58,317 nucleotides of DNA, from positions 1 to 58,317 of the forward strand of contig JADZAC010000011.1 of the NCBI GenBank assembly GCA_020852835.1, given 5' to 3'. Positions 1 through 58,317 of the stretch are shown in pieces. This stretch comes from Flavobacteriales bacterium. Its GTDB lineage: Bacteria; Bacteroidota; Bacteroidia; Flavobacteriales_F; PHOS-HE28. The first letter of the stretch is position 1. Each line of letters starts with the position of its first letter. Both the position numbers and the translations under genes were made by a program. The notes under the pieces are model-generated. The model did no database searches. It was not told the DNA's origin and saw nothing but the letters and a program-made list of their open reading frames with translations.

Positions 1-1941
1 AAGGAAGGCACCACGCCACAGGCCATCGTGGACAAGTACCACGCGCTGATGGGCAAGGCCTTTGAAGACTTCGGCATCACCTTCGACATCTACCACCGCA
101 CCAGCAGTGAGCTGCACAAGAAGACCTCCCAGGAGTTCTTCCTGCAGCTCAACGCCAACGGGGCCTTTACGGAGAACACCGAAGAGCAGTACTACGACAC
201 CGAAGCCAAACAATTCCTCGCGGACCGCTACATCATGGGCACCTGCCCGCAATGCGGCAATCCCGATGCGTACGGCGACCAGTGCGAAAAATGCGGCAGC
301 GCGCTCAGCCCCAAGGACCTCATCGACCCGCGCAGCACCCTCAGTGGCAGCAAGCCCGTGCTGAAGCCCACCAAGCACTGGTACCTGCCCATGGAGCGCA
401 GCCAGCAGTGGATGGAGGAGTGGATCAACACCGGCATGCTCGACGGCGCGCAGCAGCACGATCCGGCCGAGTGGAAGCCCCAAGTGCTGGGCCAGTGCAA
501 CAGCTGGCTGAAGGAAGGCTTGCGCCCGCGCGCCATGACGCGCGACCTCACTTGGGGCGTGCCCGTGCCGCTGCCCGGCGCGGAGGGAAAGGCGCTCTAT
601 GTGTGGTTGGATGCGCCCATCGGCTACATCAGCGCCACCAAGCAGTGGGCCGCAGACCAGGCGGCCAAAGATCCAGGGTCAAGCCCGGGATGGGAGAAGT
701 GGTGGAAGGCCGAGGACACGCGCCTGCTGCATTTCATCGGCAAGGACAACATCGTCTTCCATGCGATCATCTTCCCCATCCTGCTGAAGCAGCACGGCGG
801 TTTCATCCTGCCGCAGAACGTGCCCGCCAACGAATTCCTCAACTTGGAAGGGCAGAAGTTGAGCACCAGCCGCAACTGGGCCGTGTGGTTGCACGAGTAC
901 ATCGAACGCTGGCCCGGGCGGCAGGACGAGCTGCGCTACGCGCTCGCCACCATCCTGCCGGAGTTCCGCGACAGCGAGTTCACCTGGAAGGATTTCCAGG
1001 ACAAGAACAACAACGAACTGGTGGCCGTGATCGGCAACTTCGTGCAGCGCGTGTTCGTGCTGTGCAACAAGTACTACGACGGCAAGGTACCGGAGCCCGC
1101 CGCCAGCAATGCCGCGCAGGGCGAACAGGATACGTTGCTCTGGGCCGAGCTCTCCGTCATTCCCGGCAAGGTGGCTGCGGAGATCGACAAGTTCCGTTTC
1201 CGCGATGCGCTGCTCACCGCCATGGGCGCGGCCCGTTTGGGCAACAAGTACCTCACCGACACCGAGCCGTGGAAGCTGTACAAGACCGATCCGGACCGCG
1301 TACGGACCGTGCTGTTCAACAGCCTGCGCATCACCGCCGCCATGAGCGTGGTGCTGGAGCCCTTCCTGCCCTTCACCGCGCAGAAGCTGCGCACCATGCT
1401 GGGCCTCGGTGATCTGACATGGAGCGATGCCCTGCGTGAAGGCTTGATCGTGCCCGGAGCACCGATCGCGGAGGCGGAGCATCTGTTCAAGCCCATCAGC
1501 GACGAAGAGATCGCCGCCGAGGTGGAACGCCTGAAAGCCAATGTGCCCCTGGCGCAGCAGCCTGCCGGAACCACGCCGGCGCCTGCAAAAACAACTGAAC
1601 CGGCCATGAAGCCGCACATCAGTTTCGATGATTTTTCGCGGATGGACATCCGCATCGGCACCATCAAGGAAGCGGAGAAAGTGCCCAAGGCGGACAAGCT
1701 GCTGAAGCTCTCCATTGATGTGGGCGAGGCCGTTCCGCGCACCATCGTCAGCGGGATCGCGATGCACTTTGCGCCGGAAGAACTTCCGGGCAGGCAGGTA
1801 TTGGTGCTCTGCAACCTGGAGCCGCGCAAGATGCGCGGCGTGGAGAGCCAGGGCATGGTGCTGATGGCCGAGGATGCCCAAGGCAAGCTGGTCCTCGTGC
1901 AGCCGGGCAGCGAGGTGCCGGCAGGCGGGGAGGTGCGGTGA
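1..1941 (+). CDS. metG: Methionine--tRNA ligase, 5' partial
   Basis: Charges tRNA-Met with methionine in the cytoplasm. The frame is open from base 1, so the true start and the HIGH motif lie upstream; the GTG at 28 is internal. Numbering the visible codons from 1, a zinc-knuckle has cysteines at 82, 85, 95 and 98. The KMSKS-type ATP-binding loop reads KLSTS at 286-290, and the anticodon-binding helical domain follows. A linker rich in Pro, Ala and Thr near 515-535 leads to a C-terminal tRNA-binding OB-fold (about 539-646) of the EMAP/Trbp111 type, usual for the long dimeric form of this enzyme. The 646 visible residues suggest that only a short N-terminal part is missing. About 190 bases separate it from rimP, so it probably forms a separate transcription unit. 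Identification is firm. Confidence 0.97.
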   Translation, partial: KEGTTPQAIVDKYHALMGKAFEDFGITFDIYHRTSSELHKKTSQEFFLQLNANGAFTENTEEQYYDTEAKQFLADRYIMGTCPQCGNPDAYGDQCEKCGSALSPKDLIDPRSTLSGSKPVLKPTKHWYLPMERSQQWMEEWINTGMLDGAQQHDPAEWKPQVLGQCNSWLKEGLRPRAMTRDLTWGVPVPLPGAEGKALYVWLDAPIGYISATKQWAADQAAKDPGSSPGWEKWWKAEDTRLLHFIGKDNIVFHAIIFPILLKQHGGFILPQNVPANEFLNLEGQKLSTSRNWAVWLHEYIERWPGRQDELRYALATILPEFRDSEFTWKDFQDKNNNELVAVIGNFVQRVFVLCNKYYDGKVPEPAASNAAQGEQDTLLWAELSVIPGKVAAEIDKFRFRDALLTAMGAARLGNKYLTDTEPWKLYKTDPDRVRTVLFNSLRITAAMSVVLEPFLPFTAQKLRTMLGLGDLTWSDALREGLIVPGAPIAEAEHLFKPISDEEIAAEVERLKANVPLAQQPAGTTPAPAKTTEPAMKPHISFDDFSRMDIRIGTIKEAEKVPKADKLLKLSIDVGEAVPRTIVSGIAMHFAPEELPGRQVLVLCNLEPRKMRGVESQGMVLMAEDAQGKLVLVQPGSEVPAGGEVR

Positions 1942-2046
1942 AGGGCGGACCCTGTGGTGGGTGTCCCAGCAGGGGGTCACGCCCAGCGCTTTTTACCCGG
2001 TACAGGTGAAATGGTGCATGCCCATCGCGCATTGGCCGCTTTGCAT

Positions 2047-2054
2047 TACCTTTG
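2047..2054 (+). promoter_or_regulatory. Candidate -7 element TACCTTTG for the rimP operon
   Basis: TACCTTTG fits the Bacteroidota -7 consensus TAnnTTTG exactly. No convincing -33 TTTG is found 19 bases upstream, so this is a partial match. It would start transcription near 2060 and give a leader of about 70 bases that contains the hairpin at 2082-2105. Confidence 0.4.
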
Positions 2055-2081
2055 CGGCCGTTCGGAAGCGGTGAAATGAGG

Positions 2082-2105
2082 AAGAGGGGGCCGCCCCTCT
2101 TTTTT
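2082..2105 (+). terminator. Intrinsic terminator-like hairpin in front of rimP
   Basis: AAGAGGGG pairs perfectly with CCCCTCTT around the four-base loop GCCG, and T residues run to 2105. It is a classical intrinsic terminator by structure. It lies 25 bases before the rimP start and 140 bases after metG. It could end metG transcription, or act as an attenuator within the rimP-nusA-infB leader if the -7 element at 2047 is used. Confidence 0.75.
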
Positions 2106-2130
2106 GTTCCCGGTCCGATCGGGCAGCACC

Positions 2131-2598
2131 ATGATCACCTCCCAACAACTGGAACAGGCCGTAGAGCGCAGGCTGGACGGCACCGCGCACTTCCTGGTGT
2201 GCGCCGAAGTGCATCCTGGCGGCAAGGCGGTGGTGGAGGTGGACGGCGATGAAGCCCCGGTGACGCTCGCCGTGCTCAGCAGCATCAACAAGGCGCTGCG
2301 CGAGGAATTCGGCGAAGCCTTGGACGACGTGGAGCTGCAAGTGGGCAGCCCCGGGCTCGGGCGGCCCTTCAAGGTGGAACGCCAGTACCGCAAGCACCTG
2401 GGCCAGCAAGTGGAGGTCACCTTGGGCGACGGAGGCAAGCTCTTGGGCCTGATGGAGGCCTATGCCCCGCAGGCCCTCACCCTGCGCCTCTTGGAACCCG
2501 CCAAGGTAAAGGGCCGCAAACCCAAACTTGCAGAGCAAACCACGGTGATCCCTTTCACCGGCATCAAGAGCACGCAGGCTACGATCAAACTCAATTGA
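2131..2598 (+). CDS. rimP: Ribosome maturation factor RimP
   Basis: Assists late maturation of the 30S ribosomal subunit. The protein is 155 residues, the usual family length. The middle carries the family signature of a region resembling ...VELQVGSPGLGRPF (about residues 67-80) followed by the short C-terminal SH3-like domain, which binds S12 in characterised homologues. The ATG at 2131 was chosen over an in-frame TTG at 2104 because the TTG lies in the T-tract of the hairpin and the ATG gives the expected N-terminus. The gene is followed after 8 bases by nusA and then infB, the order found across many bacteria, which supports the call. Confidence 0.93.
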   Translation: MITSQQLEQAVERRLDGTAHFLVCAEVHPGGKAVVEVDGDEAPVTLAVLSSINKALREEFGEALDDVELQVGSPGLGRPFKVERQYRKHLGQQVEVTLGDGGKLLGLMEAYAPQALTLRLLEPAKVKGRKPKLAEQTTVIPFTGIKSTQATIKLN

Positions 2599-2606
2599 AC
2601 AGTGCA

Positions 2607-3845
2607 ATGAGCACAGTGAACCTCATCGAATCCTTCGGGGAATTCAAGGACCTCAAGAACATCGACCGGGTGACCATGATGGGCATCTTGGAAGACGTGT
2701 TCCGCGGCGTGGTGAAACGCAAGTACGGCGAAGAAGCCAAGTTCGATATCATCATCAACCCCGACAAGGGCGACTTGGAGATCTGGTTGAACCGCGAGAT
2801 CGTGCCCGATGGGGAGGTGGAGGACGAAGGCCTGCAGATCGCCCTGAGCGAGGCCTTGAAGATCGAACCCGACTTCGAGGTGGGCGAAGAGGTGAGCCAA
2901 GAGGTGAAGATCATGGATTTCGGCCGCCGCAACATCCTCTCCCTGAAGCAGAACCTCCAAGGCCGCATCATGGAGCTGGAGAAGGACCACATCTACGCCA
3001 AGTACAAGGAGCGCGTGGGCGAGATCATCACCGGCGAGGTGTACCAGGTATGGAAGCGCGAAACGCTGGTGCTGGACGACGAGGGCAACGAACTGATCAT
3101 GCCCAAGGACCAGCAGATCAAAACTGATTTCTTCAAAAAGGGCGACAGCGTGCGTGCCGTGGTGTGGAAGGTGGAGATGCGCAACAACAGCCCGGTGGTG
3201 CTGCTCTCGCGCACGGCCCCCGAGTTCCTGGAGAAGCTCTTCGAGCAGGAAGTGCCCGAAGTGGCCGACGGCCTGATCACCATCAAGCGCATCGTGCGCG
3301 AGCCCGGCGAACGCGCCAAGGTGGCCGTGGAAAGCTATGATGACCGCATCGACCCCGTGGGCGCCTGCGTGGGCATGAAGGGCAGCCGCATCCACGGCAT
3401 CGTGCGCGAGCTGCGCAACGAAAACATCGACGTGATCAACTACACCTCCAACGACCAGCTGCTCATCCAGCGGGCCCTCAGCCCGGCCAAGGTGGGCGAG
3501 ATCAAGCTGGACGGGGCCAACAAACGCGCCGAGGTGTACATGAAGCCCGACCAAGTGGCATTGGCCATCGGAAAGGGCGGCCACAACATCAAGCTGGCGG
3601 GAAAACTCACCGGTTTTGACATCGACGTGTACCGTGACAGCGACGAGGTGACCGACGACGTGGACCTGGACGAGTTCAGGGACGAGATCGAGCCGTGGAT
3701 CATCGAAGCGCTCAAGAACATCGGGTGCGACACCGCCCGCTCCGTGCTGGAGGTGGCACCGGACGAACTGGCCAAACGCACCGACCTGGAAGACGAGACC
3801 GTGTTGGAAGTGCTGCGGATCCTGAAGTTGGAGTTGTCGAAATAA
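2607..3845 (+). CDS. nusA: Transcription termination/antitermination protein NusA
   Basis: Binds RNA polymerase and nascent RNA, affecting pausing, termination and antitermination. The 412 residues match the short NusA form, without the acidic C-terminal repeats of enterobacteria. An N-terminal RNAP-binding domain (about 1-125) is followed by an S1 domain (about 130-200) and two KH domains (about 200-345; the first contains DPVGACVGMKGSRI, the second has the GKGGHNIKLA loop). A short helix-hairpin-helix-like tail follows. The ATG at 2607 was preferred over a TTG at 2595 that overlaps the rimP stop. It sits between rimP and infB in one operon. In other bacteria NusA can regulate this operon, which makes the leader hairpin notable. 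Confidence 0.96.
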   Translation: MSTVNLIESFGEFKDLKNIDRVTMMGILEDVFRGVVKRKYGEEAKFDIIINPDKGDLEIWLNREIVPDGEVEDEGLQIALSEALKIEPDFEVGEEVSQEVKIMDFGRRNILSLKQNLQGRIMELEKDHIYAKYKERVGEIITGEVYQVWKRETLVLDDEGNELIMPKDQQIKTDFFKKGDSVRAVVWKVEMRNNSPVVLLSRTAPEFLEKLFEQEVPEVADGLITIKRIVREPGERAKVAVESYDDRIDPVGACVGMKGSRIHGIVRELRNENIDVINYTSNDQLLIQRALSPAKVGEIKLDGANKRAEVYMKPDQVALAIGKGGHNIKLAGKLTGFDIDVYRDSDEVTDDVDLDEFRDEIEPWIIEALKNIGCDTARSVLEVAPDELAKRTDLEDETVLEVLRILKLELSK

Positions 3846-3890
3846 CCGGTGCCCACCACGGGCCAAGGAGGGCAAACGAGAAACAGGCGA

Positions 3891-6620
3891 ATGAGCGAAA
3901 CGGCAGGGAAGACGGTACGATTGAGCAAGGTGACCCGCGACTTCAACCTCGGGGTGCACACCGTGGTGGAATTCCTGGCCGCCAAGGGCCATGCCGTGGA
4001 GGCATCGCCCAACGCCAAGATCCCAGGTGAGCTGTATATCCTGCTGGAGAAGGAATTCGGCCAGGACAAAGCAGAGAAGGAAGCCAGCAAACAGGTCATC
4101 CAGGAACGCCAGGAGCGCGAAGCCGTTGCGCTGCCCAGCGTGCCTGAGCCTGCCCCGGCGCCTGAAGCACCCCCAGTGGTCGTACCCGCTCCACCGGAAC
4201 GAGTGCCTGAAGTGCCGGTGGCCGTGGTGCCAGCGGTGGAACCGGTGGAAGCGCCTCCGGAGGAAGTAAAGGCCGCCCACCAGGAATCCGCCAATGCGGG
4301 CATCGAACCGCCTGCGGCCCCTGAAGTGATCAAGGCCGCTCCCCAGAAGGTTGCCGGTCCGAAAACCGTGGGCAAGATCGACCTGGAGCCCAAGAAGCCG
4401 GCCAAGGCCGCTCCCAAGAAACCAGTACCCGCCGCCCCCGAAACTCCCCAGCCGGAAGCGGCCGTTCCGGCCCCGCCCGCCCCGCCGCCACCCGCCAAGG
4501 TGGAACCAGAAACCATCCGGGTGAACGTGGAAAGGCTCACGGGGCCCAAAACCTTGGGCAAGATCGAACTGCCCAAAGAACGCGAACGCAAACCCGCCGA
4601 CCGGGATGCCGACCGCGGACGCCGCAAGCGGATCGTGAAGACGGGCCCGGTAAACGTGGGCCGCGTGGTGCAGCAGCAACAGCGCAAAACCGCGCAAGGC
4701 CCCCCGGAGCAGTTGGACGAGAACGCCGTGAAGCGCAAGGTGAGCGAAACCTTGGCGCGACTTACCGGAGGCGGCAAAACCCGGGCGGCCAAACGCAAAG
4801 TGGACAAGCGCATGGAACGCTCCATGCGCCGCGAAGAGGAGGATCAGGCACGCCAATTGGCCGGCCGCACCCTCAAAGTGACCGAATTCGTCACCGCCAG
4901 CGAACTGGCTTCCATGATGGACATGCCGGTCACCGACATCATCAAGGCCTGTTTCTCCCTGGGCATGATGGTGAGCATCAACCAACGGCTGGATGCCGAA
5001 ACCCTCTCGGTGATCGCCGATGAATACGGCTTCAAGGTGGAGTTCGTCGGTGCCGATGTGCAGGATGACACCGTGGAGGAACTCGACGACCCCGCACGGA
5101 TCGCACCGCGCGCACCCATCGTAACGGTCATGGGCCACGTGGACCATGGCAAAACCTCCCTGCTGGACCACATCCGCAAGGCCAACGTGATCGCCGGTGA
5201 GGCCGGGGGCATCACCCAGCACATCGGTGCCTACAGCGTAACGCTGGACAACGGACGCAGCATCACCTTCCTGGACACCCCGGGCCACGAGGCCTTCACG
5301 GCCATGCGTGCGCGCGGTGCCAAGATCACCGACATCGCCATCATTGTCATCGCCGCCGACGACAGCGTGATGCCGCAAACGCGCGAAGCCATCAACCATG
5401 CCCAAGCGGCCGGGGTACCCATGGTGTTCGCCTTCAACAAGATCGACAAGCCGCAGGCCAATGCGGAAAAGATCCGTGAGCAGCTCTCCCAGATGAACAT
5501 CCTGGTGGAGGAGTGGGGCGGCAAATACCAGACCCAGGAGATCAGCGCCAAAAAGGGCATGGGCGTGGACCAATTGCTGGAGAAGGTGCTGCTGGAAGCG
5601 GATATGCTGGAATTGAAGGCAGACCCCGGCAAGCGCGGCACCGGCGCGGTGATCGAAAGCACCCTGGAGGTGGGCCGCGGCTACGTGACCACCCTGCTGG
5701 TGGAAGGAGGCACCTTGCACAAAGGCGACGTGCTTCTGGTGGGCCAGTACAGCGGCCGTGTGCGCAACATGTTCAATGAACGCGGCCAAGGCGTGTCGCT
5801 CGCCGGTCCTTCCATGCCGGTGTCGATCCTGGGCTTGGACGGCGCTCCCAATGCCGGCGACCGCTTCCAAGTGATGGAGGACGAACGCGAAGCACGCCAG
5901 ATCGCCACGCGCCGCCAACAATTGCAGCGTGAACAGGGCATCCGCACCCGCAAGCACATCACCTTGGATGAGATCGGCAGGCGGTTGGCCATTGGCGACT
6001 TCAAGGAGCTCAACATCATCGTAAAAGGCGACGTGGACGGTTCCGTGGAGGCCCTCACCGATTCGTTGCTCAAGCTCAGCACCGAACAGATCAAGGTGGA
6101 CGTGATCCACCGCGCGGTGGGCCCCATCGCCGAAAGCGACGTGTTGCTGGCTTCGGCCTCCAACGCCATCATCATCGGCTTCCAGGTGCGGCCCACGGTG
6201 GGTGCACGCCGCCTCGCCGAGCAGGAAGAGATCGAGATCCGCCTCTACTCCATCATCTACGATGCCATCGAGGAGCTCAAGCAGGCCATGGAAGGCATGC
6301 TGGCCCCGAAGGAAGAGGAAAAGGTCATCGGCACCGCCGAGGTGCGCGAAACCTTCCGCATCAGCAAGGTGGGCACCGTGGCCGGCTGCTACGTGCTCGA
6401 CGGCAAGCTCACGCGCAACAGCAAGGTGCGCCTGATCCGCGACAGCATCGTGGTGTACACCGGAGACCTGAGCGACCTCAAACGCTTCAAGGACGATGTG
6501 AAGGAGGTGACCCACGGCTACGAGTGCGGCCTGAGCATCAAGAACTTCAACGACATCAAGGTCGGCGACCACATCGAAGCCTTCGAAGTGGTGGAGGTGA
6601 AACGTACCCTGGAGGGTTGA
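3891..6620 (+). CDS. infB: Translation initiation factor IF-2
   Basis: GTPase that brings initiator fMet-tRNA to the 30S subunit and promotes subunit joining. The protein has 909 residues. A small IF2N-like segment at the N-terminus is followed by a long linker rich in Pro, Ala, Glu and Lys (about 80-300) and a second IF2N region near 325-380. The GTPase domain shows G1 GHVDHGKT (415-422), G3 DTPGH (462-466) and G4 NKID (516-519). Domains II, III and IV follow to the C-terminus. ATG 3891 is chosen; an upstream GTG at 3849 begins only 3 bases after the nusA stop and would add a non-conserved peptide. Last gene of the rimP-nusA-infB operon. Confidence 0.97.
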
Positions 6621-6683
6621 TCCCCCGCACGGCGACCAGTGCCGCAACGGCTTGGTGATCGGCGTGCTTCAACCTGAGCCCGG

Positions 6684-6698
6684 GCACGGCACCCGTGC
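6684..6698. other. Small GC hairpin between convergent infB and SPOR gene
   Basis: GCACGG and CCGTGC are separated by three bases in the 121-base gap between two converging genes. There is no T-tract, so intrinsic termination is not supported. It is noted as the only structure seen in the gap. Confidence 0.25.
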
Positions 6699-6741
6699 GG
6701 CGCCAACATCGGGGCGATGGCCCCATGTGGGCCGCGGGTGG

Positions 6742-7242
6742 TCAACGCGGAGCGGTGGCTGCCGCCGGCACCACCTTCAGTGCGGGCAGCTCAATGTCGT
6801 CCGGAACGATGTACAACCCCGGGAACCCGGCCCGCAACTGCTCCTTGAGAAACTCGGCGGCCACGCGGTCGCGCAGATCGCCTACGCGCACCCTGAAATT
6901 CGGTGCCAAATAGCTCAGGTAGGCCGGAATGTCCGGGTACTGTTGCAGAAAAGTACGCCGGGAGGCTTCCGCTTGGCTGCGGTCGCCCAGGAAGATCTGT
7001 ACCCGATAGCCCTTCAACACGCGTTTCTTCGCCGCATAGTCGGCCATGTAGGCTTGGATCCGGCTGCTCTCCACCACAGTGACCTTTCCTGTACCTGCAT
7101 GGGCGGCGGTATCCTGCGCCGCTTGGCGGGAACGCTCAGCAGCAACAGGCTGCACCGGTGCATGCGGGTGGAAGAGACCATCTTGCTGGGCATGTGCCGC
7201 ATGCAGGCAGGTCAGAAGGAGATAGGAAGCAATCAGGCGCAT
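6742..7242 (-). CDS. SPOR-domain protein with signal peptide
   Basis: Predicted exported protein of 166 residues. Start chosen at ATG 7242, which gives a clean signal peptide (Met-Arg-Leu then a hydrophobic run ending in Ala-His-Ala, cleavage near residue 19). An upstream in-frame start at 7287 would bury this peptide and lie inside the promoter. The middle is low complexity. The C-terminal 75 residues (about 85-158) resemble a SPOR fold: a strand beginning KGYRVQIF, two helices, and a return strand with RVRVGDLRDR. SPOR domains bind denuded glycan strands of septal peptidoglycan, so a periplasmic cell-envelope role is likely. It is transcribed divergently from the respiratory operon and has a well-formed promoter of its own (7251-7280). 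Confidence 0.8.
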   Translation of the reverse strand: MRLIASYLLLTCLHAAHAQQDGLFHPHAPVQPVAAERSRQAAQDTAAHAGTGKVTVVESSRIQAYMADYAAKKRVLKGYRVQIFLGDRSQAEASRRTFLQQYPDIPAYLSYLAPNFRVRVGDLRDRVAAEFLKEQLRAGFPGLYIVPDDIELPALKVVPAAATAPR

Positions 7243-7250
7243 GGCGCGGT

Positions 7251-7280
7251 CAAAAGTACCGGTCTGGGTGTACTTGGCAA
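7251..7280 (-). promoter_or_regulatory. Bacteroidota-type promoter of the SPOR gene
   Basis: Read on the minus strand, TTG (7280-7278) is followed by exactly 19 bases and then TACTTTTG (7258-7251). This matches the TTTG-N19-TAnnTTTG layout of the major Bacteroidota sigma factor. Only 8 bases separate the box from the ATG at 7242, so the mRNA would have almost no leader. It is the best promoter match seen in the window. Confidence 0.65.
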
Positions 7281-7348
7281 GCAGCACGTGCAGCGCGATC
7301 CCCCCAAGGCCGTCCAGGCTGGCGCGAGAGCCGTGTTGCCGACTTGTA

Positions 7349-7388
7349 CCCGTGACCTAAAATGACACGCCCGTGACATCGGAATGAC
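7349..7388 (+). repeat. Tandem 21-bp repeat upstream of the ACIII operon
   Basis: CCCGTGAC occurs at 7349 and 7370, and ATGAC at 7362 and 7384, so the TGAC core recurs at 7353, 7363, 7374 and 7385 with spacings of 10, 11 and 11 bases. The copies face the same side of the helix. This resembles a tandem operator for a regulator that binds direct repeats. The binding protein is unknown. Confidence 0.4.
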
Positions 7389-7424
7389 CAATAATGATGC
7401 GGCTTGTACCGGTGCGGACCAATA

Positions 7425-7439
7425 TTAGAATCGTTCTAA
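7425..7439. promoter_or_regulatory. TTAGAA-N3-TTCTAA palindrome, candidate operator
   Basis: A perfect inverted repeat of 6-base arms around TCG sits 59 bases before the candidate actA -7 box, in an AT-rich island inside GC-rich DNA. The half-site resembles iron-responsive elements described for Fur-superfamily proteins in other phyla (for example the ICE motif of rhizobial Irr). Iron control would suit the heme- and Fe-S-rich operon downstream, but this is inference. Confidence 0.4.
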
Positions 7440-7497
7440 ATAAAGCAGGAGGCAGCCTGTCGTGCATCATGCGGATGCGCCCATATCGCTCCGCGCC

Positions 7498-7505
7498 TAC
7501 TTTTG
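7498..7505 (+). promoter_or_regulatory. Candidate -7 element TACTTTTG for the ACIII operon
   Basis: An exact TAnnTTTG match 43 bases before the chosen actA start. No clear -33 element lies 19 bases upstream, which may mean that an activator at the upstream repeats is needed. The whole 306-base region 7243-7548 holds no gene. It carries the SPOR promoter, the 21-bp repeat, the palindrome and this box. Confidence 0.4.
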
Positions 7506-7548
7506 CCCGGCGTTGATCCGTGGCGATCAACATTCAAAATTGTTTGGA

Positions 7549-8868
7549 ATGTCGCTTGTATCAAGGCTTTTTAAGCATCCGGCCGGCATGTGCGGCCACC
7601 TTGCACTGCTGGTGCTTCTGTTGATCGGCGGTCCGGTTTCGGCACAGGTCGACCAAGCCGTGTACGACAACGGCGAAAAGATCTTCAAGGCCAACTGCGG
7701 CAGTTGCCACAAGCCGGACAAGGACATGACCGGCCCGGCGGTGAAGGGTGCCAAGGAGCGCTGGGAAGGCAAGGGGGACGTGCATGAGTGGATCAAGGAC
7801 AGCCAAGGCTACATCAAGTCCGGCAATGCCCATGCCAAACAGATCTTCGAGGAGCACAACAAGATCGTGATGCCGCCGCAGGCATTGAGCAACGAGGAGA
7901 TCGACGCGGTGCTCTACTACGCGGACAACTTCGCCCCGGCGGGTGCCAAGAAGGGCGCGGAACCGGCACCCGAGGCTGCTGCCGCAAAGCCTTCCAGCTC
8001 TTGGCAATGGTTGGTGGTCACCGGCCTGATCCTCCTGCTCGTGCTGCTCTCCTTGGGAGGCGTGCGCCACCAGTTGCACAACGCGGTACGCGAAAAGCAG
8101 GGCATGGCCCCCGAGCCCGCGATGGGCACTTGGGGCAGGATCTGCAAGTGGGCCGTGCAAAACAAGGGCTGGGCTTCCGCCGCCGTGCTGCTCCTGGTGG
8201 TTTGGGCGTTGGTGCTGCTGTGGAACTGGATGTTCAACATCGGGGTTTACGGCGGGGATAAAGTTGCCCACTACAAGCCCAGCCAGCCCATTGCGTTCGA
8301 CCACTCCCTGCACGCCGGCAAGGACAACCTGGCCATCAATTGCCAGTACTGCCACAGCGGCGCCGAAAAGAGCAAACATGCGGGCATACCCAGCGCCAAT
8401 GTGTGCATGAACTGCCACCAGGCCATCAGCGAAGGGCCCAAGACCGGCACCGCCGAGATCGCCAAGATCTACGAGGCCACGGGCTGGGACCCCGCCGCGA
8501 TGAAGTACACCGGCCAGCAGAAGCCCCTGGTATGGAACAAGGTGCACAACCTTCCGGACCACGTGTTCTTCAGCCACCAGCAGCACGTGGCCGTGGGCAA
8601 ACTGGAATGCCAGGAATGCCACGGCCCGGTGGATACCGAAATGGACCAGGTACAGCAATGGAGCCCGTTGACCATGGCCTGGTGCCTGGAATGCCACAAT
8701 ACCAAGGAGGTGGCCGTGGCCGGCTCTGACAATGGCTACTACCAGGAGATCCACCGCCGCATGGCCACCACCCCCATGGGGCAGGGCGAGCTGCGCAAAT
8801 ACTTGGAGGACGAGAAGATCACTGTTCGGGAACTTGGCGGCTTTGAGTGTGCCAAGTGCCATTATTAA
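7549..8868 (+). CDS. actA: ACIII subunit ActA, hexaheme cytochrome c (mono-heme plus pentaheme)
   Basis: Electron-transfer subunit of alternative complex III, which oxidises quinol and reduces the terminal oxidase. The 439 residues carry a signal peptide (about 1-32) and a mono-heme cytochrome c domain with CGSCH at 50-54 and a likely distal Met108. A membrane helix (154-170) and a second one (208-228) follow, then five further motifs: CQYCH 265, CMNCH 286, CQECH 354, CLECH 379 and CAKCH 434, the last ending one residue before the C-terminus. Start ATG 7549 was preferred to an upstream ATG at 7462, which lies before the -7 box. First gene of actABCDEF-coxBA. The N-terminal mono-heme domain is additional to the pentaheme core. 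Confidence 0.93.
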   Translation: MSLVSRLFKHPAGMCGHLALLVLLLIGGPVSAQVDQAVYDNGEKIFKANCGSCHKPDKDMTGPAVKGAKERWEGKGDVHEWIKDSQGYIKSGNAHAKQIFEEHNKIVMPPQALSNEEIDAVLYYADNFAPAGAKKGAEPAPEAAAAKPSSSWQWLVVTGLILLLVLLSLGGVRHQLHNAVREKQGMAPEPAMGTWGRICKWAVQNKGWASAAVLLLVVWALVLLWNWMFNIGVYGGDKVAHYKPSQPIAFDHSLHAGKDNLAINCQYCHSGAEKSKHAGIPSANVCMNCHQAISEGPKTGTAEIAKIYEATGWDPAAMKYTGQQKPLVWNKVHNLPDHVFFSHQQHVAVGKLECQECHGPVDTEMDQVQQWSPLTMAWCLECHNTKEVAVAGSDNGYYQEIHRRMATTPMGQGELRKYLEDEKITVRELGGFECAKCHY

Positions 8869-8888
8869 GATCGATCCAGCGAACACAC

Positions 8889-11800
8889 ATGTCGAGCACG
8901 AAGCGATATTGGCAGGACCTGTCCGAACTGGACCCTGCGGCCGCACCAGCCCAAGCCAATGCACATGAGTTCATTGAGCCGATGCCCTTGGACCATGTGC
9001 TGGCCGACGGCAGCATCACCGGGAGCACCACCAGCCGGCGCGACTTCCTGAAGTTCCTCGGGTTCTCCGTGGGCGCCGCCACCTTGGCCGCCTGTGAAGC
9101 CCCGGTGATCAAGAGCATCCCTTATGTGAACAAGCCGGAAGAGATCACTCCGGGCGTGGCCAACTGGTACGCCAGCACTTACTATGACGGGGAGGATTTC
9201 GCCAGTGTGCTGGTAAAAACCCGCGAAGGACGCCCCATCCACGTGAGCGGCAACCCCCGCTTCGGGGTGAACCGCGATCCGGGCTCGGGCCGCTCGGCAG
9301 TGAACGCCCGCATCAACAGCAGCGTGTTGTCCTTGTACGACAGCGAGCGCCTTTCCGCTCCCGTTCAACTGGAGGGCGGGAACCACGCCCAGCGCTCCTG
9401 GGCCGATGCCGACAAGGCCATTGGTGCCGGGTTGGCCAAGGCCAGTGCGGCGGGCCAGCGCATTGTGCTGCTCACCGGCACGGTGATCAGCCCCAGCATC
9501 AAAGCGGCCATCGAGGTGTTCAAGGCCAAGCACGGCCTGGCGATCACCGGCACGGATGCCGCGGTCAGCGCCACCGTTGGCGGCCAGGTGGACCATGTGC
9601 AGTACGACCCCATCAGTTACGCGGGCGTCACGGGTGCCAACCTGAAGACCTTCGGCAAGCGGGTGTTCCCGGCCTATGACCTCGGCAAAGCCGATGTGCT
9701 GGTGGGCATCGGGGCCGATTTCCTCAGCAATTGGGGCAGCACCACGGAGAACACCTGGCAGTACGCCAGCCGCCGCAAGCCCGAGGAGGCCACGGCCTCC
9801 CGCCCCATGAGCCGCCACTGGCAGTTCGAGGCCCGCATGAGCATGACCGGCGCCAACGCCGACCGTCGCGTGGCCGTGAAGCCCAGCCAACACCCCCACG
9901 TGGTGCTGGCCCTGCACAATGCCATTGCAGCTGCTTCCGGTGCACCGGCGGCAGGCCAGGCCAAGTTGCCCGAAGGGGCCGCCGCAGCCGTGGCCCAATG
10001 CGCCAAGGAATTGCTGGCTGCCCGCGGCAAGAGCCTGGTGTTGTGCGGAACCAATGATGAAGGCGTGCAGGTGCTGGTGAACAGCATCAACCACATGCTG
10101 GGCAACTACGGCAGCACCATCGACCTGCGCAATGCCTCTCCCTTCTTCCAAGGCGATGATGCGGCCATGGCCCGCTTGGTGAAGGACCTCAATGCGGGCG
10201 CCGTCGGCGCACTCCTCATCCACGGCATCAACCCGGCCTATACCCTGCCCAACGCCGAGGAGTTCAAGACCGGCCTGAAGAAAACCGCCCTGAGCGTCAG
10301 CTTCAGCAGCCATGCCGATGAAACGGCCTCCCTGTGCAACTGGATCACCCCCGACCACCATTGGTTGGAGAGCTGGGGCGACCTGCAGCCCAAGCCGGGC
10401 ATCTTCGCCTTGGCACAGCCCACCATCCGGCCCCTGTTCGACACCCGCCAGTGGGGCGAAAGCCTGCTGAAATGGAGCGGAGCGGACAGTGACTGGCGCG
10501 CCTTCGTGCAGCATACGGCCAAGTCCACCCTGACCACTTCCTGGGATCAAGCCCTGCACGACGGTGAATACCGCGGTGCAGCCAACGGCACCGAGCCTGC
10601 GGCCTTCAATGCGGACCTGGCGGAAGCGGCACGCAGCGCCGCCGAAGGCGCCAACGGTGCCGGTGAGTGGGAACTGGAGGTGTACACCACCGAGGCGTTG
10701 GCCAGCGGCCTGCATGCCAACAATCCGTGGTTGCAGGAGTTGCCCGACCCCATCACCAAAGGAACATGGGACAATTTCGTCTGCATCAGCCCCGAGGACC
10801 TCAGTGCCCTCACCGGGAAGAGCTTCAAGGAACTGTACATCGGTCAGGAAAGCCCCGCACAACTGTTGAAGGTCACGGTGAACGGAGTGGCCATGGAGCT
10901 GCCGGCCGTGCACAGCCCGGGCCAAGCCCCCAAGACCATATCAGTGGCCCTCGGCTATGGCCGTGGCGCCAATGGCGAGCGCGTGGGCCGTGCGGCCTGC
11001 CTGCGCAACCCGGACGGCAGCCCTGCCCCGGTGGGCAAAAATGCCTTCCCGTGGACCGCGATGCGCGGAAATACCGTGCGCTATGAGGCCACCGCCGCCA
11101 CGGTGGAACCCACGGGCCGCACCTATGCCGTAGCCCTCACGCAAACCCAGATGACCGGCATGGACCGGGGCAGCATCGTGAAGGAGACCACCTTCACGGT
11201 ATGGGCCTTGAACAAGCCGGAGCAGACCTACAACAAGCCCAACACGCTGGCGGTCCATGAGGATGTGAACAACGATGGGCACATCAACGCCAAGGACCGC
11301 GTACCGGCCACGTCGGTGAACCTGTGGGCCGACCATCCCGTGGAAGAGATGGGCCATCGCTGGGGCATGAGCATCGACCTCAACAGCTGCATCGGCTGCG
11401 GGGCATGCATCACCGCCTGCAACAGCGAGAACAACATTTCGGTGGTGGGCAAGGACGAAGTGCGCCGCAGCCGCGAAATGCACTGGTTGCGCATTGACCG
11501 CTACTACAGCAGCGACACCCACAAGGAGACTGAAGGACTGGGCTGGGCCGACAAGCTGGCCGCCATGGAGGAACCCGCCGCCGACCCCTCGGTGCTCTTC
11601 ATCCCCATGATGTGCCAGCACTGCAACCATGCGCCTTGCGAAACCGTGTGCCCTGTGGCGGCCACCACGCACAGCGACGAGGGCCTGAACATGATGGCCT
11701 ACAACCGCTGCATCGGCACCCGCTACTGCGCCAACAACTGCCCCTACAAAGTGCGCCGGTTCAACTGGTTCAACTATGTCACGGAGGATTTCGCCCAGGT

Positions 11801-12155
11801 GAATCCCGCATGGGATGAGCTGGGCCGCATGGTGCTCAACCCCGATGTGGTCGTGCGCGCCCGCGGCGTGATGGAGAAGTGCACCCTATGCGTGCAGCGC
11901 ATCCAGGCCGGCAAGCTCGAAGCCAAAAAAGCAGGTACGCCGGTCAAGGACGGCGACATCCAGACGGCCTGCTCGGCCGCCTGCGGCTACGGCGCCATCA
12001 TCTTCGGCGACTTGAACGACACGACCAGCGCAGCCCGCGCCGGCCGTGACAACCCCCGCGGTTATGAGATGCTGGAGGAGATCGGCACGCAACCCAACAT
12101 CACCTACCTGGTGAAGGTGCGCAACACCACCGACGGGGACAACAACAAAGCCTAA
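8889..12155 (+). CDS. actB: ACIII subunit ActB, molybdopterin-oxidoreductase-like Fe-S protein
   Basis: Large peripheral subunit of ACIII, 1088 residues, formed by fusion of a molybdopterin-oxidoreductase-like part and a four-cluster ferredoxin part. A twin-arginine motif (SRRDFLK, about 49-55) precedes a hydrophobic stretch ending in Cys69, so it is Tat-exported and possibly lipid-anchored. The first 750 residues resemble the catalytic subunit of the DMSO reductase family but, in characterised ACIII, bind no molybdenum cofactor. Ferredoxin cysteines lie near 834-845 (CIGCGACITAC), 912-925 (CQHCNHAPCETVCP), 940-950 (CIGTRYCANNCP) and further on (CTLC, CSAAC). ATG 8889 lies 20 bases after actA. 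The ferredoxin clusters pass electrons towards the ActA hemes. Confidence 0.94.
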   Translation: MSSTKRYWQDLSELDPAAAPAQANAHEFIEPMPLDHVLADGSITGSTTSRRDFLKFLGFSVGAATLAACEAPVIKSIPYVNKPEEITPGVANWYASTYYDGEDFASVLVKTREGRPIHVSGNPRFGVNRDPGSGRSAVNARINSSVLSLYDSERLSAPVQLEGGNHAQRSWADADKAIGAGLAKASAAGQRIVLLTGTVISPSIKAAIEVFKAKHGLAITGTDAAVSATVGGQVDHVQYDPISYAGVTGANLKTFGKRVFPAYDLGKADVLVGIGADFLSNWGSTTENTWQYASRRKPEEATASRPMSRHWQFEARMSMTGANADRRVAVKPSQHPHVVLALHNAIAAASGAPAAGQAKLPEGAAAAVAQCAKELLAARGKSLVLCGTNDEGVQVLVNSINHMLGNYGSTIDLRNASPFFQGDDAAMARLVKDLNAGAVGALLIHGINPAYTLPNAEEFKTGLKKTALSVSFSSHADETASLCNWITPDHHWLESWGDLQPKPGIFALAQPTIRPLFDTRQWGESLLKWSGADSDWRAFVQHTAKSTLTTSWDQALHDGEYRGAANGTEPAAFNADLAEAARSAAEGANGAGEWELEVYTTEALASGLHANNPWLQELPDPITKGTWDNFVCISPEDLSALTGKSFKELYIGQESPAQLLKVTVNGVAMELPAVHSPGQAPKTISVALGYGRGANGERVGRAACLRNPDGSPAPVGKNAFPWTAMRGNTVRYEATAATVEPTGRTYAVALTQTQMTGMDRGSIVKETTFTVWALNKPEQTYNKPNTLAVHEDVNNDGHINAKDRVPATSVNLWADHPVEEMGHRWGMSIDLNSCIGCGACITACNSENNISVVGKDEVRRSREMHWLRIDRYYSSDTHKETEGLGWADKLAAMEEPAADPSVLFIPMMCQHCNHAPCETVCPVAATTHSDEGLNMMAYNRCIGTRYCANNCPYKVRRFNWFNYVTEDFAQVNPAWDELGRMVLNPDVVVRARGVMEKCTLCVQRIQAGKLEAKKAGTPVKDGDIQTACSAACGYGAIIFGDLNDTTSAARAGRDNPRGYEMLEEIGTQPNITYLVKVRNTTDGDNNKA

Positions 12156-12170
12156 GAGAGAACCGGAAAG

Positions 12171-13565
12171 ATGCATCAAGAATCAGCGATCAGACCCCCG
12201 CTCATCCTGGGCCATAAAACGTACGGAGACATCACCGCTGATGTATCCGCGCCCATTGAGAACAAGGCTCCCACCGCTTGGTACGTGCTGATCACCATCG
12301 CGGCGATCATCGCCCTGTACGGCGTAGCCTGCATCCTCTACTTGTTCAGCAAGGGGATCGGGGTATGGGGCTTGAACAAGACGATCAACTGGGCCTGGGA
12401 CATCACCAACTTCGTGTGGTGGGTGGGCATCGGCCACGCAGGCACGCTGATCAGCGCGGTGCTGCTGTTGTTCCGCCAGAAATGGCGCATGGCCGTGAAC
12501 CGCTCCGCCGAGGCCATGACCATCTTCGCCGTGATCATGGCCGCCGTGTTCCCCATGATCCACATGGGCCGCATCTGGCTGGCCTACTTCGTGTTCCCCC
12601 TGCCCAACCAGTTCGGTTCGCTCTGGGTGAACTTCAACTCGGCACTGCTCTGGGACGTGTTCGCCATCTCCACCTATTTCTCCGTATCGCTGGTGTACTG
12701 GTACATCGGTCTGATCCCCGATTTCGCCACCCTGCGCGACCGGGTGAAAAAGAAGTGGCAGAAGAACCTCTACACTCTGCTCTCCTTCGGCTGGACGGGC
12801 AATGCCAAGGCCTGGCAGCGATTTGAGGAAGTGAGCCTGGTGCTCGCGGGCCTCGCCACCCCGCTGGTGTTCTCCGTGCACTCGGTGGTGTCCATGGACT
12901 TCGCCACCTCACTGGTGCCCGGCTGGCACAGCACCATCTACCCGCCCTACTTCGTGGCCGGTGCCATCTTCTCCGGTTTCGCCATGGTGCAGACCCTGCT
13001 GCTGATCATGCGCAAAGCCATGAAGCTGGAGGCCTACGTGACCCGCAAGCACGTGGAATACATGAACATCGTGATCATGGTCACCGGCGGCATCGTGGCC
13101 GTGGCCTACGCCACCGAGTTCTTCATGGGCTGGTACAGCGGGGTGGAATATGAGTACTACACCTACATGTCCATGGGCGCGGCAACGGGCCAGTATGCCT
13201 GGGCCTTCTGGGCGCTGATCATCTGCAACAACCTGATCCCTGGCCTGCTCTGGTTCAAGAAGATCCGCACGAGCTTCTTCTGGGCCTGGGCCATCTCCAT
13301 CGTGATCAACGTGGGCATGTGGTTCGAGCGCTTCGACATCATCGTGCTCTGCCTGCACCGCGACTACATGCCCTCGGGTTGGACCATGTTCTACCCCTCC
13401 TGGGTGGATGTGGGCACTTTCCTGGGCACCATCGGCATCTTCTTCACCCTCTATCTGCTCTTCGCGCGCTACTTCCCGGTGCTGGCCCTCAATGAACTGA
13501 AGAGCATCCTGAAGTCCAGCGGGGAGAGCTACAAGGGCGACGTGTTACCCAAATCACAGCATTGA
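12171..13565 (+). CDS. actC: ACIII subunit ActC, NrfD-like quinol-binding membrane protein
   Basis: Integral membrane subunit of 464 residues with about ten hydrophobic helices, homologous to NrfD/PsrC. In ACIII structures ActC holds the quinol oxidation site near the periplasmic face and a putative proton pathway. Conserved-looking features include a helix containing WWVGIGHAGTLISA (about 83-96), which carries the His expected near the quinone site, and a loop with FPMIHMGR. The gene starts 15 bases after actB behind a purine-rich stretch (GAGAGAACCGGAAAG) that may serve for ribosome binding. Its stop nearly abuts actD. Identification rests on the family-like sequence and the operon order. 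Confidence 0.94.
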   Translation: MHQESAIRPPLILGHKTYGDITADVSAPIENKAPTAWYVLITIAAIIALYGVACILYLFSKGIGVWGLNKTINWAWDITNFVWWVGIGHAGTLISAVLLLFRQKWRMAVNRSAEAMTIFAVIMAAVFPMIHMGRIWLAYFVFPLPNQFGSLWVNFNSALLWDVFAISTYFSVSLVYWYIGLIPDFATLRDRVKKKWQKNLYTLLSFGWTGNAKAWQRFEEVSLVLAGLATPLVFSVHSVVSMDFATSLVPGWHSTIYPPYFVAGAIFSGFAMVQTLLLIMRKAMKLEAYVTRKHVEYMNIVIMVTGGIVAVAYATEFFMGWYSGVEYEYYTYMSMGAATGQYAWAFWALIICNNLIPGLLWFKKIRTSFFWAWAISIVINVGMWFERFDIIVLCLHRDYMPSGWTMFYPSWVDVGTFLGTIGIFFTLYLLFARYFPVLALNELKSILKSSGESYKGDVLPKSQH

Positions 13566-13570
13566 GCGTC

Positions 13571-14104
13571 ATGGCCAACAAAGTCATCTACGCCGTTTAT
13601 GAGGATCCCGAGCTGCTGAAGGACGCAGCGCGCAAACTGGTGACCGCCGGTGTGCACGTGCGCGACGTGTTCAGCCCCTTCCCGGTCCACGGCATCGACC
13701 CCATCATCGGGCTCAAGCGCACCCGCTTGGGCATTGTATCCTTCATGTTCGGCATCATGGGCTTGTCCCTGGCCCTGCTGGGCACTTGGTACATGATGAT
13801 CTACGACTGGCCGATGAACATCGGGGGCAAGCCCAACCAGTTCTACTACCAGAACGTGCCGGCCTTCGTGCCGGTGCTGTTCGAGTTCACCGTGCTGTGC
13901 GCGGCACATGGCATGGCCATCACCTATCTGATCCGCAACAAGACCCTGCCCGGCATGCCGGCACGCAATCCCGATCCGCGCACCACCGATGACAAGTTCA
14001 TCATTGAACTGCGCACCGAAGACAACCACGGCCACGCCCCCGAGGCCATCACGGGCATGTTGCGCGATACGGCCGTGCTGGAGATCAATGAACGCCATTA
14101 TTGA
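13571..14104 (+). CDS. actD: ACIII subunit ActD (DUF3341)
   Basis: Small membrane subunit of 177 residues belonging to DUF3341. An N-terminal soluble domain begins with a strand-helix pattern (VIYAVYEDPELLKDAARKL), and two transmembrane helices follow at about 57-77 and 95-117. A polar cytoplasmic tail contains DPRTTDDKF. In ACIII structures ActD packs against ActC and the soluble domain faces the cytoplasm. The start is placed at ATG 13571, 5 bases after the actC stop. An in-frame TTG at 13562 overlaps the actC stop and was not used. Position in the operon agrees with other ACIII loci. Confidence 0.92.
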   Translation: MANKVIYAVYEDPELLKDAARKLVTAGVHVRDVFSPFPVHGIDPIIGLKRTRLGIVSFMFGIMGLSLALLGTWYMMIYDWPMNIGGKPNQFYYQNVPAFVPVLFEFTVLCAAHGMAITYLIRNKTLPGMPARNPDPRTTDDKFIIELRTEDNHGHAPEAITGMLRDTAVLEINERHY

Positions 14105-14106
14105 GC

Positions 14107-14787
14107 ATGAGCAGCATTAAGTTCAATCCCGGCTTGCTCACCACCGCCTTCGGTGCCCTGGGCTTGCTGGCCGCGTGCAGCGGCGACCCGGACAGCCCCG
14201 GCCTGGAGTACATGCCGGACATGTACCGCAGCCCGGCCGTTGAGGCCTACGTGGATTACGGGCAGGACCCGTACTACTTCGGCGACAGCCTGACCAGCGC
14301 CCAGCGGGCCACCCCCAGTGCGCGCCTGCCGGTGGAAGGCACCATTCCCTTCGCAGGGTCCGAAGCCGATGCAGCCTTCAATTTCCCGTATCCCTACCCG
14401 CACACTCCCGAGGGTTATGAGCAGGCCGGTCTGGAGCTGCACAGCCCCATCGCCATGACCGAAGCCACCGTGGAGCAGGGCAAGGTGATCTACGAAAAGT
14501 TCTGCGTGGAATGCCACGGCGCCAAGGGCAAGGGCGATGGACCGGTGGTGGCCAAGGGCAACTACCCGCCGCCGCCGGCCTATGACGGCGCCCAGCTCAA
14601 GAACCTGCCCGAGGGCAAGATCTTCCATTCCATCACCTACGGCCGCAACATCGCCATGGGAAGCCACGCCAGCCAGCTCAACCACAAGGAACGTTGGTTG
14701 GTGGTGCAGTACGTGAAGTACCTCCAGAACGGCGGCAACATGACGGCCGCACCGGTGGCCCCGGATACGGTCGCGCAAGCCAAGTGA
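14107..14787 (+). CDS. actE: ACIII subunit ActE, mono-heme cytochrome c lipoprotein
   Basis: Mono-heme c-type cytochrome, 226 residues. The N-terminus is a lipoprotein signal with the lipobox LLAAC and the acylated Cys at residue 24. A conserved-looking stretch DMYRSPA lies just after it. The cytochrome c domain begins near residue 118, with the heme motif CVECH at 133-137 and a likely distal Met in NIAMGSHASQL. ActE accepts electrons from the ActA hemes and passes them towards the oxidase or a soluble carrier. ATG 14107 is 2 bases after the actD stop, which indicates tight translational coupling. The call is well supported by lipobox, heme motif and operon position. Confidence 0.93.
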   Translation: MSSIKFNPGLLTTAFGALGLLAACSGDPDSPGLEYMPDMYRSPAVEAYVDYGQDPYYFGDSLTSAQRATPSARLPVEGTIPFAGSEADAAFNFPYPYPHTPEGYEQAGLELHSPIAMTEATVEQGKVIYEKFCVECHGAKGKGDGPVVAKGNYPPPPAYDGAQLKNLPEGKIFHSITYGRNIAMGSHASQLNHKERWLVVQYVKYLQNGGNMTAAPVAPDTVAQAK

Positions 14788-14801
14788 TCAAATCAGCAGC
14801 A

Positions 14802-16010
14802 ATGAACTTCACCATTAGCAAACGGGCCGGCACGATCACCTTGGCGTTGATCGTCATCGGCCTGGTGATGGCGGCCATCGGTGTGGTGGGCGACCATTCG
14901 GACCACAAGCAATACTCTTGGGCGGCGTTCTATGGCAACGCCCTTTTCTTCTTCTTCATCGCGTTGGGCACCTTGTTCTTTTACGCCCTCAACCACGTCA
15001 CCGAAACCGCGTGGACCGTGATGGTGAAGCGCGTGTACGAGGCCATTGCCACCTACGTGACCTGGGGCGCATTGACCGTGCTGCTGGTGCTGGTGGCCGG
15101 CTCCATGGGCCTGCACCACATTTGGCACTGGATGGATGCCCGCGCCCTGGACCCGGCCGATGCGGAACACTTCGATCCGCGCATCGGGTTCCTTCAAGGC
15201 TACTTGAACATGCCCTTCTTTTGGGTGCGTGCATTGCTGATGCTGGGCACCTTCGTCTTCTTCATCCGTTGGTTCCGGGCGCACAGCCTGCGCATGGACA
15301 ATGAAAGCGGTGAAACACTCCTGGCCTCCCATTGGAAGAACTACCGGCGCAGCGTGGGTTTCATCGTGCTCTTCGCCTTTTTCAGCTCACTGCTGGCGTG
15401 GGATTGGATCATGAGCATTGATGTCCATTGGAAGAGCGCGCTCTTCGGATGGTACGTCTTCGGAGGCATGTGGGCCAGCGGCATGATCACCGCCGTGATC
15501 CTCGTGCTGTACCTCAAAGGCAAGGGTTACCTGCCCCAAGTGAACGGCAGCCACCTGCAGGACATGGGCAAGTGGATGTTCGCGGTGAGCTTCCTGTGGA
15601 GCTACCTTTACTTCGAGCAGTTCATGTTGACCTGGTATTCCGACATCCCCGAGGAGGTGACCTATTTCGTACCACGCTTGAGCAGCCATCCTTGGCTCAC
15701 TTGGGTGACCTTCTTCATCAACTTCGCCCTGCCCATGCTGCTGCTGATGAGCCGCGACGCCAAGCGTTCCCCCAAGTTCCTGATCGGGGTGGGCGTGGTG
15801 ATCTTCATCGGCCATTGGCTCGATACCCTGATGTTGATCCTGCCCGGCGCGCTGGGCCCGCACTTTGAGCAGCTCGGCCTCTTGGAGATCGGCTTCTTCA
15901 CCCTCTTCCTCGGGGTGTTCATCCGCACCGTGCTCTCCGCCCTGGCCAAGGCACCCCTCACCGTGGTGGCCCATCCCTTCCTGGAAGAAAGCGTTCACCA
16001 CCACATTTGA
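14802..16010 (+). CDS. actF: ACIII subunit ActF, NrfD-like membrane protein
   Basis: Second large membrane subunit of ACIII, 402 residues with about ten hydrophobic helices, distantly similar to ActC. In structures ActC and ActF sit together in the membrane; ActF is not thought to bind quinol but may contribute to proton movement. Features seen include LLASHWKNYRRS before a transmembrane helix and a segment LAWDWIMSIDVHW. The ATG at 14802 is chosen over a distal GTG at 14694 that would overlap actE by 94 bases and has a hydrophilic, non-membrane sequence. It lies 14 bases after actE and 33 before coxB. Confidence 0.92.
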   Translation: MNFTISKRAGTITLALIVIGLVMAAIGVVGDHSDHKQYSWAAFYGNALFFFFIALGTLFFYALNHVTETAWTVMVKRVYEAIATYVTWGALTVLLVLVAGSMGLHHIWHWMDARALDPADAEHFDPRIGFLQGYLNMPFFWVRALLMLGTFVFFIRWFRAHSLRMDNESGETLLASHWKNYRRSVGFIVLFAFFSSLLAWDWIMSIDVHWKSALFGWYVFGGMWASGMITAVILVLYLKGKGYLPQVNGSHLQDMGKWMFAVSFLWSYLYFEQFMLTWYSDIPEEVTYFVPRLSSHPWLTWVTFFINFALPMLLLMSRDAKRSPKFLIGVGVVIFIGHWLDTLMLILPGALGPHFEQLGLLEIGFFTLFLGVFIRTVLSALAKAPLTVVAHPFLEESVHHHI

Positions 16011-16043
16011 TCCCCGGCACAAACCGAGCATAATCGAACAGGC

Positions 16044-17330
16044 ATGATGACGTTGTTGATACTTGCAGTGCTGGTGCTGGGCTTCCTGGTGGTCCTGCGC
16101 CTGAGCCGCGTGGCCCAGCTCACCAGCGAGTTGCGCGGCTTGCGCGAAGAGGTGATCGCCGAGCGGACCAACCGGACACAAGGCCGACTGATGTGGTTGT
16201 TCGGGGTGGTGTACCTCGCCCTGTTCATTTGGCTGCCCTTCCGCTACAGTGATGTGTTCCTGCCGCCCCCGGCCAGCACCCAAGGGGTATGGATCGACGA
16301 CATGTACCTCTACAACTGGATCATGTTGGGCATCGTGTTCTTCGGCACCAACATCGCCCTGTTCTACTTCGTGGGCAAGTACTACCACCGCGATGGCAAG
16401 CGCGCCTTCTGGTACCCCCACAACAACCGGCTGGAACTGGTGTGGACGGTGATCCCCACGATCGTGCTGATCGGCACCATCATCTACGCCTTGGTCGTGT
16501 GGAACAAGATCACGGCCCTGCCGGCACCGGGCACCATGGAAGTGGAGGTCTACTCCAAGCAGTTCGACTGGACCTTCCGGTATCCCGGCAAGGACGGCAA
16601 ACTGGGAGCCAGCGACTACCGCCTGATCACTGCCGAAAACCCCTTGGGGATCGTGACGCGCAAATCCCTTGGCGACCGTTTGGCCACCTTGAAGCAGGAC
16701 CTGGCCAAGGCCGAAGCCGACCTGGCCGCCAAAGCCAATGTGCTGCCCGCAGACAAATTGGCGGAGCGGAACGAGGACATGGCCCACACGCGGCGCATGA
16801 TCGAACGGCTCATGGGCCTGCAGCAGCTCATGGAAGAGGACATCAAGACCAACGGCAAGAACAGCACCTACCTGCTGGGGGCCGATGACAAGGTGACCAA
16901 GGAGTTCCACCTGCCGGTGAACACCGACGTGGAGCTGCTCTTCAGAAGCCAGGACGTGATCCACAGCGCCTACCTGCCGCACATGCGTGCACAGATGAAC
17001 ACGGTGCCCGGCATGACCACGCGCATGCACCTCAACCTCACCATCACCACCGACAGCATGCGGACGATCACCAAGAACGAGGCGTTCGACTACATCCTGA
17101 TGTGCAACAAGGTGTGCGGCATCTCCCACTACAACATGCAAGCACCGCTCACCGTGGAGCCGGCCGGCGCCTACAAGGTGTGGAACATCATGCTGCCCGT
17201 ATTTGAAAAACCGGGCGCGGCAAAGGCGGAGGAACCCGAAACGGCCTCCCCTGCCGAGGCCGGCACCTTGACGACGGACAGTGCAGCAGCCCCGGTGGCC
17301 GCCGCAGCAACGAACCAAGAATCGAACTGA
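16044..17330 (+). CDS. coxB: Cytochrome c oxidase subunit II with a long insertion
   Basis: Subunit II of an aa3-type heme-copper oxidase; its CuA centre receives electrons from cytochrome c. The CuA motif is C354-N-K-V-C358-G-I-S-H362-Y-N-M365, preceded by DVIHSAYLPH, which carries the upstream His ligand. Four hydrophobic segments lie at about 1-20, 48-67, 89-110 and 132-153, so there is more membrane anchoring than the usual two helices. Between the first strands of the CuA domain lies a charged, helix-forming insertion (about 195-285) rich in Ala, Leu, Lys, Glu and Asp. The protein is 428 residues long. The Ala-rich C-terminal tail (from about 386) is low complexity. It stops 4 bases before coxA. 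No subunit III or IV gene is nearby. Confidence 0.93.
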   Translation: MMTLLILAVLVLGFLVVLRLSRVAQLTSELRGLREEVIAERTNRTQGRLMWLFGVVYLALFIWLPFRYSDVFLPPPASTQGVWIDDMYLYNWIMLGIVFFGTNIALFYFVGKYYHRDGKRAFWYPHNNRLELVWTVIPTIVLIGTIIYALVVWNKITALPAPGTMEVEVYSKQFDWTFRYPGKDGKLGASDYRLITAENPLGIVTRKSLGDRLATLKQDLAKAEADLAAKANVLPADKLAERNEDMAHTRRMIERLMGLQQLMEEDIKTNGKNSTYLLGADDKVTKEFHLPVNTDVELLFRSQDVIHSAYLPHMRAQMNTVPGMTTRMHLNLTITTDSMRTITKNEAFDYILMCNKVCGISHYNMQAPLTVEPAGAYKVWNIMLPVFEKPGAAKAEEPETASPAEAGTLTTDSAAAPVAAAATNQESN

Positions 17331-17334
17331 GAAC

Positions 17335-19149
17335 ATGAGCGCCGTAGCTACTCCGCAGGCTGCCGACCACAGCGGCCACGCCCACGCGGGACTTCACCAT
17401 CACCAGGAGAGCTTCATTTCGAAGTACATCTTCTCGCGTGACCACAAGATGATCAGCAAGCAATTCCTGATCACGGCCATCGTCATGGCCTGGGTGGCCA
17501 TGATCATGTCCATCATCTTCCGCTTGCAGATCGCCTATCCCGGGGAGAGCTTCGCTTTCACCCATTTCTTCCTGGGAGACAAGTGGGCCCCCAACGGAGT
17601 GCTCAGCCCCTCGATGTTCTTGGGCTTGGTCACCATCCACGGAACGATCATGCTCTTCTTCGTGCTCACCGGCGGTCTGTCCGGCACCTTCAGCAACTTG
17701 CTGATCCCCTTGCAGATCGGCGCCCGCGATATGGCCAGCGGGTTCATCAACATGCTCTCCTTCTGGTTCTTCTTCGCGGCTTCCGTGATGATGCTTTCCT
17801 CGTTGTTCGTGGAAAGCGGGCCGGCCAATGGCGGTTGGACGGTCTATCCCCCGTTGAGCGTATTGCCCGAGGCCATCCCCGGATCGGGCATGGGCATGAC
17901 CCTCTGGCTGTTCAGCATGGTGCTGTTCATCGCCGGTTCGCTCATGGGCAGCCTCAACTACATCGTCACCATCCTCAACCTGCGCACCAAGGGCATGAAG
18001 ATGACCCGCCTGCCGCTCACCGTGTGGGCCCTGCTGCTTACGGCCATCGTAGGCGTGCTGGCCTTCCCCGTGCTGGTAAGCGCCGTGGTGCTGCTGATCA
18101 TGGACCGCATGATGGGCACCAGCTTTTACCTCAGCGAGATCCACATTGCCGGTGAAGCCTTGGACAACATGGGCGGAAGCCCGATCCTCTACCAGCACCT
18201 CTTCTGGTTCCTGGGCCACCCGGAAGTGTATATCGTGATCCTGCCCGCCTTCGGCATCAGCTCCGAAGTGATCTCCACCATGAGCCGCAAGCCCATCTTC
18301 GGCTACCGTGCCATGATCGGTTCCCTGATGGCCATCTCCTTCATGAGCTTCCTGGTGTGGGCCCACCACATGTTCATCACCGGCATGAACCCCTTCCTGG
18401 GGGCGATCTTCTCCTTTACCACGATCCTCATTGCCGTGCCCAGCGCCATCAAGGTGTTCAACTACATCACCACCCTGTGGCGCGGCAACATCGTCTTCTC
18501 TCCGGCCATGCTCTTCAGCATCGCCATGGTGTCCACGTTCATCGCCGGCGGCCTTACCGGCATCATCGTGGCCAACAGTGCCCTGGACATCCAGGTGCAC
18601 GATACCTACTTCGTGGTGGCCCACTTCCACATGGTGATGGGCGTGAGCGCCATCTTCGCCATGATGGCCGGCGTGTACCACTGGTTCCCGCGGTTGTATG
18701 GCAGGATGATGAACAACCGCCTGGGATACGTGCATTTCTGGGTCACGTTGATCGCCGCCTACGGGGTGTTCATCCCCATGCACTACGTGGGCTTGGCCGG
18801 CGGCCCGCGGCGCTACTACGACTACACGGAGTTCCCCATGTTCCAAGGCCACTTCATGGACCTCAACGTCATGATCACCCTCTTCGCCTGCTTGGGCGGA
18901 GTGGTCCAGTTGGTGTTCACCTACAACTTCTTCCACAGCATTTGGCGCGGACAGAAAGCCGTGCAGAACCCTTGGCGCAGCAATACCTTGGAGTGGACCG
19001 CCCCCGTGGAGCGCCTGCACGGTAACTGGCCCGGGCCCCTGCCCACCGTGCACCGCTGGCCTTACGATTACAGCAAGCCCGGAAAGCCGGAGGACTTTGT
19101 GCCCCAAACCGTTCCCTTGGAAGCCGGGGAGGAGGACGAAGGGCACTGA
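17335..19149 (+). CDS. coxA: Cytochrome c oxidase subunit I (aa3-type)
   Basis: Catalytic subunit of a heme-copper oxidase that reduces O2 to water and pumps protons. The 604 residues have about 12 membrane helices and an N-terminal His-rich tail. Metal ligands are visible: His102 (low-spin heme a), His295 with the cross-linked Tyr299 in the HPEVY motif, the CuB pair His344-His345, and His430/His432 (heme a3 and heme a). The presence of His295-Pro-Glu-Val-Tyr places it in the A-type family. ATG 17335 is used; a GTG at 17281 would overlap coxB by 50 bases. With ACIII upstream it forms a complete quinol-to-oxygen segment. Confidence 0.96.
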   Translation: MSAVATPQAADHSGHAHAGLHHHQESFISKYIFSRDHKMISKQFLITAIVMAWVAMIMSIIFRLQIAYPGESFAFTHFFLGDKWAPNGVLSPSMFLGLVTIHGTIMLFFVLTGGLSGTFSNLLIPLQIGARDMASGFINMLSFWFFFAASVMMLSSLFVESGPANGGWTVYPPLSVLPEAIPGSGMGMTLWLFSMVLFIAGSLMGSLNYIVTILNLRTKGMKMTRLPLTVWALLLTAIVGVLAFPVLVSAVVLLIMDRMMGTSFYLSEIHIAGEALDNMGGSPILYQHLFWFLGHPEVYIVILPAFGISSEVISTMSRKPIFGYRAMIGSLMAISFMSFLVWAHHMFITGMNPFLGAIFSFTTILIAVPSAIKVFNYITTLWRGNIVFSPAMLFSIAMVSTFIAGGLTGIIVANSALDIQVHDTYFVVAHFHMVMGVSAIFAMMAGVYHWFPRLYGRMMNNRLGYVHFWVTLIAAYGVFIPMHYVGLAGGPRRYYDYTEFPMFQGHFMDLNVMITLFACLGGVVQLVFTYNFFHSIWRGQKAVQNPWRSNTLEWTAPVERLHGNWPGPLPTVHRWPYDYSKPGKPEDFVPQTVPLEAGEEDEGH

Positions 19150-19159
19150 CCCCGACCAT

Positions 19160-19849
19160 ATGGGCCTTGGTGCTTCGAGGTCGGCAGGGAAGTCCGCACA
19201 TCATGTGTGGACTTCCCTGTTCCCGGACCTGCGGGCCACGTTGCTGCTCCTGCTGGCCGCCGGAGGAAGCACGGCCATGCATGCCCAGTTGTTGGACAGC
19301 TTGGCCCTCTTCAGCAAGGAGCCGCCCCGGGTAGTGGCCAAGTTGGACACGCGCGGCTCCTTTATCAGCAACAGCAATGTGCGCATGCTGGGCGTTAAGC
19401 TGGGACTGGAACACGCCGGGCGGCTCCAGTACGGCTTGGGCTATTCCCTTCTGGCCAGTGCAGTGGAGCATCCGCGTACCGTGGACGGGCAAGCTGGCGT
19501 ACCGGTGCGCCTGCGCATGGGCTACCTGGCGCCGTATGTGGAATATGCGTTTTTCGAGCGCGGGCCGTGGGAGGCCAGGATCCCCGTGCAGTTGGGCTTT
19601 GGACAAGGCTCCCTGGTGTACACCGGCACCGATGGACGGCAACACGCATTGGTGCGTTCGTTCCTGCTGATCTATGAACCGGCCATGACCATACAATACC
19701 GGTTCCTTCGCTATTTCGGGGCTCATGCCGGCTGGGGCTTCCGGCTCATGCTGGTGCGCACCGAACTGGATGAAGCCCTCACTGCCCCGATCTACCTCTT
19801 GGGCGTGAAAGTGTTCATGGGCGACCTGTGGCGCGACCTGAAGCGATGA
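19160..19849 (+). CDS. Small predicted outer-membrane or periplasmic protein
   Basis: I do not recognise a named family. The 229 residues begin with a long n-region, a leucine run and an Ala-Met-His-Ala-Gln cleavage site near residue 43, so it is exported. The rest alternates polar and hydrophobic residues with many Gly, Tyr and Phe (for example LGLEHAGRLQYGLGYSLLA and MGYLAPYVEYAFFERG), as expected for a small beta-barrel of about 8-10 strands. Length and pattern agree with Bacteroidota outer-membrane proteins of unknown function. It starts 10 bases after coxA, so it is probably co-transcribed with the oxidase, and it ends 27 bases before ruvB. A role in the respiratory chain is not implied by sequence. 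Confidence 0.7.
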   Translation: MGLGASRSAGKSAHHVWTSLFPDLRATLLLLLAAGGSTAMHAQLLDSLALFSKEPPRVVAKLDTRGSFISNSNVRMLGVKLGLEHAGRLQYGLGYSLLASAVEHPRTVDGQAGVPVRLRMGYLAPYVEYAFFERGPWEARIPVQLGFGQGSLVYTGTDGRQHALVRSFLLIYEPAMTIQYRFLRYFGAHAGWGFRLMLVRTELDEALTAPIYLLGVKVFMGDLWRDLKR

Positions 19850-19859
19850 GGGGGCGGAT

Positions 19860-19867
19860 TACCTTTG
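19860..19867 (+). promoter_or_regulatory. Candidate -7 element TACCTTTG of ruvB
   Basis: An exact TAnnTTTG match, the same octamer as in front of rimP. CTG lies where the -33 TTG is expected, 19 bases upstream. The box ends 9 bases before the ruvB ATG, so a transcript starting here would have almost no 5' leader. Confidence 0.45.
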
Positions 19868-19876
19868 GCCGTGCCC

Positions 19877-20902
19877 ATGCCCGAACAGTTTGACGTACGC
19901 CGCGAACAACGTTCCGCCTCCGACAAGGAGATGGAACAGGTGCTGCGCCCGAGGCGCTTTGAGGAATTTGCCGGCCAACGGGCCGTTACCGACAACCTGA
20001 AGGTATTTGTGCAAGCCGCCAAGCAACGGGGCGAAGCATTGGACCATGTGCTGCTGCACGGCCCTCCCGGGCTGGGCAAAACCACCTTGGCAGGCATTGT
20101 GGCCCAGGAGATGGGCGTAGGTATGCGCGTAACCAGTGGCCCGGTGCTGGACAAGCCCGCCGACCTGGCCGGCCTGCTCACCAACCTGGAGCCCAACGAC
20201 CTGCTCTTCATCGACGAGATCCACCGCCTGAGCCCGATCGTGGAGGAATACCTGTACAGCGCCATGGAGGACTACCGCATCGACCTGGTGATCGATGCCG
20301 GCCCCAACGCCCGCACCGTGCAGATCAACCTCAACCCGTTCACCTTGGTGGGCGCCACCACCCGCAGCGGCTTGCTTACCGCGCCCCTTCGTGCGCGCTT
20401 CGGCATCAACAGCCGGCTGGATTACTACGATGCGGACACCCTCACCGGCATCCTCAAACGTTCCGCAGGCTTGCTGCACGTGCCCATCGCCGATGAAGCC
20501 GCACACGAGATCGCCCGCCGCAGCCGGGGAACGCCGCGCATTGCCAATGCCCTGCTGCGCCGCGTGCGCGACTTCGCCCAGATCCAGGGTGATGGTACCA
20601 TAGGCATGACCATTGCCAAACATGCCCTCAAAGCCCTCAACGTGGATGCGCACGGACTCGATGAAATGGACAACCGTATCCTGCTGTGCATCATCGAGAA
20701 GTTCAGCGGTGGTCCTGTGGGCCTCAATACCGTTGCTACAGCAGTGGGCGAAGAGAGCGGCACCATCGAGGAGGTGTACGAGCCGTTCCTGATCATGGAG
20801 GGCTACCTGATGCGCACCCCGCGTGGCAGGCAGGCCACCGAACGGGCGTACAAACATCTGGGCAAAGCCCCGGAGGCCAAGCCCGGCAGCTTGTTTGAGT
20901 AA
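19877..20902 (+). CDS. ruvB: Holliday junction branch-migration ATPase RuvB
   Basis: AAA+ motor that drives branch migration of Holliday junctions together with RuvA, feeding RuvC. The 341 residues show Walker A (GPPGLGKTT, 62-70), Walker B (LLFIDEIH, 109-116), sensor 1 (GATTRSG, about 153-160) and the arginine-finger segment LRARFG. The C-terminal winged helix ends with the family-typical [13 protein letters not shown] 19877 is chosen; TTG 19865 lies inside the -7 element. It may be transcribed from its own promoter at 19860 and, in part, by read-through from the coxA operon. A strong stem-loop follows at 20946. Confidence 0.97.
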
Positions 20903-20945
20903 AGCGGTCCTCGCTAAGGGCGATCTGTGCACGTGTCCCGCTGGG

Positions 20946-20987
20946 CCATGCAAAAGGGCTGCCCGGAAAGGCAGCCCTTTTGCATGG
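20946..20987. terminator. Bidirectional terminator with perfect 18-bp stem
   Basis: CCATGCAAAAGGGCTGCC (20946-20963) pairs without mismatch with 20970-20987 around the six-base loop CGGAAA. The stem has an A-run on one side and a T-run on the other, so GC core plus U-tract is read in both directions. It lies between ruvB and the converging secreted-protein gene and can end both transcripts. Confidence 0.9.
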
Positions 20988-21004
20988 ATGAAGGGAGGCG
21001 CCGA

Positions 21005-23974
21005 TCAACGCACTTTCGGCACGCGGAACGTGTGTTGCTCCCCGTTGCCGATCACGCGTACGAGCCAAACGCCCGTGCCCAAGTTGCGGCCGTCCAACAT
21101 GATGCGCCCGGGTTGCGTGAGCCCGGTACGTACAAGCACCTGGCGGCCGGTGGCGTCGTAAACGGCTATATCCACCGGCGCTTGGCCATAGGCATGCTGC
21201 ACCACAAGCTGGTCATCCGAGGCCCATACGGCCAACGGCCCGTTACCCGCACTGGTGCTGACCCCGGTTGCACCGTCCACGCTGATCTGCATCGTAAAAG
21301 TGTCCGAGCAGTCACCATGGGTTGCCGTAAGAGTGACCTCATAGTTGCCCGCAAGAGCATAGCTGTGTACAGGTGCAGTCTCCGTGCTGGTGGCGCCATC
21401 GCCGAAGTTCCACAGGTAGTGTTGGGCGGCGATGCTGCCATTGAAGAAGTGGAACGGCACACCGGCGGTTGCCGCTTCATCCGTGTGGAACAGGGCTTGC
21501 ACCGCATCGCCTTGGGGAGCTGCGATGGTGAAATCAGTTGCCAACTGGCCGCAAACACCGCCGGGGCTGACCTGTACCTGGTAATTGCCCGGGGCCAGTT
21601 GCATGCTGCATACATCCCCGGCACCGATCTGCACACTGCCCAAGGTATTGCCCGAGGCTTGCGCCCAAGTGATGTTGAGCCCGCTTTCCGCGGCTGCCAC
21701 GGTGGCCAGCCCGTTCCCGCCAGGGCAAAGGGCATCTTCAACAAAAAGGGCCAGAGGCTCAGTGCCGTTGAGCACGAAGCGCGGCTGTCCGTTATTGCTG
21801 CCGGCCTCCATGGTGAAGCTGTACGAGGCGCCGTCGGTAAGCGGGGTCACCGTGCCGGTATGCAGGTCGGTCAGGCTGAGGCAGCTCAGTGCATGGATGC
21901 CCGCCATGGAGGCAGTGATGGTGTAGGTGCCGGTGACTTCGACCGCCACATCAACAGGTATTTGAACGGCGGTGCTGTAGCTTCCGAAGAAGTCCAGCGC
22001 AAGCTGCTCGCCCGTGTTGCTGCGAATGCCGATCCGCGGTGCGCCGGTGGTATGGAAGGGCACCTTCAGGGCGTCGATCCCGTCGAGGGCCGGGGTGCCT
22101 TGGGCGAACACCATGGTGGCCACGTCACTGTATGTGTTGAGCGTGCTGGATATCGTCAGGTTCAGCATGGGGAGCACCGCTTGCTGGAGGCCGCCGAAGG
22201 TGCCGCCCAAGGGCTCGGAGACTTTTGCGGATTCATCCAACGTGCTGGTCAGGTTGGTGCCATCGGCCTTCATCCAAAATCCTTGGCTGCTCTGCAGGAT
22301 CCCATTGAGCCCGGGTTGGCCCACGCCATTCGACCAGGCTTTGGTGGTGCCGGTGGCCGGGTCGAAGATCCAATAGGCGTTCTGCACATCGGTGCCGCGG
22401 TTGATCATCGTGAAGTCGATCGGGCTGGGCAGCGGATTGCCCACCAGGTTCCAACCATCCGCCGCCAAGGTGCCCGAAGAGGTGAAGCTCATTGGCAGGG
22501 TGAACGCGCTCTGTGCAATGGTGGGCGCCCCGGTGAGATCAACCGTGAACGCGGCCGTGCTGCTGTACGTGTCACCGCACCAAGCACGGAAACCTTGGCC
22601 CGGGGTGAGTGCCTGGGCCGTGGAGCTTACGCCTACTTCGCCGGAATCGGCCGAGGCGTATGTGTTGGTCTCATCATACCAGCGGATGCTGGGCCAAAAG
22701 ATGCCGCTGGCCGGGGGGTCGTAGAAATTCGGGTAGTGCGACCCGGGGAACCCGGCAGTGAAGAAGTCGTCCTTCCATTCGTTCACCGTTTGCCCGGCCA
22801 CAGGGCTGGCCAGCATGCGCCAGTTGGTGTGCCCGGCAGGAATGTAGCGCTGCACGGTGAGGTTGCCTGTGTAGGATGCCCCGCCGGCAACCGGGCCCAG
22901 GCGACCGGTGCCTGAGGCCGTGCTGGCAAGAGCAACGTTGCCCCCCGTGGCATTGAAGTCGCCATCGGCCAGCAACAGGGTTCCCCGGATGCCCACGGTG
23001 GCATTGGCTGCCGTGTTGGCCGGGGTGGTTACCGTGAGGTCCCAAAGATCCAGTGCGCCGCTGCCGGAAAGGGTGGTGGCAGCCGTGCCGGCCAGTGCCA
23101 AAGTGCTGTTGTCCGCACCGTTCAGGGCACCATCGATGGTTACGTCATCCCCGCTAACCGTGAAGGTGGTGCCTGCATTGATGGCCAACGTGCCTCCGGC
23201 ATCAACGCCCAGGTCCCGTACAAGCGCATTGGCCGTATTGGTCACCGTATGGCCGTTCTGTACCACCATGTGCGTAAGCGCACCAAAGGTGGCAGGGCCC
23301 GGCGTGCCGACGGTTTTCAGGGACCATATCGGATCCGTTACGTTGCCGGTTGACTGGCTGTAGTAGGTGATATCGGCGGTTGAGCCATACACGATGATGT
23401 CCGCGCCGGGAGCATCACCGGGCCCACCATGGCCCGTAGTGCTGTATTCCGCCATGTAGCCATAGAGCCGAAGCACCAGTGGCGCGGTCCGGTTTGCCAT
23501 GGTGAAGGTGAACGACCGGGTACGGGTATCGGTGGCATCGGGAATGATGGCCACGGCACCTTTGTTGGCAGTAAAGCCGTCTGCACTGGTGCGCAGCACA
23601 TAGCGCAATGGCCCCCTGTTGTTGCGTTGCAGTTTGAAGGTCACCTTGGTGATGGTGAATTGTTTGCCCGGTTGAGGGGTCAAGGTGAATTCCATATAGT
23701 CGTTGAGGTTCGGCACGGCGGCGGTGGTCCAGTGCCTTGCATTGAACCGGTCCGCATCGGGATAGGCCTGCAGCCCGGGCCCACGGCTGATGACCGACCC
23801 CGTAAGGCCGGCATCGTTGAAGTTGGACGACCACGTGGGCTCCGTGCCGGCAGCTCCGGCAAAGTCGAAGGTCAGTATCTGCTGCGCCAAGCTGTGCAAA
23901 GGCAGCAGGAGCATCAACGATCCGCTCAACAACAGGAGCAACAAGCGGGAACTTGGCATAATACGGTTCTTCAT
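21005..23974 (-). CDS. Large secreted protein with PKD domain and T9SS type A sorting domain
   Basis: Predicted T9SS cargo of 989 residues, secreted through the outer membrane. A signal peptide (Lys-Asn-Arg start, long Leu run, ending Leu-Ala-Gln near 31) is followed by a beta-rich N-terminal domain. A region rich in Gly, Thr and Asn (about 240-340) looks like a beta-helix, and a segment with NWRMLASPVAGQTVNEW leads to an extended beta-sandwich part of a type common in Bacteroidota surface proteins. A PKD domain lies at about 828-895 (WNFGDGATS). The last 75 residues form the type A sorting domain: VDIAVYDATGRQV, then a Gly-rich turn GTGVWLVRV. The function of the mature part is not recognised. 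It is not linked to any PorP/SprF gene, as usual for type A cargo. Confidence 0.85.
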   Translation of the reverse strand: MKNRIMPSSRLLLLLLSGSLMLLLPLHSLAQQILTFDFAGAAGTEPTWSSNFNDAGLTGSVISRGPGLQAYPDADRFNARHWTTAAVPNLNDYMEFTLTPQPGKQFTITKVTFKLQRNNRGPLRYVLRTSADGFTANKGAVAIIPDATDTRTRSFTFTMANRTAPLVLRLYGYMAEYSTTGHGGPGDAPGADIIVYGSTADITYYSQSTGNVTDPIWSLKTVGTPGPATFGALTHMVVQNGHTVTNTANALVRDLGVDAGGTLAINAGTTFTVSGDDVTIDGALNGADNSTLALAGTAATTLSGSGALDLWDLTVTTPANTAANATVGIRGTLLLADGDFNATGGNVALASTASGTGRLGPVAGGASYTGNLTVQRYIPAGHTNWRMLASPVAGQTVNEWKDDFFTAGFPGSHYPNFYDPPASGIFWPSIRWYDETNTYASADSGEVGVSSTAQALTPGQGFRAWCGDTYSSTAAFTVDLTGAPTIAQSAFTLPMSFTSSGTLAADGWNLVGNPLPSPIDFTMINRGTDVQNAYWIFDPATGTTKAWSNGVGQPGLNGILQSSQGFWMKADGTNLTSTLDESAKVSEPLGGTFGGLQQAVLPMLNLTISSTLNTYSDVATMVFAQGTPALDGIDALKVPFHTTGAPRIGIRSNTGEQLALDFFGSYSTAVQIPVDVAVEVTGTYTITASMAGIHALSCLSLTDLHTGTVTPLTDGASYSFTMEAGSNNGQPRFVLNGTEPLALFVEDALCPGGNGLATVAAAESGLNITWAQASGNTLGSVQIGAGDVCSMQLAPGNYQVQVSPGGVCGQLATDFTIAAPQGDAVQALFHTDEAATAGVPFHFFNGSIAAQHYLWNFGDGATSTETAPVHSYALAGNYEVTLTATHGDCSDTFTMQISVDGATGVSTSAGNGPLAVWASDDQLVVQHAYGQAPVDIAVYDATGRQVLVRTGLTQPGRIMLDGRNLGTGVWLVRVIGNGEQHTFRVPKVR

Positions 23975-24125
23975 GTCGTGGTATTGTCGAAACAGTGCGT
24001 AAGCTGTTGGGATCAGGTGGTAAAAGTAGGCTCATGCCGGAAACTTCCGGCCGTTCCAGTTCCTGCTGGTGTTTCGTACGGCTCCTCTGTGCCGGATCAG
24101 AGCGTGCTCAAAGGCCGATCCGCCG

Positions 24126-24473
24126 TTAGATCTTGATCTGCATTTTACACACGCGGCCGTTCCGGAAATCGTACACATGGTGGATCAACCCTTGTGAGAT
24201 CACCTCACCGGATTGGCTGTGCACGGTCCGGATCAGGGAGACCACCACCCGGTCGGGGGCGGTCAGGTCGAAGTGCTTTGGCTCATAGGCGTGCCGGTGC
24301 ACTTTCGCCAGCCGTTCCCAGTATTCCACTATGGCTTGCCCGCCGCGAAGCAAGGTACCTTCCAACTGGTCCGGCCATTCCACGTCTGTGGTCATGTGTT
24401 CCGGGATCTGCTCATACCGGCCTAGGTTGAACGCCGCGTAACAATCCCGAAGGAGTCGTTCATGCGGATGCAT
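24126..24473 (-). CDS. NTF2-like / SnoaL-type small protein
   Basis: A 115-residue protein with the length and pattern of the NTF2-like superfamily: an N-terminal helix (ERLLRDCYAAFNLGRYEQI), a strand with the acidic-aromatic TTDVEWPDQLEG, and a C-terminal sheet ending with GRVCKMQIKI. Members include SnoaL-type cyclases, ketosteroid isomerases and many proteins of unknown function, so no reaction is assigned. It has no signal peptide and probably acts in the cytoplasm. It lies alone, upstream of and co-directional with the T9SS cargo gene, separated by 151 bases. Bases 24474-24715 upstream hold no gene or clear signal, except a weak -7-like TATTTTCG at 24675 ahead of the tRNA. Confidence 0.7.
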   Translation of the reverse strand: MHPHERLLRDCYAAFNLGRYEQIPEHMTTDVEWPDQLEGTLLRGGQAIVEYWERLAKVHRHAYEPKHFDLTAPDRVVVSLIRTVHSQSGEVISQGLIHHVYDFRNGRVCKMQIKI

Positions 24474-24715
24474 CTTGGAGGTAATTGGTGATGCAAGTTA
24501 TACTGAATTCCAGCGAGTTGTACTCCGATGAACGAGGTTCACCCGGGAGCTTCCCTGAGGGGATTGCCAACGCGATGGTTTGACCAAGGGTTTCAGGGGT
24601 GCCCCATTCCTTTGAAAAGAACCCTATTTCCAAGCTTCCGGCTTGCCCGGGAAGATCCCATGCCGGGAGGGGGCTATTTTCGCGCCCCGCGCCCGTGGAC
24701 CGTTGTTAGTGTTCC

Positions 24716-24790
24716 GGCCTCATAGTTCAACGGATAGAATAGGAGTTTCCTAAACTCTAGATCCAGGTTCGATTCCTGGTGAGGCCACCA
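24716..24790 (+). tRNA. trnR-CCT: tRNA-Arg, anticodon CCT
   Basis: A full cloverleaf can be drawn. The acceptor stem GGCCTCA/TGAGGCC is followed by discriminator A and an encoded CCA. The D-arm is GTTC/GAAT, the anticodon stem GGAGT/ACTCT with loop TTCCTAA gives anticodon CCT, and the T-arm CCAGG/CCTGG has loop TTCGATT. It decodes AGG. Confidence 0.96.
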
Positions 24791-24792
24791 CA

Positions 24793-24813
24793 GCGCCCCC
24801 CATCCAGGGGCGC
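24793..24813 (+). other. GC hairpin just downstream of tRNA-Arg
   Basis: GCGCCCC (24793-24799) pairs with GGGGCGC (24807-24813) around the loop CCATCCA, 2 bases after the CCA end. No T-tract follows, so it is either a weak terminator or a processing signal. Confidence 0.4.
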
Positions 24814-24958
24814 GCCGGTGCCGGGCGTGCAGGTTATTGTTTCAAGGGCAGGCGGTCTTCTTTGCTTGGCACCAACATCAACGTGTGTGAAACTGAAGGT
24901 TTTACACGGAAAGCGGGGGCAGGAGGGGTCTAATTTCGGCGCAACCCGCCGTGTGCCC

Positions 24959-25951
24959 ATGCCCAAGTTGCGCTTGTTGCTTTCTTGCCTTCCGGTTGCG
25001 ATCGCATTGACCTGCCAGGCGCAGCCGGTCAATGATGATTGTGCAGAGGCGGTGGACTTGTGCGCGGGCCAGCCTGCCGCCGGGGACAACACGGGCGCCA
25101 TCAACAGCATGCCGGCCTATTGCCAGCCCGGCGCCCAAGCGGTATGGTACACGTTCACCACCAATGCTGTGGGCGGGCCGGTGAGCGTGGCCCTGGAGAA
25201 CATCAATTGCCCCGATCTGGCGGGCATGGGCAACGCGCTGAGCGCAGTGATCTTCAGCGGCGATGGAAGCTGCGACCCCAACAGTTTCCAGGTGGCTTCC
25301 CCTTGCCAGTCGGACTCGGTCCCGTTCTCGGTGACCAGCACCCAGGCGTTGGCCGCCAATACCCAGTACTGGGTGATGGTGGGGGGCATGCGCAACAATG
25401 GTGCAACCATTGCGGCCCAATGTGGGTTCAATATCTCGGTAAGCGGCCCAGGCATGGATGTGGTGAACGTGGTGTTTGATGCCGGCCCCAATGTGGTCAT
25501 CGCCGCTGGGGCCAGTACCCAGTTGCATGCAACGGGCGGTACCAGTTATGTGTGGAGCCCCACTTCCGGCCTCAGCGGCAACACCGTGCCCGACCCCGTG
25601 GCGCAGCCCAATGAAACCACGATGTACACGGTTTCCACGGTGATCAACGGCTGCACCTATGTGGACACGGTCATCGTGGAGGTGAAGCACTTGGTGGCGC
25701 CGGTGAACACCTTCACCCCCAATGGCGACGGCATCAACGACACGTGGGACGTGCCTGAACTGGCCAACTATCCGCAAGCTGAGGTAAGCATCCACGACCG
25801 CTGGGGCCAACGCGTGTTCCACAGCATCGGCTACAAGCAACCGTTTGACGGCGAAGGATTGCCTGCGGCCACCTATTACTGGTACATCCAAGTGAACGAT
25901 GTGGGGGGCAAGTCGGATCCCTATACCGGTTATGTCACCATTGTCCGCTGA
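24959..25951 (+). CDS. Secreted protein with T9SS type B (gliding-type) C-terminal domain
   Basis: T9SS cargo of 330 residues, first gene of the T9SS locus. ATG 24959 gives a signal peptide (MPKLRLLLSCLPVAIALTCQAQ is cut near residue 22) and replaces a far upstream GTG within the tRNA region. The N-terminal domain starts with NDDCAEAVDLCAG and has several Cys, a Cys-rich beta-sandwich often seen in Bacteroidota secreted proteins. An Ig-like stretch (about 180-240) follows, and then the type B CTD (about 245-330) with NTFTPNGDGINDTW, IHDRWGQRVF and the closing TYYWYIQVND, as in SprB-type adhesins. Type B cargo needs a PorP/SprF partner; the next gene is one, joined by a one-base overlap (TGATG). 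A weak -7-like TAATTTCG lies at 24931. Confidence 0.85.
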   Translation: MPKLRLLLSCLPVAIALTCQAQPVNDDCAEAVDLCAGQPAAGDNTGAINSMPAYCQPGAQAVWYTFTTNAVGGPVSVALENINCPDLAGMGNALSAVIFSGDGSCDPNSFQVASPCQSDSVPFSVTSTQALAANTQYWVMVGGMRNNGATIAAQCGFNISVSGPGMDVVNVVFDAGPNVVIAAGASTQLHATGGTSYVWSPTSGLSGNTVPDPVAQPNETTMYTVSTVINGCTYVDTVIVEVKHLVAPVNTFTPNGDGINDTWDVPELANYPQAEVSIHDRWGQRVFHSIGYKQPFDGEGLPAATYYWYIQVNDVGGKSDPYTGYVTIVR

Positions 25952-26889
25952 TGCGCTGCCTGGCCCTGCTTCTCCCTTTGCTTGCCGCATGCGGCCTGTA
26001 CGCGCAGCAAACCGCGCAGTACACCCAGAACGTGTTCAATATGTTCGCCATCAACCCGGCGGTGGCCGGCAGCAAGGACTGCATCGATGTGCGGCTGGGC
26101 TACCGCCAGCAGTGGGTGGGCTTCCCCGGTGCACCGATCACCGGGTGGGCCACGATCAACAGTGTGATCAAGCCCAAGCGCAGGACATTCCATGCAAACC
26201 GGCATGGCATCGGCTTGTTCGTGGAAGCCGACAATACGGGGCCGCTGGGCTACACCACCCTGCAGTTGGCCTACGCCTACCACCTGCAATTGAAGCGCGA
26301 TGTGTTCCTGTCCTTCGGATTGTTCGCCGGCCTGCGCCAGGAAAGGCTCTCCTTGGGCGATGTGAACGCTTCGGACAACAATGACCCGGCCTTGGCCAAC
26401 AACGGCAGTGTGCTGGTATACCCGGATGTGACGCCTGGGCTCTGGCTGTACGGCAAGTCGTCCTGGGCCGGGTTCTCCATTCAGCAGGTGGCGGGCAACA
26501 AGCTCGAGGGCATCGGCACGGATATGCGACTTGCGCGCCATTACATCGCCAGTGCAGGCCATCGCTTCCGCGTGAACCGGAACTTCAGCGTGGTGCCCAA
26601 TGGGTTGTTCAAGCTGTCGCCGGGATCCCCTTTGGCCATGGACCTCAATGTGATGCTGGAATACAGGCGCAAACTGGGTCTGGGCGTGAGCTACCGCAAT
26701 CAAGATGCCGTGGCATTCATGGTCAGAGTGCCGTTCCTGAAGTATTTCAGCATGGGCTATAGTTATGATGTCACCACCAGCAAGCTGCGCGTGGGCGGTG
26801 CCAACACCCATGAATTCATTTTGGGGATCTATCCCTGTGTACCCATGGATCCCGATAAAGCGATCGTAAGATGCCCCATTTTCGAATGA
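25951..26889 (+). CDS. PorP/SprF family type IX secretion membrane protein
   Basis: Predicted outer-membrane beta-barrel of 312 residues of the PorP/SprF family, needed for export and attachment of co-encoded type B cargo such as SprB. Family signs are the signal peptide ending Leu-Tyr-Ala-Gln, the opening motif QYTQNVFNMFAINPAVAGS, a conserved RQQWVGFPGAP, and later GYSYDVTTSKL near the C-terminus. Its start overlaps the upstream stop by one base and its own stop overlaps the start of the giant cargo gene (ATGA at 26886), so the three genes are translationally coupled. Which cargo it serves cannot be told from sequence; adjacency suggests the upstream one, the downstream one, or both. Confidence 0.9.
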   Translation: MRCLALLLPLLAACGLYAQQTAQYTQNVFNMFAINPAVAGSKDCIDVRLGYRQQWVGFPGAPITGWATINSVIKPKRRTFHANRHGIGLFVEADNTGPLGYTTLQLAYAYHLQLKRDVFLSFGLFAGLRQERLSLGDVNASDNNDPALANNGSVLVYPDVTPGLWLYGKSSWAGFSIQQVAGNKLEGIGTDMRLARHYIASAGHRFRVNRNFSVVPNGLFKLSPGSPLAMDLNVMLEYRRKLGLGVSYRNQDAVAFMVRVPFLKYFSMGYSYDVTTSKLRVGGANTHEFILGIYPCVPMDPDKAIVRCPIFE

Positions 26890-29800
26890 GCCCAGCCCGG
26901 CCCGGGCGATCAGCCATGGCCCATGTTGCCGCCTTGTTGTACGCCATGGTGCTGTATGGCAATGCTGTAGCACAACAGCAGCGTTTCTGGGTGGGCGGCA
27001 GCGGCGCATGGAGCGATCCCGCCCATTGGGCCACTACCGCCAACGGGCCCGGAGGGGCACGGCTGCCGGGCAAGGGCGATGCCGTGGTGATCGCCCCGGC
27101 CAACGGGGAGGTGGTGGTGCGGTTGGACGGGGGAACAACCATCGGCGACCTGCTTGTGGACGCCACCCGGGGCACCGTGGTGGTGGAAGGGACTACGGGC
27201 GGCCTGCGTATCGGCGGCGACTTCACCTTGCGCGGGAGCGTGGTCTGGACAAGCACATCCAACGTGGAACTGTTCCCCGGGAAGGCCTTGTGCCAAGTGG
27301 ACCTGCGCGGTATTCCCATGGCCGGCAACGTGCGGTTGAGCGGTGCGGGCACGTGGTCCTTGCTCAGCGACATGGTCCTTGGGGATCAGGCGGGCATTGA
27401 GCTTGAGAAGGGGACGTTGGTCACCAACGGCAACATGGTCCGTGCGGGCCGATTGTTATTGGCCGACCGCAGTTCCAGGCTCGTGGCGGGCACCTCCGTG
27501 GTGGTGTTGAAGGAACCGTTCCCGGCACCGTACCCCGGCTCTGTGGAAGCAGGTACCTCGAAGCTGTTGGTGAACGGGGAGCCGATGAACTGGGGGCCGG
27601 GCCGTCCGGAACAAAGCAGCGATCGGGGCTCCAACGTTTGTGCCACCGGCGTGGGGCAAACTCCCTTCATCATTGATGCACAGCTGTTGAGCAATTACAA
27701 TGGGTACGGGGTTTCATGCCATGGTGTGTGCGATGGCTCGGTACAGGTATCCGTGAGCGGGGGCGTAGGGCCCTTCACCTACAGCTGGGTGGGCGGCCCG
27801 GCCAGTGCCACATGGAGCAATACATGCCCCGGAAACCAGATCGTGATCGTTACCGATCAAGGCCAGGGGGTGAGCTGTGCCGCTACCGTGCAGGTTACCG
27901 ATCCAGCGTTGCTGAGCGTGATCTTCACCGGGGTTACGGCCCCTACGTGCGCGGATGTTTGCAATGGCACTTCCTCGGTTTTCGCCGTGGGCGGCGTTTC
28001 GGGCTACACCTACTCGTGGAACAACGGGGCGGGAACGGGCAGCAGCTTCAATCAACTGTGCGCGAGCGCCAACACCTTGCACGTCACCGATGCGAATGGT
28101 TGTGCGTTCGACACCACCTTCGGGTTTCCGGTGCAGCCGATCCAGCCCAACCTCACGGTCACCGATGCACAATGCGCCAATATCTGCGACGGTACTGCGC
28201 AAGTGGCTCCCACCGGCGGCACGGGCAGTTACACCTATAACTGGGCACCAGGCAATCCTGCCGGTGACGGCACACCGGCGGTGAGCGGTTTGTGCGCAGG
28301 CAATTATTCGGTGACCATCCAGGATGCCAATGGCTGCGATACCACGCTCGTGTTCCAGGTGATCGCACCGCAACCGATCATCCCCCAACCTTCCCATACC
28401 GATGCCAGCTGCGGCGGGTCATGTGACGGTACGGCCACGGTTTCGCCCACCGGCGGGTCGGGCAGCTACTCCTTCAGCTGGTCGCCAGCGCCTGGTGGAG
28501 GCAATGGCACGGCTTCGGTCACCGGCTTGTGCGAAGGTGTGTACAGCGTAACGATCACCGACAATGGCACGGGGTGCGATACGGTAGTGGCCATCACCAT
28601 TGCCGCACCGCCCGAAATTGTTCCCGTGCCTACCACTACCGACGTCAGCTGTGCGAACAGCTGCGATGGCACGGCAAGCGCGCCGGCCACAGGAGGCATT
28701 GGCGCGTTGACCTATACCTGGACCCCGAGCGTTGTTGGCCAAGGCACGCCGAACGCCACGCAATTGTGCCCGGGCAGCTACAGCCTCACCATTGCCGATG
28801 CAATGGGTTGCGATACCACGGTGGTGTTCCTCATTGGCGCTCCTCCGCCCATCGATCCCGCGATCACCTCCACCGATGCGAGCTGTGCGGGGGAGTGCGA
28901 CGGCACCGCCACGGTAGCGGCCACCGGTGGTACAGGCATGCTTGCCTATGATTGGCAGCCAGGCAACCCTGCCGGTGACGGCAGCCCTGCGGTCACCGGC
29001 CTTTGCGCGGGTACTTGGAGCGTGACGATCACCGATGCCAACAATTGCGATACGACCCTGCAGGTGACCATCGCCGAGCCGCTACCCCTGCAACTGGTTC
29101 CTGCCCAAACAGATGTTACCTGCAGTTCGAATTGCGACGGCACGGCCACGGCCACGGTAACCGGGGGCACAGGCCCGTATACCTACCTGTGGGCGCCGGA
29201 ACCGGGCAGTGGACAAGGCACCAACGCGGCCGGCGGTCTCTGTGCCGGTACTTGGATGCTCACGGTGACCGATGCAAACGGCTGCACCCAGGTGCACAGT
29301 TACACCATTTTGCCGGCCGTGCCCATGGATGTGGTGCTGACAGCGGGTGCGGCCAGCTGCCCGGATGTGTGTGACGGTACGGCACAGGCCGTGGTTACCG
29401 GAGGGGTGCCCACCTACACCTACTTGTGGACGCCGGTGCCGGGATCGGGCCAAGGCACTTCCAGCGCAGGCGGCTTTTGCGCCGGACCCGGTACCTTGAC
29501 GGTGACGGATGCCGTGGGTTGCGATACCACGATAGCATTCTTCATCAGTACCTCTCCGGCCATTGTGGTCAATTCCACGGTGACCGATGCCAGCTGCAAC
29601 GGCGCTTGCGATGGTTCCATCGCATTGGCACCGGCAGGAGGGAACGGCACCTACACCTTTGTGTGGACGCCGGCTTCCGCAGGGACCGGTGCCACGGCAA
29701 GCGGCTTATGCGCGGGCAACTACCAGGTAGTGGTGGCCAGTGGCGGATGTGATACCACGCTGAGCTTTACCATCAACCAACCTCCGCCACTGGACGCGGC

Positions 29801-32800
29801 CTTGTCCACAACCGATGCCTCCTGCGCAGATGCCTGCGATGGCACGGGCGTGCTTACCGGCAGTTTAGCCGGAGCAACCTTTGACTGGCAGCCGCCGCCT
29901 GGCGCTGGCCAAGGCACTGCCAGCGCCTCCGGCATGTGCCCCGGCAACTATGCGGTAAGGGTGACCGGCCCGGCAGGCTGTGACACGCTGATCGCCTTCA
30001 CGATCAATGCTCCGGCCCCCTTGGTGCCCGCCGTAGTGGTGACCGATGCCTCCTGCGGCATTGCGTGTGATGGTTCCGCATCGGCCACCGTGAGCGGTGG
30101 TACGGGCGGCGGATACAGCTACCTGTGGTCTCCTGCACCCGGAACCGGCCAAGGCACGGCCAATGCCGGACAGTTGTGCCCGGGCAACTACAGCCTGACG
30201 ATCACGGATGGGGCAGGTTGTGATACTACGGTGCAATTCACTGTATCACGTCCCCTGCCCATTGATGTATCCGCCGTGGTGGTGGCCGCCAGCTGTGCAA
30301 CCAGTTGTGACGGCAGCATTACGGCATCGGCCACCGGTGGCATGGGCGCCTACACTTGGATGTGGAGCCCGGCTCCCGGTTCGGGCCAAGGCACTCCTGC
30401 GGTTGCCGGCCTTTGCCCGGGCACATGGATGCTGACCGTGGGCGATCAGGCGGGATGCGATACCACCGTGAGCTTCACGGTTGGCGCACCGGATGGGATC
30501 GACCCGCATGGCACGTTCACTCATGAAACCTGCAACGGGCCCTGCGACGGAACGGCAACGGTGGCTCCTACGGGGGGCGCCGGCGGTTATACCTACTCGT
30601 GGTCGCCGACCCCACCGATCGGTGACGGCACCGCCTCGGTGGGCGGCTTGTGCGCAGGGCTGTGGTGCGTTACGGTGACCGATGCAGCGGGATGTGATTC
30701 CACCTGGTGTTTCACCATTCTGCCGAACACACCGATCACGGCCAGTGTGGCCACGATCGACGGCCTGTGCTGGGATGAATGCACCGGTGCCGCCACGGTG
30801 ACGGCAGCTGGCGGAGCGGGTGGATTCACCTACCAATGGTCGCCGGAGCCGGGGGCTGGCCAAGGCACCGCCACGGCCTCCGGCCTGTGCCAAGGGCCGG
30901 GCACCGTTACCGTGACCGATGCTGCCGGATGTGATACCACGCTGGGCTTCATCATCTTCAAGTATCCACCCATCCAGCCCAGTTTCACCGTGGTGCCTGA
31001 AACCTGTGCCGGTGCCTGCACCGGCGAGGCGGGCGCTTTCCCGGTGGGCGGCAATGGAACCTACTTCTATGCCTGGGCTCCGGACCCGGGAGCAGGCCAA
31101 GGCACCAATGTGGCCACCGGATTGTGTGCCGGAGTGAACTATACCCTCACGATCACCGACGGGAACGGCTGCGACACCATCATCCCCTTCTCCGTGCCTG
31201 CCTATGTACCCATCGAACCCACGCTTGCCACCACGCCCGCTTCATGTGCTGACACCTGCGACGGCACCGCCAGCATTACCGGCACTGTCGGCGGTTCAGC
31301 GCCATACACCTACTTCTGGAGCCCCGCTCCGCCCGCGGGGCAAGGCACCAATGCGGTGAGCGGCTTATGCCCCGGGAACTATCAGGTGGCGGTCACCGAT
31401 CAGGATGGTTGTGATACCGTGATCAACTTCACCATCGCGGCACCGGCTCCGATAGACCCCCAAGCGACGGTAACGGCGATCGCGTGTGCAGGCCAATGCA
31501 CCGGAGTCATCGACCTGCAGCCTCAAGGCGGCAGCGGATCGTTCAGCTATCTGTGGAGCCCGGCTCCCCCCCAAGGGCAGGGCACCGCGCAGGTGAGCCA
31601 GCTCTGCGCCGGCACGTGGACAGTGGTCATCGCCGATGGCAACGGTTGCGACACCACCGCCACATTCACCTTGGTGGATCCCTTGCCCTTGTCCGCCTCC
31701 GCAACGGTGACGGCGAGCCAGTGCGGAAACTGCAACGGCCAAGCGCAGTTGCACGTCAATGGCGGAAGCGCGCCATACAACTTCACTTGGGGGCCTCCAT
31801 TGAACCTTTCCACTGCGGACAGCCTGGTAACCTCGCTATGCGCAGGGTTGTACGGTGTAACCGTATCCGATGCCGCGGGTTGTTCGACCGTCTTGGCCGT
31901 TCCGGTGGCGGATGAAGATGGTGAAACAATAACGGTGGCCGACGGGACCGCCAGTTGCCCCGGTGTTTGCGACGGCATGGTCTCCGTTTCCTACACCTGC
32001 GCCAATGGCCCCTGCACCGTGGTCTGGTCCGACCTGCAGGGCAATACCATGGCCCAGAACGTGGACACGCTTGCCGGCCTGTGCGCGGGCAGCTACTTGG
32101 TGGCGATCACCAATGGCAACGGCTGCGTGAGCATGGATACGGTTTCTGTTTCCGACCCCGTGCCGTTCACCGCAGACATCAGCAGCACGCCGGTAAGCTG
32201 CGCCAATGCGTGTGACGGCTCGGCAACCATCGGGATCACCGGCGGCATTGGTCCGTTCAACTTTACTTGGAGCCCCGCACCCGGCGGCGGCCAAGGCACC
32301 GGGCTTGCCACCGGCCTGTGCCCGGGCATCTATGATGTCCTCGTGGATGACCAGGGCGGTTGCGATGCCACCTTCAGCGTGCTGATCACCGCGCCACCAC
32401 CTGTGGCCGTGGATGCATCGGTGACGCCGATCAGTTGTGCCGGGCAGTGCGATGGAAGCATCAGCCTGAACGCGCAAGGAGGCGCCGGAGCCTATACTTA
32501 TGCATGGACTCCGGCGCCGCCCAGCGGCCAAGGCACAGCGGTTGCAGGCAATTTGTGCCCCGGGGTGTACCAAGTGATAGTGTCCGATGCCAACGGCTGC
32601 GACACCACGCTCAACTTCACCTTGGCCGAACCGTTGCCCTTGTCGGTGAGCACGGCCGCAACGGTGAGCCATTGCGCTGTTTGCGACGGGTCTGCAACGC
32701 TGGCCATTACTGGAGGCACTGGGCCGACCACCGTACAGTGGACCCTTGCCGGTGCTCCGGTGGGCACAGGCGACACGCTCCTCAACCTCTGCGCAGGCAT

Positions 32801-35800
32801 CTACTCCGCCACGGTAACGGACGCCCACGGCTGTACGGCAACCGTGGGCGTTGCCGTGCCGGATGCCAATGCAGAAGCGCTGCAAGCCATCAACGGGCAA
32901 ACATTGTGCTCGAGTTCCTGCGACGGCGAGATAAGTGTGGCCTACACCTGCCTGGATGCCCCTTGTGCGGTTGCCTGGTTCGATGTGTTGGGCAACAGCT
33001 TGGCACAAGGACAGGACACCTTGGGCGGGTTGTGCGCGGGCACTTACCTGGTGAGCGTGATCAATGCCTCGGGATGCACCAGCATGGATACAGCTGCCGT
33101 AGTGCCCTCGCAAGTGATCGTGCCCAATTTGACCACCGTACCGGTGAGCTGCAATGGCCTCTGTGACGGCAGTGCCACCGTGGGGCCGGCGGGGGGGACG
33201 GCGCCCTATACGTTCCTCTGGAGCCCGGAACCGGGCGGCGGCCAGAATACGGCGCAAGCCACCGGTTTGTGTGCGGGCCCCTATCAGGTCACTATTGCTG
33301 ATTCCACAGGGTGTGATACCGTGGTAAACATGCTGATCACGGAGCCGCAACCGTTGGCCGTGCCTGCGCAAACGGCCCAGGTAACCTGCAACGGTGCCTG
33401 TGACGCGAGCATCGTACTATCCCCCACGGGCGGCAACGGCTTCTATTCCTATACCTGGTCGCCGGTACCGCCAAACGGCCAAGGCAGCAACGGTGCCTTC
33501 GGCCTGTGCGCGGGAACATGGACCGTGACCGTGGCCGACATCGGCGGGTGCGACACCACGCTGTCCTTCATCATCTCCGAACCCGACAGCTTGTTGGCCA
33601 CGGCCACATCAACCTTGAGCAATTGCAACGTTTGCGATGGTACGGCAAGCGTGGTGCCCACCGGGGGCACGCTGCCCTATACGATCACATGGGAACTGAA
33701 CGGAACGGTCGTTGGCACGGACAGCGCGCTCACCAACTTGTGCGCAGGACTTTACACGGTGCAGGTGGAGGACGCCAATGGCTGCACGGTGCAGCATGCC
33801 GCACCGGTGAGCGATGCAGGCGCTGAAACGCTTTCCACCACCGATTTCCTGCTGGACTGCCCGAACGATTGCGACGGTGCGGTGGACGTGTCCTTCAATT
33901 GCGCCGTTCCGGCATGCAGCATCAGCTGGTTTGATGCCTCGGGCACCGACCTCAATGAACCGGGCAACACGCTGGGCAACCTCTGTGCGGGCACCTACTT
34001 CGTGCAAGTGACCAATGGCGCCGGCTGCACGGCCATCGATACCGCACAAGTAACGGCACCGGACCCCATCCTGGCCAACCTCGGCACTGCTCCGGTTACC
34101 TGCGCCGGCCTCTGCGATGGATCGGCCGCAGTGGCGCCCACGGGTGGATCCGGCGGGTACACGTACATCTGGACCTCGGGCGCGGACACCATTTCAACCG
34201 GCACCCAGGTCGGCTCGCTTTGTGCGGGCAACTATGCCGTGGAGATCACCGACCAGGGCGGCTGCGCCGTGCTGCAGGGCGTGCTGATACTCTCCCCGGA
34301 CCCGATCACGGCCACGGCGGATGTGCAGGCCATCACCTGCAATTCCGCATGCGACGGCAGCATTGCGTTGAACGTACAAGGAGGCACCGGGGCGTTTACC
34401 TACAACTGGTCGCCTGCGCCGCCCAACGGCCAAGGAACCCCGGCCGTTTCCGGCCTGTGCAGCGGTAATTGGACCGTGACCATCGCCGATGCCAACGGTT
34501 GCGATACCACCCTTGTCATTCCGCTGGTCGAGCCGCCAGTGCTCACCGTGGACCTGACCCACACGGACAATGTGTGCTTCGACGACTGTTTGGCAACGGC
34601 ACATGTGGATGTGTCGGGGGGAACAGCGCCTTACACGATCCTGTGGACGGGCCCGGGAGGTGCCGTGATCGACCAGGACGTGCTGGATGTGTTCGGCCTG
34701 TGCGGCGGTGCATACCAAGTGGTGGTGACCGATACCAACGGGTGCTCCATGACCACCAGCTTTACCATCGGTGCCGGCGCCCCCATTGCGGCGAACTTGA
34801 GCGTGCTGGGTGAAAGCTGCAACGGGCCATGCGATGGCACGGCCGTGGCAGCACCGTCGGGAGGTACTGGAACGGGGTACAGTTATTTGTGGCAACCGGG
34901 AAATCCGGTGGGGCAAGGCACCGACCAGGCCAGTGGCCTGTGTCCGGGCGGTTGGACGCTGACGATCACCGACGACGCGGGCTGCGATTCAACCTATGCG
35001 TTCGTCATCGATCCCTTCCAGCCCATCACGCCCACAGCCACCATACAACCGATCGCATGCCATGGCGATTGCAACGCCAGCATCACCCTGGCCACCACCG
35101 GTGGTGTGGGCGCCCTCAGCTACCTATGGAGCCCGGAACCGACCGGTGGGCAGGGAACAGCCGCCATCAGCGGCTTGTGCCCGGGCACTTGGACCGTGGT
35201 GATCACCGACCTTGCGGGTTGCGACACCACGGTGTCTTATAGCCTGGCCGAACCGCCTGAACTGACCTTGGCCACGGATGCCGTGACCGACGCCAGCTGC
35301 GCCAACGCCGCCGACGGTGCGATCGCCATCACCATTGCCGGCGGAATGCCCGGCTACACGGTGGTTTGGGCTGGCCCTGCTGGCTATCAATCCACGGCCG
35401 AGGACATCAGCGGCCTAGCACCGGGCACCTACACGGTGAACGTGGCCGATACGAACAGTTGCACGGTCACGGCCGTGATCGAGGTTGCAGCCTTGGTGTC
35501 CGTGATCGCCGATGCCGGTGCCGACCAAGTGGCATGTTCCGGGGTGCCCGTATCATTGGATGCCTCCAACAGCCAAGGCAACGGCAGCTTCCTGTGGACG
35601 GATGGCCAAGGGACGCCGTTGGGAACGGACACCCTGCTCAATGTGGGCGCCATGAGCGACGGCGTACACACCTTCATCCTCACCCTTACCGACGGGCCGT
35701 GCTCCGATGCGGATACCGTAGTGGTGACCGTCCTCCCGCTGCCCATTGCCGACGCCGGTGATGACCGCACCATCTACGTGCAAGGCACCATTGTGCTGGG

Positions 35801-36248
35801 AGGTTCACCTGCGGGCCCGGTGGGCAGTACGTTCAGCTGGCAGCCGGACAGCCTGCTCAACAATGGCAGCCTGGCCAACCCTACGGCCACCGTGGGCGGC
35901 ACCACGTGGTTTGAACTCACCGTGGTTGCCCCCGATGGCTGTTCCAGCGTGGACTCCGTGTTGATCACCGTGGTGCCCGAGGTGAAGGTGCCCAGCGGGT
36001 TCACCCCCAACGGCGATGGCCATAATGATACCTGGGTCCTGGGCTTTGGCGAACTCTTTCCCAATATGGAAGTACAAGTGTTCAGCCGTTGGGGCGAACC
36101 CTTGTTCCACAGCATCGGGTACGCCGTGCCTTGGGACGGGAAGTTTGACGGCAAGGGCGTGCCCATGGGAACCTACTACTACGTGATCGACCTGCACGAC
36201 GAACGATTCCCGGAAGCATTCACCGGCCCGCTTACCGTGATCCACTGA
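26886..36248 (+). CDS. Giant SprB-repeat surface adhesin with T9SS type B domain
   Basis: Predicted cell-surface adhesin of 3120 residues, secreted by T9SS. After a signal peptide (about 1-32) a beta-rich domain opens with FWVGGSGAWSDPAHW (about 35-250). Then come 33 repeats of 75-82 residues, most with the pattern C-x3-CDG-x-A-...-GG-G-YTY-x-W-...-GQGT-...-GLC-G-...-VT-TDA-GCDTT and therefore four cysteines each. Repeats 18-29 form a higher-order array (31722-34574). Two PKD/Ig-like domains follow (about 2870-3035), and a type B CTD closes the protein (SGFTPNGDGHNDTW, FSRWGEPLFHSIGY). SprB in Flavobacterium johnsoniae, a gliding adhesin, has related repeats. ATG 26886 is chosen for its ATGA overlap with the PorP gene; ATG 26871 is an alternative. 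Confidence 0.9.
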   Translation: MSPARPGRSAMAHVAALLYAMVLYGNAVAQQQRFWVGGSGAWSDPAHWATTANGPGGARLPGKGDAVVIAPANGEVVVRLDGGTTIGDLLVDATRGTVVVEGTTGGLRIGGDFTLRGSVVWTSTSNVELFPGKALCQVDLRGIPMAGNVRLSGAGTWSLLSDMVLGDQAGIELEKGTLVTNGNMVRAGRLLLADRSSRLVAGTSVVVLKEPFPAPYPGSVEAGTSKLLVNGEPMNWGPGRPEQSSDRGSNVCATGVGQTPFIIDAQLLSNYNGYGVSCHGVCDGSVQVSVSGGVGPFTYSWVGGPASATWSNTCPGNQIVIVTDQGQGVSCAATVQVTDPALLSVIFTGVTAPTCADVCNGTSSVFAVGGVSGYTYSWNNGAGTGSSFNQLCASANTLHVTDANGCAFDTTFGFPVQPIQPNLTVTDAQCANICDGTAQVAPTGGTGSYTYNWAPGNPAGDGTPAVSGLCAGNYSVTIQDANGCDTTLVFQVIAPQPIIPQPSHTDASCGGSCDGTATVSPTGGSGSYSFSWSPAPGGGNGTASVTGLCEGVYSVTITDNGTGCDTVVAITIAAPPEIVPVPTTTDVSCANSCDGTASAPATGGIGALTYTWTPSVVGQGTPNATQLCPGSYSLTIADAMGCDTTVVFLIGAPPPIDPAITSTDASCAGECDGTATVAATGGTGMLAYDWQPGNPAGDGSPAVTGLCAGTWSVTITDANNCDTTLQVTIAEPLPLQLVPAQTDVTCSSNCDGTATATVTGGTGPYTYLWAPEPGSGQGTNAAGGLCAGTWMLTVTDANGCTQVHSYTILPAVPMDVVLTAGAASCPDVCDGTAQAVVTGGVPTYTYLWTPVPGSGQGTSSAGGFCAGPGTLTVTDAVGCDTTIAFFISTSPAIVVNSTVTDASCNGACDGSIALAPAGGNGTYTFVWTPASAGTGATASGLCAGNYQVVVASGGCDTTLSFTINQPPPLDAALSTTDASCADACDGTGVLTGSLAGATFDWQPPPGAGQGTASASGMCPGNYAVRVTGPAGCDTLIAFTINAPAPLVPAVVVTDASCGIACDGSASATVSGGTGGGYSYLWSPAPGTGQGTANAGQLCPGNYSLTITDGAGCDTTVQFTVSRPLPIDVSAVVVAASCATSCDGSITASATGGMGAYTWMWSPAPGSGQGTPAVAGLCPGTWMLTVGDQAGCDTTVSFTVGAPDGIDPHGTFTHETCNGPCDGTATVAPTGGAGGYTYSWSPTPPIGDGTASVGGLCAGLWCVTVTDAAGCDSTWCFTILPNTPITASVATIDGLCWDECTGAATVTAAGGAGGFTYQWSPEPGAGQGTATASGLCQGPGTVTVTDAAGCDTTLGFIIFKYPPIQPSFTVVPETCAGACTGEAGAFPVGGNGTYFYAWAPDPGAGQGTNVATGLCAGVNYTLTITDGNGCDTIIPFSVPAYVPIEPTLATTPASCADTCDGTASITGTVGGSAPYTYFWSPAPPAGQGTNAVSGLCPGNYQVAVTDQDGCDTVINFTIAAPAPIDPQATVTAIACAGQCTGVIDLQPQGGSGSFSYLWSPAPPQGQGTAQVSQLCAGTWTVVIADGNGCDTTATFTLVDPLPLSASATVTASQCGNCNGQAQLHVNGGSAPYNFTWGPPLNLSTADSLVTSLCAGLYGVTVSDAAGCSTVLAVPVADEDGETITVADGTASCPGVCDGMVSVSYTCANGPCTVVWSDLQGNTMAQNVDTLAGLCAGSYLVAITNGNGCVSMDTVSVSDPVPFTADISSTPVSCANACDGSATIGITGGIGPFNFTWSPAPGGGQGTGLATGLCPGIYDVLVDDQGGCDATFSVLITAPPPVAVDASVTPISCAGQCDGSISLNAQGGAGAYTYAWTPAPPSGQGTAVAGNLCPGVYQVIVSDANGCDTTLNFTLAEPLPLSVSTAATVSHCAVCDGSATLAITGGTGPTTVQWTLAGAPVGTGDTLLNLCAGIYSATVTDAHGCTATVGVAVPDANAEALQAINGQTLCSSSCDGEISVAYTCLDAPCAVAWFDVLGNSLAQGQDTLGGLCAGTYLVSVINASGCTSMDTAAVVPSQVIVPNLTTVPVSCNGLCDGSATVGPAGGTAPYTFLWSPEPGGGQNTAQATGLCAGPYQVTIADSTGCDTVVNMLITEPQPLAVPAQTAQVTCNGACDASIVLSPTGGNGFYSYTWSPVPPNGQGSNGAFGLCAGTWTVTVADIGGCDTTLSFIISEPDSLLATATSTLSNCNVCDGTASVVPTGGTLPYTITWELNGTVVGTDSALTNLCAGLYTVQVEDANGCTVQHAAPVSDAGAETLSTTDFLLDCPNDCDGAVDVSFNCAVPACSISWFDASGTDLNEPGNTLGNLCAGTYFVQVTNGAGCTAIDTAQVTAPDPILANLGTAPVTCAGLCDGSAAVAPTGGSGGYTYIWTSGADTISTGTQVGSLCAGNYAVEITDQGGCAVLQGVLILSPDPITATADVQAITCNSACDGSIALNVQGGTGAFTYNWSPAPPNGQGTPAVSGLCSGNWTVTIADANGCDTTLVIPLVEPPVLTVDLTHTDNVCFDDCLATAHVDVSGGTAPYTILWTGPGGAVIDQDVLDVFGLCGGAYQVVVTDTNGCSMTTSFTIGAGAPIAANLSVLGESCNGPCDGTAVAAPSGGTGTGYSYLWQPGNPVGQGTDQASGLCPGGWTLTITDDAGCDSTYAFVIDPFQPITPTATIQPIACHGDCNASITLATTGGVGALSYLWSPEPTGGQGTAAISGLCPGTWTVVITDLAGCDTTVSYSLAEPPELTLATDAVTDASCANAADGAIAITIAGGMPGYTVVWAGPAGYQSTAEDISGLAPGTYTVNVADTNSCTVTAVIEVAALVSVIADAGADQVACSGVPVSLDASNSQGNGSFLWTDGQGTPLGTDTLLNVGAMSDGVHTFILTLTDGPCSDADTVVVTVLPLPIADAGDDRTIYVQGTIVLGGSPAGPVGSTFSWQPDSLLNNGSLANPTATVGGTTWFELTVVAPDGCSSVDSVLITVVPEVKVPSGFTPNGDGHNDTWVLGFGELFPNMEVQVFSRWGEPLFHSIGYAVPWDGKFDGKGVPMGTYYYVIDLHDERFPEAFTGPLTVIH
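27700..35490 (+). repeat. Array of 33 SprB-type coding repeats
   Basis: Repeats occur every 230-240 bases, about 237 on average (for example cysteine-aspartate codons near 27727, 27960, 28185, 28422, 28661, 28898). Copies are diverged at DNA level but keep CDG, GG, W, GQGT, GLC and GCDT at protein level. The reading frame runs through without interruption. Confidence 0.9.
31722..34574 (+). repeat. Higher-order tandem: three exact 951-bp units inside the SprB array
   Basis: Each unit has four repeats in fixed order: a short-type repeat with C-x2-C, a repeat with an extra pair of cysteines (the YTC...PC and FNC...AC segments), and two ordinary repeats. The equivalent cysteine codons of the short-type repeats lie at 31722, 32673 and 33624, and the first cysteine of the next repeat is at 34575, so the period is exactly 951 bases (317 codons) three times. 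Confidence 0.85.
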
Positions 36249-36251
36249 TCC

Positions 36252-37169
36252 ATGGCCATCATGCGTTATCTGCCCGCCCTTCTGCTCCCCGTTGCGTGCC
36301 TGCATACGCTGCATGCGCAGCAACTGCCGCAGCTCAGCCAGTACAACAGCTTCGATTACCTCTATGATCCGGCCGTTGCAGGAAGCCGCCCCTGGTTTGA
36401 ACTGCGCAGCGCCCACCGCAATCAATGGGTGGGCATCCAGGATGCCCCGCGCACCTTTATGCTGAGTGCCACCACGCCATTGGCCGCAAACATGGGGCTG
36501 GGCGGCTTCATTTTTACCGATCATACGGGGCCATCGCGCCGAACCGGCATCCAGCTCAGCTATGCCTACCACTTGCGGATCACGGAGCGAATAAAGCTGG
36601 GCTTGGGGCTGTCATTCGGTATGCTCCAGTTCCTCATCGACGGCTCCAAGATCGAGTTCCACGATCCCGATGAGCCCTTGATGGACGACCAACTGCGCGG
36701 GGACCTGATGCCCGATGCCACCTTCGGGGCATACCTCTACGATGAAAATTGGTGGTTCGGGGCAACAGCACCCCAGTTGATGCGCAACAAGGTGGATTTC
36801 TTCACTCAGAACGACCCCACCAACAGCCTCTTGGCAGCCCACTATTACGCCATGGGAGGATACCGCTTTGCGATCGGGGAGGACATCCGGCTCGAGCCTT
36901 CATTTCTTGTCAAGTACGTAAGCCCCGTACCCCCCAAAGCGGACCTTACCGCCACGGTACGCTACCGCAACACGGTTTGGCTGGGTGCTACTTACCGTAC
37001 GGACGATGCACTGAGCTTCATGCTGGGCTATTGGTTGAAACAGACGTTCCAATTCGGCTACAGCTACGACCTGACCACCACGGCCTTGAAGAGTTACACT
37101 TCCGGAACGCATGAGGTCATGTTGGGCATCACCTTCGCCAAAGCACCCCGGAAAGCCGAAGCACCGTGA
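36252..37169 (+). CDS. PorP/SprF family type IX secretion membrane protein
   Basis: Second PorP/SprF-family barrel, 305 residues. A signal peptide ends Leu-His-Ala-Gln near residue 23, followed by the family-typical opening SQYNSFDYLYDPAVAGS, HRNQWVGIQDAPRT and, near the end, FGYSYDLTTTAL. It starts 3 bases after the stop of the SprB-like cargo, so it is the obvious partner for export of that giant protein. An ATG at 36261 is an alternative start. It differs clearly from the first and third PorP/SprF proteins here, so the copies are old paralogues rather than recent duplicates. A terminator-like hairpin follows at 37267. Confidence 0.9.
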   Translation: MAIMRYLPALLLPVACLHTLHAQQLPQLSQYNSFDYLYDPAVAGSRPWFELRSAHRNQWVGIQDAPRTFMLSATTPLAANMGLGGFIFTDHTGPSRRTGIQLSYAYHLRITERIKLGLGLSFGMLQFLIDGSKIEFHDPDEPLMDDQLRGDLMPDATFGAYLYDENWWFGATAPQLMRNKVDFFTQNDPTNSLLAAHYYAMGGYRFAIGEDIRLEPSFLVKYVSPVPPKADLTATVRYRNTVWLGATYRTDDALSFMLGYWLKQTFQFGYSYDLTTTALKSYTSGTHEVMLGITFAKAPRKAEAP

Positions 37170-37266
37170 CCAGTTGCCGACCGGCAATTGAACGGGAGTT
37201 GAATTAAGCCCGGCGTACTTGGCATTGGTCGGCTTGTATCCGGTCTTTGCCGAAGTATCCCTGAAG

Positions 37267-37306
37267 GGCGGGCCTCCAGCAAGGGCGCGGCCCGCCTGCC
37301 CTTTTT
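37267..37306 (+). terminator. Probable terminator splitting the T9SS locus
   Basis: GGCGGGCC (37267-37274) pairs with GGCCCGCC (37289-37296) over a 14-base loop, and five T residues follow at 37302-37306 after a five-base spacer. It sits in the 182-base gap between the second PorP/SprF gene and the second giant gene. The spacer before the T-tract makes it weaker than the terminators at 20946 and 52645. A -7-like TATCTTGG overlaps its end at 37306. Confidence 0.55.
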
Positions 37307-37351
37307 ATCTTGGTCGCGAAATTGACCCGGGGCGGGGATTCCCCGCATTCG

Positions 37352-40300
37352 ATGGTGATGAGGACCTTGTTGGCTGCAATACTGCCGGTGCTGACCGTAT
37401 TTGCCCTTCCGGCGGTTGCGTGGCCGCTGCATGGATCGGCCACGGACGTGCATCTGGTTTCAGCAGGCCCGGGAACCGATGGTACGGCAACCCTTTGCTC
37501 AAATGGGCCGATGGTCTCTTTGTTCGATCATTTGGGCGGCTCGCCCGACCCGGGCGGGGTTTGGAGCGGTCCTGCCGCCCATCCCGGTTTCTTTGATCCC
37601 GCGATCGACATCCCCGGGAGCTTCACTTATACCGTGACCGGCCCGCCGGTGGCGAGCGCCACGGTAACCGTGGTGGTGAATGCTGCGCCCGATGCGGGCA
37701 CCACCGGCAACTATACCACGTGCAGCAATGGGCCTGCAGTGGACCTATTCACCTTATTGGGCGGTACGCCCGAAGCGGGCGGCGGTTGGACCTTGGGCGG
37801 GAACCCGGTCTCCAATCTGTTCACCCCGGGCAGTTCAGCGGCAGGCACCTATACCTACACGGTAAACGGTACACCGCCTTGCCCCAACGCCACCGCTGAT
37901 GTAGTGGTGAGCGTGGTCGCCGCTCCCAACGCCGGCGGGGACCGCAGCATTACGGTGTGCAGCACCGATGCACCCTTGAGCATGCTTGGGCAGTTGTTGG
38001 GCACCCCGGATGCGGGAGGAACTTGGTCTCCTGGGGGATCGGACACCTTTACGCCCGGCATATCGACCCCGGGATCGTATACCTATGTGGTGCCCGGCAC
38101 GATACCCTGCGCCAATGATACGGCAAGGCTCACCATCACCGTGCGGGATGCGCCGGATGCGGGCTCCAGCCGGGCTGTGGAAGTGTGCAGCGATGCCGCC
38201 GTGTTCAACCTGCTGGATTCATTGGGCGGGTTGCCCGACGCTGGAGGTACTTGGAGCGGTCCCGGCGGTGCCCACTCGGGATTGTTCCAGCCCAGCACCG
38301 ATCTGGGCGGTGCATATACCTATACCGTACCTGGCCAAGCTCCCTGTGTTGCGGCGGTCGCCACGGTGACGGTGACCGTGCGGCCTGCACCGGATGCAGG
38401 TACCAGCGTGAACGTAGTGAAATGCTCCAATGAGACGGCGTTTTCACTGATCTCCCAGTTGGGCGGATCCCCGGATGCAGGCGGCACTTGGACAGGACCT
38501 GGAAACGTTGCGTTCCCTTCCGGGCTGTTCACCCCCGGGGCTGATGCCCCAGGCTTGTACACCTATACCGTAGTGGGCCTTTCCCCGTGCGCAGTGGCCA
38601 CCGCCACGGTGAATATTGCTGTTTCAACAGCTGCGAATGCCGGAACCAATGGCAGCTATTCGGTGTGCAGCAGCGATGGGTCCTTCGCACTGTTCGATCA
38701 CTTGGGCGGCGCACCGCAAGTGGGCGGCACATGGACCGGCCCATCGGGGCCGGTGCCCTTAGGCACGTTTGTTCCCGGAACGAGCCTTCCGGGGGTGTAC
38801 ACCTACCTGGTGGCCGGTTCGCTTCCCTGTGCAAACGCCACGGCAACCGTCACCGTGGCCGCGGTCACTGCGGCGAATGCGGGCAATAATGGCGCGGTGA
38901 CCCTGTGCAGCACAGGAGCGGACGAAGATTTGTTCAGCCATTTGGGCGGTACTCCGGATGCCGGAGGGACATGGACCATCCCTCCACCGGGCGCGGGTAA
39001 CCTGGCTGGGGGCCTCTACCAGCCCTCCAATCCGGCACATCCGCCCGGCGGCTATATGTACACTGTAACAGGAACCGCACCCTGCCCGAACGTCTCGGCC
39101 TTGGTACAGGTGGCGGAAAACCAGGCCCCGGAGGCCGGCATGGACGCATCCACCACGCTGTGCAGTTCGAATCCCCCCTTCATCATGACCTCCCTGCTCG
39201 GGGGTGTCCCTGACCCGGGAGGCACGTGGTTGAACGCGGGCAATACTGCGGTATCGGCCACTTTTTCCCCGGGAACCACTCCGGCCGGGCAGTACCGTTA
39301 CGTGGTATCGGGCATGGCGCCTTGCATGAACGATACGGCCCGGTTGAACGTGGCGGTGAACGGTGCGCCCAAAGCGGGCACCAATGGTGCAGTGATCGTG
39401 TGCAGTGACGGTGCGACGGTGGACCTGTTCACTGAACTGGGCGGCACCCCGCAAGCGGGCGGGGCATGGACCGACCCGAACAATGGTGCGCACAGCGGGT
39501 TCTTCGTTCCCGGCATCGGCGCGCTGGAAGGAGCCTATACCTACCGGGTGGCCGGTACCAGTCCGTGTGCGGATGCCACGGCGGTAGTTGCCGTTACGCA
39601 GCACCGCCGGCCTGTGGCGGGAAGCAGTTCCACCTTGGACCTCTGTAGCACCAGCCCGGCAGTGAACCTCTTTGATCATTTGGGCGGCACGCCCGATGCC
39701 GGGGGCGTATGGACCGGCCCCGGTGGCGCAGCCAGCAACGGCGTGTTCATACCCAGCACGGCAGGCACGTTCACGTACAAGTACAAGGTGTCGGGAACGG
39801 TGCCTTGCGCTCCGGACAGTGCAACAGTGACCATCACCGTATTTTCAGCTCCCGATCCGGGCATCAGCGGGTTGTTGACCATTTGTTCCGGACAGGCCAC
39901 AGTGGACTTGTTCACCGGCCTCGGCGGCACACCGGACCTGAACGGCACCTGGAGCGAGATCACCCTGACCGGGAGGTTGAACGGCCAGTTCTTTGAACCG
40001 GGAATTCCCTTGCAGTTGCCTCCGGGTGATTATGATTTCCGCTATGTGGTGCCAACCACCGGCACCTGTGATGCGGATACGGCAACCGTCAGGGTTACCA
40101 TTGTACCAGTGCTGGATGCGGGCAGCAGCGGTTCGTTGGCCGTATGCAATACGCACACCCAATTGGACCTTTTCAACGCCTTGGGGGGCAGCCCGCAACC
40201 GGGAGGTACATGGGAAGACCTGGATGCCACAGGCCAAGTAACCGGCAAATACTTCAATGCGCAAGGCGCAGGGCCGGGCACCTACCAGTTTGAATACAAA

Positions 40301-43300
40301 TTGACCGGTGCCCTGGGGTGCTCATCGGATTCGGCGGTGGCTACCGTGCAAGTGGTTGCCGGGCCCAATGCAGGCCATGAAGGATGGGCCACATTCTGTT
40401 CCGACGGCCCGGCGGTAAGCCTCTTGCCGTACATCAGTCCGGCTGATGCAGGCGGGGCTTGGCGTCGTCCCCCGCCGGGAAACGAGGTCTTCAGCGGCAG
40501 TTACAATCCGGCCACCTTCTCCCCAGGGGACTATACCTACACGGTAAGCGCCGCCGCACCGTGCAATGCGGCAGTGGCGGTGCTGCACATCAGTGAAACC
40601 ACCGGCCCCAATTCCGGGCAATCGGCGGTGATCACGGTTTGCGCCAGTGATGCCTCCTTTGACATGACCGGCGCCTTGGGCGGAACACCGGATCCGGGCG
40701 GCCAATGGACGGACCCGTTCAGTAATGCCCACACCGGTACCTTTGTGCCGGGCGTGGATGCGCCGGGTGTCTACTTATACACGGTACCGGGTGTTTTCCC
40801 TTGCACGGACAAGACCAGTTCACTGACGGTGAACGTGAGCGCGGTGCCGGAGGCGGGCGGGGCCAGCACCAAGACGGTATGCAGCACCGCGCCGAGCTTT
40901 TTATTGATCACGGAGCTGGCCGGGGCCCAACTTGGTGGTACGTGGTATGATCCGTTCATGACGCCATACCCTACGGGCACCTTTATTCCGGGAACCAGCG
41001 CTCCGGGCATTTATACGTACCGGGTGGTCGGTGCTGCCCCGTGCGGGGTGGCGGAAGGTACGGTCACAGTATTTCAAGTAACGGCACCCAATGCAGGGCG
41101 GGACTCCAGCGTGGCCTTCTGCCAAACGGGCCAAGCCGTGCAGTTGGTCGGACTGTTGGGCGGGCCTCACGACCTCACCGGCACTTGGACAGGGCCTGCG
41201 CCCCTGAACACCTACTTCAGCGGCACGTTCCAACCGGGCAGCAATGCCCCGGGCACGTACACCTACCGGGTGAATGGGACTCCGCCGTGCCCTGCGGACA
41301 GCGGTACGGTCACCGTTTCCGTGGCGGTACCGCCCTCCGCCGGGCTCAGCCGGAGCATCAGCGTATGCTCCTCGGCCGACCTCTTCGCGATGGTGGACAG
41401 CTTGGGCGGCACGCCGGACCTGAACGGGTCATGGACGAGGGTGCCGTCAGGGATCCCCAGCAACGGGATCTTCAATCCCGGTGTTGCCGGTACGTTCACC
41501 TTCGAGTACGCCGTGCAGCCCGCAGGCGGATCACCCTGCCCGCCGGCCTTGGCCACCCTGACGATCACCGTAACGGCAGCGCCCAATGCCGGAGCCAACG
41601 GCAATCTTGCCTTGTGCTCCACAGGCGGGATCACGCCCATGTTCCCCCATTTGACCGGCGCCCCGCAGAACGGGGGCACCTGGAGCTTCAACGGTGCCGG
41701 CCACGGCAGCGGATTTGATCCCGCCCTCGATCAGCCCGGTGCCTACGCCTATGCCGTGCAGGGCACGGGCGGATGCGCGAACGATACCGCCTTTGTGAAC
41801 GTGTTGGTGAACCAGGCGCCCAATGCAGGCAGCAACGGGGTGCTGACGATCTGCGACGACACCTTGGCCGCCATTGTACTGCGCAATGTGCTCAACGGCA
41901 GCCCCAATTTGGGCGGGACATGGACCAATACCGACTCGGGGCTGCCTGCAAGCGACATCTACCTGCCCACCAATTTCAGCAGCGGCGTGCATACGTTCAC
42001 CTACACCGTGCCCGGCCAGGCACCCTGTCCGGCGGCAACTGCCCAAGCAACCATCATACAAAACGCCAAGGCCGTGGCCGGGAACAATGCCTCCACCACG
42101 CTATGCTCTGACGGGGCCAGCCTGGACATGTTCGGCTTGTTGGGCGGTGCGGCGGATCCGCTGGGCAGTTGGATCGATGCGGGAGGGAGCGTGGCCGCTT
42201 CGGTCTTCAGCCCTTCGGCCAGTGGCCCGGGAACCTTCTTGTACCGCTACATCGTGGTGGGTGATGCACCCTGCGAGAATGATACGGCTTTCGTGCAGAT
42301 CACGGTGAACCGGAAGCCCGATGCGGGGGTGAGCACCGCCCCCCAGCTATGTTCCAATGGCCCCATGGTATCGCTGCAAAACCTGCTGGGCGGTACGCCG
42401 GATCCCAACGGAAGCTGGGCGTATCATCCCACTTCCGGAACACCAGTGCCGACGGACGGCACCTTTGACCCCGGAGCGGACCCGCCTGGTGCGTATGTGT
42501 ACACCGTAGCGGGCGTTCCGCCCTGTTCCAATAGCTCGGCCACGGTTCAGATCACCTTGGTGCCCGAGCCCGATGCAGGCACCCACGGATCGATCAGTGC
42601 CTGCGTGAGCGATACCCAGGTGAGCCTGTTCGCCGGCTTGCAAGGGACGCCCCAAAGCGGGGGCACATGGCAAGACTTGAATGCCACCGGCCAGCTTGCC
42701 AACGGGGTCTTCGATGCATCGGGTGTGCTGCCCGGCACTTACCACTTCCGGTACACGGTTGCCGGCACAGGACCGTGCGCCAATGACACCGCCACGGTAG
42801 CGGTGATGGTTTCCCCCGTGTTTGACGCCGGGCAGGATGCGGATGTTTCTTTCTGCCTGAGCGAAGTGGTGCTGCTCACGCCGCATCTGGGCGGTACGCC
42901 CCAACTGGGCGGCACATGGACCGGGGTGGAAACATCGGACGGGCTGCTCAACGAGGTGCTCAACTGCTCCCAAGCCGGCGTGGGCGTCCACCATTACCGC
43001 TATGTGGTGGGCGGTTCCAGTACCTGTGCGCCGGATACGGCCGTGCTCACGGTGACTATCTTGCTTGGGCCGCAGGCAGGCAGCGGCGTGCCTGCCTCTA
43101 TTTGTTCCAGCGCTGGATCGTTCAACCTTTTCGGCCAGCTGAGCCCGCCATACGATACCAACGGCCAGTGGTATTATCCCGGCTCCGGGGGTGCCATGGC
43201 GTCGTCCTTCATTGATCCAGCATCAGACCCCGCCGGGACCTATGTGTACACGGTACCGGCCATTGGCAACTGCCCGGCGGCAACGGCCAGCGTGGAGGTG

Positions 43301-45325
43301 GGCATCACCACGGCGGCCAATGCCGGAACGAGCGGTTCGTTGGCGGTGTGCTCCAACGGCATGCCAGTAGCATTGGTCACCGGCCTGGGCGGGACGCCCG
43401 ACCCCGGCGGCTCATGGAATTTTGGCGCACCGCCGGTACTGCACGGACCGCAGTATGATCCCGCGATGGACCAGGGAGGCAATTATTTCTATACGGTGAC
43501 CGGCACCGGCCCTTGCCCCAATGCCACAGCCATTGTACTGGTGCTGGAAACAACCGCACCCAATGCGGGGGGCGACAACACCCGCACGCTTTGCTCCAAT
43601 GAAGGTGCTTTCAACATGTTTACCGCCCTTGCCCAAAACCCGGAGAGCGGGGGCACTTGGCGACGTGATGGCGCACCGCCCACCACGCATGGTGCCACCT
43701 ACAATCCGGCCGTGGACAGCAGCGGGGTCTTCCTGTACATCCGCATGGGCATCGGCCCTTGCACCAACGACACGGCCCGGCTCACCGTGGTGGAGGTCCG
43801 AGCGCCGCAAGCCGGGGCGGATGCCGCGTTGAACGTATGCCCCTCCGATCCCGTGGTCGATCTTTTCGCCCTGCTGGGAGCCACGGCGGACAGTACCGGT
43901 GCTTGGTTCGATGGGAACAACGCTCCCCTGCCGGACAGTTTGTTCCATGCCGCACAGGTGCCCATGGGCACTTACCTCTTCCGGTATGTGGTGCAAGGAG
44001 GCTCCCCCTGTGCACCCGATACGGCTGTGGTCACCATTCATGTGGGTGCCGGGCTGAACACGGGCATCGGCGGCAATGACACTATCTGCGGTGCGCTTAC
44101 CCAGTACGACCTGTTCCTTTCTTTGGGCGGCACCCCTGATCCGGGCGGGGTATGGAGCGAACAAACCGGTGTTGGCGCCATTACCGGCCAGTGGTTGAAT
44201 GCCACCGCACTGGTGCCCGGCGTGGCCTATCCCCTGGTTTACACCTTGGAGGATCCTTTCTGCGGGCAAGTGCAGAGCGTGGTGCTGTTGTACATCTCAC
44301 CGTTCCCCGATCCAGGGCCGGATACCACCATGGCATTGTGTGCCACCAGCGCTTCCGTTGATCTTTCCACGTTGTTGCGGAACGGCGATCCCGGAGGGCA
44401 GTGGCAGGATCCCGCCGGCGCCCCGGCAGACAGCCTCTTCGACCCCGCCACCGACCCCCCGGGCACCTACAGCTACGTGCTGCCCGGCAATGCCACCTGC
44501 GCCGATACGGCCGCGCGCATTTCCATCACTATCAACCCGCCGGCCGATGCCGGAACCGATGGAAGCGGCCAGGCCTGCAATACCGGCCTGGTGCAACTCT
44601 TCCCCCTGTTGGGCGGCGATCCGCAGCCCGGTGGCACTTGGGTGGACGTGGACGGAACCGGTGCTCTGACGGGCGGAACAGTGAATGCGGGCCTGTTGGC
44701 CCCGGGTACCTACCATTTCAGGTACCGGATCGCTTCGGCAGGCTGCCCGGCGGACAGCGCCGTGGTGGAGCTGGTACTGGTGGAGGGGGTGGTCGTCACG
44801 GACGTGCAGCGCGAATGCAACATGCAGGACCGCACTTACGTGGTGCGTTTCACCATTTCCGGAGGCGACCCCGCCAGCTATGCCGTCACGGGCGGAACAG
44901 GCCTATTGAGCCCCGTGGCGCCGTACGTGTTCACCAGCGGACCGTTGCTCACCAGCCAACCGTTCACGTTCCAGGCGGATGATGCCAACCATTGCGCACC
45001 GGCCTTGGTGGAAGGAACCAGCCCCTGTGTGTTCACCGATGCGGTGTTCGTACCGGAATCCTTCAGTCCCAACGGCGACCAGGTCAACGACCAATTCATC
45101 ATCCCGGGCATCGAAGGCTACCCCGGTAACACCATCGCCATCTTTAACCGCTGGGGCGGGGAAATGTACCGGGCGAGCGGCTATGACAACGTGCACACCG
45201 TGTGGGACGGCAGTTCGCCCGATGCATTGCTGCCGGGCGATGCCGCCACGGGCACCTACTATTATGTGCTGGACCTGGGCAACGGCTCGGAACCGCTCAA
45301 AGGCTTTGTTTACCTGAACCGATGA
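37352..45325 (+). CDS. Second giant repeat protein with T9SS type B domain
   Basis: T9SS cargo of 2657 residues. A signal peptide (ATG 37352, hydrophobic run, cleavage near residue 25; ATG 37358 is an alternative) is followed by 30 repeats of about 77 residues. Each repeat follows roughly: xxVCS-x8-LF-x2-LGGTPDAGGTW, then a turn GxFxPGxxxPGxYTYTV and PC before the next strand. The two cysteines per repeat could form a disulfide. A variant class with TG-x-TG-x3-NA is seen at repeats 12, 22, 28 and 30 and, more loosely, at 11. The last 290 bases encode the type B CTD (ESFSPNGDQVNDQF, FNRWGGEMYR). I cannot assign a known domain name to the repeats. The stop overlaps the next PorP/SprF gene (ATGA). 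Confidence 0.88.
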   Translation: MVMRTLLAAILPVLTVFALPAVAWPLHGSATDVHLVSAGPGTDGTATLCSNGPMVSLFDHLGGSPDPGGVWSGPAAHPGFFDPAIDIPGSFTYTVTGPPVASATVTVVVNAAPDAGTTGNYTTCSNGPAVDLFTLLGGTPEAGGGWTLGGNPVSNLFTPGSSAAGTYTYTVNGTPPCPNATADVVVSVVAAPNAGGDRSITVCSTDAPLSMLGQLLGTPDAGGTWSPGGSDTFTPGISTPGSYTYVVPGTIPCANDTARLTITVRDAPDAGSSRAVEVCSDAAVFNLLDSLGGLPDAGGTWSGPGGAHSGLFQPSTDLGGAYTYTVPGQAPCVAAVATVTVTVRPAPDAGTSVNVVKCSNETAFSLISQLGGSPDAGGTWTGPGNVAFPSGLFTPGADAPGLYTYTVVGLSPCAVATATVNIAVSTAANAGTNGSYSVCSSDGSFALFDHLGGAPQVGGTWTGPSGPVPLGTFVPGTSLPGVYTYLVAGSLPCANATATVTVAAVTAANAGNNGAVTLCSTGADEDLFSHLGGTPDAGGTWTIPPPGAGNLAGGLYQPSNPAHPPGGYMYTVTGTAPCPNVSALVQVAENQAPEAGMDASTTLCSSNPPFIMTSLLGGVPDPGGTWLNAGNTAVSATFSPGTTPAGQYRYVVSGMAPCMNDTARLNVAVNGAPKAGTNGAVIVCSDGATVDLFTELGGTPQAGGAWTDPNNGAHSGFFVPGIGALEGAYTYRVAGTSPCADATAVVAVTQHRRPVAGSSSTLDLCSTSPAVNLFDHLGGTPDAGGVWTGPGGAASNGVFIPSTAGTFTYKYKVSGTVPCAPDSATVTITVFSAPDPGISGLLTICSGQATVDLFTGLGGTPDLNGTWSEITLTGRLNGQFFEPGIPLQLPPGDYDFRYVVPTTGTCDADTATVRVTIVPVLDAGSSGSLAVCNTHTQLDLFNALGGSPQPGGTWEDLDATGQVTGKYFNAQGAGPGTYQFEYKLTGALGCSSDSAVATVQVVAGPNAGHEGWATFCSDGPAVSLLPYISPADAGGAWRRPPPGNEVFSGSYNPATFSPGDYTYTVSAAAPCNAAVAVLHISETTGPNSGQSAVITVCASDASFDMTGALGGTPDPGGQWTDPFSNAHTGTFVPGVDAPGVYLYTVPGVFPCTDKTSSLTVNVSAVPEAGGASTKTVCSTAPSFLLITELAGAQLGGTWYDPFMTPYPTGTFIPGTSAPGIYTYRVVGAAPCGVAEGTVTVFQVTAPNAGRDSSVAFCQTGQAVQLVGLLGGPHDLTGTWTGPAPLNTYFSGTFQPGSNAPGTYTYRVNGTPPCPADSGTVTVSVAVPPSAGLSRSISVCSSADLFAMVDSLGGTPDLNGSWTRVPSGIPSNGIFNPGVAGTFTFEYAVQPAGGSPCPPALATLTITVTAAPNAGANGNLALCSTGGITPMFPHLTGAPQNGGTWSFNGAGHGSGFDPALDQPGAYAYAVQGTGGCANDTAFVNVLVNQAPNAGSNGVLTICDDTLAAIVLRNVLNGSPNLGGTWTNTDSGLPASDIYLPTNFSSGVHTFTYTVPGQAPCPAATAQATIIQNAKAVAGNNASTTLCSDGASLDMFGLLGGAADPLGSWIDAGGSVAASVFSPSASGPGTFLYRYIVVGDAPCENDTAFVQITVNRKPDAGVSTAPQLCSNGPMVSLQNLLGGTPDPNGSWAYHPTSGTPVPTDGTFDPGADPPGAYVYTVAGVPPCSNSSATVQITLVPEPDAGTHGSISACVSDTQVSLFAGLQGTPQSGGTWQDLNATGQLANGVFDASGVLPGTYHFRYTVAGTGPCANDTATVAVMVSPVFDAGQDADVSFCLSEVVLLTPHLGGTPQLGGTWTGVETSDGLLNEVLNCSQAGVGVHHYRYVVGGSSTCAPDTAVLTVTILLGPQAGSGVPASICSSAGSFNLFGQLSPPYDTNGQWYYPGSGGAMASSFIDPASDPAGTYVYTVPAIGNCPAATASVEVGITTAANAGTSGSLAVCSNGMPVALVTGLGGTPDPGGSWNFGAPPVLHGPQYDPAMDQGGNYFYTVTGTGPCPNATAIVLVLETTAPNAGGDNTRTLCSNEGAFNMFTALAQNPESGGTWRRDGAPPTTHGATYNPAVDSSGVFLYIRMGIGPCTNDTARLTVVEVRAPQAGADAALNVCPSDPVVDLFALLGATADSTGAWFDGNNAPLPDSLFHAAQVPMGTYLFRYVVQGGSPCAPDTAVVTIHVGAGLNTGIGGNDTICGALTQYDLFLSLGGTPDPGGVWSEQTGVGAITGQWLNATALVPGVAYPLVYTLEDPFCGQVQSVVLLYISPFPDPGPDTTMALCATSASVDLSTLLRNGDPGGQWQDPAGAPADSLFDPATDPPGTYSYVLPGNATCADTAARISITINPPADAGTDGSGQACNTGLVQLFPLLGGDPQPGGTWVDVDGTGALTGGTVNAGLLAPGTYHFRYRIASAGCPADSAVVELVLVEGVVVTDVQRECNMQDRTYVVRFTISGGDPASYAVTGGTGLLSPVAPYVFTSGPLLTSQPFTFQADDANHCAPALVEGTSPCVFTDAVFVPESFSPNGDQVNDQFIIPGIEGYPGNTIAIFNRWGGEMYRASGYDNVHTVWDGSSPDALLPGDAATGTYYYVLDLGNGSEPLKGFVYLNR
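37484..44785 (+). repeat. Array of 30 two-cysteine LGGTPDAGGTW-type coding repeats
   Basis: Coding repeats with a period of about 230 bases (for example near 37530, 37765, 37995, 38225, 38460). The strongest signature is L-x2-LGGTPD-x-GG-x-W, then PGxYTY and PC. Unrelated in sequence to the SprB-type array upstream. Confidence 0.85.
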
Positions 45326-46242
45326 GGTACGGGCACGCGCTTCCCCTGCTGTTGGCAGCAGCGCTCCTGGGCAATTCCCAAGCCCGGGCGCAGCAGGACC
45401 CCATGTACAGCCAATACATGTTCAATACCTTGGCCTTCAACCCGGGTTACGCCGGCAGCGCGGACGTGTTCACGGCCCTGTTGCTCAGCCGCCACCAGTG
45501 GCTCGGATTCCAAGGCGCCCCGGGCACGCAAACACTCGCTTTGCACTCCCCATTGCCGGGTGACAAGCTGGCGCTGGGCGGCAACCTCATACACGATGTA
45601 ACGGGCCCTGCCAAACAAAACAGCGCTTTCATCGACCTGGCGTACCGCATCCGCACCGGCCCCGGTTCCCGGCTGGCATTCGGCCTGAGCGGCGGGATGA
45701 ACCTCTTCCAAGCCGACCTGGCGGCGTTGGAGACCGTGACGCCCGATCCACGCAACGGCAACATCAGCAGCAAACCACTGCCCAACTTCGGCTTCGGCGT
45801 GTATTGGCATACCCCGAGGCACTATGTTGGGCTGAGCGCCCCCAAACTTTTGGAAAACAAGATCGGCGGGGATGGCACGGTGGTGACCAGCCAGGAGTTC
45901 AGGCACTACTTCCTGATGGCCGGAATGGTGCTGGGCATTTCGCCTGATGTGCAGTTCAAACCGGCCGTCATGCTGCGCGTGGTGCAAGGTGCCCCATTGT
46001 CGTTGGACCTCAACGCCAACTTCCTGCTCCGCGAGCGGGTATGGTTCGGTGCCCTCTACCGCTGGGGCAATGCCATGGGCCTGATGGGCCAATTCCAAGT
46101 GAACGAGCAATTGCGGCTGGGCTACGCTTTTGACATGACGACCAACACACTGGGCGCCTACAACGCGGGCACCCATGAGCTCATGATCGGGTACGACTTC
46201 AAATTCACCAAAGGGCGCACGGTATCCCCGCGTTATTTCTGA
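45322..46242 (+). CDS. PorP/SprF family type IX secretion membrane protein
   Basis: Third PorP/SprF-family barrel, 306 residues. It opens with a signal peptide ending Ala-Arg-Ala-Gln and the canonical motif QDPMYSQYMFNTLAFNPGYAGS, then RHQWLGFQGAPGTQ, and ends with LRLGYAFDMTTNTLG and a basic tail. It is the copy closest to the classical PorP/SprF pattern. ATG 45322 overlaps the stop of the second giant gene (ATGA), and its own stop overlaps the next start (TGATG), so three genes are coupled. It is the probable partner of the second giant protein. An upstream in-frame start at 45202 would lie inside the CTD of the giant gene and was rejected. Confidence 0.92.
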   Translation: MRYGHALPLLLAAALLGNSQARAQQDPMYSQYMFNTLAFNPGYAGSADVFTALLLSRHQWLGFQGAPGTQTLALHSPLPGDKLALGGNLIHDVTGPAKQNSAFIDLAYRIRTGPGSRLAFGLSGGMNLFQADLAALETVTPDPRNGNISSKPLPNFGFGVYWHTPRHYVGLSAPKLLENKIGGDGTVVTSQEFRHYFLMAGMVLGISPDVQFKPAVMLRVVQGAPLSLDLNANFLLRERVWFGALYRWGNAMGLMGQFQVNEQLRLGYAFDMTTNTLGAYNAGTHELMIGYDFKFTKGRTVSPRYF

Positions 46243-48440
46243 TGCGCACCCTCCTCTGCCGCTTTCTGCTGCTGCTGGGCACCATAGCACCGGTTGTGCC
46301 CGTGTTGGCCCAAGGACAGGCGGAAACGCACAGCCGCATGGGAGACCGCTATTACGCGCGCATGGCCTATGCCCAGGCCAAGGCCGAATACCGGATCGCC
46401 GCAGATATGGGCGCCTTGAACGAACATGTGGTGAAACGACTCGCCGATTGTTCGATGAAACTGGGCGACACCCACGAGGGGGAGCGCTGGTATGCCCAAG
46501 TTGTAAAATACCTCAACCGCGAACCGATCGACCTGTACATGTATGCCCAAGCGCTCAAGGGCAATGGCAAATATGCCGAGGCGGAAACATGGATGGACCG
46601 CTATTTGGCCATGGGCAACAGGGAAGGGGAGCCCAAACGAAGCAACATCGTGGACTTCGCCGCCAAGTTCACCGGCAGCATGGACCGTTTTTCCGTGAAG
46701 CGCGTTTCGGTGAACACGCCCTTGGATGACATGGCCGCCACGTGGGACGGCGATCAGCGCATCATCTTCTGCTCCACCAGGGATTCCTCCATCGGTGTGC
46801 AATGGCGGGCGGCCTGGAACGAACAGCCTTTCCTGGACCTTTATTCCGCGCAGCGGCAGCCGGACGGCGACCTGATCGATGCCCGCGCATTGCCAGGCAA
46901 TGTGAATTCGCGCCTGCATGACGGCCCCGCCGTGGTGGCACCAGATGGTTCCCTGTGGTACACCCGCACCAATGCGCTCAGGAGCAAACAGGGCATACAC
47001 CGCTTGAGCATCTTGCATGCCCAACGCGAAGGTGAGGGGTGGAAAGGAGCGGATCCCTTTCTGTACAACAACCCGGAATGCTCGGTCGGCCATCCGGCCA
47101 TCAGCGCCGATGGCAAGTGGCTGTTCTTCATCAGCGACATGCCCGGCGGGTACGGAGGCACGGACCTTTACGTGTGTGAGAACAGGGGGGGGCAATGGGG
47201 CGAGCCGCGCAACCTGGGTGCGGGAGTGAACACTTCCGCCAACGAGCTTTTCCCGTTCATGGCCGCTGACGGCACCTTGTACTTCTCCAGTGCCGGGCCT
47301 CCCGGCCTGGGCGGATTGGACGTGTTTGCGACCAAGCCCAGCAGCAACGGGGAGTTTTCATTCTCGGTGAACGTGGGTGCGCCGGTGAACGGGCCCAAGG
47401 ATGATTTCGCCTTTGTGATCGATGGCTCCAACGCCACCGGATATTTCACCAGCGACCGGCCCGGAGGCCCCGGCGGCGATGATCTTTTTGCCTTCCGCAT
47501 GCACTACCCGCTGGAACAGCGCTACCTGTGCACCGGTACGGTGATCGATGACGACAACGCCGAGCCCGTGGCCAGCGTGGAGGTGGCCTTGCTGGATGCC
47601 CAAGGCACCGTGGTGGAGCACGCCGTCACTGATTCGCTCGGGAGGTATTCCTTTCCCGTGAAGGAAAGCATGGAGTATGCGGTCCGGGCGCGCATGGCGG
47701 GCCACTATGAGGCGCTGGTGCACCTGAGCACGGAGCGCATCAAACAGGTGCAGATCATGGTGCGTGATGTGCACCTGGTCCCGGATGCGGGGATCTGGCT
47801 GCGCGGCGTGGTGCGCTACAAGGACCAGCCCGGGTTTGCCGAGGGCGTGAAGGTGAGCGTGGTGAACCTCACCAGCTTCTTCAGCGAGGTTCACGCCTCG
47901 GATGCCGGCGGCGATTTCCTGTTCCGCCTGCAGGCCAACGAGGAATTCGAGGTGGTGCTGGAGAAACCCGACTTTTACACCATCAGCGTGCCGGTGAGCA
48001 CCATGGGCATGGAGCGCGGCGTGCTGGAGCTGGGCGGGCAAGGCGCGTTGGCCATGGAACCCGTGCAGGTTGGGCGCTTTTTACCGATGAAGTTCGTGAA
48101 GTGGAGCGATGGCGGTGCAACCTTGCCGCCCACCGCGCTGGCCGAACTGGACCAGCTGGCGGACCGGGTGCAGGTGAACCCGTCGTTGAAGTTCGAACTG
48201 GCGGTGCATGCAGACACGCGCTTGAACCCGGAAGCAGCGATGAAACTGTGCCGGGCCCGGGCCACGGCCATCGCCGACCACCTGCGTACCAAGGGCATCC
48301 GCAACGACCATCTTGAGGTGAAGCCCTACGGCACCACGAAGCCGCAGGTGCCCTGCGGGCCCGGTGTGGAGTGCACTCCGGCACAGCACCAGGAGAACGA
48401 GCGGGTGGAGTATGCGGTCACGGCCGTCACCGGCCCGTGA
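46242..48440 (+). CDS. PorE-like TPR / beta-propeller / OmpA family lipid- or wall-linked protein
   Basis: Predicted envelope protein of 732 residues with four parts in order: signal peptide (1-23), TPR-like helices (25-145), a PD40/WD40-type beta-propeller (about 155-410, motifs SADGKWLFFISDMPGGYGGTD and ADGTLYFSSAGPPGLGG), a carboxypeptidase-regulatory-like beta-sandwich (about 420-620), and an OmpA-type C-terminal domain (from 625) with HADTRLNPEA and RARATAIADHL. This is the architecture of PorE, a T9SS component in Porphyromonas gingivalis that binds peptidoglycan. In Flavobacteriia, similar genes often sit next to PorP/SprF genes. It ends the T9SS locus; its last 14 bases overlap the converging deacetylase gene. 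Confidence 0.87.
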   Translation: MRTLLCRFLLLLGTIAPVVPVLAQGQAETHSRMGDRYYARMAYAQAKAEYRIAADMGALNEHVVKRLADCSMKLGDTHEGERWYAQVVKYLNREPIDLYMYAQALKGNGKYAEAETWMDRYLAMGNREGEPKRSNIVDFAAKFTGSMDRFSVKRVSVNTPLDDMAATWDGDQRIIFCSTRDSSIGVQWRAAWNEQPFLDLYSAQRQPDGDLIDARALPGNVNSRLHDGPAVVAPDGSLWYTRTNALRSKQGIHRLSILHAQREGEGWKGADPFLYNNPECSVGHPAISADGKWLFFISDMPGGYGGTDLYVCENRGGQWGEPRNLGAGVNTSANELFPFMAADGTLYFSSAGPPGLGGLDVFATKPSSNGEFSFSVNVGAPVNGPKDDFAFVIDGSNATGYFTSDRPGGPGGDDLFAFRMHYPLEQRYLCTGTVIDDDNAEPVASVEVALLDAQGTVVEHAVTDSLGRYSFPVKESMEYAVRARMAGHYEALVHLSTERIKQVQIMVRDVHLVPDAGIWLRGVVRYKDQPGFAEGVKVSVVNLTSFFSEVHASDAGGDFLFRLQANEEFEVVLEKPDFYTISVPVSTMGMERGVLELGGQGALAMEPVQVGRFLPMKFVKWSDGGATLPPTALAELDQLADRVQVNPSLKFELAVHADTRLNPEAAMKLCRARATAIADHLRTKGIRNDHLEVKPYGTTKPQVPCGPGVECTPAQHQENERVEYAVTAVTGP

Positions 48441-49056
48441 GTGGCCCTGGCAGGGCGGCACAGACGAAGCCTTTGCGTGCCAGCCCATCCAGGATCGGTA
48501 CCAGTGCGGCCTGTAGGCAGGCTGCACTTTTCCGGTTGTCGTGCAGCACGATGATGCTCCCGGACCGCACCCGGCGCAGCACGTGCCTGGCGCAGGCGGA
48601 ACCGCTGCGGCCGGGCCGGTAATCATGCCCCATCACATCCCACATCACCACGCGGTACCGGTTGCTGAGCGCATGCAGCAGGCCCAGGGGCATATGGCCG
48701 TATGGCGGACGGAACAGGCGGGTACCGATGGCCGCTTCGCCGCGCAGCACATCGCGCTGGTACGTCCGGCGCAGCGTGCGCCAGCCATCGCTATGGCCCC
48801 AGGTGTGGTGGCCCAAGACGTGCCCTTCTTCGCTGATGCGCCGCACCAGTTCCGGGTGGGCCTCGGCCTGCCTACCCAGGCAGAAGAAGGTGGCCTTGGC
48901 ACCGCGTGTCGCCAACGTGTCCAACACCCATGGCGTGATCGTCGGCAGGGGGCCGTCATCGAAGGTGAGGAACACCTGGTTCCCCGCGTTAGGCACCCGC
49001 CATAGTAGCCGGTGGTCCAATGCGGCCAGTAGCCGCAAGGCCGGCCGGAAGGCCAT
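48427..49056 (-). CDS. Polysaccharide deacetylase (NodB homology, CE4-type)
   Basis: Metal-dependent deacetylase of 209 residues that removes N- or O-acetyl groups from a polysaccharide such as peptidoglycan, chitin-like oligomers or capsule. The NodB motifs are visible: TFDDGP (30-35), the metal-binding GHHTWGH (about 80-86), RPPYG (about 116-120), and LHDN (about 170-173). No signal peptide is clear; the N-terminus is amphipathic and basic (FRPALRLLAALDHRLLW), which may anchor it. Start codon overlaps the DUF2723 stop by one base (TGATG), so the two are one operon. The last 14 bases overlap the PorE-like gene on the other strand. The substrate cannot be read from sequence. Confidence 0.88.
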   Translation of the reverse strand: MAFRPALRLLAALDHRLLWRVPNAGNQVFLTFDDGPLPTITPWVLDTLATRGAKATFFCLGRQAEAHPELVRRISEEGHVLGHHTWGHSDGWRTLRRTYQRDVLRGEAAIGTRLFRPPYGHMPLGLLHALSNRYRVVMWDVMGHDYRPGRSGSACARHVLRRVRSGSIIVLHDNRKSAACLQAALVPILDGLARKGFVCAALPGPLTGR

Positions 49057-52000
49057 CAGAACCGGGCGTTGATCGTACGCCGGCCCTGGGTGGCCATGTC
49101 CTCCAGTTTCATCTGGTACAACGTGTCCACCTCCGCCGATCGCTGGAGCAGCTTGGTGGCCAGGGCTTGCTGGCCATGCACCTGTGCGGTGCGGGCCAGG
49201 CGGTCCATCACCAGTTTGCCTAGGTTCATGTCATCGCCCACCTGTTCGGCGAAGTGCGGGGAGAGGCTCAGGTACCAGGCCATGTTCTCGTCCATGATGG
49301 TGAACAGGCGTTCGTTGAGCCGGTTGGCCGAGGTGGTATCGCCCGCCTGGTAGTACGCTTCGATGATGGGCAGCATGATGCGGTCGTAGGGTACGTTGTG
49401 TTCGGGCATCCGGGCCTGCGCCAGGTCCAGTACCTGCTTGGCCTCCTCCTTGCGTCCTTCAGCCGCCAGCTCGGTGGCCAGCGTGGCGATCTGCAGCCGC
49501 AGGTTGGTGGTCATCCGCAGCACGTTCTCGTCCAGGTACACGCCGTCCGCATGGTCCATGCCGCCCCACTTGAACTTGTTCATCACGTTGTCCAACATGA
49601 TGTCCGTGGCCACGCTGCCGTAGGTGTTGGCCGTGGAGGATTTCCCGGCCACGGCCACCAGGCGGTAGGTTAGGCCCTCCAAGCGGAAATAGTCCTGCAG
49701 GTTCAGGTAGCTGTCGGGCCCGGTGGTCACCGCGAAGTAAATGGGCCGTTTCCAATCGTTGTTGGCCAGCAGGTCCATCATCAGGAAGTGGTTCTTCATC
49801 ACGTACTGGCGGTTCACCGTCCAGCGCACATCACCGGTGAATAGCGCGGTGTCCTTGGCCGTGAGCATGCCTTGTGGGCCGAAGACGTACGCACTGTCGG
49901 CCGTTATGCGGAAGCGCTGGGCCGGGATGTAGGCGTCTGTCTTGCCCAGTTGGAAGATCTGCTGCAGGTTGCGGTCGTCCGTGGCGAAATCCATGGCGCG
50001 CTTCAGGTCCAGGTATCCGGGGATCTTCTCATTGGGGATCAGGGCCACCACATCGCGCGTGCCTTGGCGGTACTTGGCCGGGTCCATCTTGAACGGTACC
50101 GGTTCGCTGGCATAGGCCTTGCGCCGCATCTGGTCGATGTACCAATCGGTGTTCAGCAGGCTGAGGTTCACCACACGCACATCGGTACGGATGCCTTCCA
50201 CCTCTTGGGCGTACCACAGCGGGAAGGTATCGTTGTCGCCATTGGTGAACAGGATGGCGTTGGGTGCGCAGCTCTCCAGGTAGTCCGCAGCAAGGTCGCG
50301 CGCGGGGTAGCGGTTGCTGCGGTTGTGGTCATCCCACTCGGCGCGCACCATCACCACGGGCACCAACAACCCGATGAGGGAGGCGGCCAGTGCACTGGTC
50401 CGGTCGTTCTTCAAGCTGCGCAGCAGGTGCATGGCGCCCAAGGCAGCACCGCCGGCCAACCCCATGTAGAAGATGGACCAGGAGATGGAGTGGTCGCTGC
50501 CGGCCAGCAGTTCCGCCAGGAACTTCAGGGCACCGATGCCGAGGGTGCCGCCTACGGCGTACATCAATTCCTTGCGCGTGATGGAGCGTGCGGCATCGAA
50601 AAGCGCATACACGCCCAACCCGATCCAGATCGCGAAGGCATAGAACGACCCCACGTAGGCATAGTCGCGTTCACGGGGTTGGAAGGGGTACTGGTTCAGG
50701 TAGATCACGATGGCCAGCCCGGTGAAGAAGAAGAGGAGCATCACCACGCTCCAGTTGCGCACGTCGCGGCTCAGTTGGTACACCAGCCCGATCAGGCCCA
50801 GCAGCATGGGCAGCAGGAACAGTTTGTTCATGCCCTTGTTGTTGGTCATGCTGGACGGCAGGGTGTCCTGGTTGCCCAGGCGCTGGGCATCGATGGCCTT
50901 GATGCCCGTGTACCAATTGCCGTCGGTGATGCCGCCGTGGCCCTGGATGTCGTTCTGGCGGCCGGCGAAGTTCCACAGGAAGTAGCGCCAGTACATCCAG
51001 TTCACTTGGTAGTCGAAGAAGAACTTGAAATTCTCCAGTTGGGTGGGCTTCTGGATCACCGTGGGTTTTCCCTCGCGATCGGTGGTGCGCACGGCCACGC
51101 CCTTGAAGTTGCTCCACTGCTTGTACGCCTCCACGTGGTTGGCCTGCGAGCTGTACATGCGCGGGAAGAGCATGGTGGTGGCGGGGTCGTACACCGGCTC
51201 GGTGCCCTTGCGGGCGTCGGTGACCACATACTCGTTCGCCACGGTGTGGCCCGGGTTTTCGGCCAGGTAGTGGTCGGCGCTCCATCCGTCATAGAACACT
51301 TTCACCGTGCGGTTGCCCTTCATGACCTTCCAGGTGGCGGTATGCACGGGGTTGCCGTCGCCGCGCTGGTTGGCCAGCTGGCTGCCCCAGAACTGGCCCA
51401 TCATCAAGGGGCGGTCGCCGTACTGCTCGCGGTTGAGGTAACTGAGCAGGTTGAATACGTTCTCCGGATTGTTCTCGTCGATGGGCGGGTTGGCGTTGCT
51501 GCGCACCACGATCATGGCGTAGGTGCTGTAGCCAAGCAGGATCACGGTGACGCCCAGGAGCACCGTGTTGAACACCACCTTGCCCTTGCGTTGGGTCCAA
51601 TGCAGGCCCCAAGCCACCAGGCCGATGAGCAGAGCCGCATACACCAATGTGCCGGTGTTGAACGGTAGGCCGAAGTCGTTGACGAAGAGCAGCTCGAAGC
51701 TGCCGGCCATTTTCACCAGCCCTGGGATGATCACCGCCTGGATGGCCCCCAGGATGAGGGCGGAAATGATGAAGGTGTAGATGATGCCCTTGCGGGTGAC
51801 CTTGTATTTCTTGAAGTAGTACACGAAGGCGATGGCCGGGATGCAGAGCAGGTTGAGCAAGTGCACCCCGATGCTCAAGCCCATCAGGTAGGCGATCAGG
51901 ATCAGCCAGCGGGTGTTGTGGGGCTTGTCCGCCTCGCGTTCCCATTTCAGGATGGCCCAGAACACGATGGCCGTGAAGAAGGAGGAAAGCGCGTAGACCT

Positions 52001-52430
52001 CGCCTTCCACGGCACTGAACCAGAAGGAATCGCTCCAGGTGTAGGCCAACGCGCCCACGATCCCGCTGCCTAGCACAGCGATGATCTTGCCGGAGGTGAG
52101 CTCCTCATCGCCCTTGCGCACGGCCAGGTACCAGGCCATGTGGGTGATGCTCCAGAAAAGGAAGAGGATGGTGAAGGCGCTGGCCAGGGCGCTGAGCACG
52201 TTCACCGCCACGGGCACGTTCTCCACGGCAACGAACGCACTGGCCACCCGGGCCATGAGCATGAACAGGGGTGCGCCAGGGGGGTGGCCCACTTCCAGCC
52301 GGTAGGCCGTGGCGATGAACTCCCCACAGTCCCAAAAGCTGGCCGTAGGCTCGATGGTCGCGAGGTACGTGAGGGCGGCCACCAGGAATACGGCCCAGCC
52401 GGTAAGGACGTTCAGCTTGTTGAAATTCAT
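49056..52430 (-). CDS. DUF2723 family multi-pass membrane protein (GT117-like)
   Basis: Integral membrane protein of 1124 residues. The first part has about a dozen hydrophobic helices and the DUF2723 signature (FWDCGEFIATAYRLEVGHPP, about 31-50). This family resembles the C-type glycosyltransferases of the protein O-mannosyltransferase group and has been placed in family GT117, so transfer of a lipid-linked sugar to a protein or glycan outside the membrane is likely but not shown here. Residues after about 680 are largely soluble and include LFTNGDNDTFPLWY and TPR-like helices near the C-terminus. It is the first gene of an operon with the deacetylase. A -7-like TAGCTTCG read on the minus strand lies at 52463-52456. 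Confidence 0.87.
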   Translation of the reverse strand: MNFNKLNVLTGWAVFLVAALTYLATIEPTASFWDCGEFIATAYRLEVGHPPGAPLFMLMARVASAFVAVENVPVAVNVLSALASAFTILFLFWSITHMAWYLAVRKGDEELTSGKIIAVLGSGIVGALAYTWSDSFWFSAVEGEVYALSSFFTAIVFWAILKWEREADKPHNTRWLILIAYLMGLSIGVHLLNLLCIPAIAFVYYFKKYKVTRKGIIYTFIISALILGAIQAVIIPGLVKMAGSFELLFVNDFGLPFNTGTLVYAALLIGLVAWGLHWTQRKGKVVFNTVLLGVTVILLGYSTYAMIVVRSNANPPIDENNPENVFNLLSYLNREQYGDRPLMMGQFWGSQLANQRGDGNPVHTATWKVMKGNRTVKVFYDGWSADHYLAENPGHTVANEYVVTDARKGTEPVYDPATTMLFPRMYSSQANHVEAYKQWSNFKGVAVRTTDREGKPTVIQKPTQLENFKFFFDYQVNWMYWRYFLWNFAGRQNDIQGHGGITDGNWYTGIKAIDAQRLGNQDTLPSSMTNNKGMNKLFLLPMLLGLIGLVYQLSRDVRNWSVVMLLFFFTGLAIVIYLNQYPFQPRERDYAYVGSFYAFAIWIGLGVYALFDAARSITRKELMYAVGGTLGIGALKFLAELLAGSDHSISWSIFYMGLAGGAALGAMHLLRSLKNDRTSALAASLIGLLVPVVMVRAEWDDHNRSNRYPARDLAADYLESCAPNAILFTNGDNDTFPLWYAQEVEGIRTDVRVVNLSLLNTDWYIDQMRRKAYASEPVPFKMDPAKYRQGTRDVVALIPNEKIPGYLDLKRAMDFATDDRNLQQIFQLGKTDAYIPAQRFRITADSAYVFGPQGMLTAKDTALFTGDVRWTVNRQYVMKNHFLMMDLLANNDWKRPIYFAVTTGPDSYLNLQDYFRLEGLTYRLVAVAGKSSTANTYGSVATDIMLDNVMNKFKWGGMDHADGVYLDENVLRMTTNLRLQIATLATELAAEGRKEEAKQVLDLAQARMPEHNVPYDRIMLPIIEAYYQAGDTTSANRLNERLFTIMDENMAWYLSLSPHFAEQVGDDMNLGKLVMDRLARTAQVHGQQALATKLLQRSAEVDTLYQMKLEDMATQGRRTINARF

Positions 52431-52515
52431 GGGGTTGGATCGCGGGGAATGGCGGCGAAGCTACCCAAACTCGCTACATGGTGAGCAGGGTGTGCGGTTG
52501 TATTGCGGATCTTTC

Positions 52516-52523
52516 TAAATTTG
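52516..52523 (+). promoter_or_regulatory. Candidate -7 element TAAATTTG of tRNA-Gln
   Basis: An exact TAnnTTTG match, 42 bases before the mature tRNA start. TTG lies 15 bases upstream (52498), shorter than the usual 19, so the -33 part is uncertain. Confidence 0.4.
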
Positions 52524-52565
52524 CCGCGCTTTCACGGTGGCGCAAGCCTGCTTGGGAAGCGGAAT

Positions 52566-52638
52566 TGGCCGATGGTGTAACTGGCAACACGTCTGATTTT
52601 GGTTCAGAAGAGTCTAGGTTCGAGCCCTAGTCGGCCAA
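52566..52638 (+). tRNA. trnQ-TTG: tRNA-Gln, anticodon TTG
   Basis: The acceptor stem TGGCCGA/TCGGCCA starts with the U1-A72 pair typical of tRNA-Gln. The D-arm is GTGT/ACAC, the anticodon stem TCTGA/TCAGA has loop TTTTGGT (anticodon TTG), and the T-arm CTAGG/CCTAG has loop TTCGAGC. The CCA end is not encoded. Confidence 0.96.
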
Positions 52639-52644
52639 CAGAAG

Positions 52645-52668
52645 AACCCCGCGGAAGCGGGGTTTTTT
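52645..52668 (+). terminator. Strong intrinsic terminator after tRNA-Gln
   Basis: AACCCCGC (52645-52652) and GCGGGGTT (52657-52664) pair perfectly around the tetraloop GGAA, and six T residues run from 52663 to 52668. The last base touches the stop end of the converging M90 peptidase gene. Read in the other direction the A-rich side is short, so it mainly serves the tRNA. Confidence 0.9.
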
Positions 52669-53498
52669 CATGGGGCTCCGCCTGGGTGCACCGCAGGTGA
52701 TCCCGGGCCATGGCCCGCCGGATCCTGCCGGAGCAGGTCCTTCATGCAGGCGTACAGGTCCGGCAGGGTGGCCTGGTAGTCCAGGGGGCGCTCAAAGAAG
52801 TTCTCCACCGCTACGGCAAAGAACTCCGCCTGGTTGGTACCTGCGTACTTGCGGAAGAAGCGTTCCTCTCCGGCGTTGATACGCGCTATCTCCTCCCGGG
52901 CCAATTCCTGCCAGCGCAGTCGTAGGTCGGTTTCCAGGAAGTCGTCCTCGCCGTTCTCGATGCTGTTCTCCAGCCACAGGGCATGGGCCGTCTCATGCAG
53001 GCCCAGATTGCGGCCATCGGCCGGGTTGGCATGGCCCTCCTGGAAATGGGCCCAGGAGAGGACGATGGCGCGTTTCGCGGGGTTTACCTCGCCCAAGTGC
53101 CTGCGCCCGGTACGTTTGTTCACGTAGGCTCCGGGAAAGATGTGGATGCGGGTGAAGTGGCGCAGCAACACCCGTTCGAGGCCGAGCGTGACCTGGGCCA
53201 TGGTCCCGGCGATGCGTACCCGCATTTCCCAGGAAACCGGAAAGCCCTTGCCCAACCAGTCCTTTTCGTAGAGCAGTTCCTTCACGCGCCGGTCGAACTC
53301 CTTGCGCTGCGCGTGGTCCAGTGTCCGGTAATAGGCGTTCCACCGCTCCAGGGTGGCGCGGTGTGCCTTGGAGAGCGGCACCAGCCCGTAGGCGGCAATG
53401 CCCACCGCGTCCATGAACTCCTTGGTGAACTTCAACAGGAACGCCACGGCCATGACGGTGAGGAGGAGGGCCATGACGACCTGGAATACGGTTTCCAT
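52668..53498 (-). CDS. Zinc-dependent peptidase, MtfA-like (M90)
   Basis: Predicted metallopeptidase of 276 residues. An N-terminal hydrophobic segment (about 4-22) suggests membrane attachment. The zinc-binding HExxH motif is HETAHAL, and a third ligand Glu probably lies in NQAEFFAVAVENFFE about 60 residues later. Upstream, RIHIFPGAYVN and LSWAHFQEG resemble the MtfA family. In E. coli MtfA titrates the repressor Mlc, but most Bacteroidota homologues are uncharacterised, so no physiological role is assigned. ATG 53498 is chosen; an in-frame TTG at 53510 overlaps the guaD stop. It follows guaD by 8 bases in one operon. The C-terminus is Pro- and Gly-rich. Confidence 0.83.
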   Translation of the reverse strand: METVFQVVMALLLTVMAVAFLLKFTKEFMDAVGIAAYGLVPLSKAHRATLERWNAYYRTLDHAQRKEFDRRVKELLYEKDWLGKGFPVSWEMRVRIAGTMAQVTLGLERVLLRHFTRIHIFPGAYVNKRTGRRHLGEVNPAKRAIVLSWAHFQEGHANPADGRNLGLHETAHALWLENSIENGEDDFLETDLRLRWQELAREEIARINAGEERFFRKYAGTNQAEFFAVAVENFFERPLDYQATLPDLYACMKDLLRQDPAGHGPGSPAVHPGGAP

Positions 53499-53506
53499 CG
53501 GCCGGG

Positions 53507-53983
53507 TCAATACGTCAACTTGGTTCCCATGGCCTTCCAGGCGGAGAACAGGGCAGCGGCTTCCGTGCCCAGCCGTTGTTCCATGGGGAATTTGCGTTGC
53601 TGCGGTGGCAACGGCAGCTCGTCGTAGATCAGCTGGTCATCAAAGCCGGCATCGGCGGCATCGGCGCGTGTGGCCGCGTATACAATGCGTGCCGGCCGGG
53701 CCCAATACAAGGCGCCCAAGCACATGGGGCAGGGCTCGCAACTGGTGTACACCGTGCAGCCATCGAGTTGATAGGTTCCCAGGTTCGCACAGGCGTCGCG
53801 GATGGCCACCACCTCCGCATGGGCCGTGGGATCATTGCTGCTGGTAACGCGGTTGTTGCCGCTGCCCACCACCTGGCCGTCCTTTACGATCACGCAGCCG
53901 AAGGGGCCACCATCACTGCGCTCCATGCCTTCCCGTGCGAGTGCGATGGCCTTGCGCAGGAAAGTTTCATCTTGCTCGTTCAT
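53507..53983 (-). CDS. guaD: Guanine deaminase
   Basis: Zinc-dependent deaminase of 158 residues that hydrolyses guanine to xanthine and ammonia. The cytidine-deaminase-fold motifs are HAE (in PTAHAEVVAIRDAC, about 54-67) and PCPMC (about 84-88), which supply the zinc ligands and the catalytic Glu. The region TSCEPCPMCLGALYWARP, the stretch DAGFDDQLIYDE and the short C-terminal tail ending in a Tyr resemble Bacillus subtilis GuaD more than tRNA adenosine deaminase TadA, which ends differently. A cytosolic role in purine salvage is likely. A -7-like TATCTTTC lies only 5 bases before the start on the minus strand. A TadA assignment cannot be fully excluded. Confidence 0.85.
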   Translation of the reverse strand: MNEQDETFLRKAIALAREGMERSDGGPFGCVIVKDGQVVGSGNNRVTSSNDPTAHAEVVAIRDACANLGTYQLDGCTVYTSCEPCPMCLGALYWARPARIVYAATRADAADAGFDDQLIYDELPLPPQQRKFPMEQRLGTEAAALFSAWKAMGTKLTY

Positions 53984-54022
53984 CGGTGGAAAGATAGCGG
54001 GCAGCTATGCCGCGCTTGGCGA

Positions 54023-54424
54023 TCATGCTTCCCACAACCCTGCCTCGATCACCTCCACACAATGCCGGTCCGGGTCGCGGAAATAGAAGCTGCGGTGGCC
54101 GTGGGGCCAAACATGGTCGTGCTCAACTACAATGCCCGCGTTCACCACAAATGCACGCCAGGATTCGTATTGTCCGGGAGCAGCCTCAAAAGCAAAGTGC
54201 AATTCACCGGATCCGAAGTGGCGCGGAACATCATGCTGGTCCTTGGTTCGATCGGCATTGAAGCACAGCAGCACGGAACTCCCGGCACGGAAAAACACCA
54301 ACAGCCCGGGCTTGTGGTTGAAACACTCCAGGCCGAGCCGGTCCGCGTAAAAGGCGCGGGTGCGTTCGGTATCGGCCACGTAGAGGCAGGTTTCCTTGAT
54401 GCCGATCAGGGGTGGGGAGGGCAT
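54023..54424 (-). CDS. VOC superfamily (glyoxalase/dioxygenase-like) protein
   Basis: Cytosolic protein of 133 residues with the paired beta-alpha-beta-beta-beta modules of the vicinal oxygen chelate fold. The first module contains KETCLYVADTERTRAFYADRL, and the second HFAFEAAPGQYESW with a closing FYFRDPDRHCVEVIEAG. Candidate metal ligands are His and Glu residues in these strands (LHFAFE and HCVEVIE). Members include glyoxalase I, fosfomycin-resistance enzymes, and dioxygenases. None can be singled out here. It is transcribed towards guaD, 39 bases away. The gap 54425-54697 upstream holds two copies of a short dispersed repeat and no convincing gene. Confidence 0.83.
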   Translation of the reverse strand: MPSPPLIGIKETCLYVADTERTRAFYADRLGLECFNHKPGLLVFFRAGSSVLLCFNADRTKDQHDVPRHFGSGELHFAFEAAPGQYESWRAFVVNAGIVVEHDHVWPHGHRSFYFRDPDRHCVEVIEAGLWEA

Positions 54425-54479
54425 GGAAGCAAGGTACGGTGAGGGGCAATAATGTTACCGCAAAGGATCCACCCCGATA

Positions 54480-54527
54480 GATGCCGACCATCTCCGGGGG
54501 CCATGCACTACAAGGGCGCATTCGGCT
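54480..54527 (+). repeat. Dispersed ~50-bp repeat, copy A
   Basis: The sequence begins GATGCCGACCATCTCC and ends GGGCGCATTCGGCT. It aligns over its whole length with copy C at 57258 (roughly three of four bases identical). The other strand of both can be read as a peptide with AECA...GP. It sits in the non-coding gap between the VOC gene and the small membrane-protein gene. Confidence 0.45.
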
Positions 54528-54558
54528 CTATTTCTACCGCAGGGACGCCATCCCCACT

Positions 54559-54587
54559 GATGCCAACCAGCTCCGTGGGACCCTGCG
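54559..54587 (+). repeat. Dispersed repeat, partial copy B
   Basis: GATGCCAACCAGCTCC...GGGACCCTGCG matches the first half of copies A and C, with 24 of 29 bases identical to copy C by eye. It lies 79 bases after copy A, so the gap may hold remnants of a tandem pair. Confidence 0.4.
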
Positions 54588-54697
54588 CAACATCGCTCGT
54601 GAAGTACATCATCATCAGGGCCTCCTTCAAGGCACTCCGGCATTCGCGTAAGCGGCGGGAGACCCTGGTAGAGCTAAGAATCCGCACCATCTGGCCG

Positions 54698-55276
54698 TCA
54701 CTTTTTCGCGTGATGGAACAGAAAGGCGGAAGTGCCCCACAACGCGATGAAAGGACTGTTGATCGCGATGACGGGGAACACCTCGTCAGGCTGCACCAAG
54801 CGGGCAACGAAAGCGAAGACGGTGATCAGCAATTGGGCGATCGCCACGGCCAGCATCGTGATCGACAGGCCCTTGGCCCTGAAACGGGCAGCGAACGAGC
54901 CGGTGAGCGCTACGGGCAGCAGCATGAAGTAGAGCACGTTCGCCGGGTTCGCACCCGAGCCCACCAGGCCCACCGCCGCATTGCTCCAGGTAAGCAGCAA
55001 GGCTGCCGCGAGCGCGACGCCCGCCCCGGCCCGGAAGGCCGTGCCGCTGCGCTTACGCACAAGCACCTCCACGGTGAGGCCCGTGCCGATGAGTACCACG
55101 GCGGCAAAAATGAAATCGGCCGCGGTCCAAACCACTTGGCCACTGAACTGCATGGCGATCGCCGGCAGCAGCAGCAGCACCGCCACAAGCGTCCATCCCA
55201 GTACCCGCAAGCGCGGCAGCCACCGGGCATCCGTGCTTCCCTGTGCATCCGTTGGCCTGTTCCTTTCGTTGGTCAT
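54698..55276 (-). CDS. Small multi-pass membrane protein of unknown function
   Basis: I do not recognise the family. The 192 residues start with a polar stretch (ATG 55276; the upstream in-frame start at 55414 would add a basic peptide across the divergent intergenic region). Six hydrophobic helices follow, with short loops: LGWTLVAVLLLLPAIAMQF, TAADFIFAAVVLIGTG, a Gly/Ala-rich one near 75-95, then three more. The C-terminus ends FLFHHAKK. It looks like a plain inner-membrane protein without catalytic motifs. It is divergent from the membrane-anchored regulator at 55401, 124 bases away, which makes it a plausible regulatory target or partner; this is inference from position. Confidence 0.72.
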   Translation of the reverse strand: MTNERNRPTDAQGSTDARWLPRLRVLGWTLVAVLLLLPAIAMQFSGQVVWTAADFIFAAVVLIGTGLTVEVLVRKRSGTAFRAGAGVALAAALLLTWSNAAVGLVGSGANPANVLYFMLLPVALTGSFAARFRAKGLSITMLAVAIAQLLITVFAFVARLVQPDEVFPVIAINSPFIALWGTSAFLFHHAKK

Positions 55277-55381
55277 TGTGTTCCGTTTTTGGTTGTTCGT
55301 TGTTCGTTGCGGAGCGCGGTACGCATGGATCTCCGCCTCCGGCGCAAACCTGCGGACATGCCGTGTGAGCCGCATGATGCG

Positions 55382-55399
55382 TTTGTGAGATATTTGTGA
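55382..55399 (+). promoter_or_regulatory. Direct repeat TTTGTGA x2, one helical turn apart
   Basis: TTTGTGA occurs at 55382-55388 and 55393-55399, 11 bases apart, and ends directly before the ATG at 55401. OmpR/CadC-type winged helices usually bind tandem direct repeats with this spacing, so it may be an autoregulatory site of the downstream gene. Not tested. Confidence 0.4.
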
Positions 55400-55400
55400 T

Positions 55401-56516
55401 ATGATCCTGACCACCGGCGTGTACTGCTTCGATCACTTCAGGCTGGACCTTGAGGGGCGCCAGCTCTGGAACGGAACCAAGCCGGTGGAGATCAACGGGC
55501 GGTCCTTGGACGCCTTGGCCTTGCTGGTGGCCGAAGCCGGGCAACTGGTGCGCAAGGAGCGCTTCTTCGATGAGGTGTGGACCGGGGTGATCGTGAGCGA
55601 CAGCGCCCTGACGCAATGCATCAAAACGATCCGCAAGGAGCTGGGCGATGATGCCATCAACCCGCGATACGTGCAGACCGTGCCCCGCTATGGCTACCGT
55701 TTTGTTGGCCAAGTGGAACGCATGGAAGCTGCAGCGCCCGCACCGGTGGTGGCCGTTCCGGCCGGGGGCAAGGAAGCTTCCGCGGAACACGGCACCACGG
55801 ATACCCCGGCTTTGCATCGGGCCGTAACGGAAGGCTTGGCGGGCACGTTGGGAGGCGGCGTGGCCGGACTGGTGGGCGGCTTCATCTATGGGCTGGCCAC
55901 CGCCCAAGGCCCGGGCAGCGGCATGGGCACCATCTCCACCTTGGTGGTCTTCATCAGCCTCGGCGTGTTCATCGGCCTTGCCGGTGGCCTGGGCGTAAGC
56001 GGGGGCATGGCGGCGGGCAGCTGGTACGGCCAGGGCCGCATGGGCTGGCCCTTGCTTGGTGCAATGGTCGGCGGCATGCTCGTGGGCGGGGTGGCCCAAC
56101 TGGTGGGGCTGGATGCCTTCAGCCTGCTCTTCGGCCTGCGGCCCCGCGCCATCACCGGCCCGCTGGAAGGTGCTGCGGTGGGCGCGGCCTTGGCCTTGGG
56201 CGCGCAGCTTGCCGGGGGCTTCGGTGCCAAGCCGTGGTGGCGGCCGGTTGCCGGTTCCGCCGTGGCCGCTGCGGTGGTGGGCGTGCTCATCCCCTTGCTG
56301 GGCGGGCACCTGTTCGCAGGCAGCCTGCAAGGGCTTGTGCAAACTTTCTCCCGGTCCCAACTGCGCATGGCCGCGCTCGGCAACCTGTTCGGCGATGGGC
56401 AGCTCGCCCCCGTCACCCAAGCCCTCCTTGGCGGTATCGAGCTGCTGATCTTCGCCAGTTGTGTAGTGGGAGGCATTGCGCTGGCAAAGCAGCGACAAAC
56501 TGTAAAGGGGCACTGA
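55401..56516 (+). CDS. Membrane-anchored winged-helix transcriptional regulator (CadC/ToxR-like)
   Basis: Protein of 371 residues with an OmpR-type winged-helix DNA-binding domain at the N-terminus (about 5-105): VYCFDHFRLDLEGRQL, the recognition-helix region VSDSALTQCIKTIRKELGDD, and the wing TVPRYGYRF. No receiver domain precedes it. After a Pro/Ala linker (about 110-135) the C-terminal 230 residues are six or so hydrophobic segments very rich in Gly and Ala (GGGVAGLVGGFIYG, GGLGVSGGMAAGSW). So the DNA-binding part faces the cytoplasm and is tethered to a polytopic sensor part, unlike CadC and ToxR with one membrane helix. The ligand is unknown. It is divergent from a small membrane protein and preceded by TTTGTGA repeats. 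Confidence 0.82.
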   Translation: MILTTGVYCFDHFRLDLEGRQLWNGTKPVEINGRSLDALALLVAEAGQLVRKERFFDEVWTGVIVSDSALTQCIKTIRKELGDDAINPRYVQTVPRYGYRFVGQVERMEAAAPAPVVAVPAGGKEASAEHGTTDTPALHRAVTEGLAGTLGGGVAGLVGGFIYGLATAQGPGSGMGTISTLVVFISLGVFIGLAGGLGVSGGMAAGSWYGQGRMGWPLLGAMVGGMLVGGVAQLVGLDAFSLLFGLRPRAITGPLEGAAVGAALALGAQLAGGFGAKPWWRPVAGSAVAAAVVGVLIPLLGGHLFAGSLQGLVQTFSRSQLRMAALGNLFGDGQLAPVTQALLGGIELLIFASCVVGGIALAKQRQTVKGH

Positions 56517-56726
56517 CCACCCGGAGGTTTGGAGGGCACCAAAGGCAAACGCATCCAAGGCCCTCCTATAGCGCGACCGTCCTCTACTCGTGCGTGTGTG
56601 TTTGCAAGCGGGTGTACGAAGGCACGAGCGGATGACGCTCGCAGGAGTGTAGGCAAGGTAGCGTTACGGTGGTGGGGGGGACATTTGCCCGCGGCCATGC
56701 GGGGCGATGAGCATACCTTGTTGGCC

Positions 56727-57212
56727 ATGAGGTCCAGTTTTGCATGGCTAGGTAGCACTATTCTCATCGCTTGTTCGGCCGGCCCGGATTCCACCGCACC
56801 GCCCAGGCATCCCGCCACGCGAACGTGGCCCACCAATGCCCCGGTGGCTGAACTATCCGATGCGCAGCAAGCCTCCATGGAGGCGCTCAATACTCTTCAG
56901 GTGAATACCCAGGAAAACCGCCTCTATTCCACCTTCGCCAACATCCCGCAGCCCTGCTATCCACCCGACACCAACTTTTCGCTGACGCGCGTACAGCTGC
57001 AGGACGCCTTGCAGCTTTTCGTAGCCAGGCACTACCCGGCACTCCCGGTCGATCAGCGGGTTGCACTGGTCTCCAAGGCGGTCATGGCCCAAGACGATTA
57101 TATCGTGCTACTCTGCCGCGAAGGAATCCCGGCTAATGGTGCATCGCCAATGTCCGGGACCTGGGTGATCCCGAACCTGCTGGGGCAACGTGATGTCGTG
57201 CTCGTCTGGTGA
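56727..57212 (+). CDS. Orphan lipoprotein
   Basis: I do not recognise the family. ATG 56727 gives a lipoprotein signal peptide: Met-Arg-Ser-Ser-Phe, a short hydrophobic run, and the lipobox LIAC with Cys near residue 15. The 161 residues then have a Pro/Thr-rich spacer and a mostly helical region (about 45-120) ending in a segment with CREGIPANGASP. Export to the periplasm and lipid attachment are inferred from the lipobox. An upstream in-frame ATG at 56529 would add 66 basic residues with no signal and was not used. The 210-base gap 56517-56726 contains nothing clear except an imperfect hairpin (GGAGGGC at 56531, GCCCTCC at 56560) without a T-tract. Confidence 0.6.
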   Translation: MRSSFAWLGSTILIACSAGPDSTAPPRHPATRTWPTNAPVAELSDAQQASMEALNTLQVNTQENRLYSTFANIPQPCYPPDTNFSLTRVQLQDALQLFVARHYPALPVDQRVALVSKAVMAQDDYIVLLCREGIPANGASPMSGTWVIPNLLGQRDVVLVW

Positions 57213-57257
57213 GCCTGTCTTTCGCTTTTGCTGCACCCGCAGGGCCTCCACCTCAAT

Positions 57258-57306
57258 GATGCCAATCATCTCCCTAGGACCCTGCGGTACCTGGGCGCAT
57301 TCAGCT
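57258..57306 (+). repeat. Dispersed ~50-bp repeat, copy C
   Basis: It begins GATGCCAATCATCTCC and ends GGGCGCATTCAGCT. It is related to copies A and B near 54.5 kb, about 2.7 kb away. The surrounding gap 57213-57441 (229 bases) holds no gene I can support. A short open frame read on the minus strand here contains the same AECA...QGP peptide. Confidence 0.45.
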
Positions 57307-57441
57307 TTTATACTCATGTGCTCGACCTCCAACACAGAGTCCCGACGCGGAGACCCCACGGGAGGAACAATTCCACATCTTGGTTCCCATCGTGAGCGGG
57401 CGCGAAGCGATTTCTCCAATCTTCTGATCTTCTGATCCTCC

Positions 57442-58023
57442 TCAACTATCCACCCCACTGTTCCCCAAGAGAGGCGAAGAAAGCTTGGTGCCCTCCGCAT
57501 CGCCCATCATTTCCACCAAGGACCTGATCAGCTTGTCAACGCCTTCTCGCGTTGCTTGATCCGTGATCGTAGCATCGCTGCCCACCTTGGTGCGCACGGC
57601 GGAGATCAATAGCTGGCTGTCCTGCGTCATCCGGGATTCGATGATCAGCAAGGTGCCCAACATGGACTGGTGGGCCTTTTCACCGGAGAGTGATGCGGTG
57701 ACCAGCGCCACCGGCTTCTTGGAAAACTCCATGGAGGAAACCGTCCAGTCGATCGCGTTCTTCAGCGCACCCGGAACGCCGATCGCATATTCCGGGGTGC
57801 AGATCAGCACGCCGTCCGCTGCGCGCAACTGTTTGCGGAAATCGGCCACTTCCGCAGGAACATCCGCATTGTCACGATCGGGATTGAACTGCGGCAGTTG
57901 TTCCAGTCCGCTGTACAACTGCACGGAAAAGCGGTCATGTGCCAGCCGGGCAATGGCGTGGATCACGTTCAGGTTGGATGATGCGGCCCGTGTGCTTCCG
58001 CAGATGGCGAGGACGTTGAACAT
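57442..58023 (-). CDS. NADPH-dependent FMN reductase family flavoprotein
   Basis: Cytosolic flavoprotein of 193 residues with a flavodoxin-like fold that transfers hydride from NAD(P)H to FMN, quinones or azo compounds. The first strand-loop is LAICGSTRAASSN (about 5-17, phosphate-binding), and the conserved segment TPEYAIGVPGALKNAIDW (about 77-94) binds the flavin ring and forms the dimer surface. Length and motifs fit the family of NADPH-dependent FMN reductases and related quinone reductases. The electron acceptor is not evident. It starts 22 bases after the aspS end and is probably co-transcribed with it; no promoter-like box is seen between them. Confidence 0.87.
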   Translation of the reverse strand: MFNVLAICGSTRAASSNLNVIHAIARLAHDRFSVQLYSGLEQLPQFNPDRDNADVPAEVADFRKQLRAADGVLICTPEYAIGVPGALKNAIDWTVSSMEFSKKPVALVTASLSGEKAHQSMLGTLLIIESRMTQDSQLLISAVRTKVGSDATITDQATREGVDKLIRSLVEMMGDAEGTKLSSPLLGNSGVDS

Positions 58024-58045
58024 CTTGAATTGGTCGATCAGATGA

Positions 58046-58317
58046 TCATCCGATCGCCAACCCCAACTCCTTCAGCTGCACCGCATCGATCGGGCTGGGC
58101 GCATCGATCATCACATCCTTGCCGGCGTTGTTCTTGGGAAAAGCGATGAATTCCCTTATGTCGCTGCGGCCGCCGAAGAGGCTAACCCAGCGATCAAATC
58201 CGAAGGCCGCGCCGCCGTGCGGTGGAGCGCCGTACTCGAAGGCGTCCATGAGGAAACCGAACTTGGCGCGGGCATCGGCATCGCTGAAGCCCAGCACGCG
58301 GAACATGGCCTCCTGCA
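58046..58317 (-). CDS. aspS: Aspartate--tRNA ligase, 5' part missing at window end
   Basis: C-terminal end of the class II aspartyl-tRNA synthetase. The reading frame is open through the window edge, so the N-terminal anticodon-binding and most of the catalytic domain lie outside. The visible residues include [21 protein letters not shown], class II motif 3, whose Arg contacts ATP, followed by the expected [16 protein letters not shown] and DAPSPI. The Met at 58306 is internal and is not the real start. The gene is followed closely by the FMN reductase gene on the same strand. Confidence 0.95.

Follow-up and report, generated by a model that had tools for sequence, protein, structure and literature searches.

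The 951-bp higher-order repeat inside the gene of a giant SprB-repeat protein, here called the adhesin after its presumed function, was found to be real, old and shared across the genus of its Flavobacteriales host. Its mechanism of origin is ordinary, and what is unusual is the constancy of the array that contains it. The super-repeat is most likely a relic of a block duplication in a T9SS type-B filament of fixed length.

The window (the whole stretch of DNA analysed, 58,317 nucleotides) carried the gene between two PorP/SprF-family genes:

25951 to 26889, + strand: upstream PorP/SprF-family protein (TIGR03519, E 3.7e-69)
26871 to 36248, + strand: adhesin, a giant SprB-repeat, T9SS type-B putative surface protein of 3125 aa (open reading frame; Pfam SprB; TIGR04131)
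27657 to 35474, + strand: array of 33 SprB repeats of 75-81 aa each (33-slot layout shared by 24 of 26 orthologues)
35985 to 36236, + strand: C-terminal T9SS type-B sorting domain (CHU_C / TIGR04131; profile matches)
36252 to 37169, + strand: downstream PorP/SprF-family outer-membrane protein (TIGR03519, E 2e-77)

A second in-frame ATG of the adhesin was present at 26916, ahead of a signal-like stretch. Pfam SprB (PF13573) matched the adhesin in 23 stretches (E 3.6e-164), as is characteristic of tandem SprB-repeat proteins, and nearly all of the 33 repeats contained four cysteines. The sorting domain was matched by TIGR04131 (E 2.9e-15) and also at E 1.8e-19; with this domain and an adjacent PorP/SprF carrier gene, the adhesin has the make-up of a T9SS type-B substrate with its partner. 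The downstream PorP/SprF gene begins 3 bases past the adhesin stop, and both this adjacency and the gene order porP - adhesin - porP were kept across the orthologous loci. There was no cysteine in the tail of the downstream protein. The tail of the upstream one had two conserved cysteines (C-x11-C; PC...CP) in every orthologous locus where it was found and read (L041-L065). In the sprB-sprF pair a PorP/SprF gene also lies directly downstream of sprB, and by this analogy the downstream protein is likely the dedicated anchor of the adhesin. Carriers of T9SS type-B substrates are dedicated (PMC12635249). To the right of this giant-PorP pair, a second T9SS type-B giant of 2671 aa was encoded at 37310-45325 (+ strand), with its own period of ~80 aa (LGG..P..GG.W) and 14 copies of a 50-nt core, and was followed by its own PorP/SprF gene at 45202-46242 (+ strand), giving two giant-plus-PorP pairs in a row.

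A sequence-only reading had described twelve repeats in three units of four, in the same order of subtypes, with equivalent cysteine codons exactly 951 bases apart three times. The higher-order repeat as now delimited is as follows:

31185 to 34514, + strand: full higher-order repeat of 14 repeats, CD(ABCD)x3 (cross-genome classes; profile scan CDABCDABCDABCD)
31185 to 31661, + strand: leading C and D repeats (16 and 17), a half unit ahead of unit 1 (cross-genome identity)
31662 to 32612, + strand: unit 1, 951 bp (A 31662-31895, B 31896-32138, C 32139-32375, D 32376-32612)
32613 to 33563, + strand: unit 2, 951 bp (A 32613-32846, B 32847-33089, C 33090-33326, D 33327-33563)
33564 to 34514, + strand: unit 3, 951 bp (A 33564-33797, B 33798-34040, C 34041-34277, D 34278-34514)

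The three tandem ABCD units were recovered as repeats 18-29 of 33, with lengths of 78, 81, 79 and 79 aa that make up 951 bp, and the exact 951-base steps were recovered as well (first cysteines of the short CxxC repeats at 31722, 32673 and 33624; next slot at 34575). Self-alignment showed the expected excess at lag 951. Within residues 1610-2650, protein identity was 41.6% at a lag of 317 aa and 37.8% at 634 aa, against 21.9, 17.9 and 19.3% at lags of one, two and three repeats (79, 160 and 238 aa), and DNA identity was 54.5% at lag 951 against 39.7% at lag 237. The observed lag-4 score was reached in 4 of 100000 shuffles of the order of the 12 repeats, and in 0 of 5000 shuffles of the repeat order of the whole array. 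Pairwise identity between units was 45-50%.

Repeat classes were set by cross-genome identity among the repeats from 26 gene copies, which gave class A (repeats 18, 22 and 26), class B (19, 23 and 27), class C (16, 20, 24 and 28) and class D (17, 21, 25 and 29); class profiles scanned over the window read ...CDABCDABCDABCD.... The ordered units therefore stood, but the block of twelve did not, being in fact 14 repeats or three and a half periods, which leaves the phase of the originally duplicated block ambiguous. Similarly, the spacing of the three 951-bp steps was exact but the third step did not end on an A repeat: the slot at 34575 belongs to repeat 30, a CxxxC repeat of 81 aa outside class A, and only two of the three steps connect true A copies. 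The CxxC motif was not a dependable mark of A, as in many orthologues the A slot was missed by the pattern. The extra cysteine pair that defines B was invariant in 26 of 26 copies.

Orthologues of the adhesin were present in nearly all genomes of the genus, and 26 near-complete copies with 78 units were compared. Exactly three units were present in all 26, and every full-length copy had three B repeats 313-319 aa apart. The 33-slot alignment held for 24 copies, the exceptions being L046 (+1 repeat) and L048 (+4), both with the extra repeats outside the block; a copy of 2999 aa (L065) is close to the end of its contig and may be truncated. The nearest relative of 69 of the 78 units was the unit at the same position in another genome, which is not the pattern of concerted evolution. 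In a likelihood tree, units clustered by position and not by genome (7 position-label changes vs 17.4 in shuffles), and forcing the three units of the window together cost 361 log units, a lineage-specific origin being rejected by the AU test (p = 2e-60). Codons of residues unchanged between units were identical in a fraction of 0.51-0.54, vs 0.43 expected from codon usage, and are thus near saturation. Clustering by position, the AU test and the near-saturated codons agreed with the earlier claim that the block was duplicated long ago and its units have since diverged, and as judged from these comparisons the triplication is older than the genus. Exceptions to clustering by position were all units of L061 and unit 1 of L049 and L058, which look like conversion between units.

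The mechanism of block duplication was shown within the genus by recent blocks in two orthologues, of four repeats at 78% identity in L048 and of two repeats at 98% identity in L046. In repeats 9-14 of L046, two-repeat blocks were homogenised recently (98%, lag 155 aa), with the slot count there as in relatives.

The adhesin is probably a length-fixed T9SS type-B surface filament, with a super-repeat that arose by old block duplication and was kept via the total number of repeats and the A-B pair. The T9SS would export it to the surface, where its 33 SprB domains, small beta-sandwiches that with few exceptions are each pinned by two disulfides, would form a string, and the adjacent PorP/SprF protein would hold the filament at the outer membrane. 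The 951-bp super-repeat would date from before the radiation of the genus, when a block of several repeats was duplicated in tandem, and its units would later have diverged by point mutation, with conversion between them only occasional. Two things would have preserved the super-repeat: selection on the total number of repeats, which fixes the reach, and the conservation of A-B as a two-domain element. No function as a module is required of the four-domain unit itself.

Protein lengths were compared in 13 well-assembled genomes, with three proteins from each. Length was 3120-3226 aa for the adhesin (CV 0.9%), 2567-3099 aa for the neighbouring giant at 37310-45325 (CV 4.8%), and 2473-4186 aa for the SprB-repeat paralogue of the own-genome type (contig C53; CV 15.5%), the three longest paralogues (G008, G023 and G026) being from one subclade. 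Length of the adhesin differed in variance from that of the other two proteins (Levene tests, p 0.009 and 0.006, with related species treated as independent). The number of adhesin repeats was constant at protein identities down to 48%, while in these genomes the paralogue differed by some 20 repeats. The low CV of the adhesin relative to those of the paralogue and the neighbour is taken to reflect selection on filament reach, through the total number of repeats; against a fixed length, the array did change outside the block in L046 and L048. The paralogue in the genome of the window (L038, G000 contig C53) had 3138 aa and mostly two cysteines per repeat, and its orthologues ranged from 2473 to 4279 aa.

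Alternatively, the super-period could have been left by a block duplication and be under no selection, with its constancy in the genus due to chance or phylogenetic inertia. SprB arrays commonly have super-periods, and of widely differing size, in agreement with such a neutral origin: among 54 arrays selected by PF13573, the general model for SprB, peaks occurred at 2, 3, 4, 5, 6, 7 and 9 repeats, the commonest being 7 (six arrays, mainly of family f53), while 4 occurred once. Multi-repeat block duplication is, from these sequences, a general habit of SprB arrays, and the recent two- and four-repeat duplications in relatives point the same way. Conversely, the constancy of the repeat number down to 48% identity beside a paralogue that varied so widely, and the invariance of the B cysteines in 26 copies, argue against neutrality, and this explanation is considered rather unlikely. 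A general preference for period 4, suggested by a set of arrays chosen with the B profile, was absent from the 54 arrays, and no period of 4 was seen when looked for in the SprB paralogue of the same genome. The giants of family f53 (L154, L155, L163, L167 and L168) had a very strong seven-segment super-period (z up to 21.6), which exceeded that of the adhesin.

The exact retention of 951 bp had previously been taken as a sign of structural selection for four-domain super-modules, with A-B-C-D folding or binding as a single rigid unit whose length and number are kept by selection. That argument was not sustained. Unit length ranged from 314 to 320 aa across the 26 orthologues, with exactly 317 aa in 39 of 78 units. 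The modal-length share of single repeats was 0.83 inside the block and 0.80 outside it (Mann-Whitney p 0.73), so that unit length was not better conserved than that of single repeats elsewhere, and a special length constraint on the block was ruled out. The exact 951 bp is explained by the tendency of SprB repeats in general to keep their length. AlphaFold2 global confidence gave no sign of a special four-domain body, being similar for repeats 17-23 (pLDDT 88.5, pTM 0.45) and for the ordinary repeats 10-14 (pLDDT 89.1, pTM 0.47), values of pTM at which inter-domain geometry is unreadable. Three units were retained in all genus copies, B repeats were also four repeats apart in L098 of family f31, and a lag-4 peak occurred in five families, although in a set largely chosen for B-like repeats; these results favour a selected unit. 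With period 4 found once and period 7 six times in arrays not chosen for B, and with A-B pairs of families f5 and f33 placed about 5, 7 or 9 repeats apart, such a unit is doubtful. Selection appears to act at two other scales, on the A-B pair below the four-repeat unit and on the full array length above it.

The B profile had strong matches in families f31, f33, f5, f19 and f23. The motif CxxCxG was present in 24 of 33 repeats directly before B and in 23 of 757 other repeats (Fisher p 1e-25, which overstates independence, as the loci were picked for matching B and several are interrelated). The A-B pair, which recurs in other families, is thus by sequence an old and conserved two-domain element. 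Giants of families f31 (L098), f33 (L099, L102, L104 and L105) and f5 (L100 and L106-L110) resembled the adhesin in having a CxxC repeat followed by a repeat with the extra cysteine pair, and differed from it in being longer (about 3900-4740 aa) and in having no clear ABCD order beyond A-B; outside the genus, class calls were weak except for A and B, and no ABCD order is claimed there. The pair recurred in L098 (4643 aa) as it does in the adhesin, with eight B repeats 297-312 aa (about 307 aa) apart, equivalent to four repeats, whereas the spacing differed from that of the adhesin in f5 and f33. It is possible, but improbable, that A-B is a distinct two-domain element, serving as a joint or a binding head and carrying an extra disulfide of its own, regularly placed on a length-selected filament, and that four-repeat spacing arose separately in the genus and in f31 because spacing matters.

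All four cysteines were present in 826 of 832 repeat instances. Exactly C2 and C3 were missing in the other 6 (several of them supplied by L061 and L046, and thus not six independent lineages), and one cysteine alone was missing in 0. The paired loss (6 of 6) indicates that C2 and C3 of each repeat are joined by a disulfide, with C1-C4 as the probable other pair by exclusion. An extra pair in repeat 13 (residues 1266 and 1280, at about 30666 and 30708 in the window) was confined to the window and four closely related species, the same five species sharing both cysteines, which were gained or lost together.

Recent lineage-specific amplification or misassembly of the window, for which no specific support was found beyond tandem repeats being a usual site of assembly faults, is ruled out for practical purposes by units too diverged (45-50% identity) for assembly collapse or a recent event, by the presence of these three units in some 30 further copies that were assembled independently, several of the assemblies having one or a few contigs, and by the AU test.

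Repeat adhesins are commonly expected to alter their length readily, and the adhesin was nearly constant in number and order of repeats at about 50% protein identity across the genus. Together with its variable sister protein of the same repeat kind, it offers a natural control for what sets the length of T9SS filaments. The coupled loss of cysteines provides a disulfide map for a repeat that has received little study, and relatives in other families can be sought through the A-B element.

The gliding adhesin SprB of Flavobacterium johnsoniae (6497 aa; PMC9870892) was similar to the adhesin in its SprB repeats and its T9SS type-B C-terminal signal. The adhesin differed in being half as long and in having four cysteines in most repeats. 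For gliding, SprF needs a C-x-C in its periplasmic tail (PMC12635249). This motif was absent from both PorP/SprF neighbours and from all ten PorP/SprF tails read in the genome, and assignment as a gliding adhesin by the SprF tail was rejected. GldK was present over the cut-off, and a GldJ-like protein scored below it. A gliding role of the adhesin is not supported by these comparisons. The cysteines in the tail of the upstream PorP, unlike the C-x-C of SprF, are a candidate for disulfide attachment to a gliding or T9SS ring.

The closest solved structure was that of Grappling hook protein A (GhpA) of Aureispira sp. CCB-QB1 (5898 aa; PDB 9flp, 9fly and others), with E 8.7e-18 by Foldseek for the fold and E 3.8e-38 by profile over ten significant stretches. 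GhpA has homologous repeat domains and a similar C-terminal region; identity was about 18-19%, and no B-type extra cysteine pair was seen in the displayed part of the alignment. At the level of sequence and fold, the likeness is one of the repeat fold, and does not imply hook assembly or a grappling role.

A search of the open-access literature found nothing on higher-order repeats in adhesins. In higher-order repeats of satellite DNA, blocks of diverged monomers recur in the same order. The adhesin block is alike in its ordered, diverged monomers, and unlike satellite DNA it had no strong homogenisation, its units are older than the genus, and its copy number is fixed at three.
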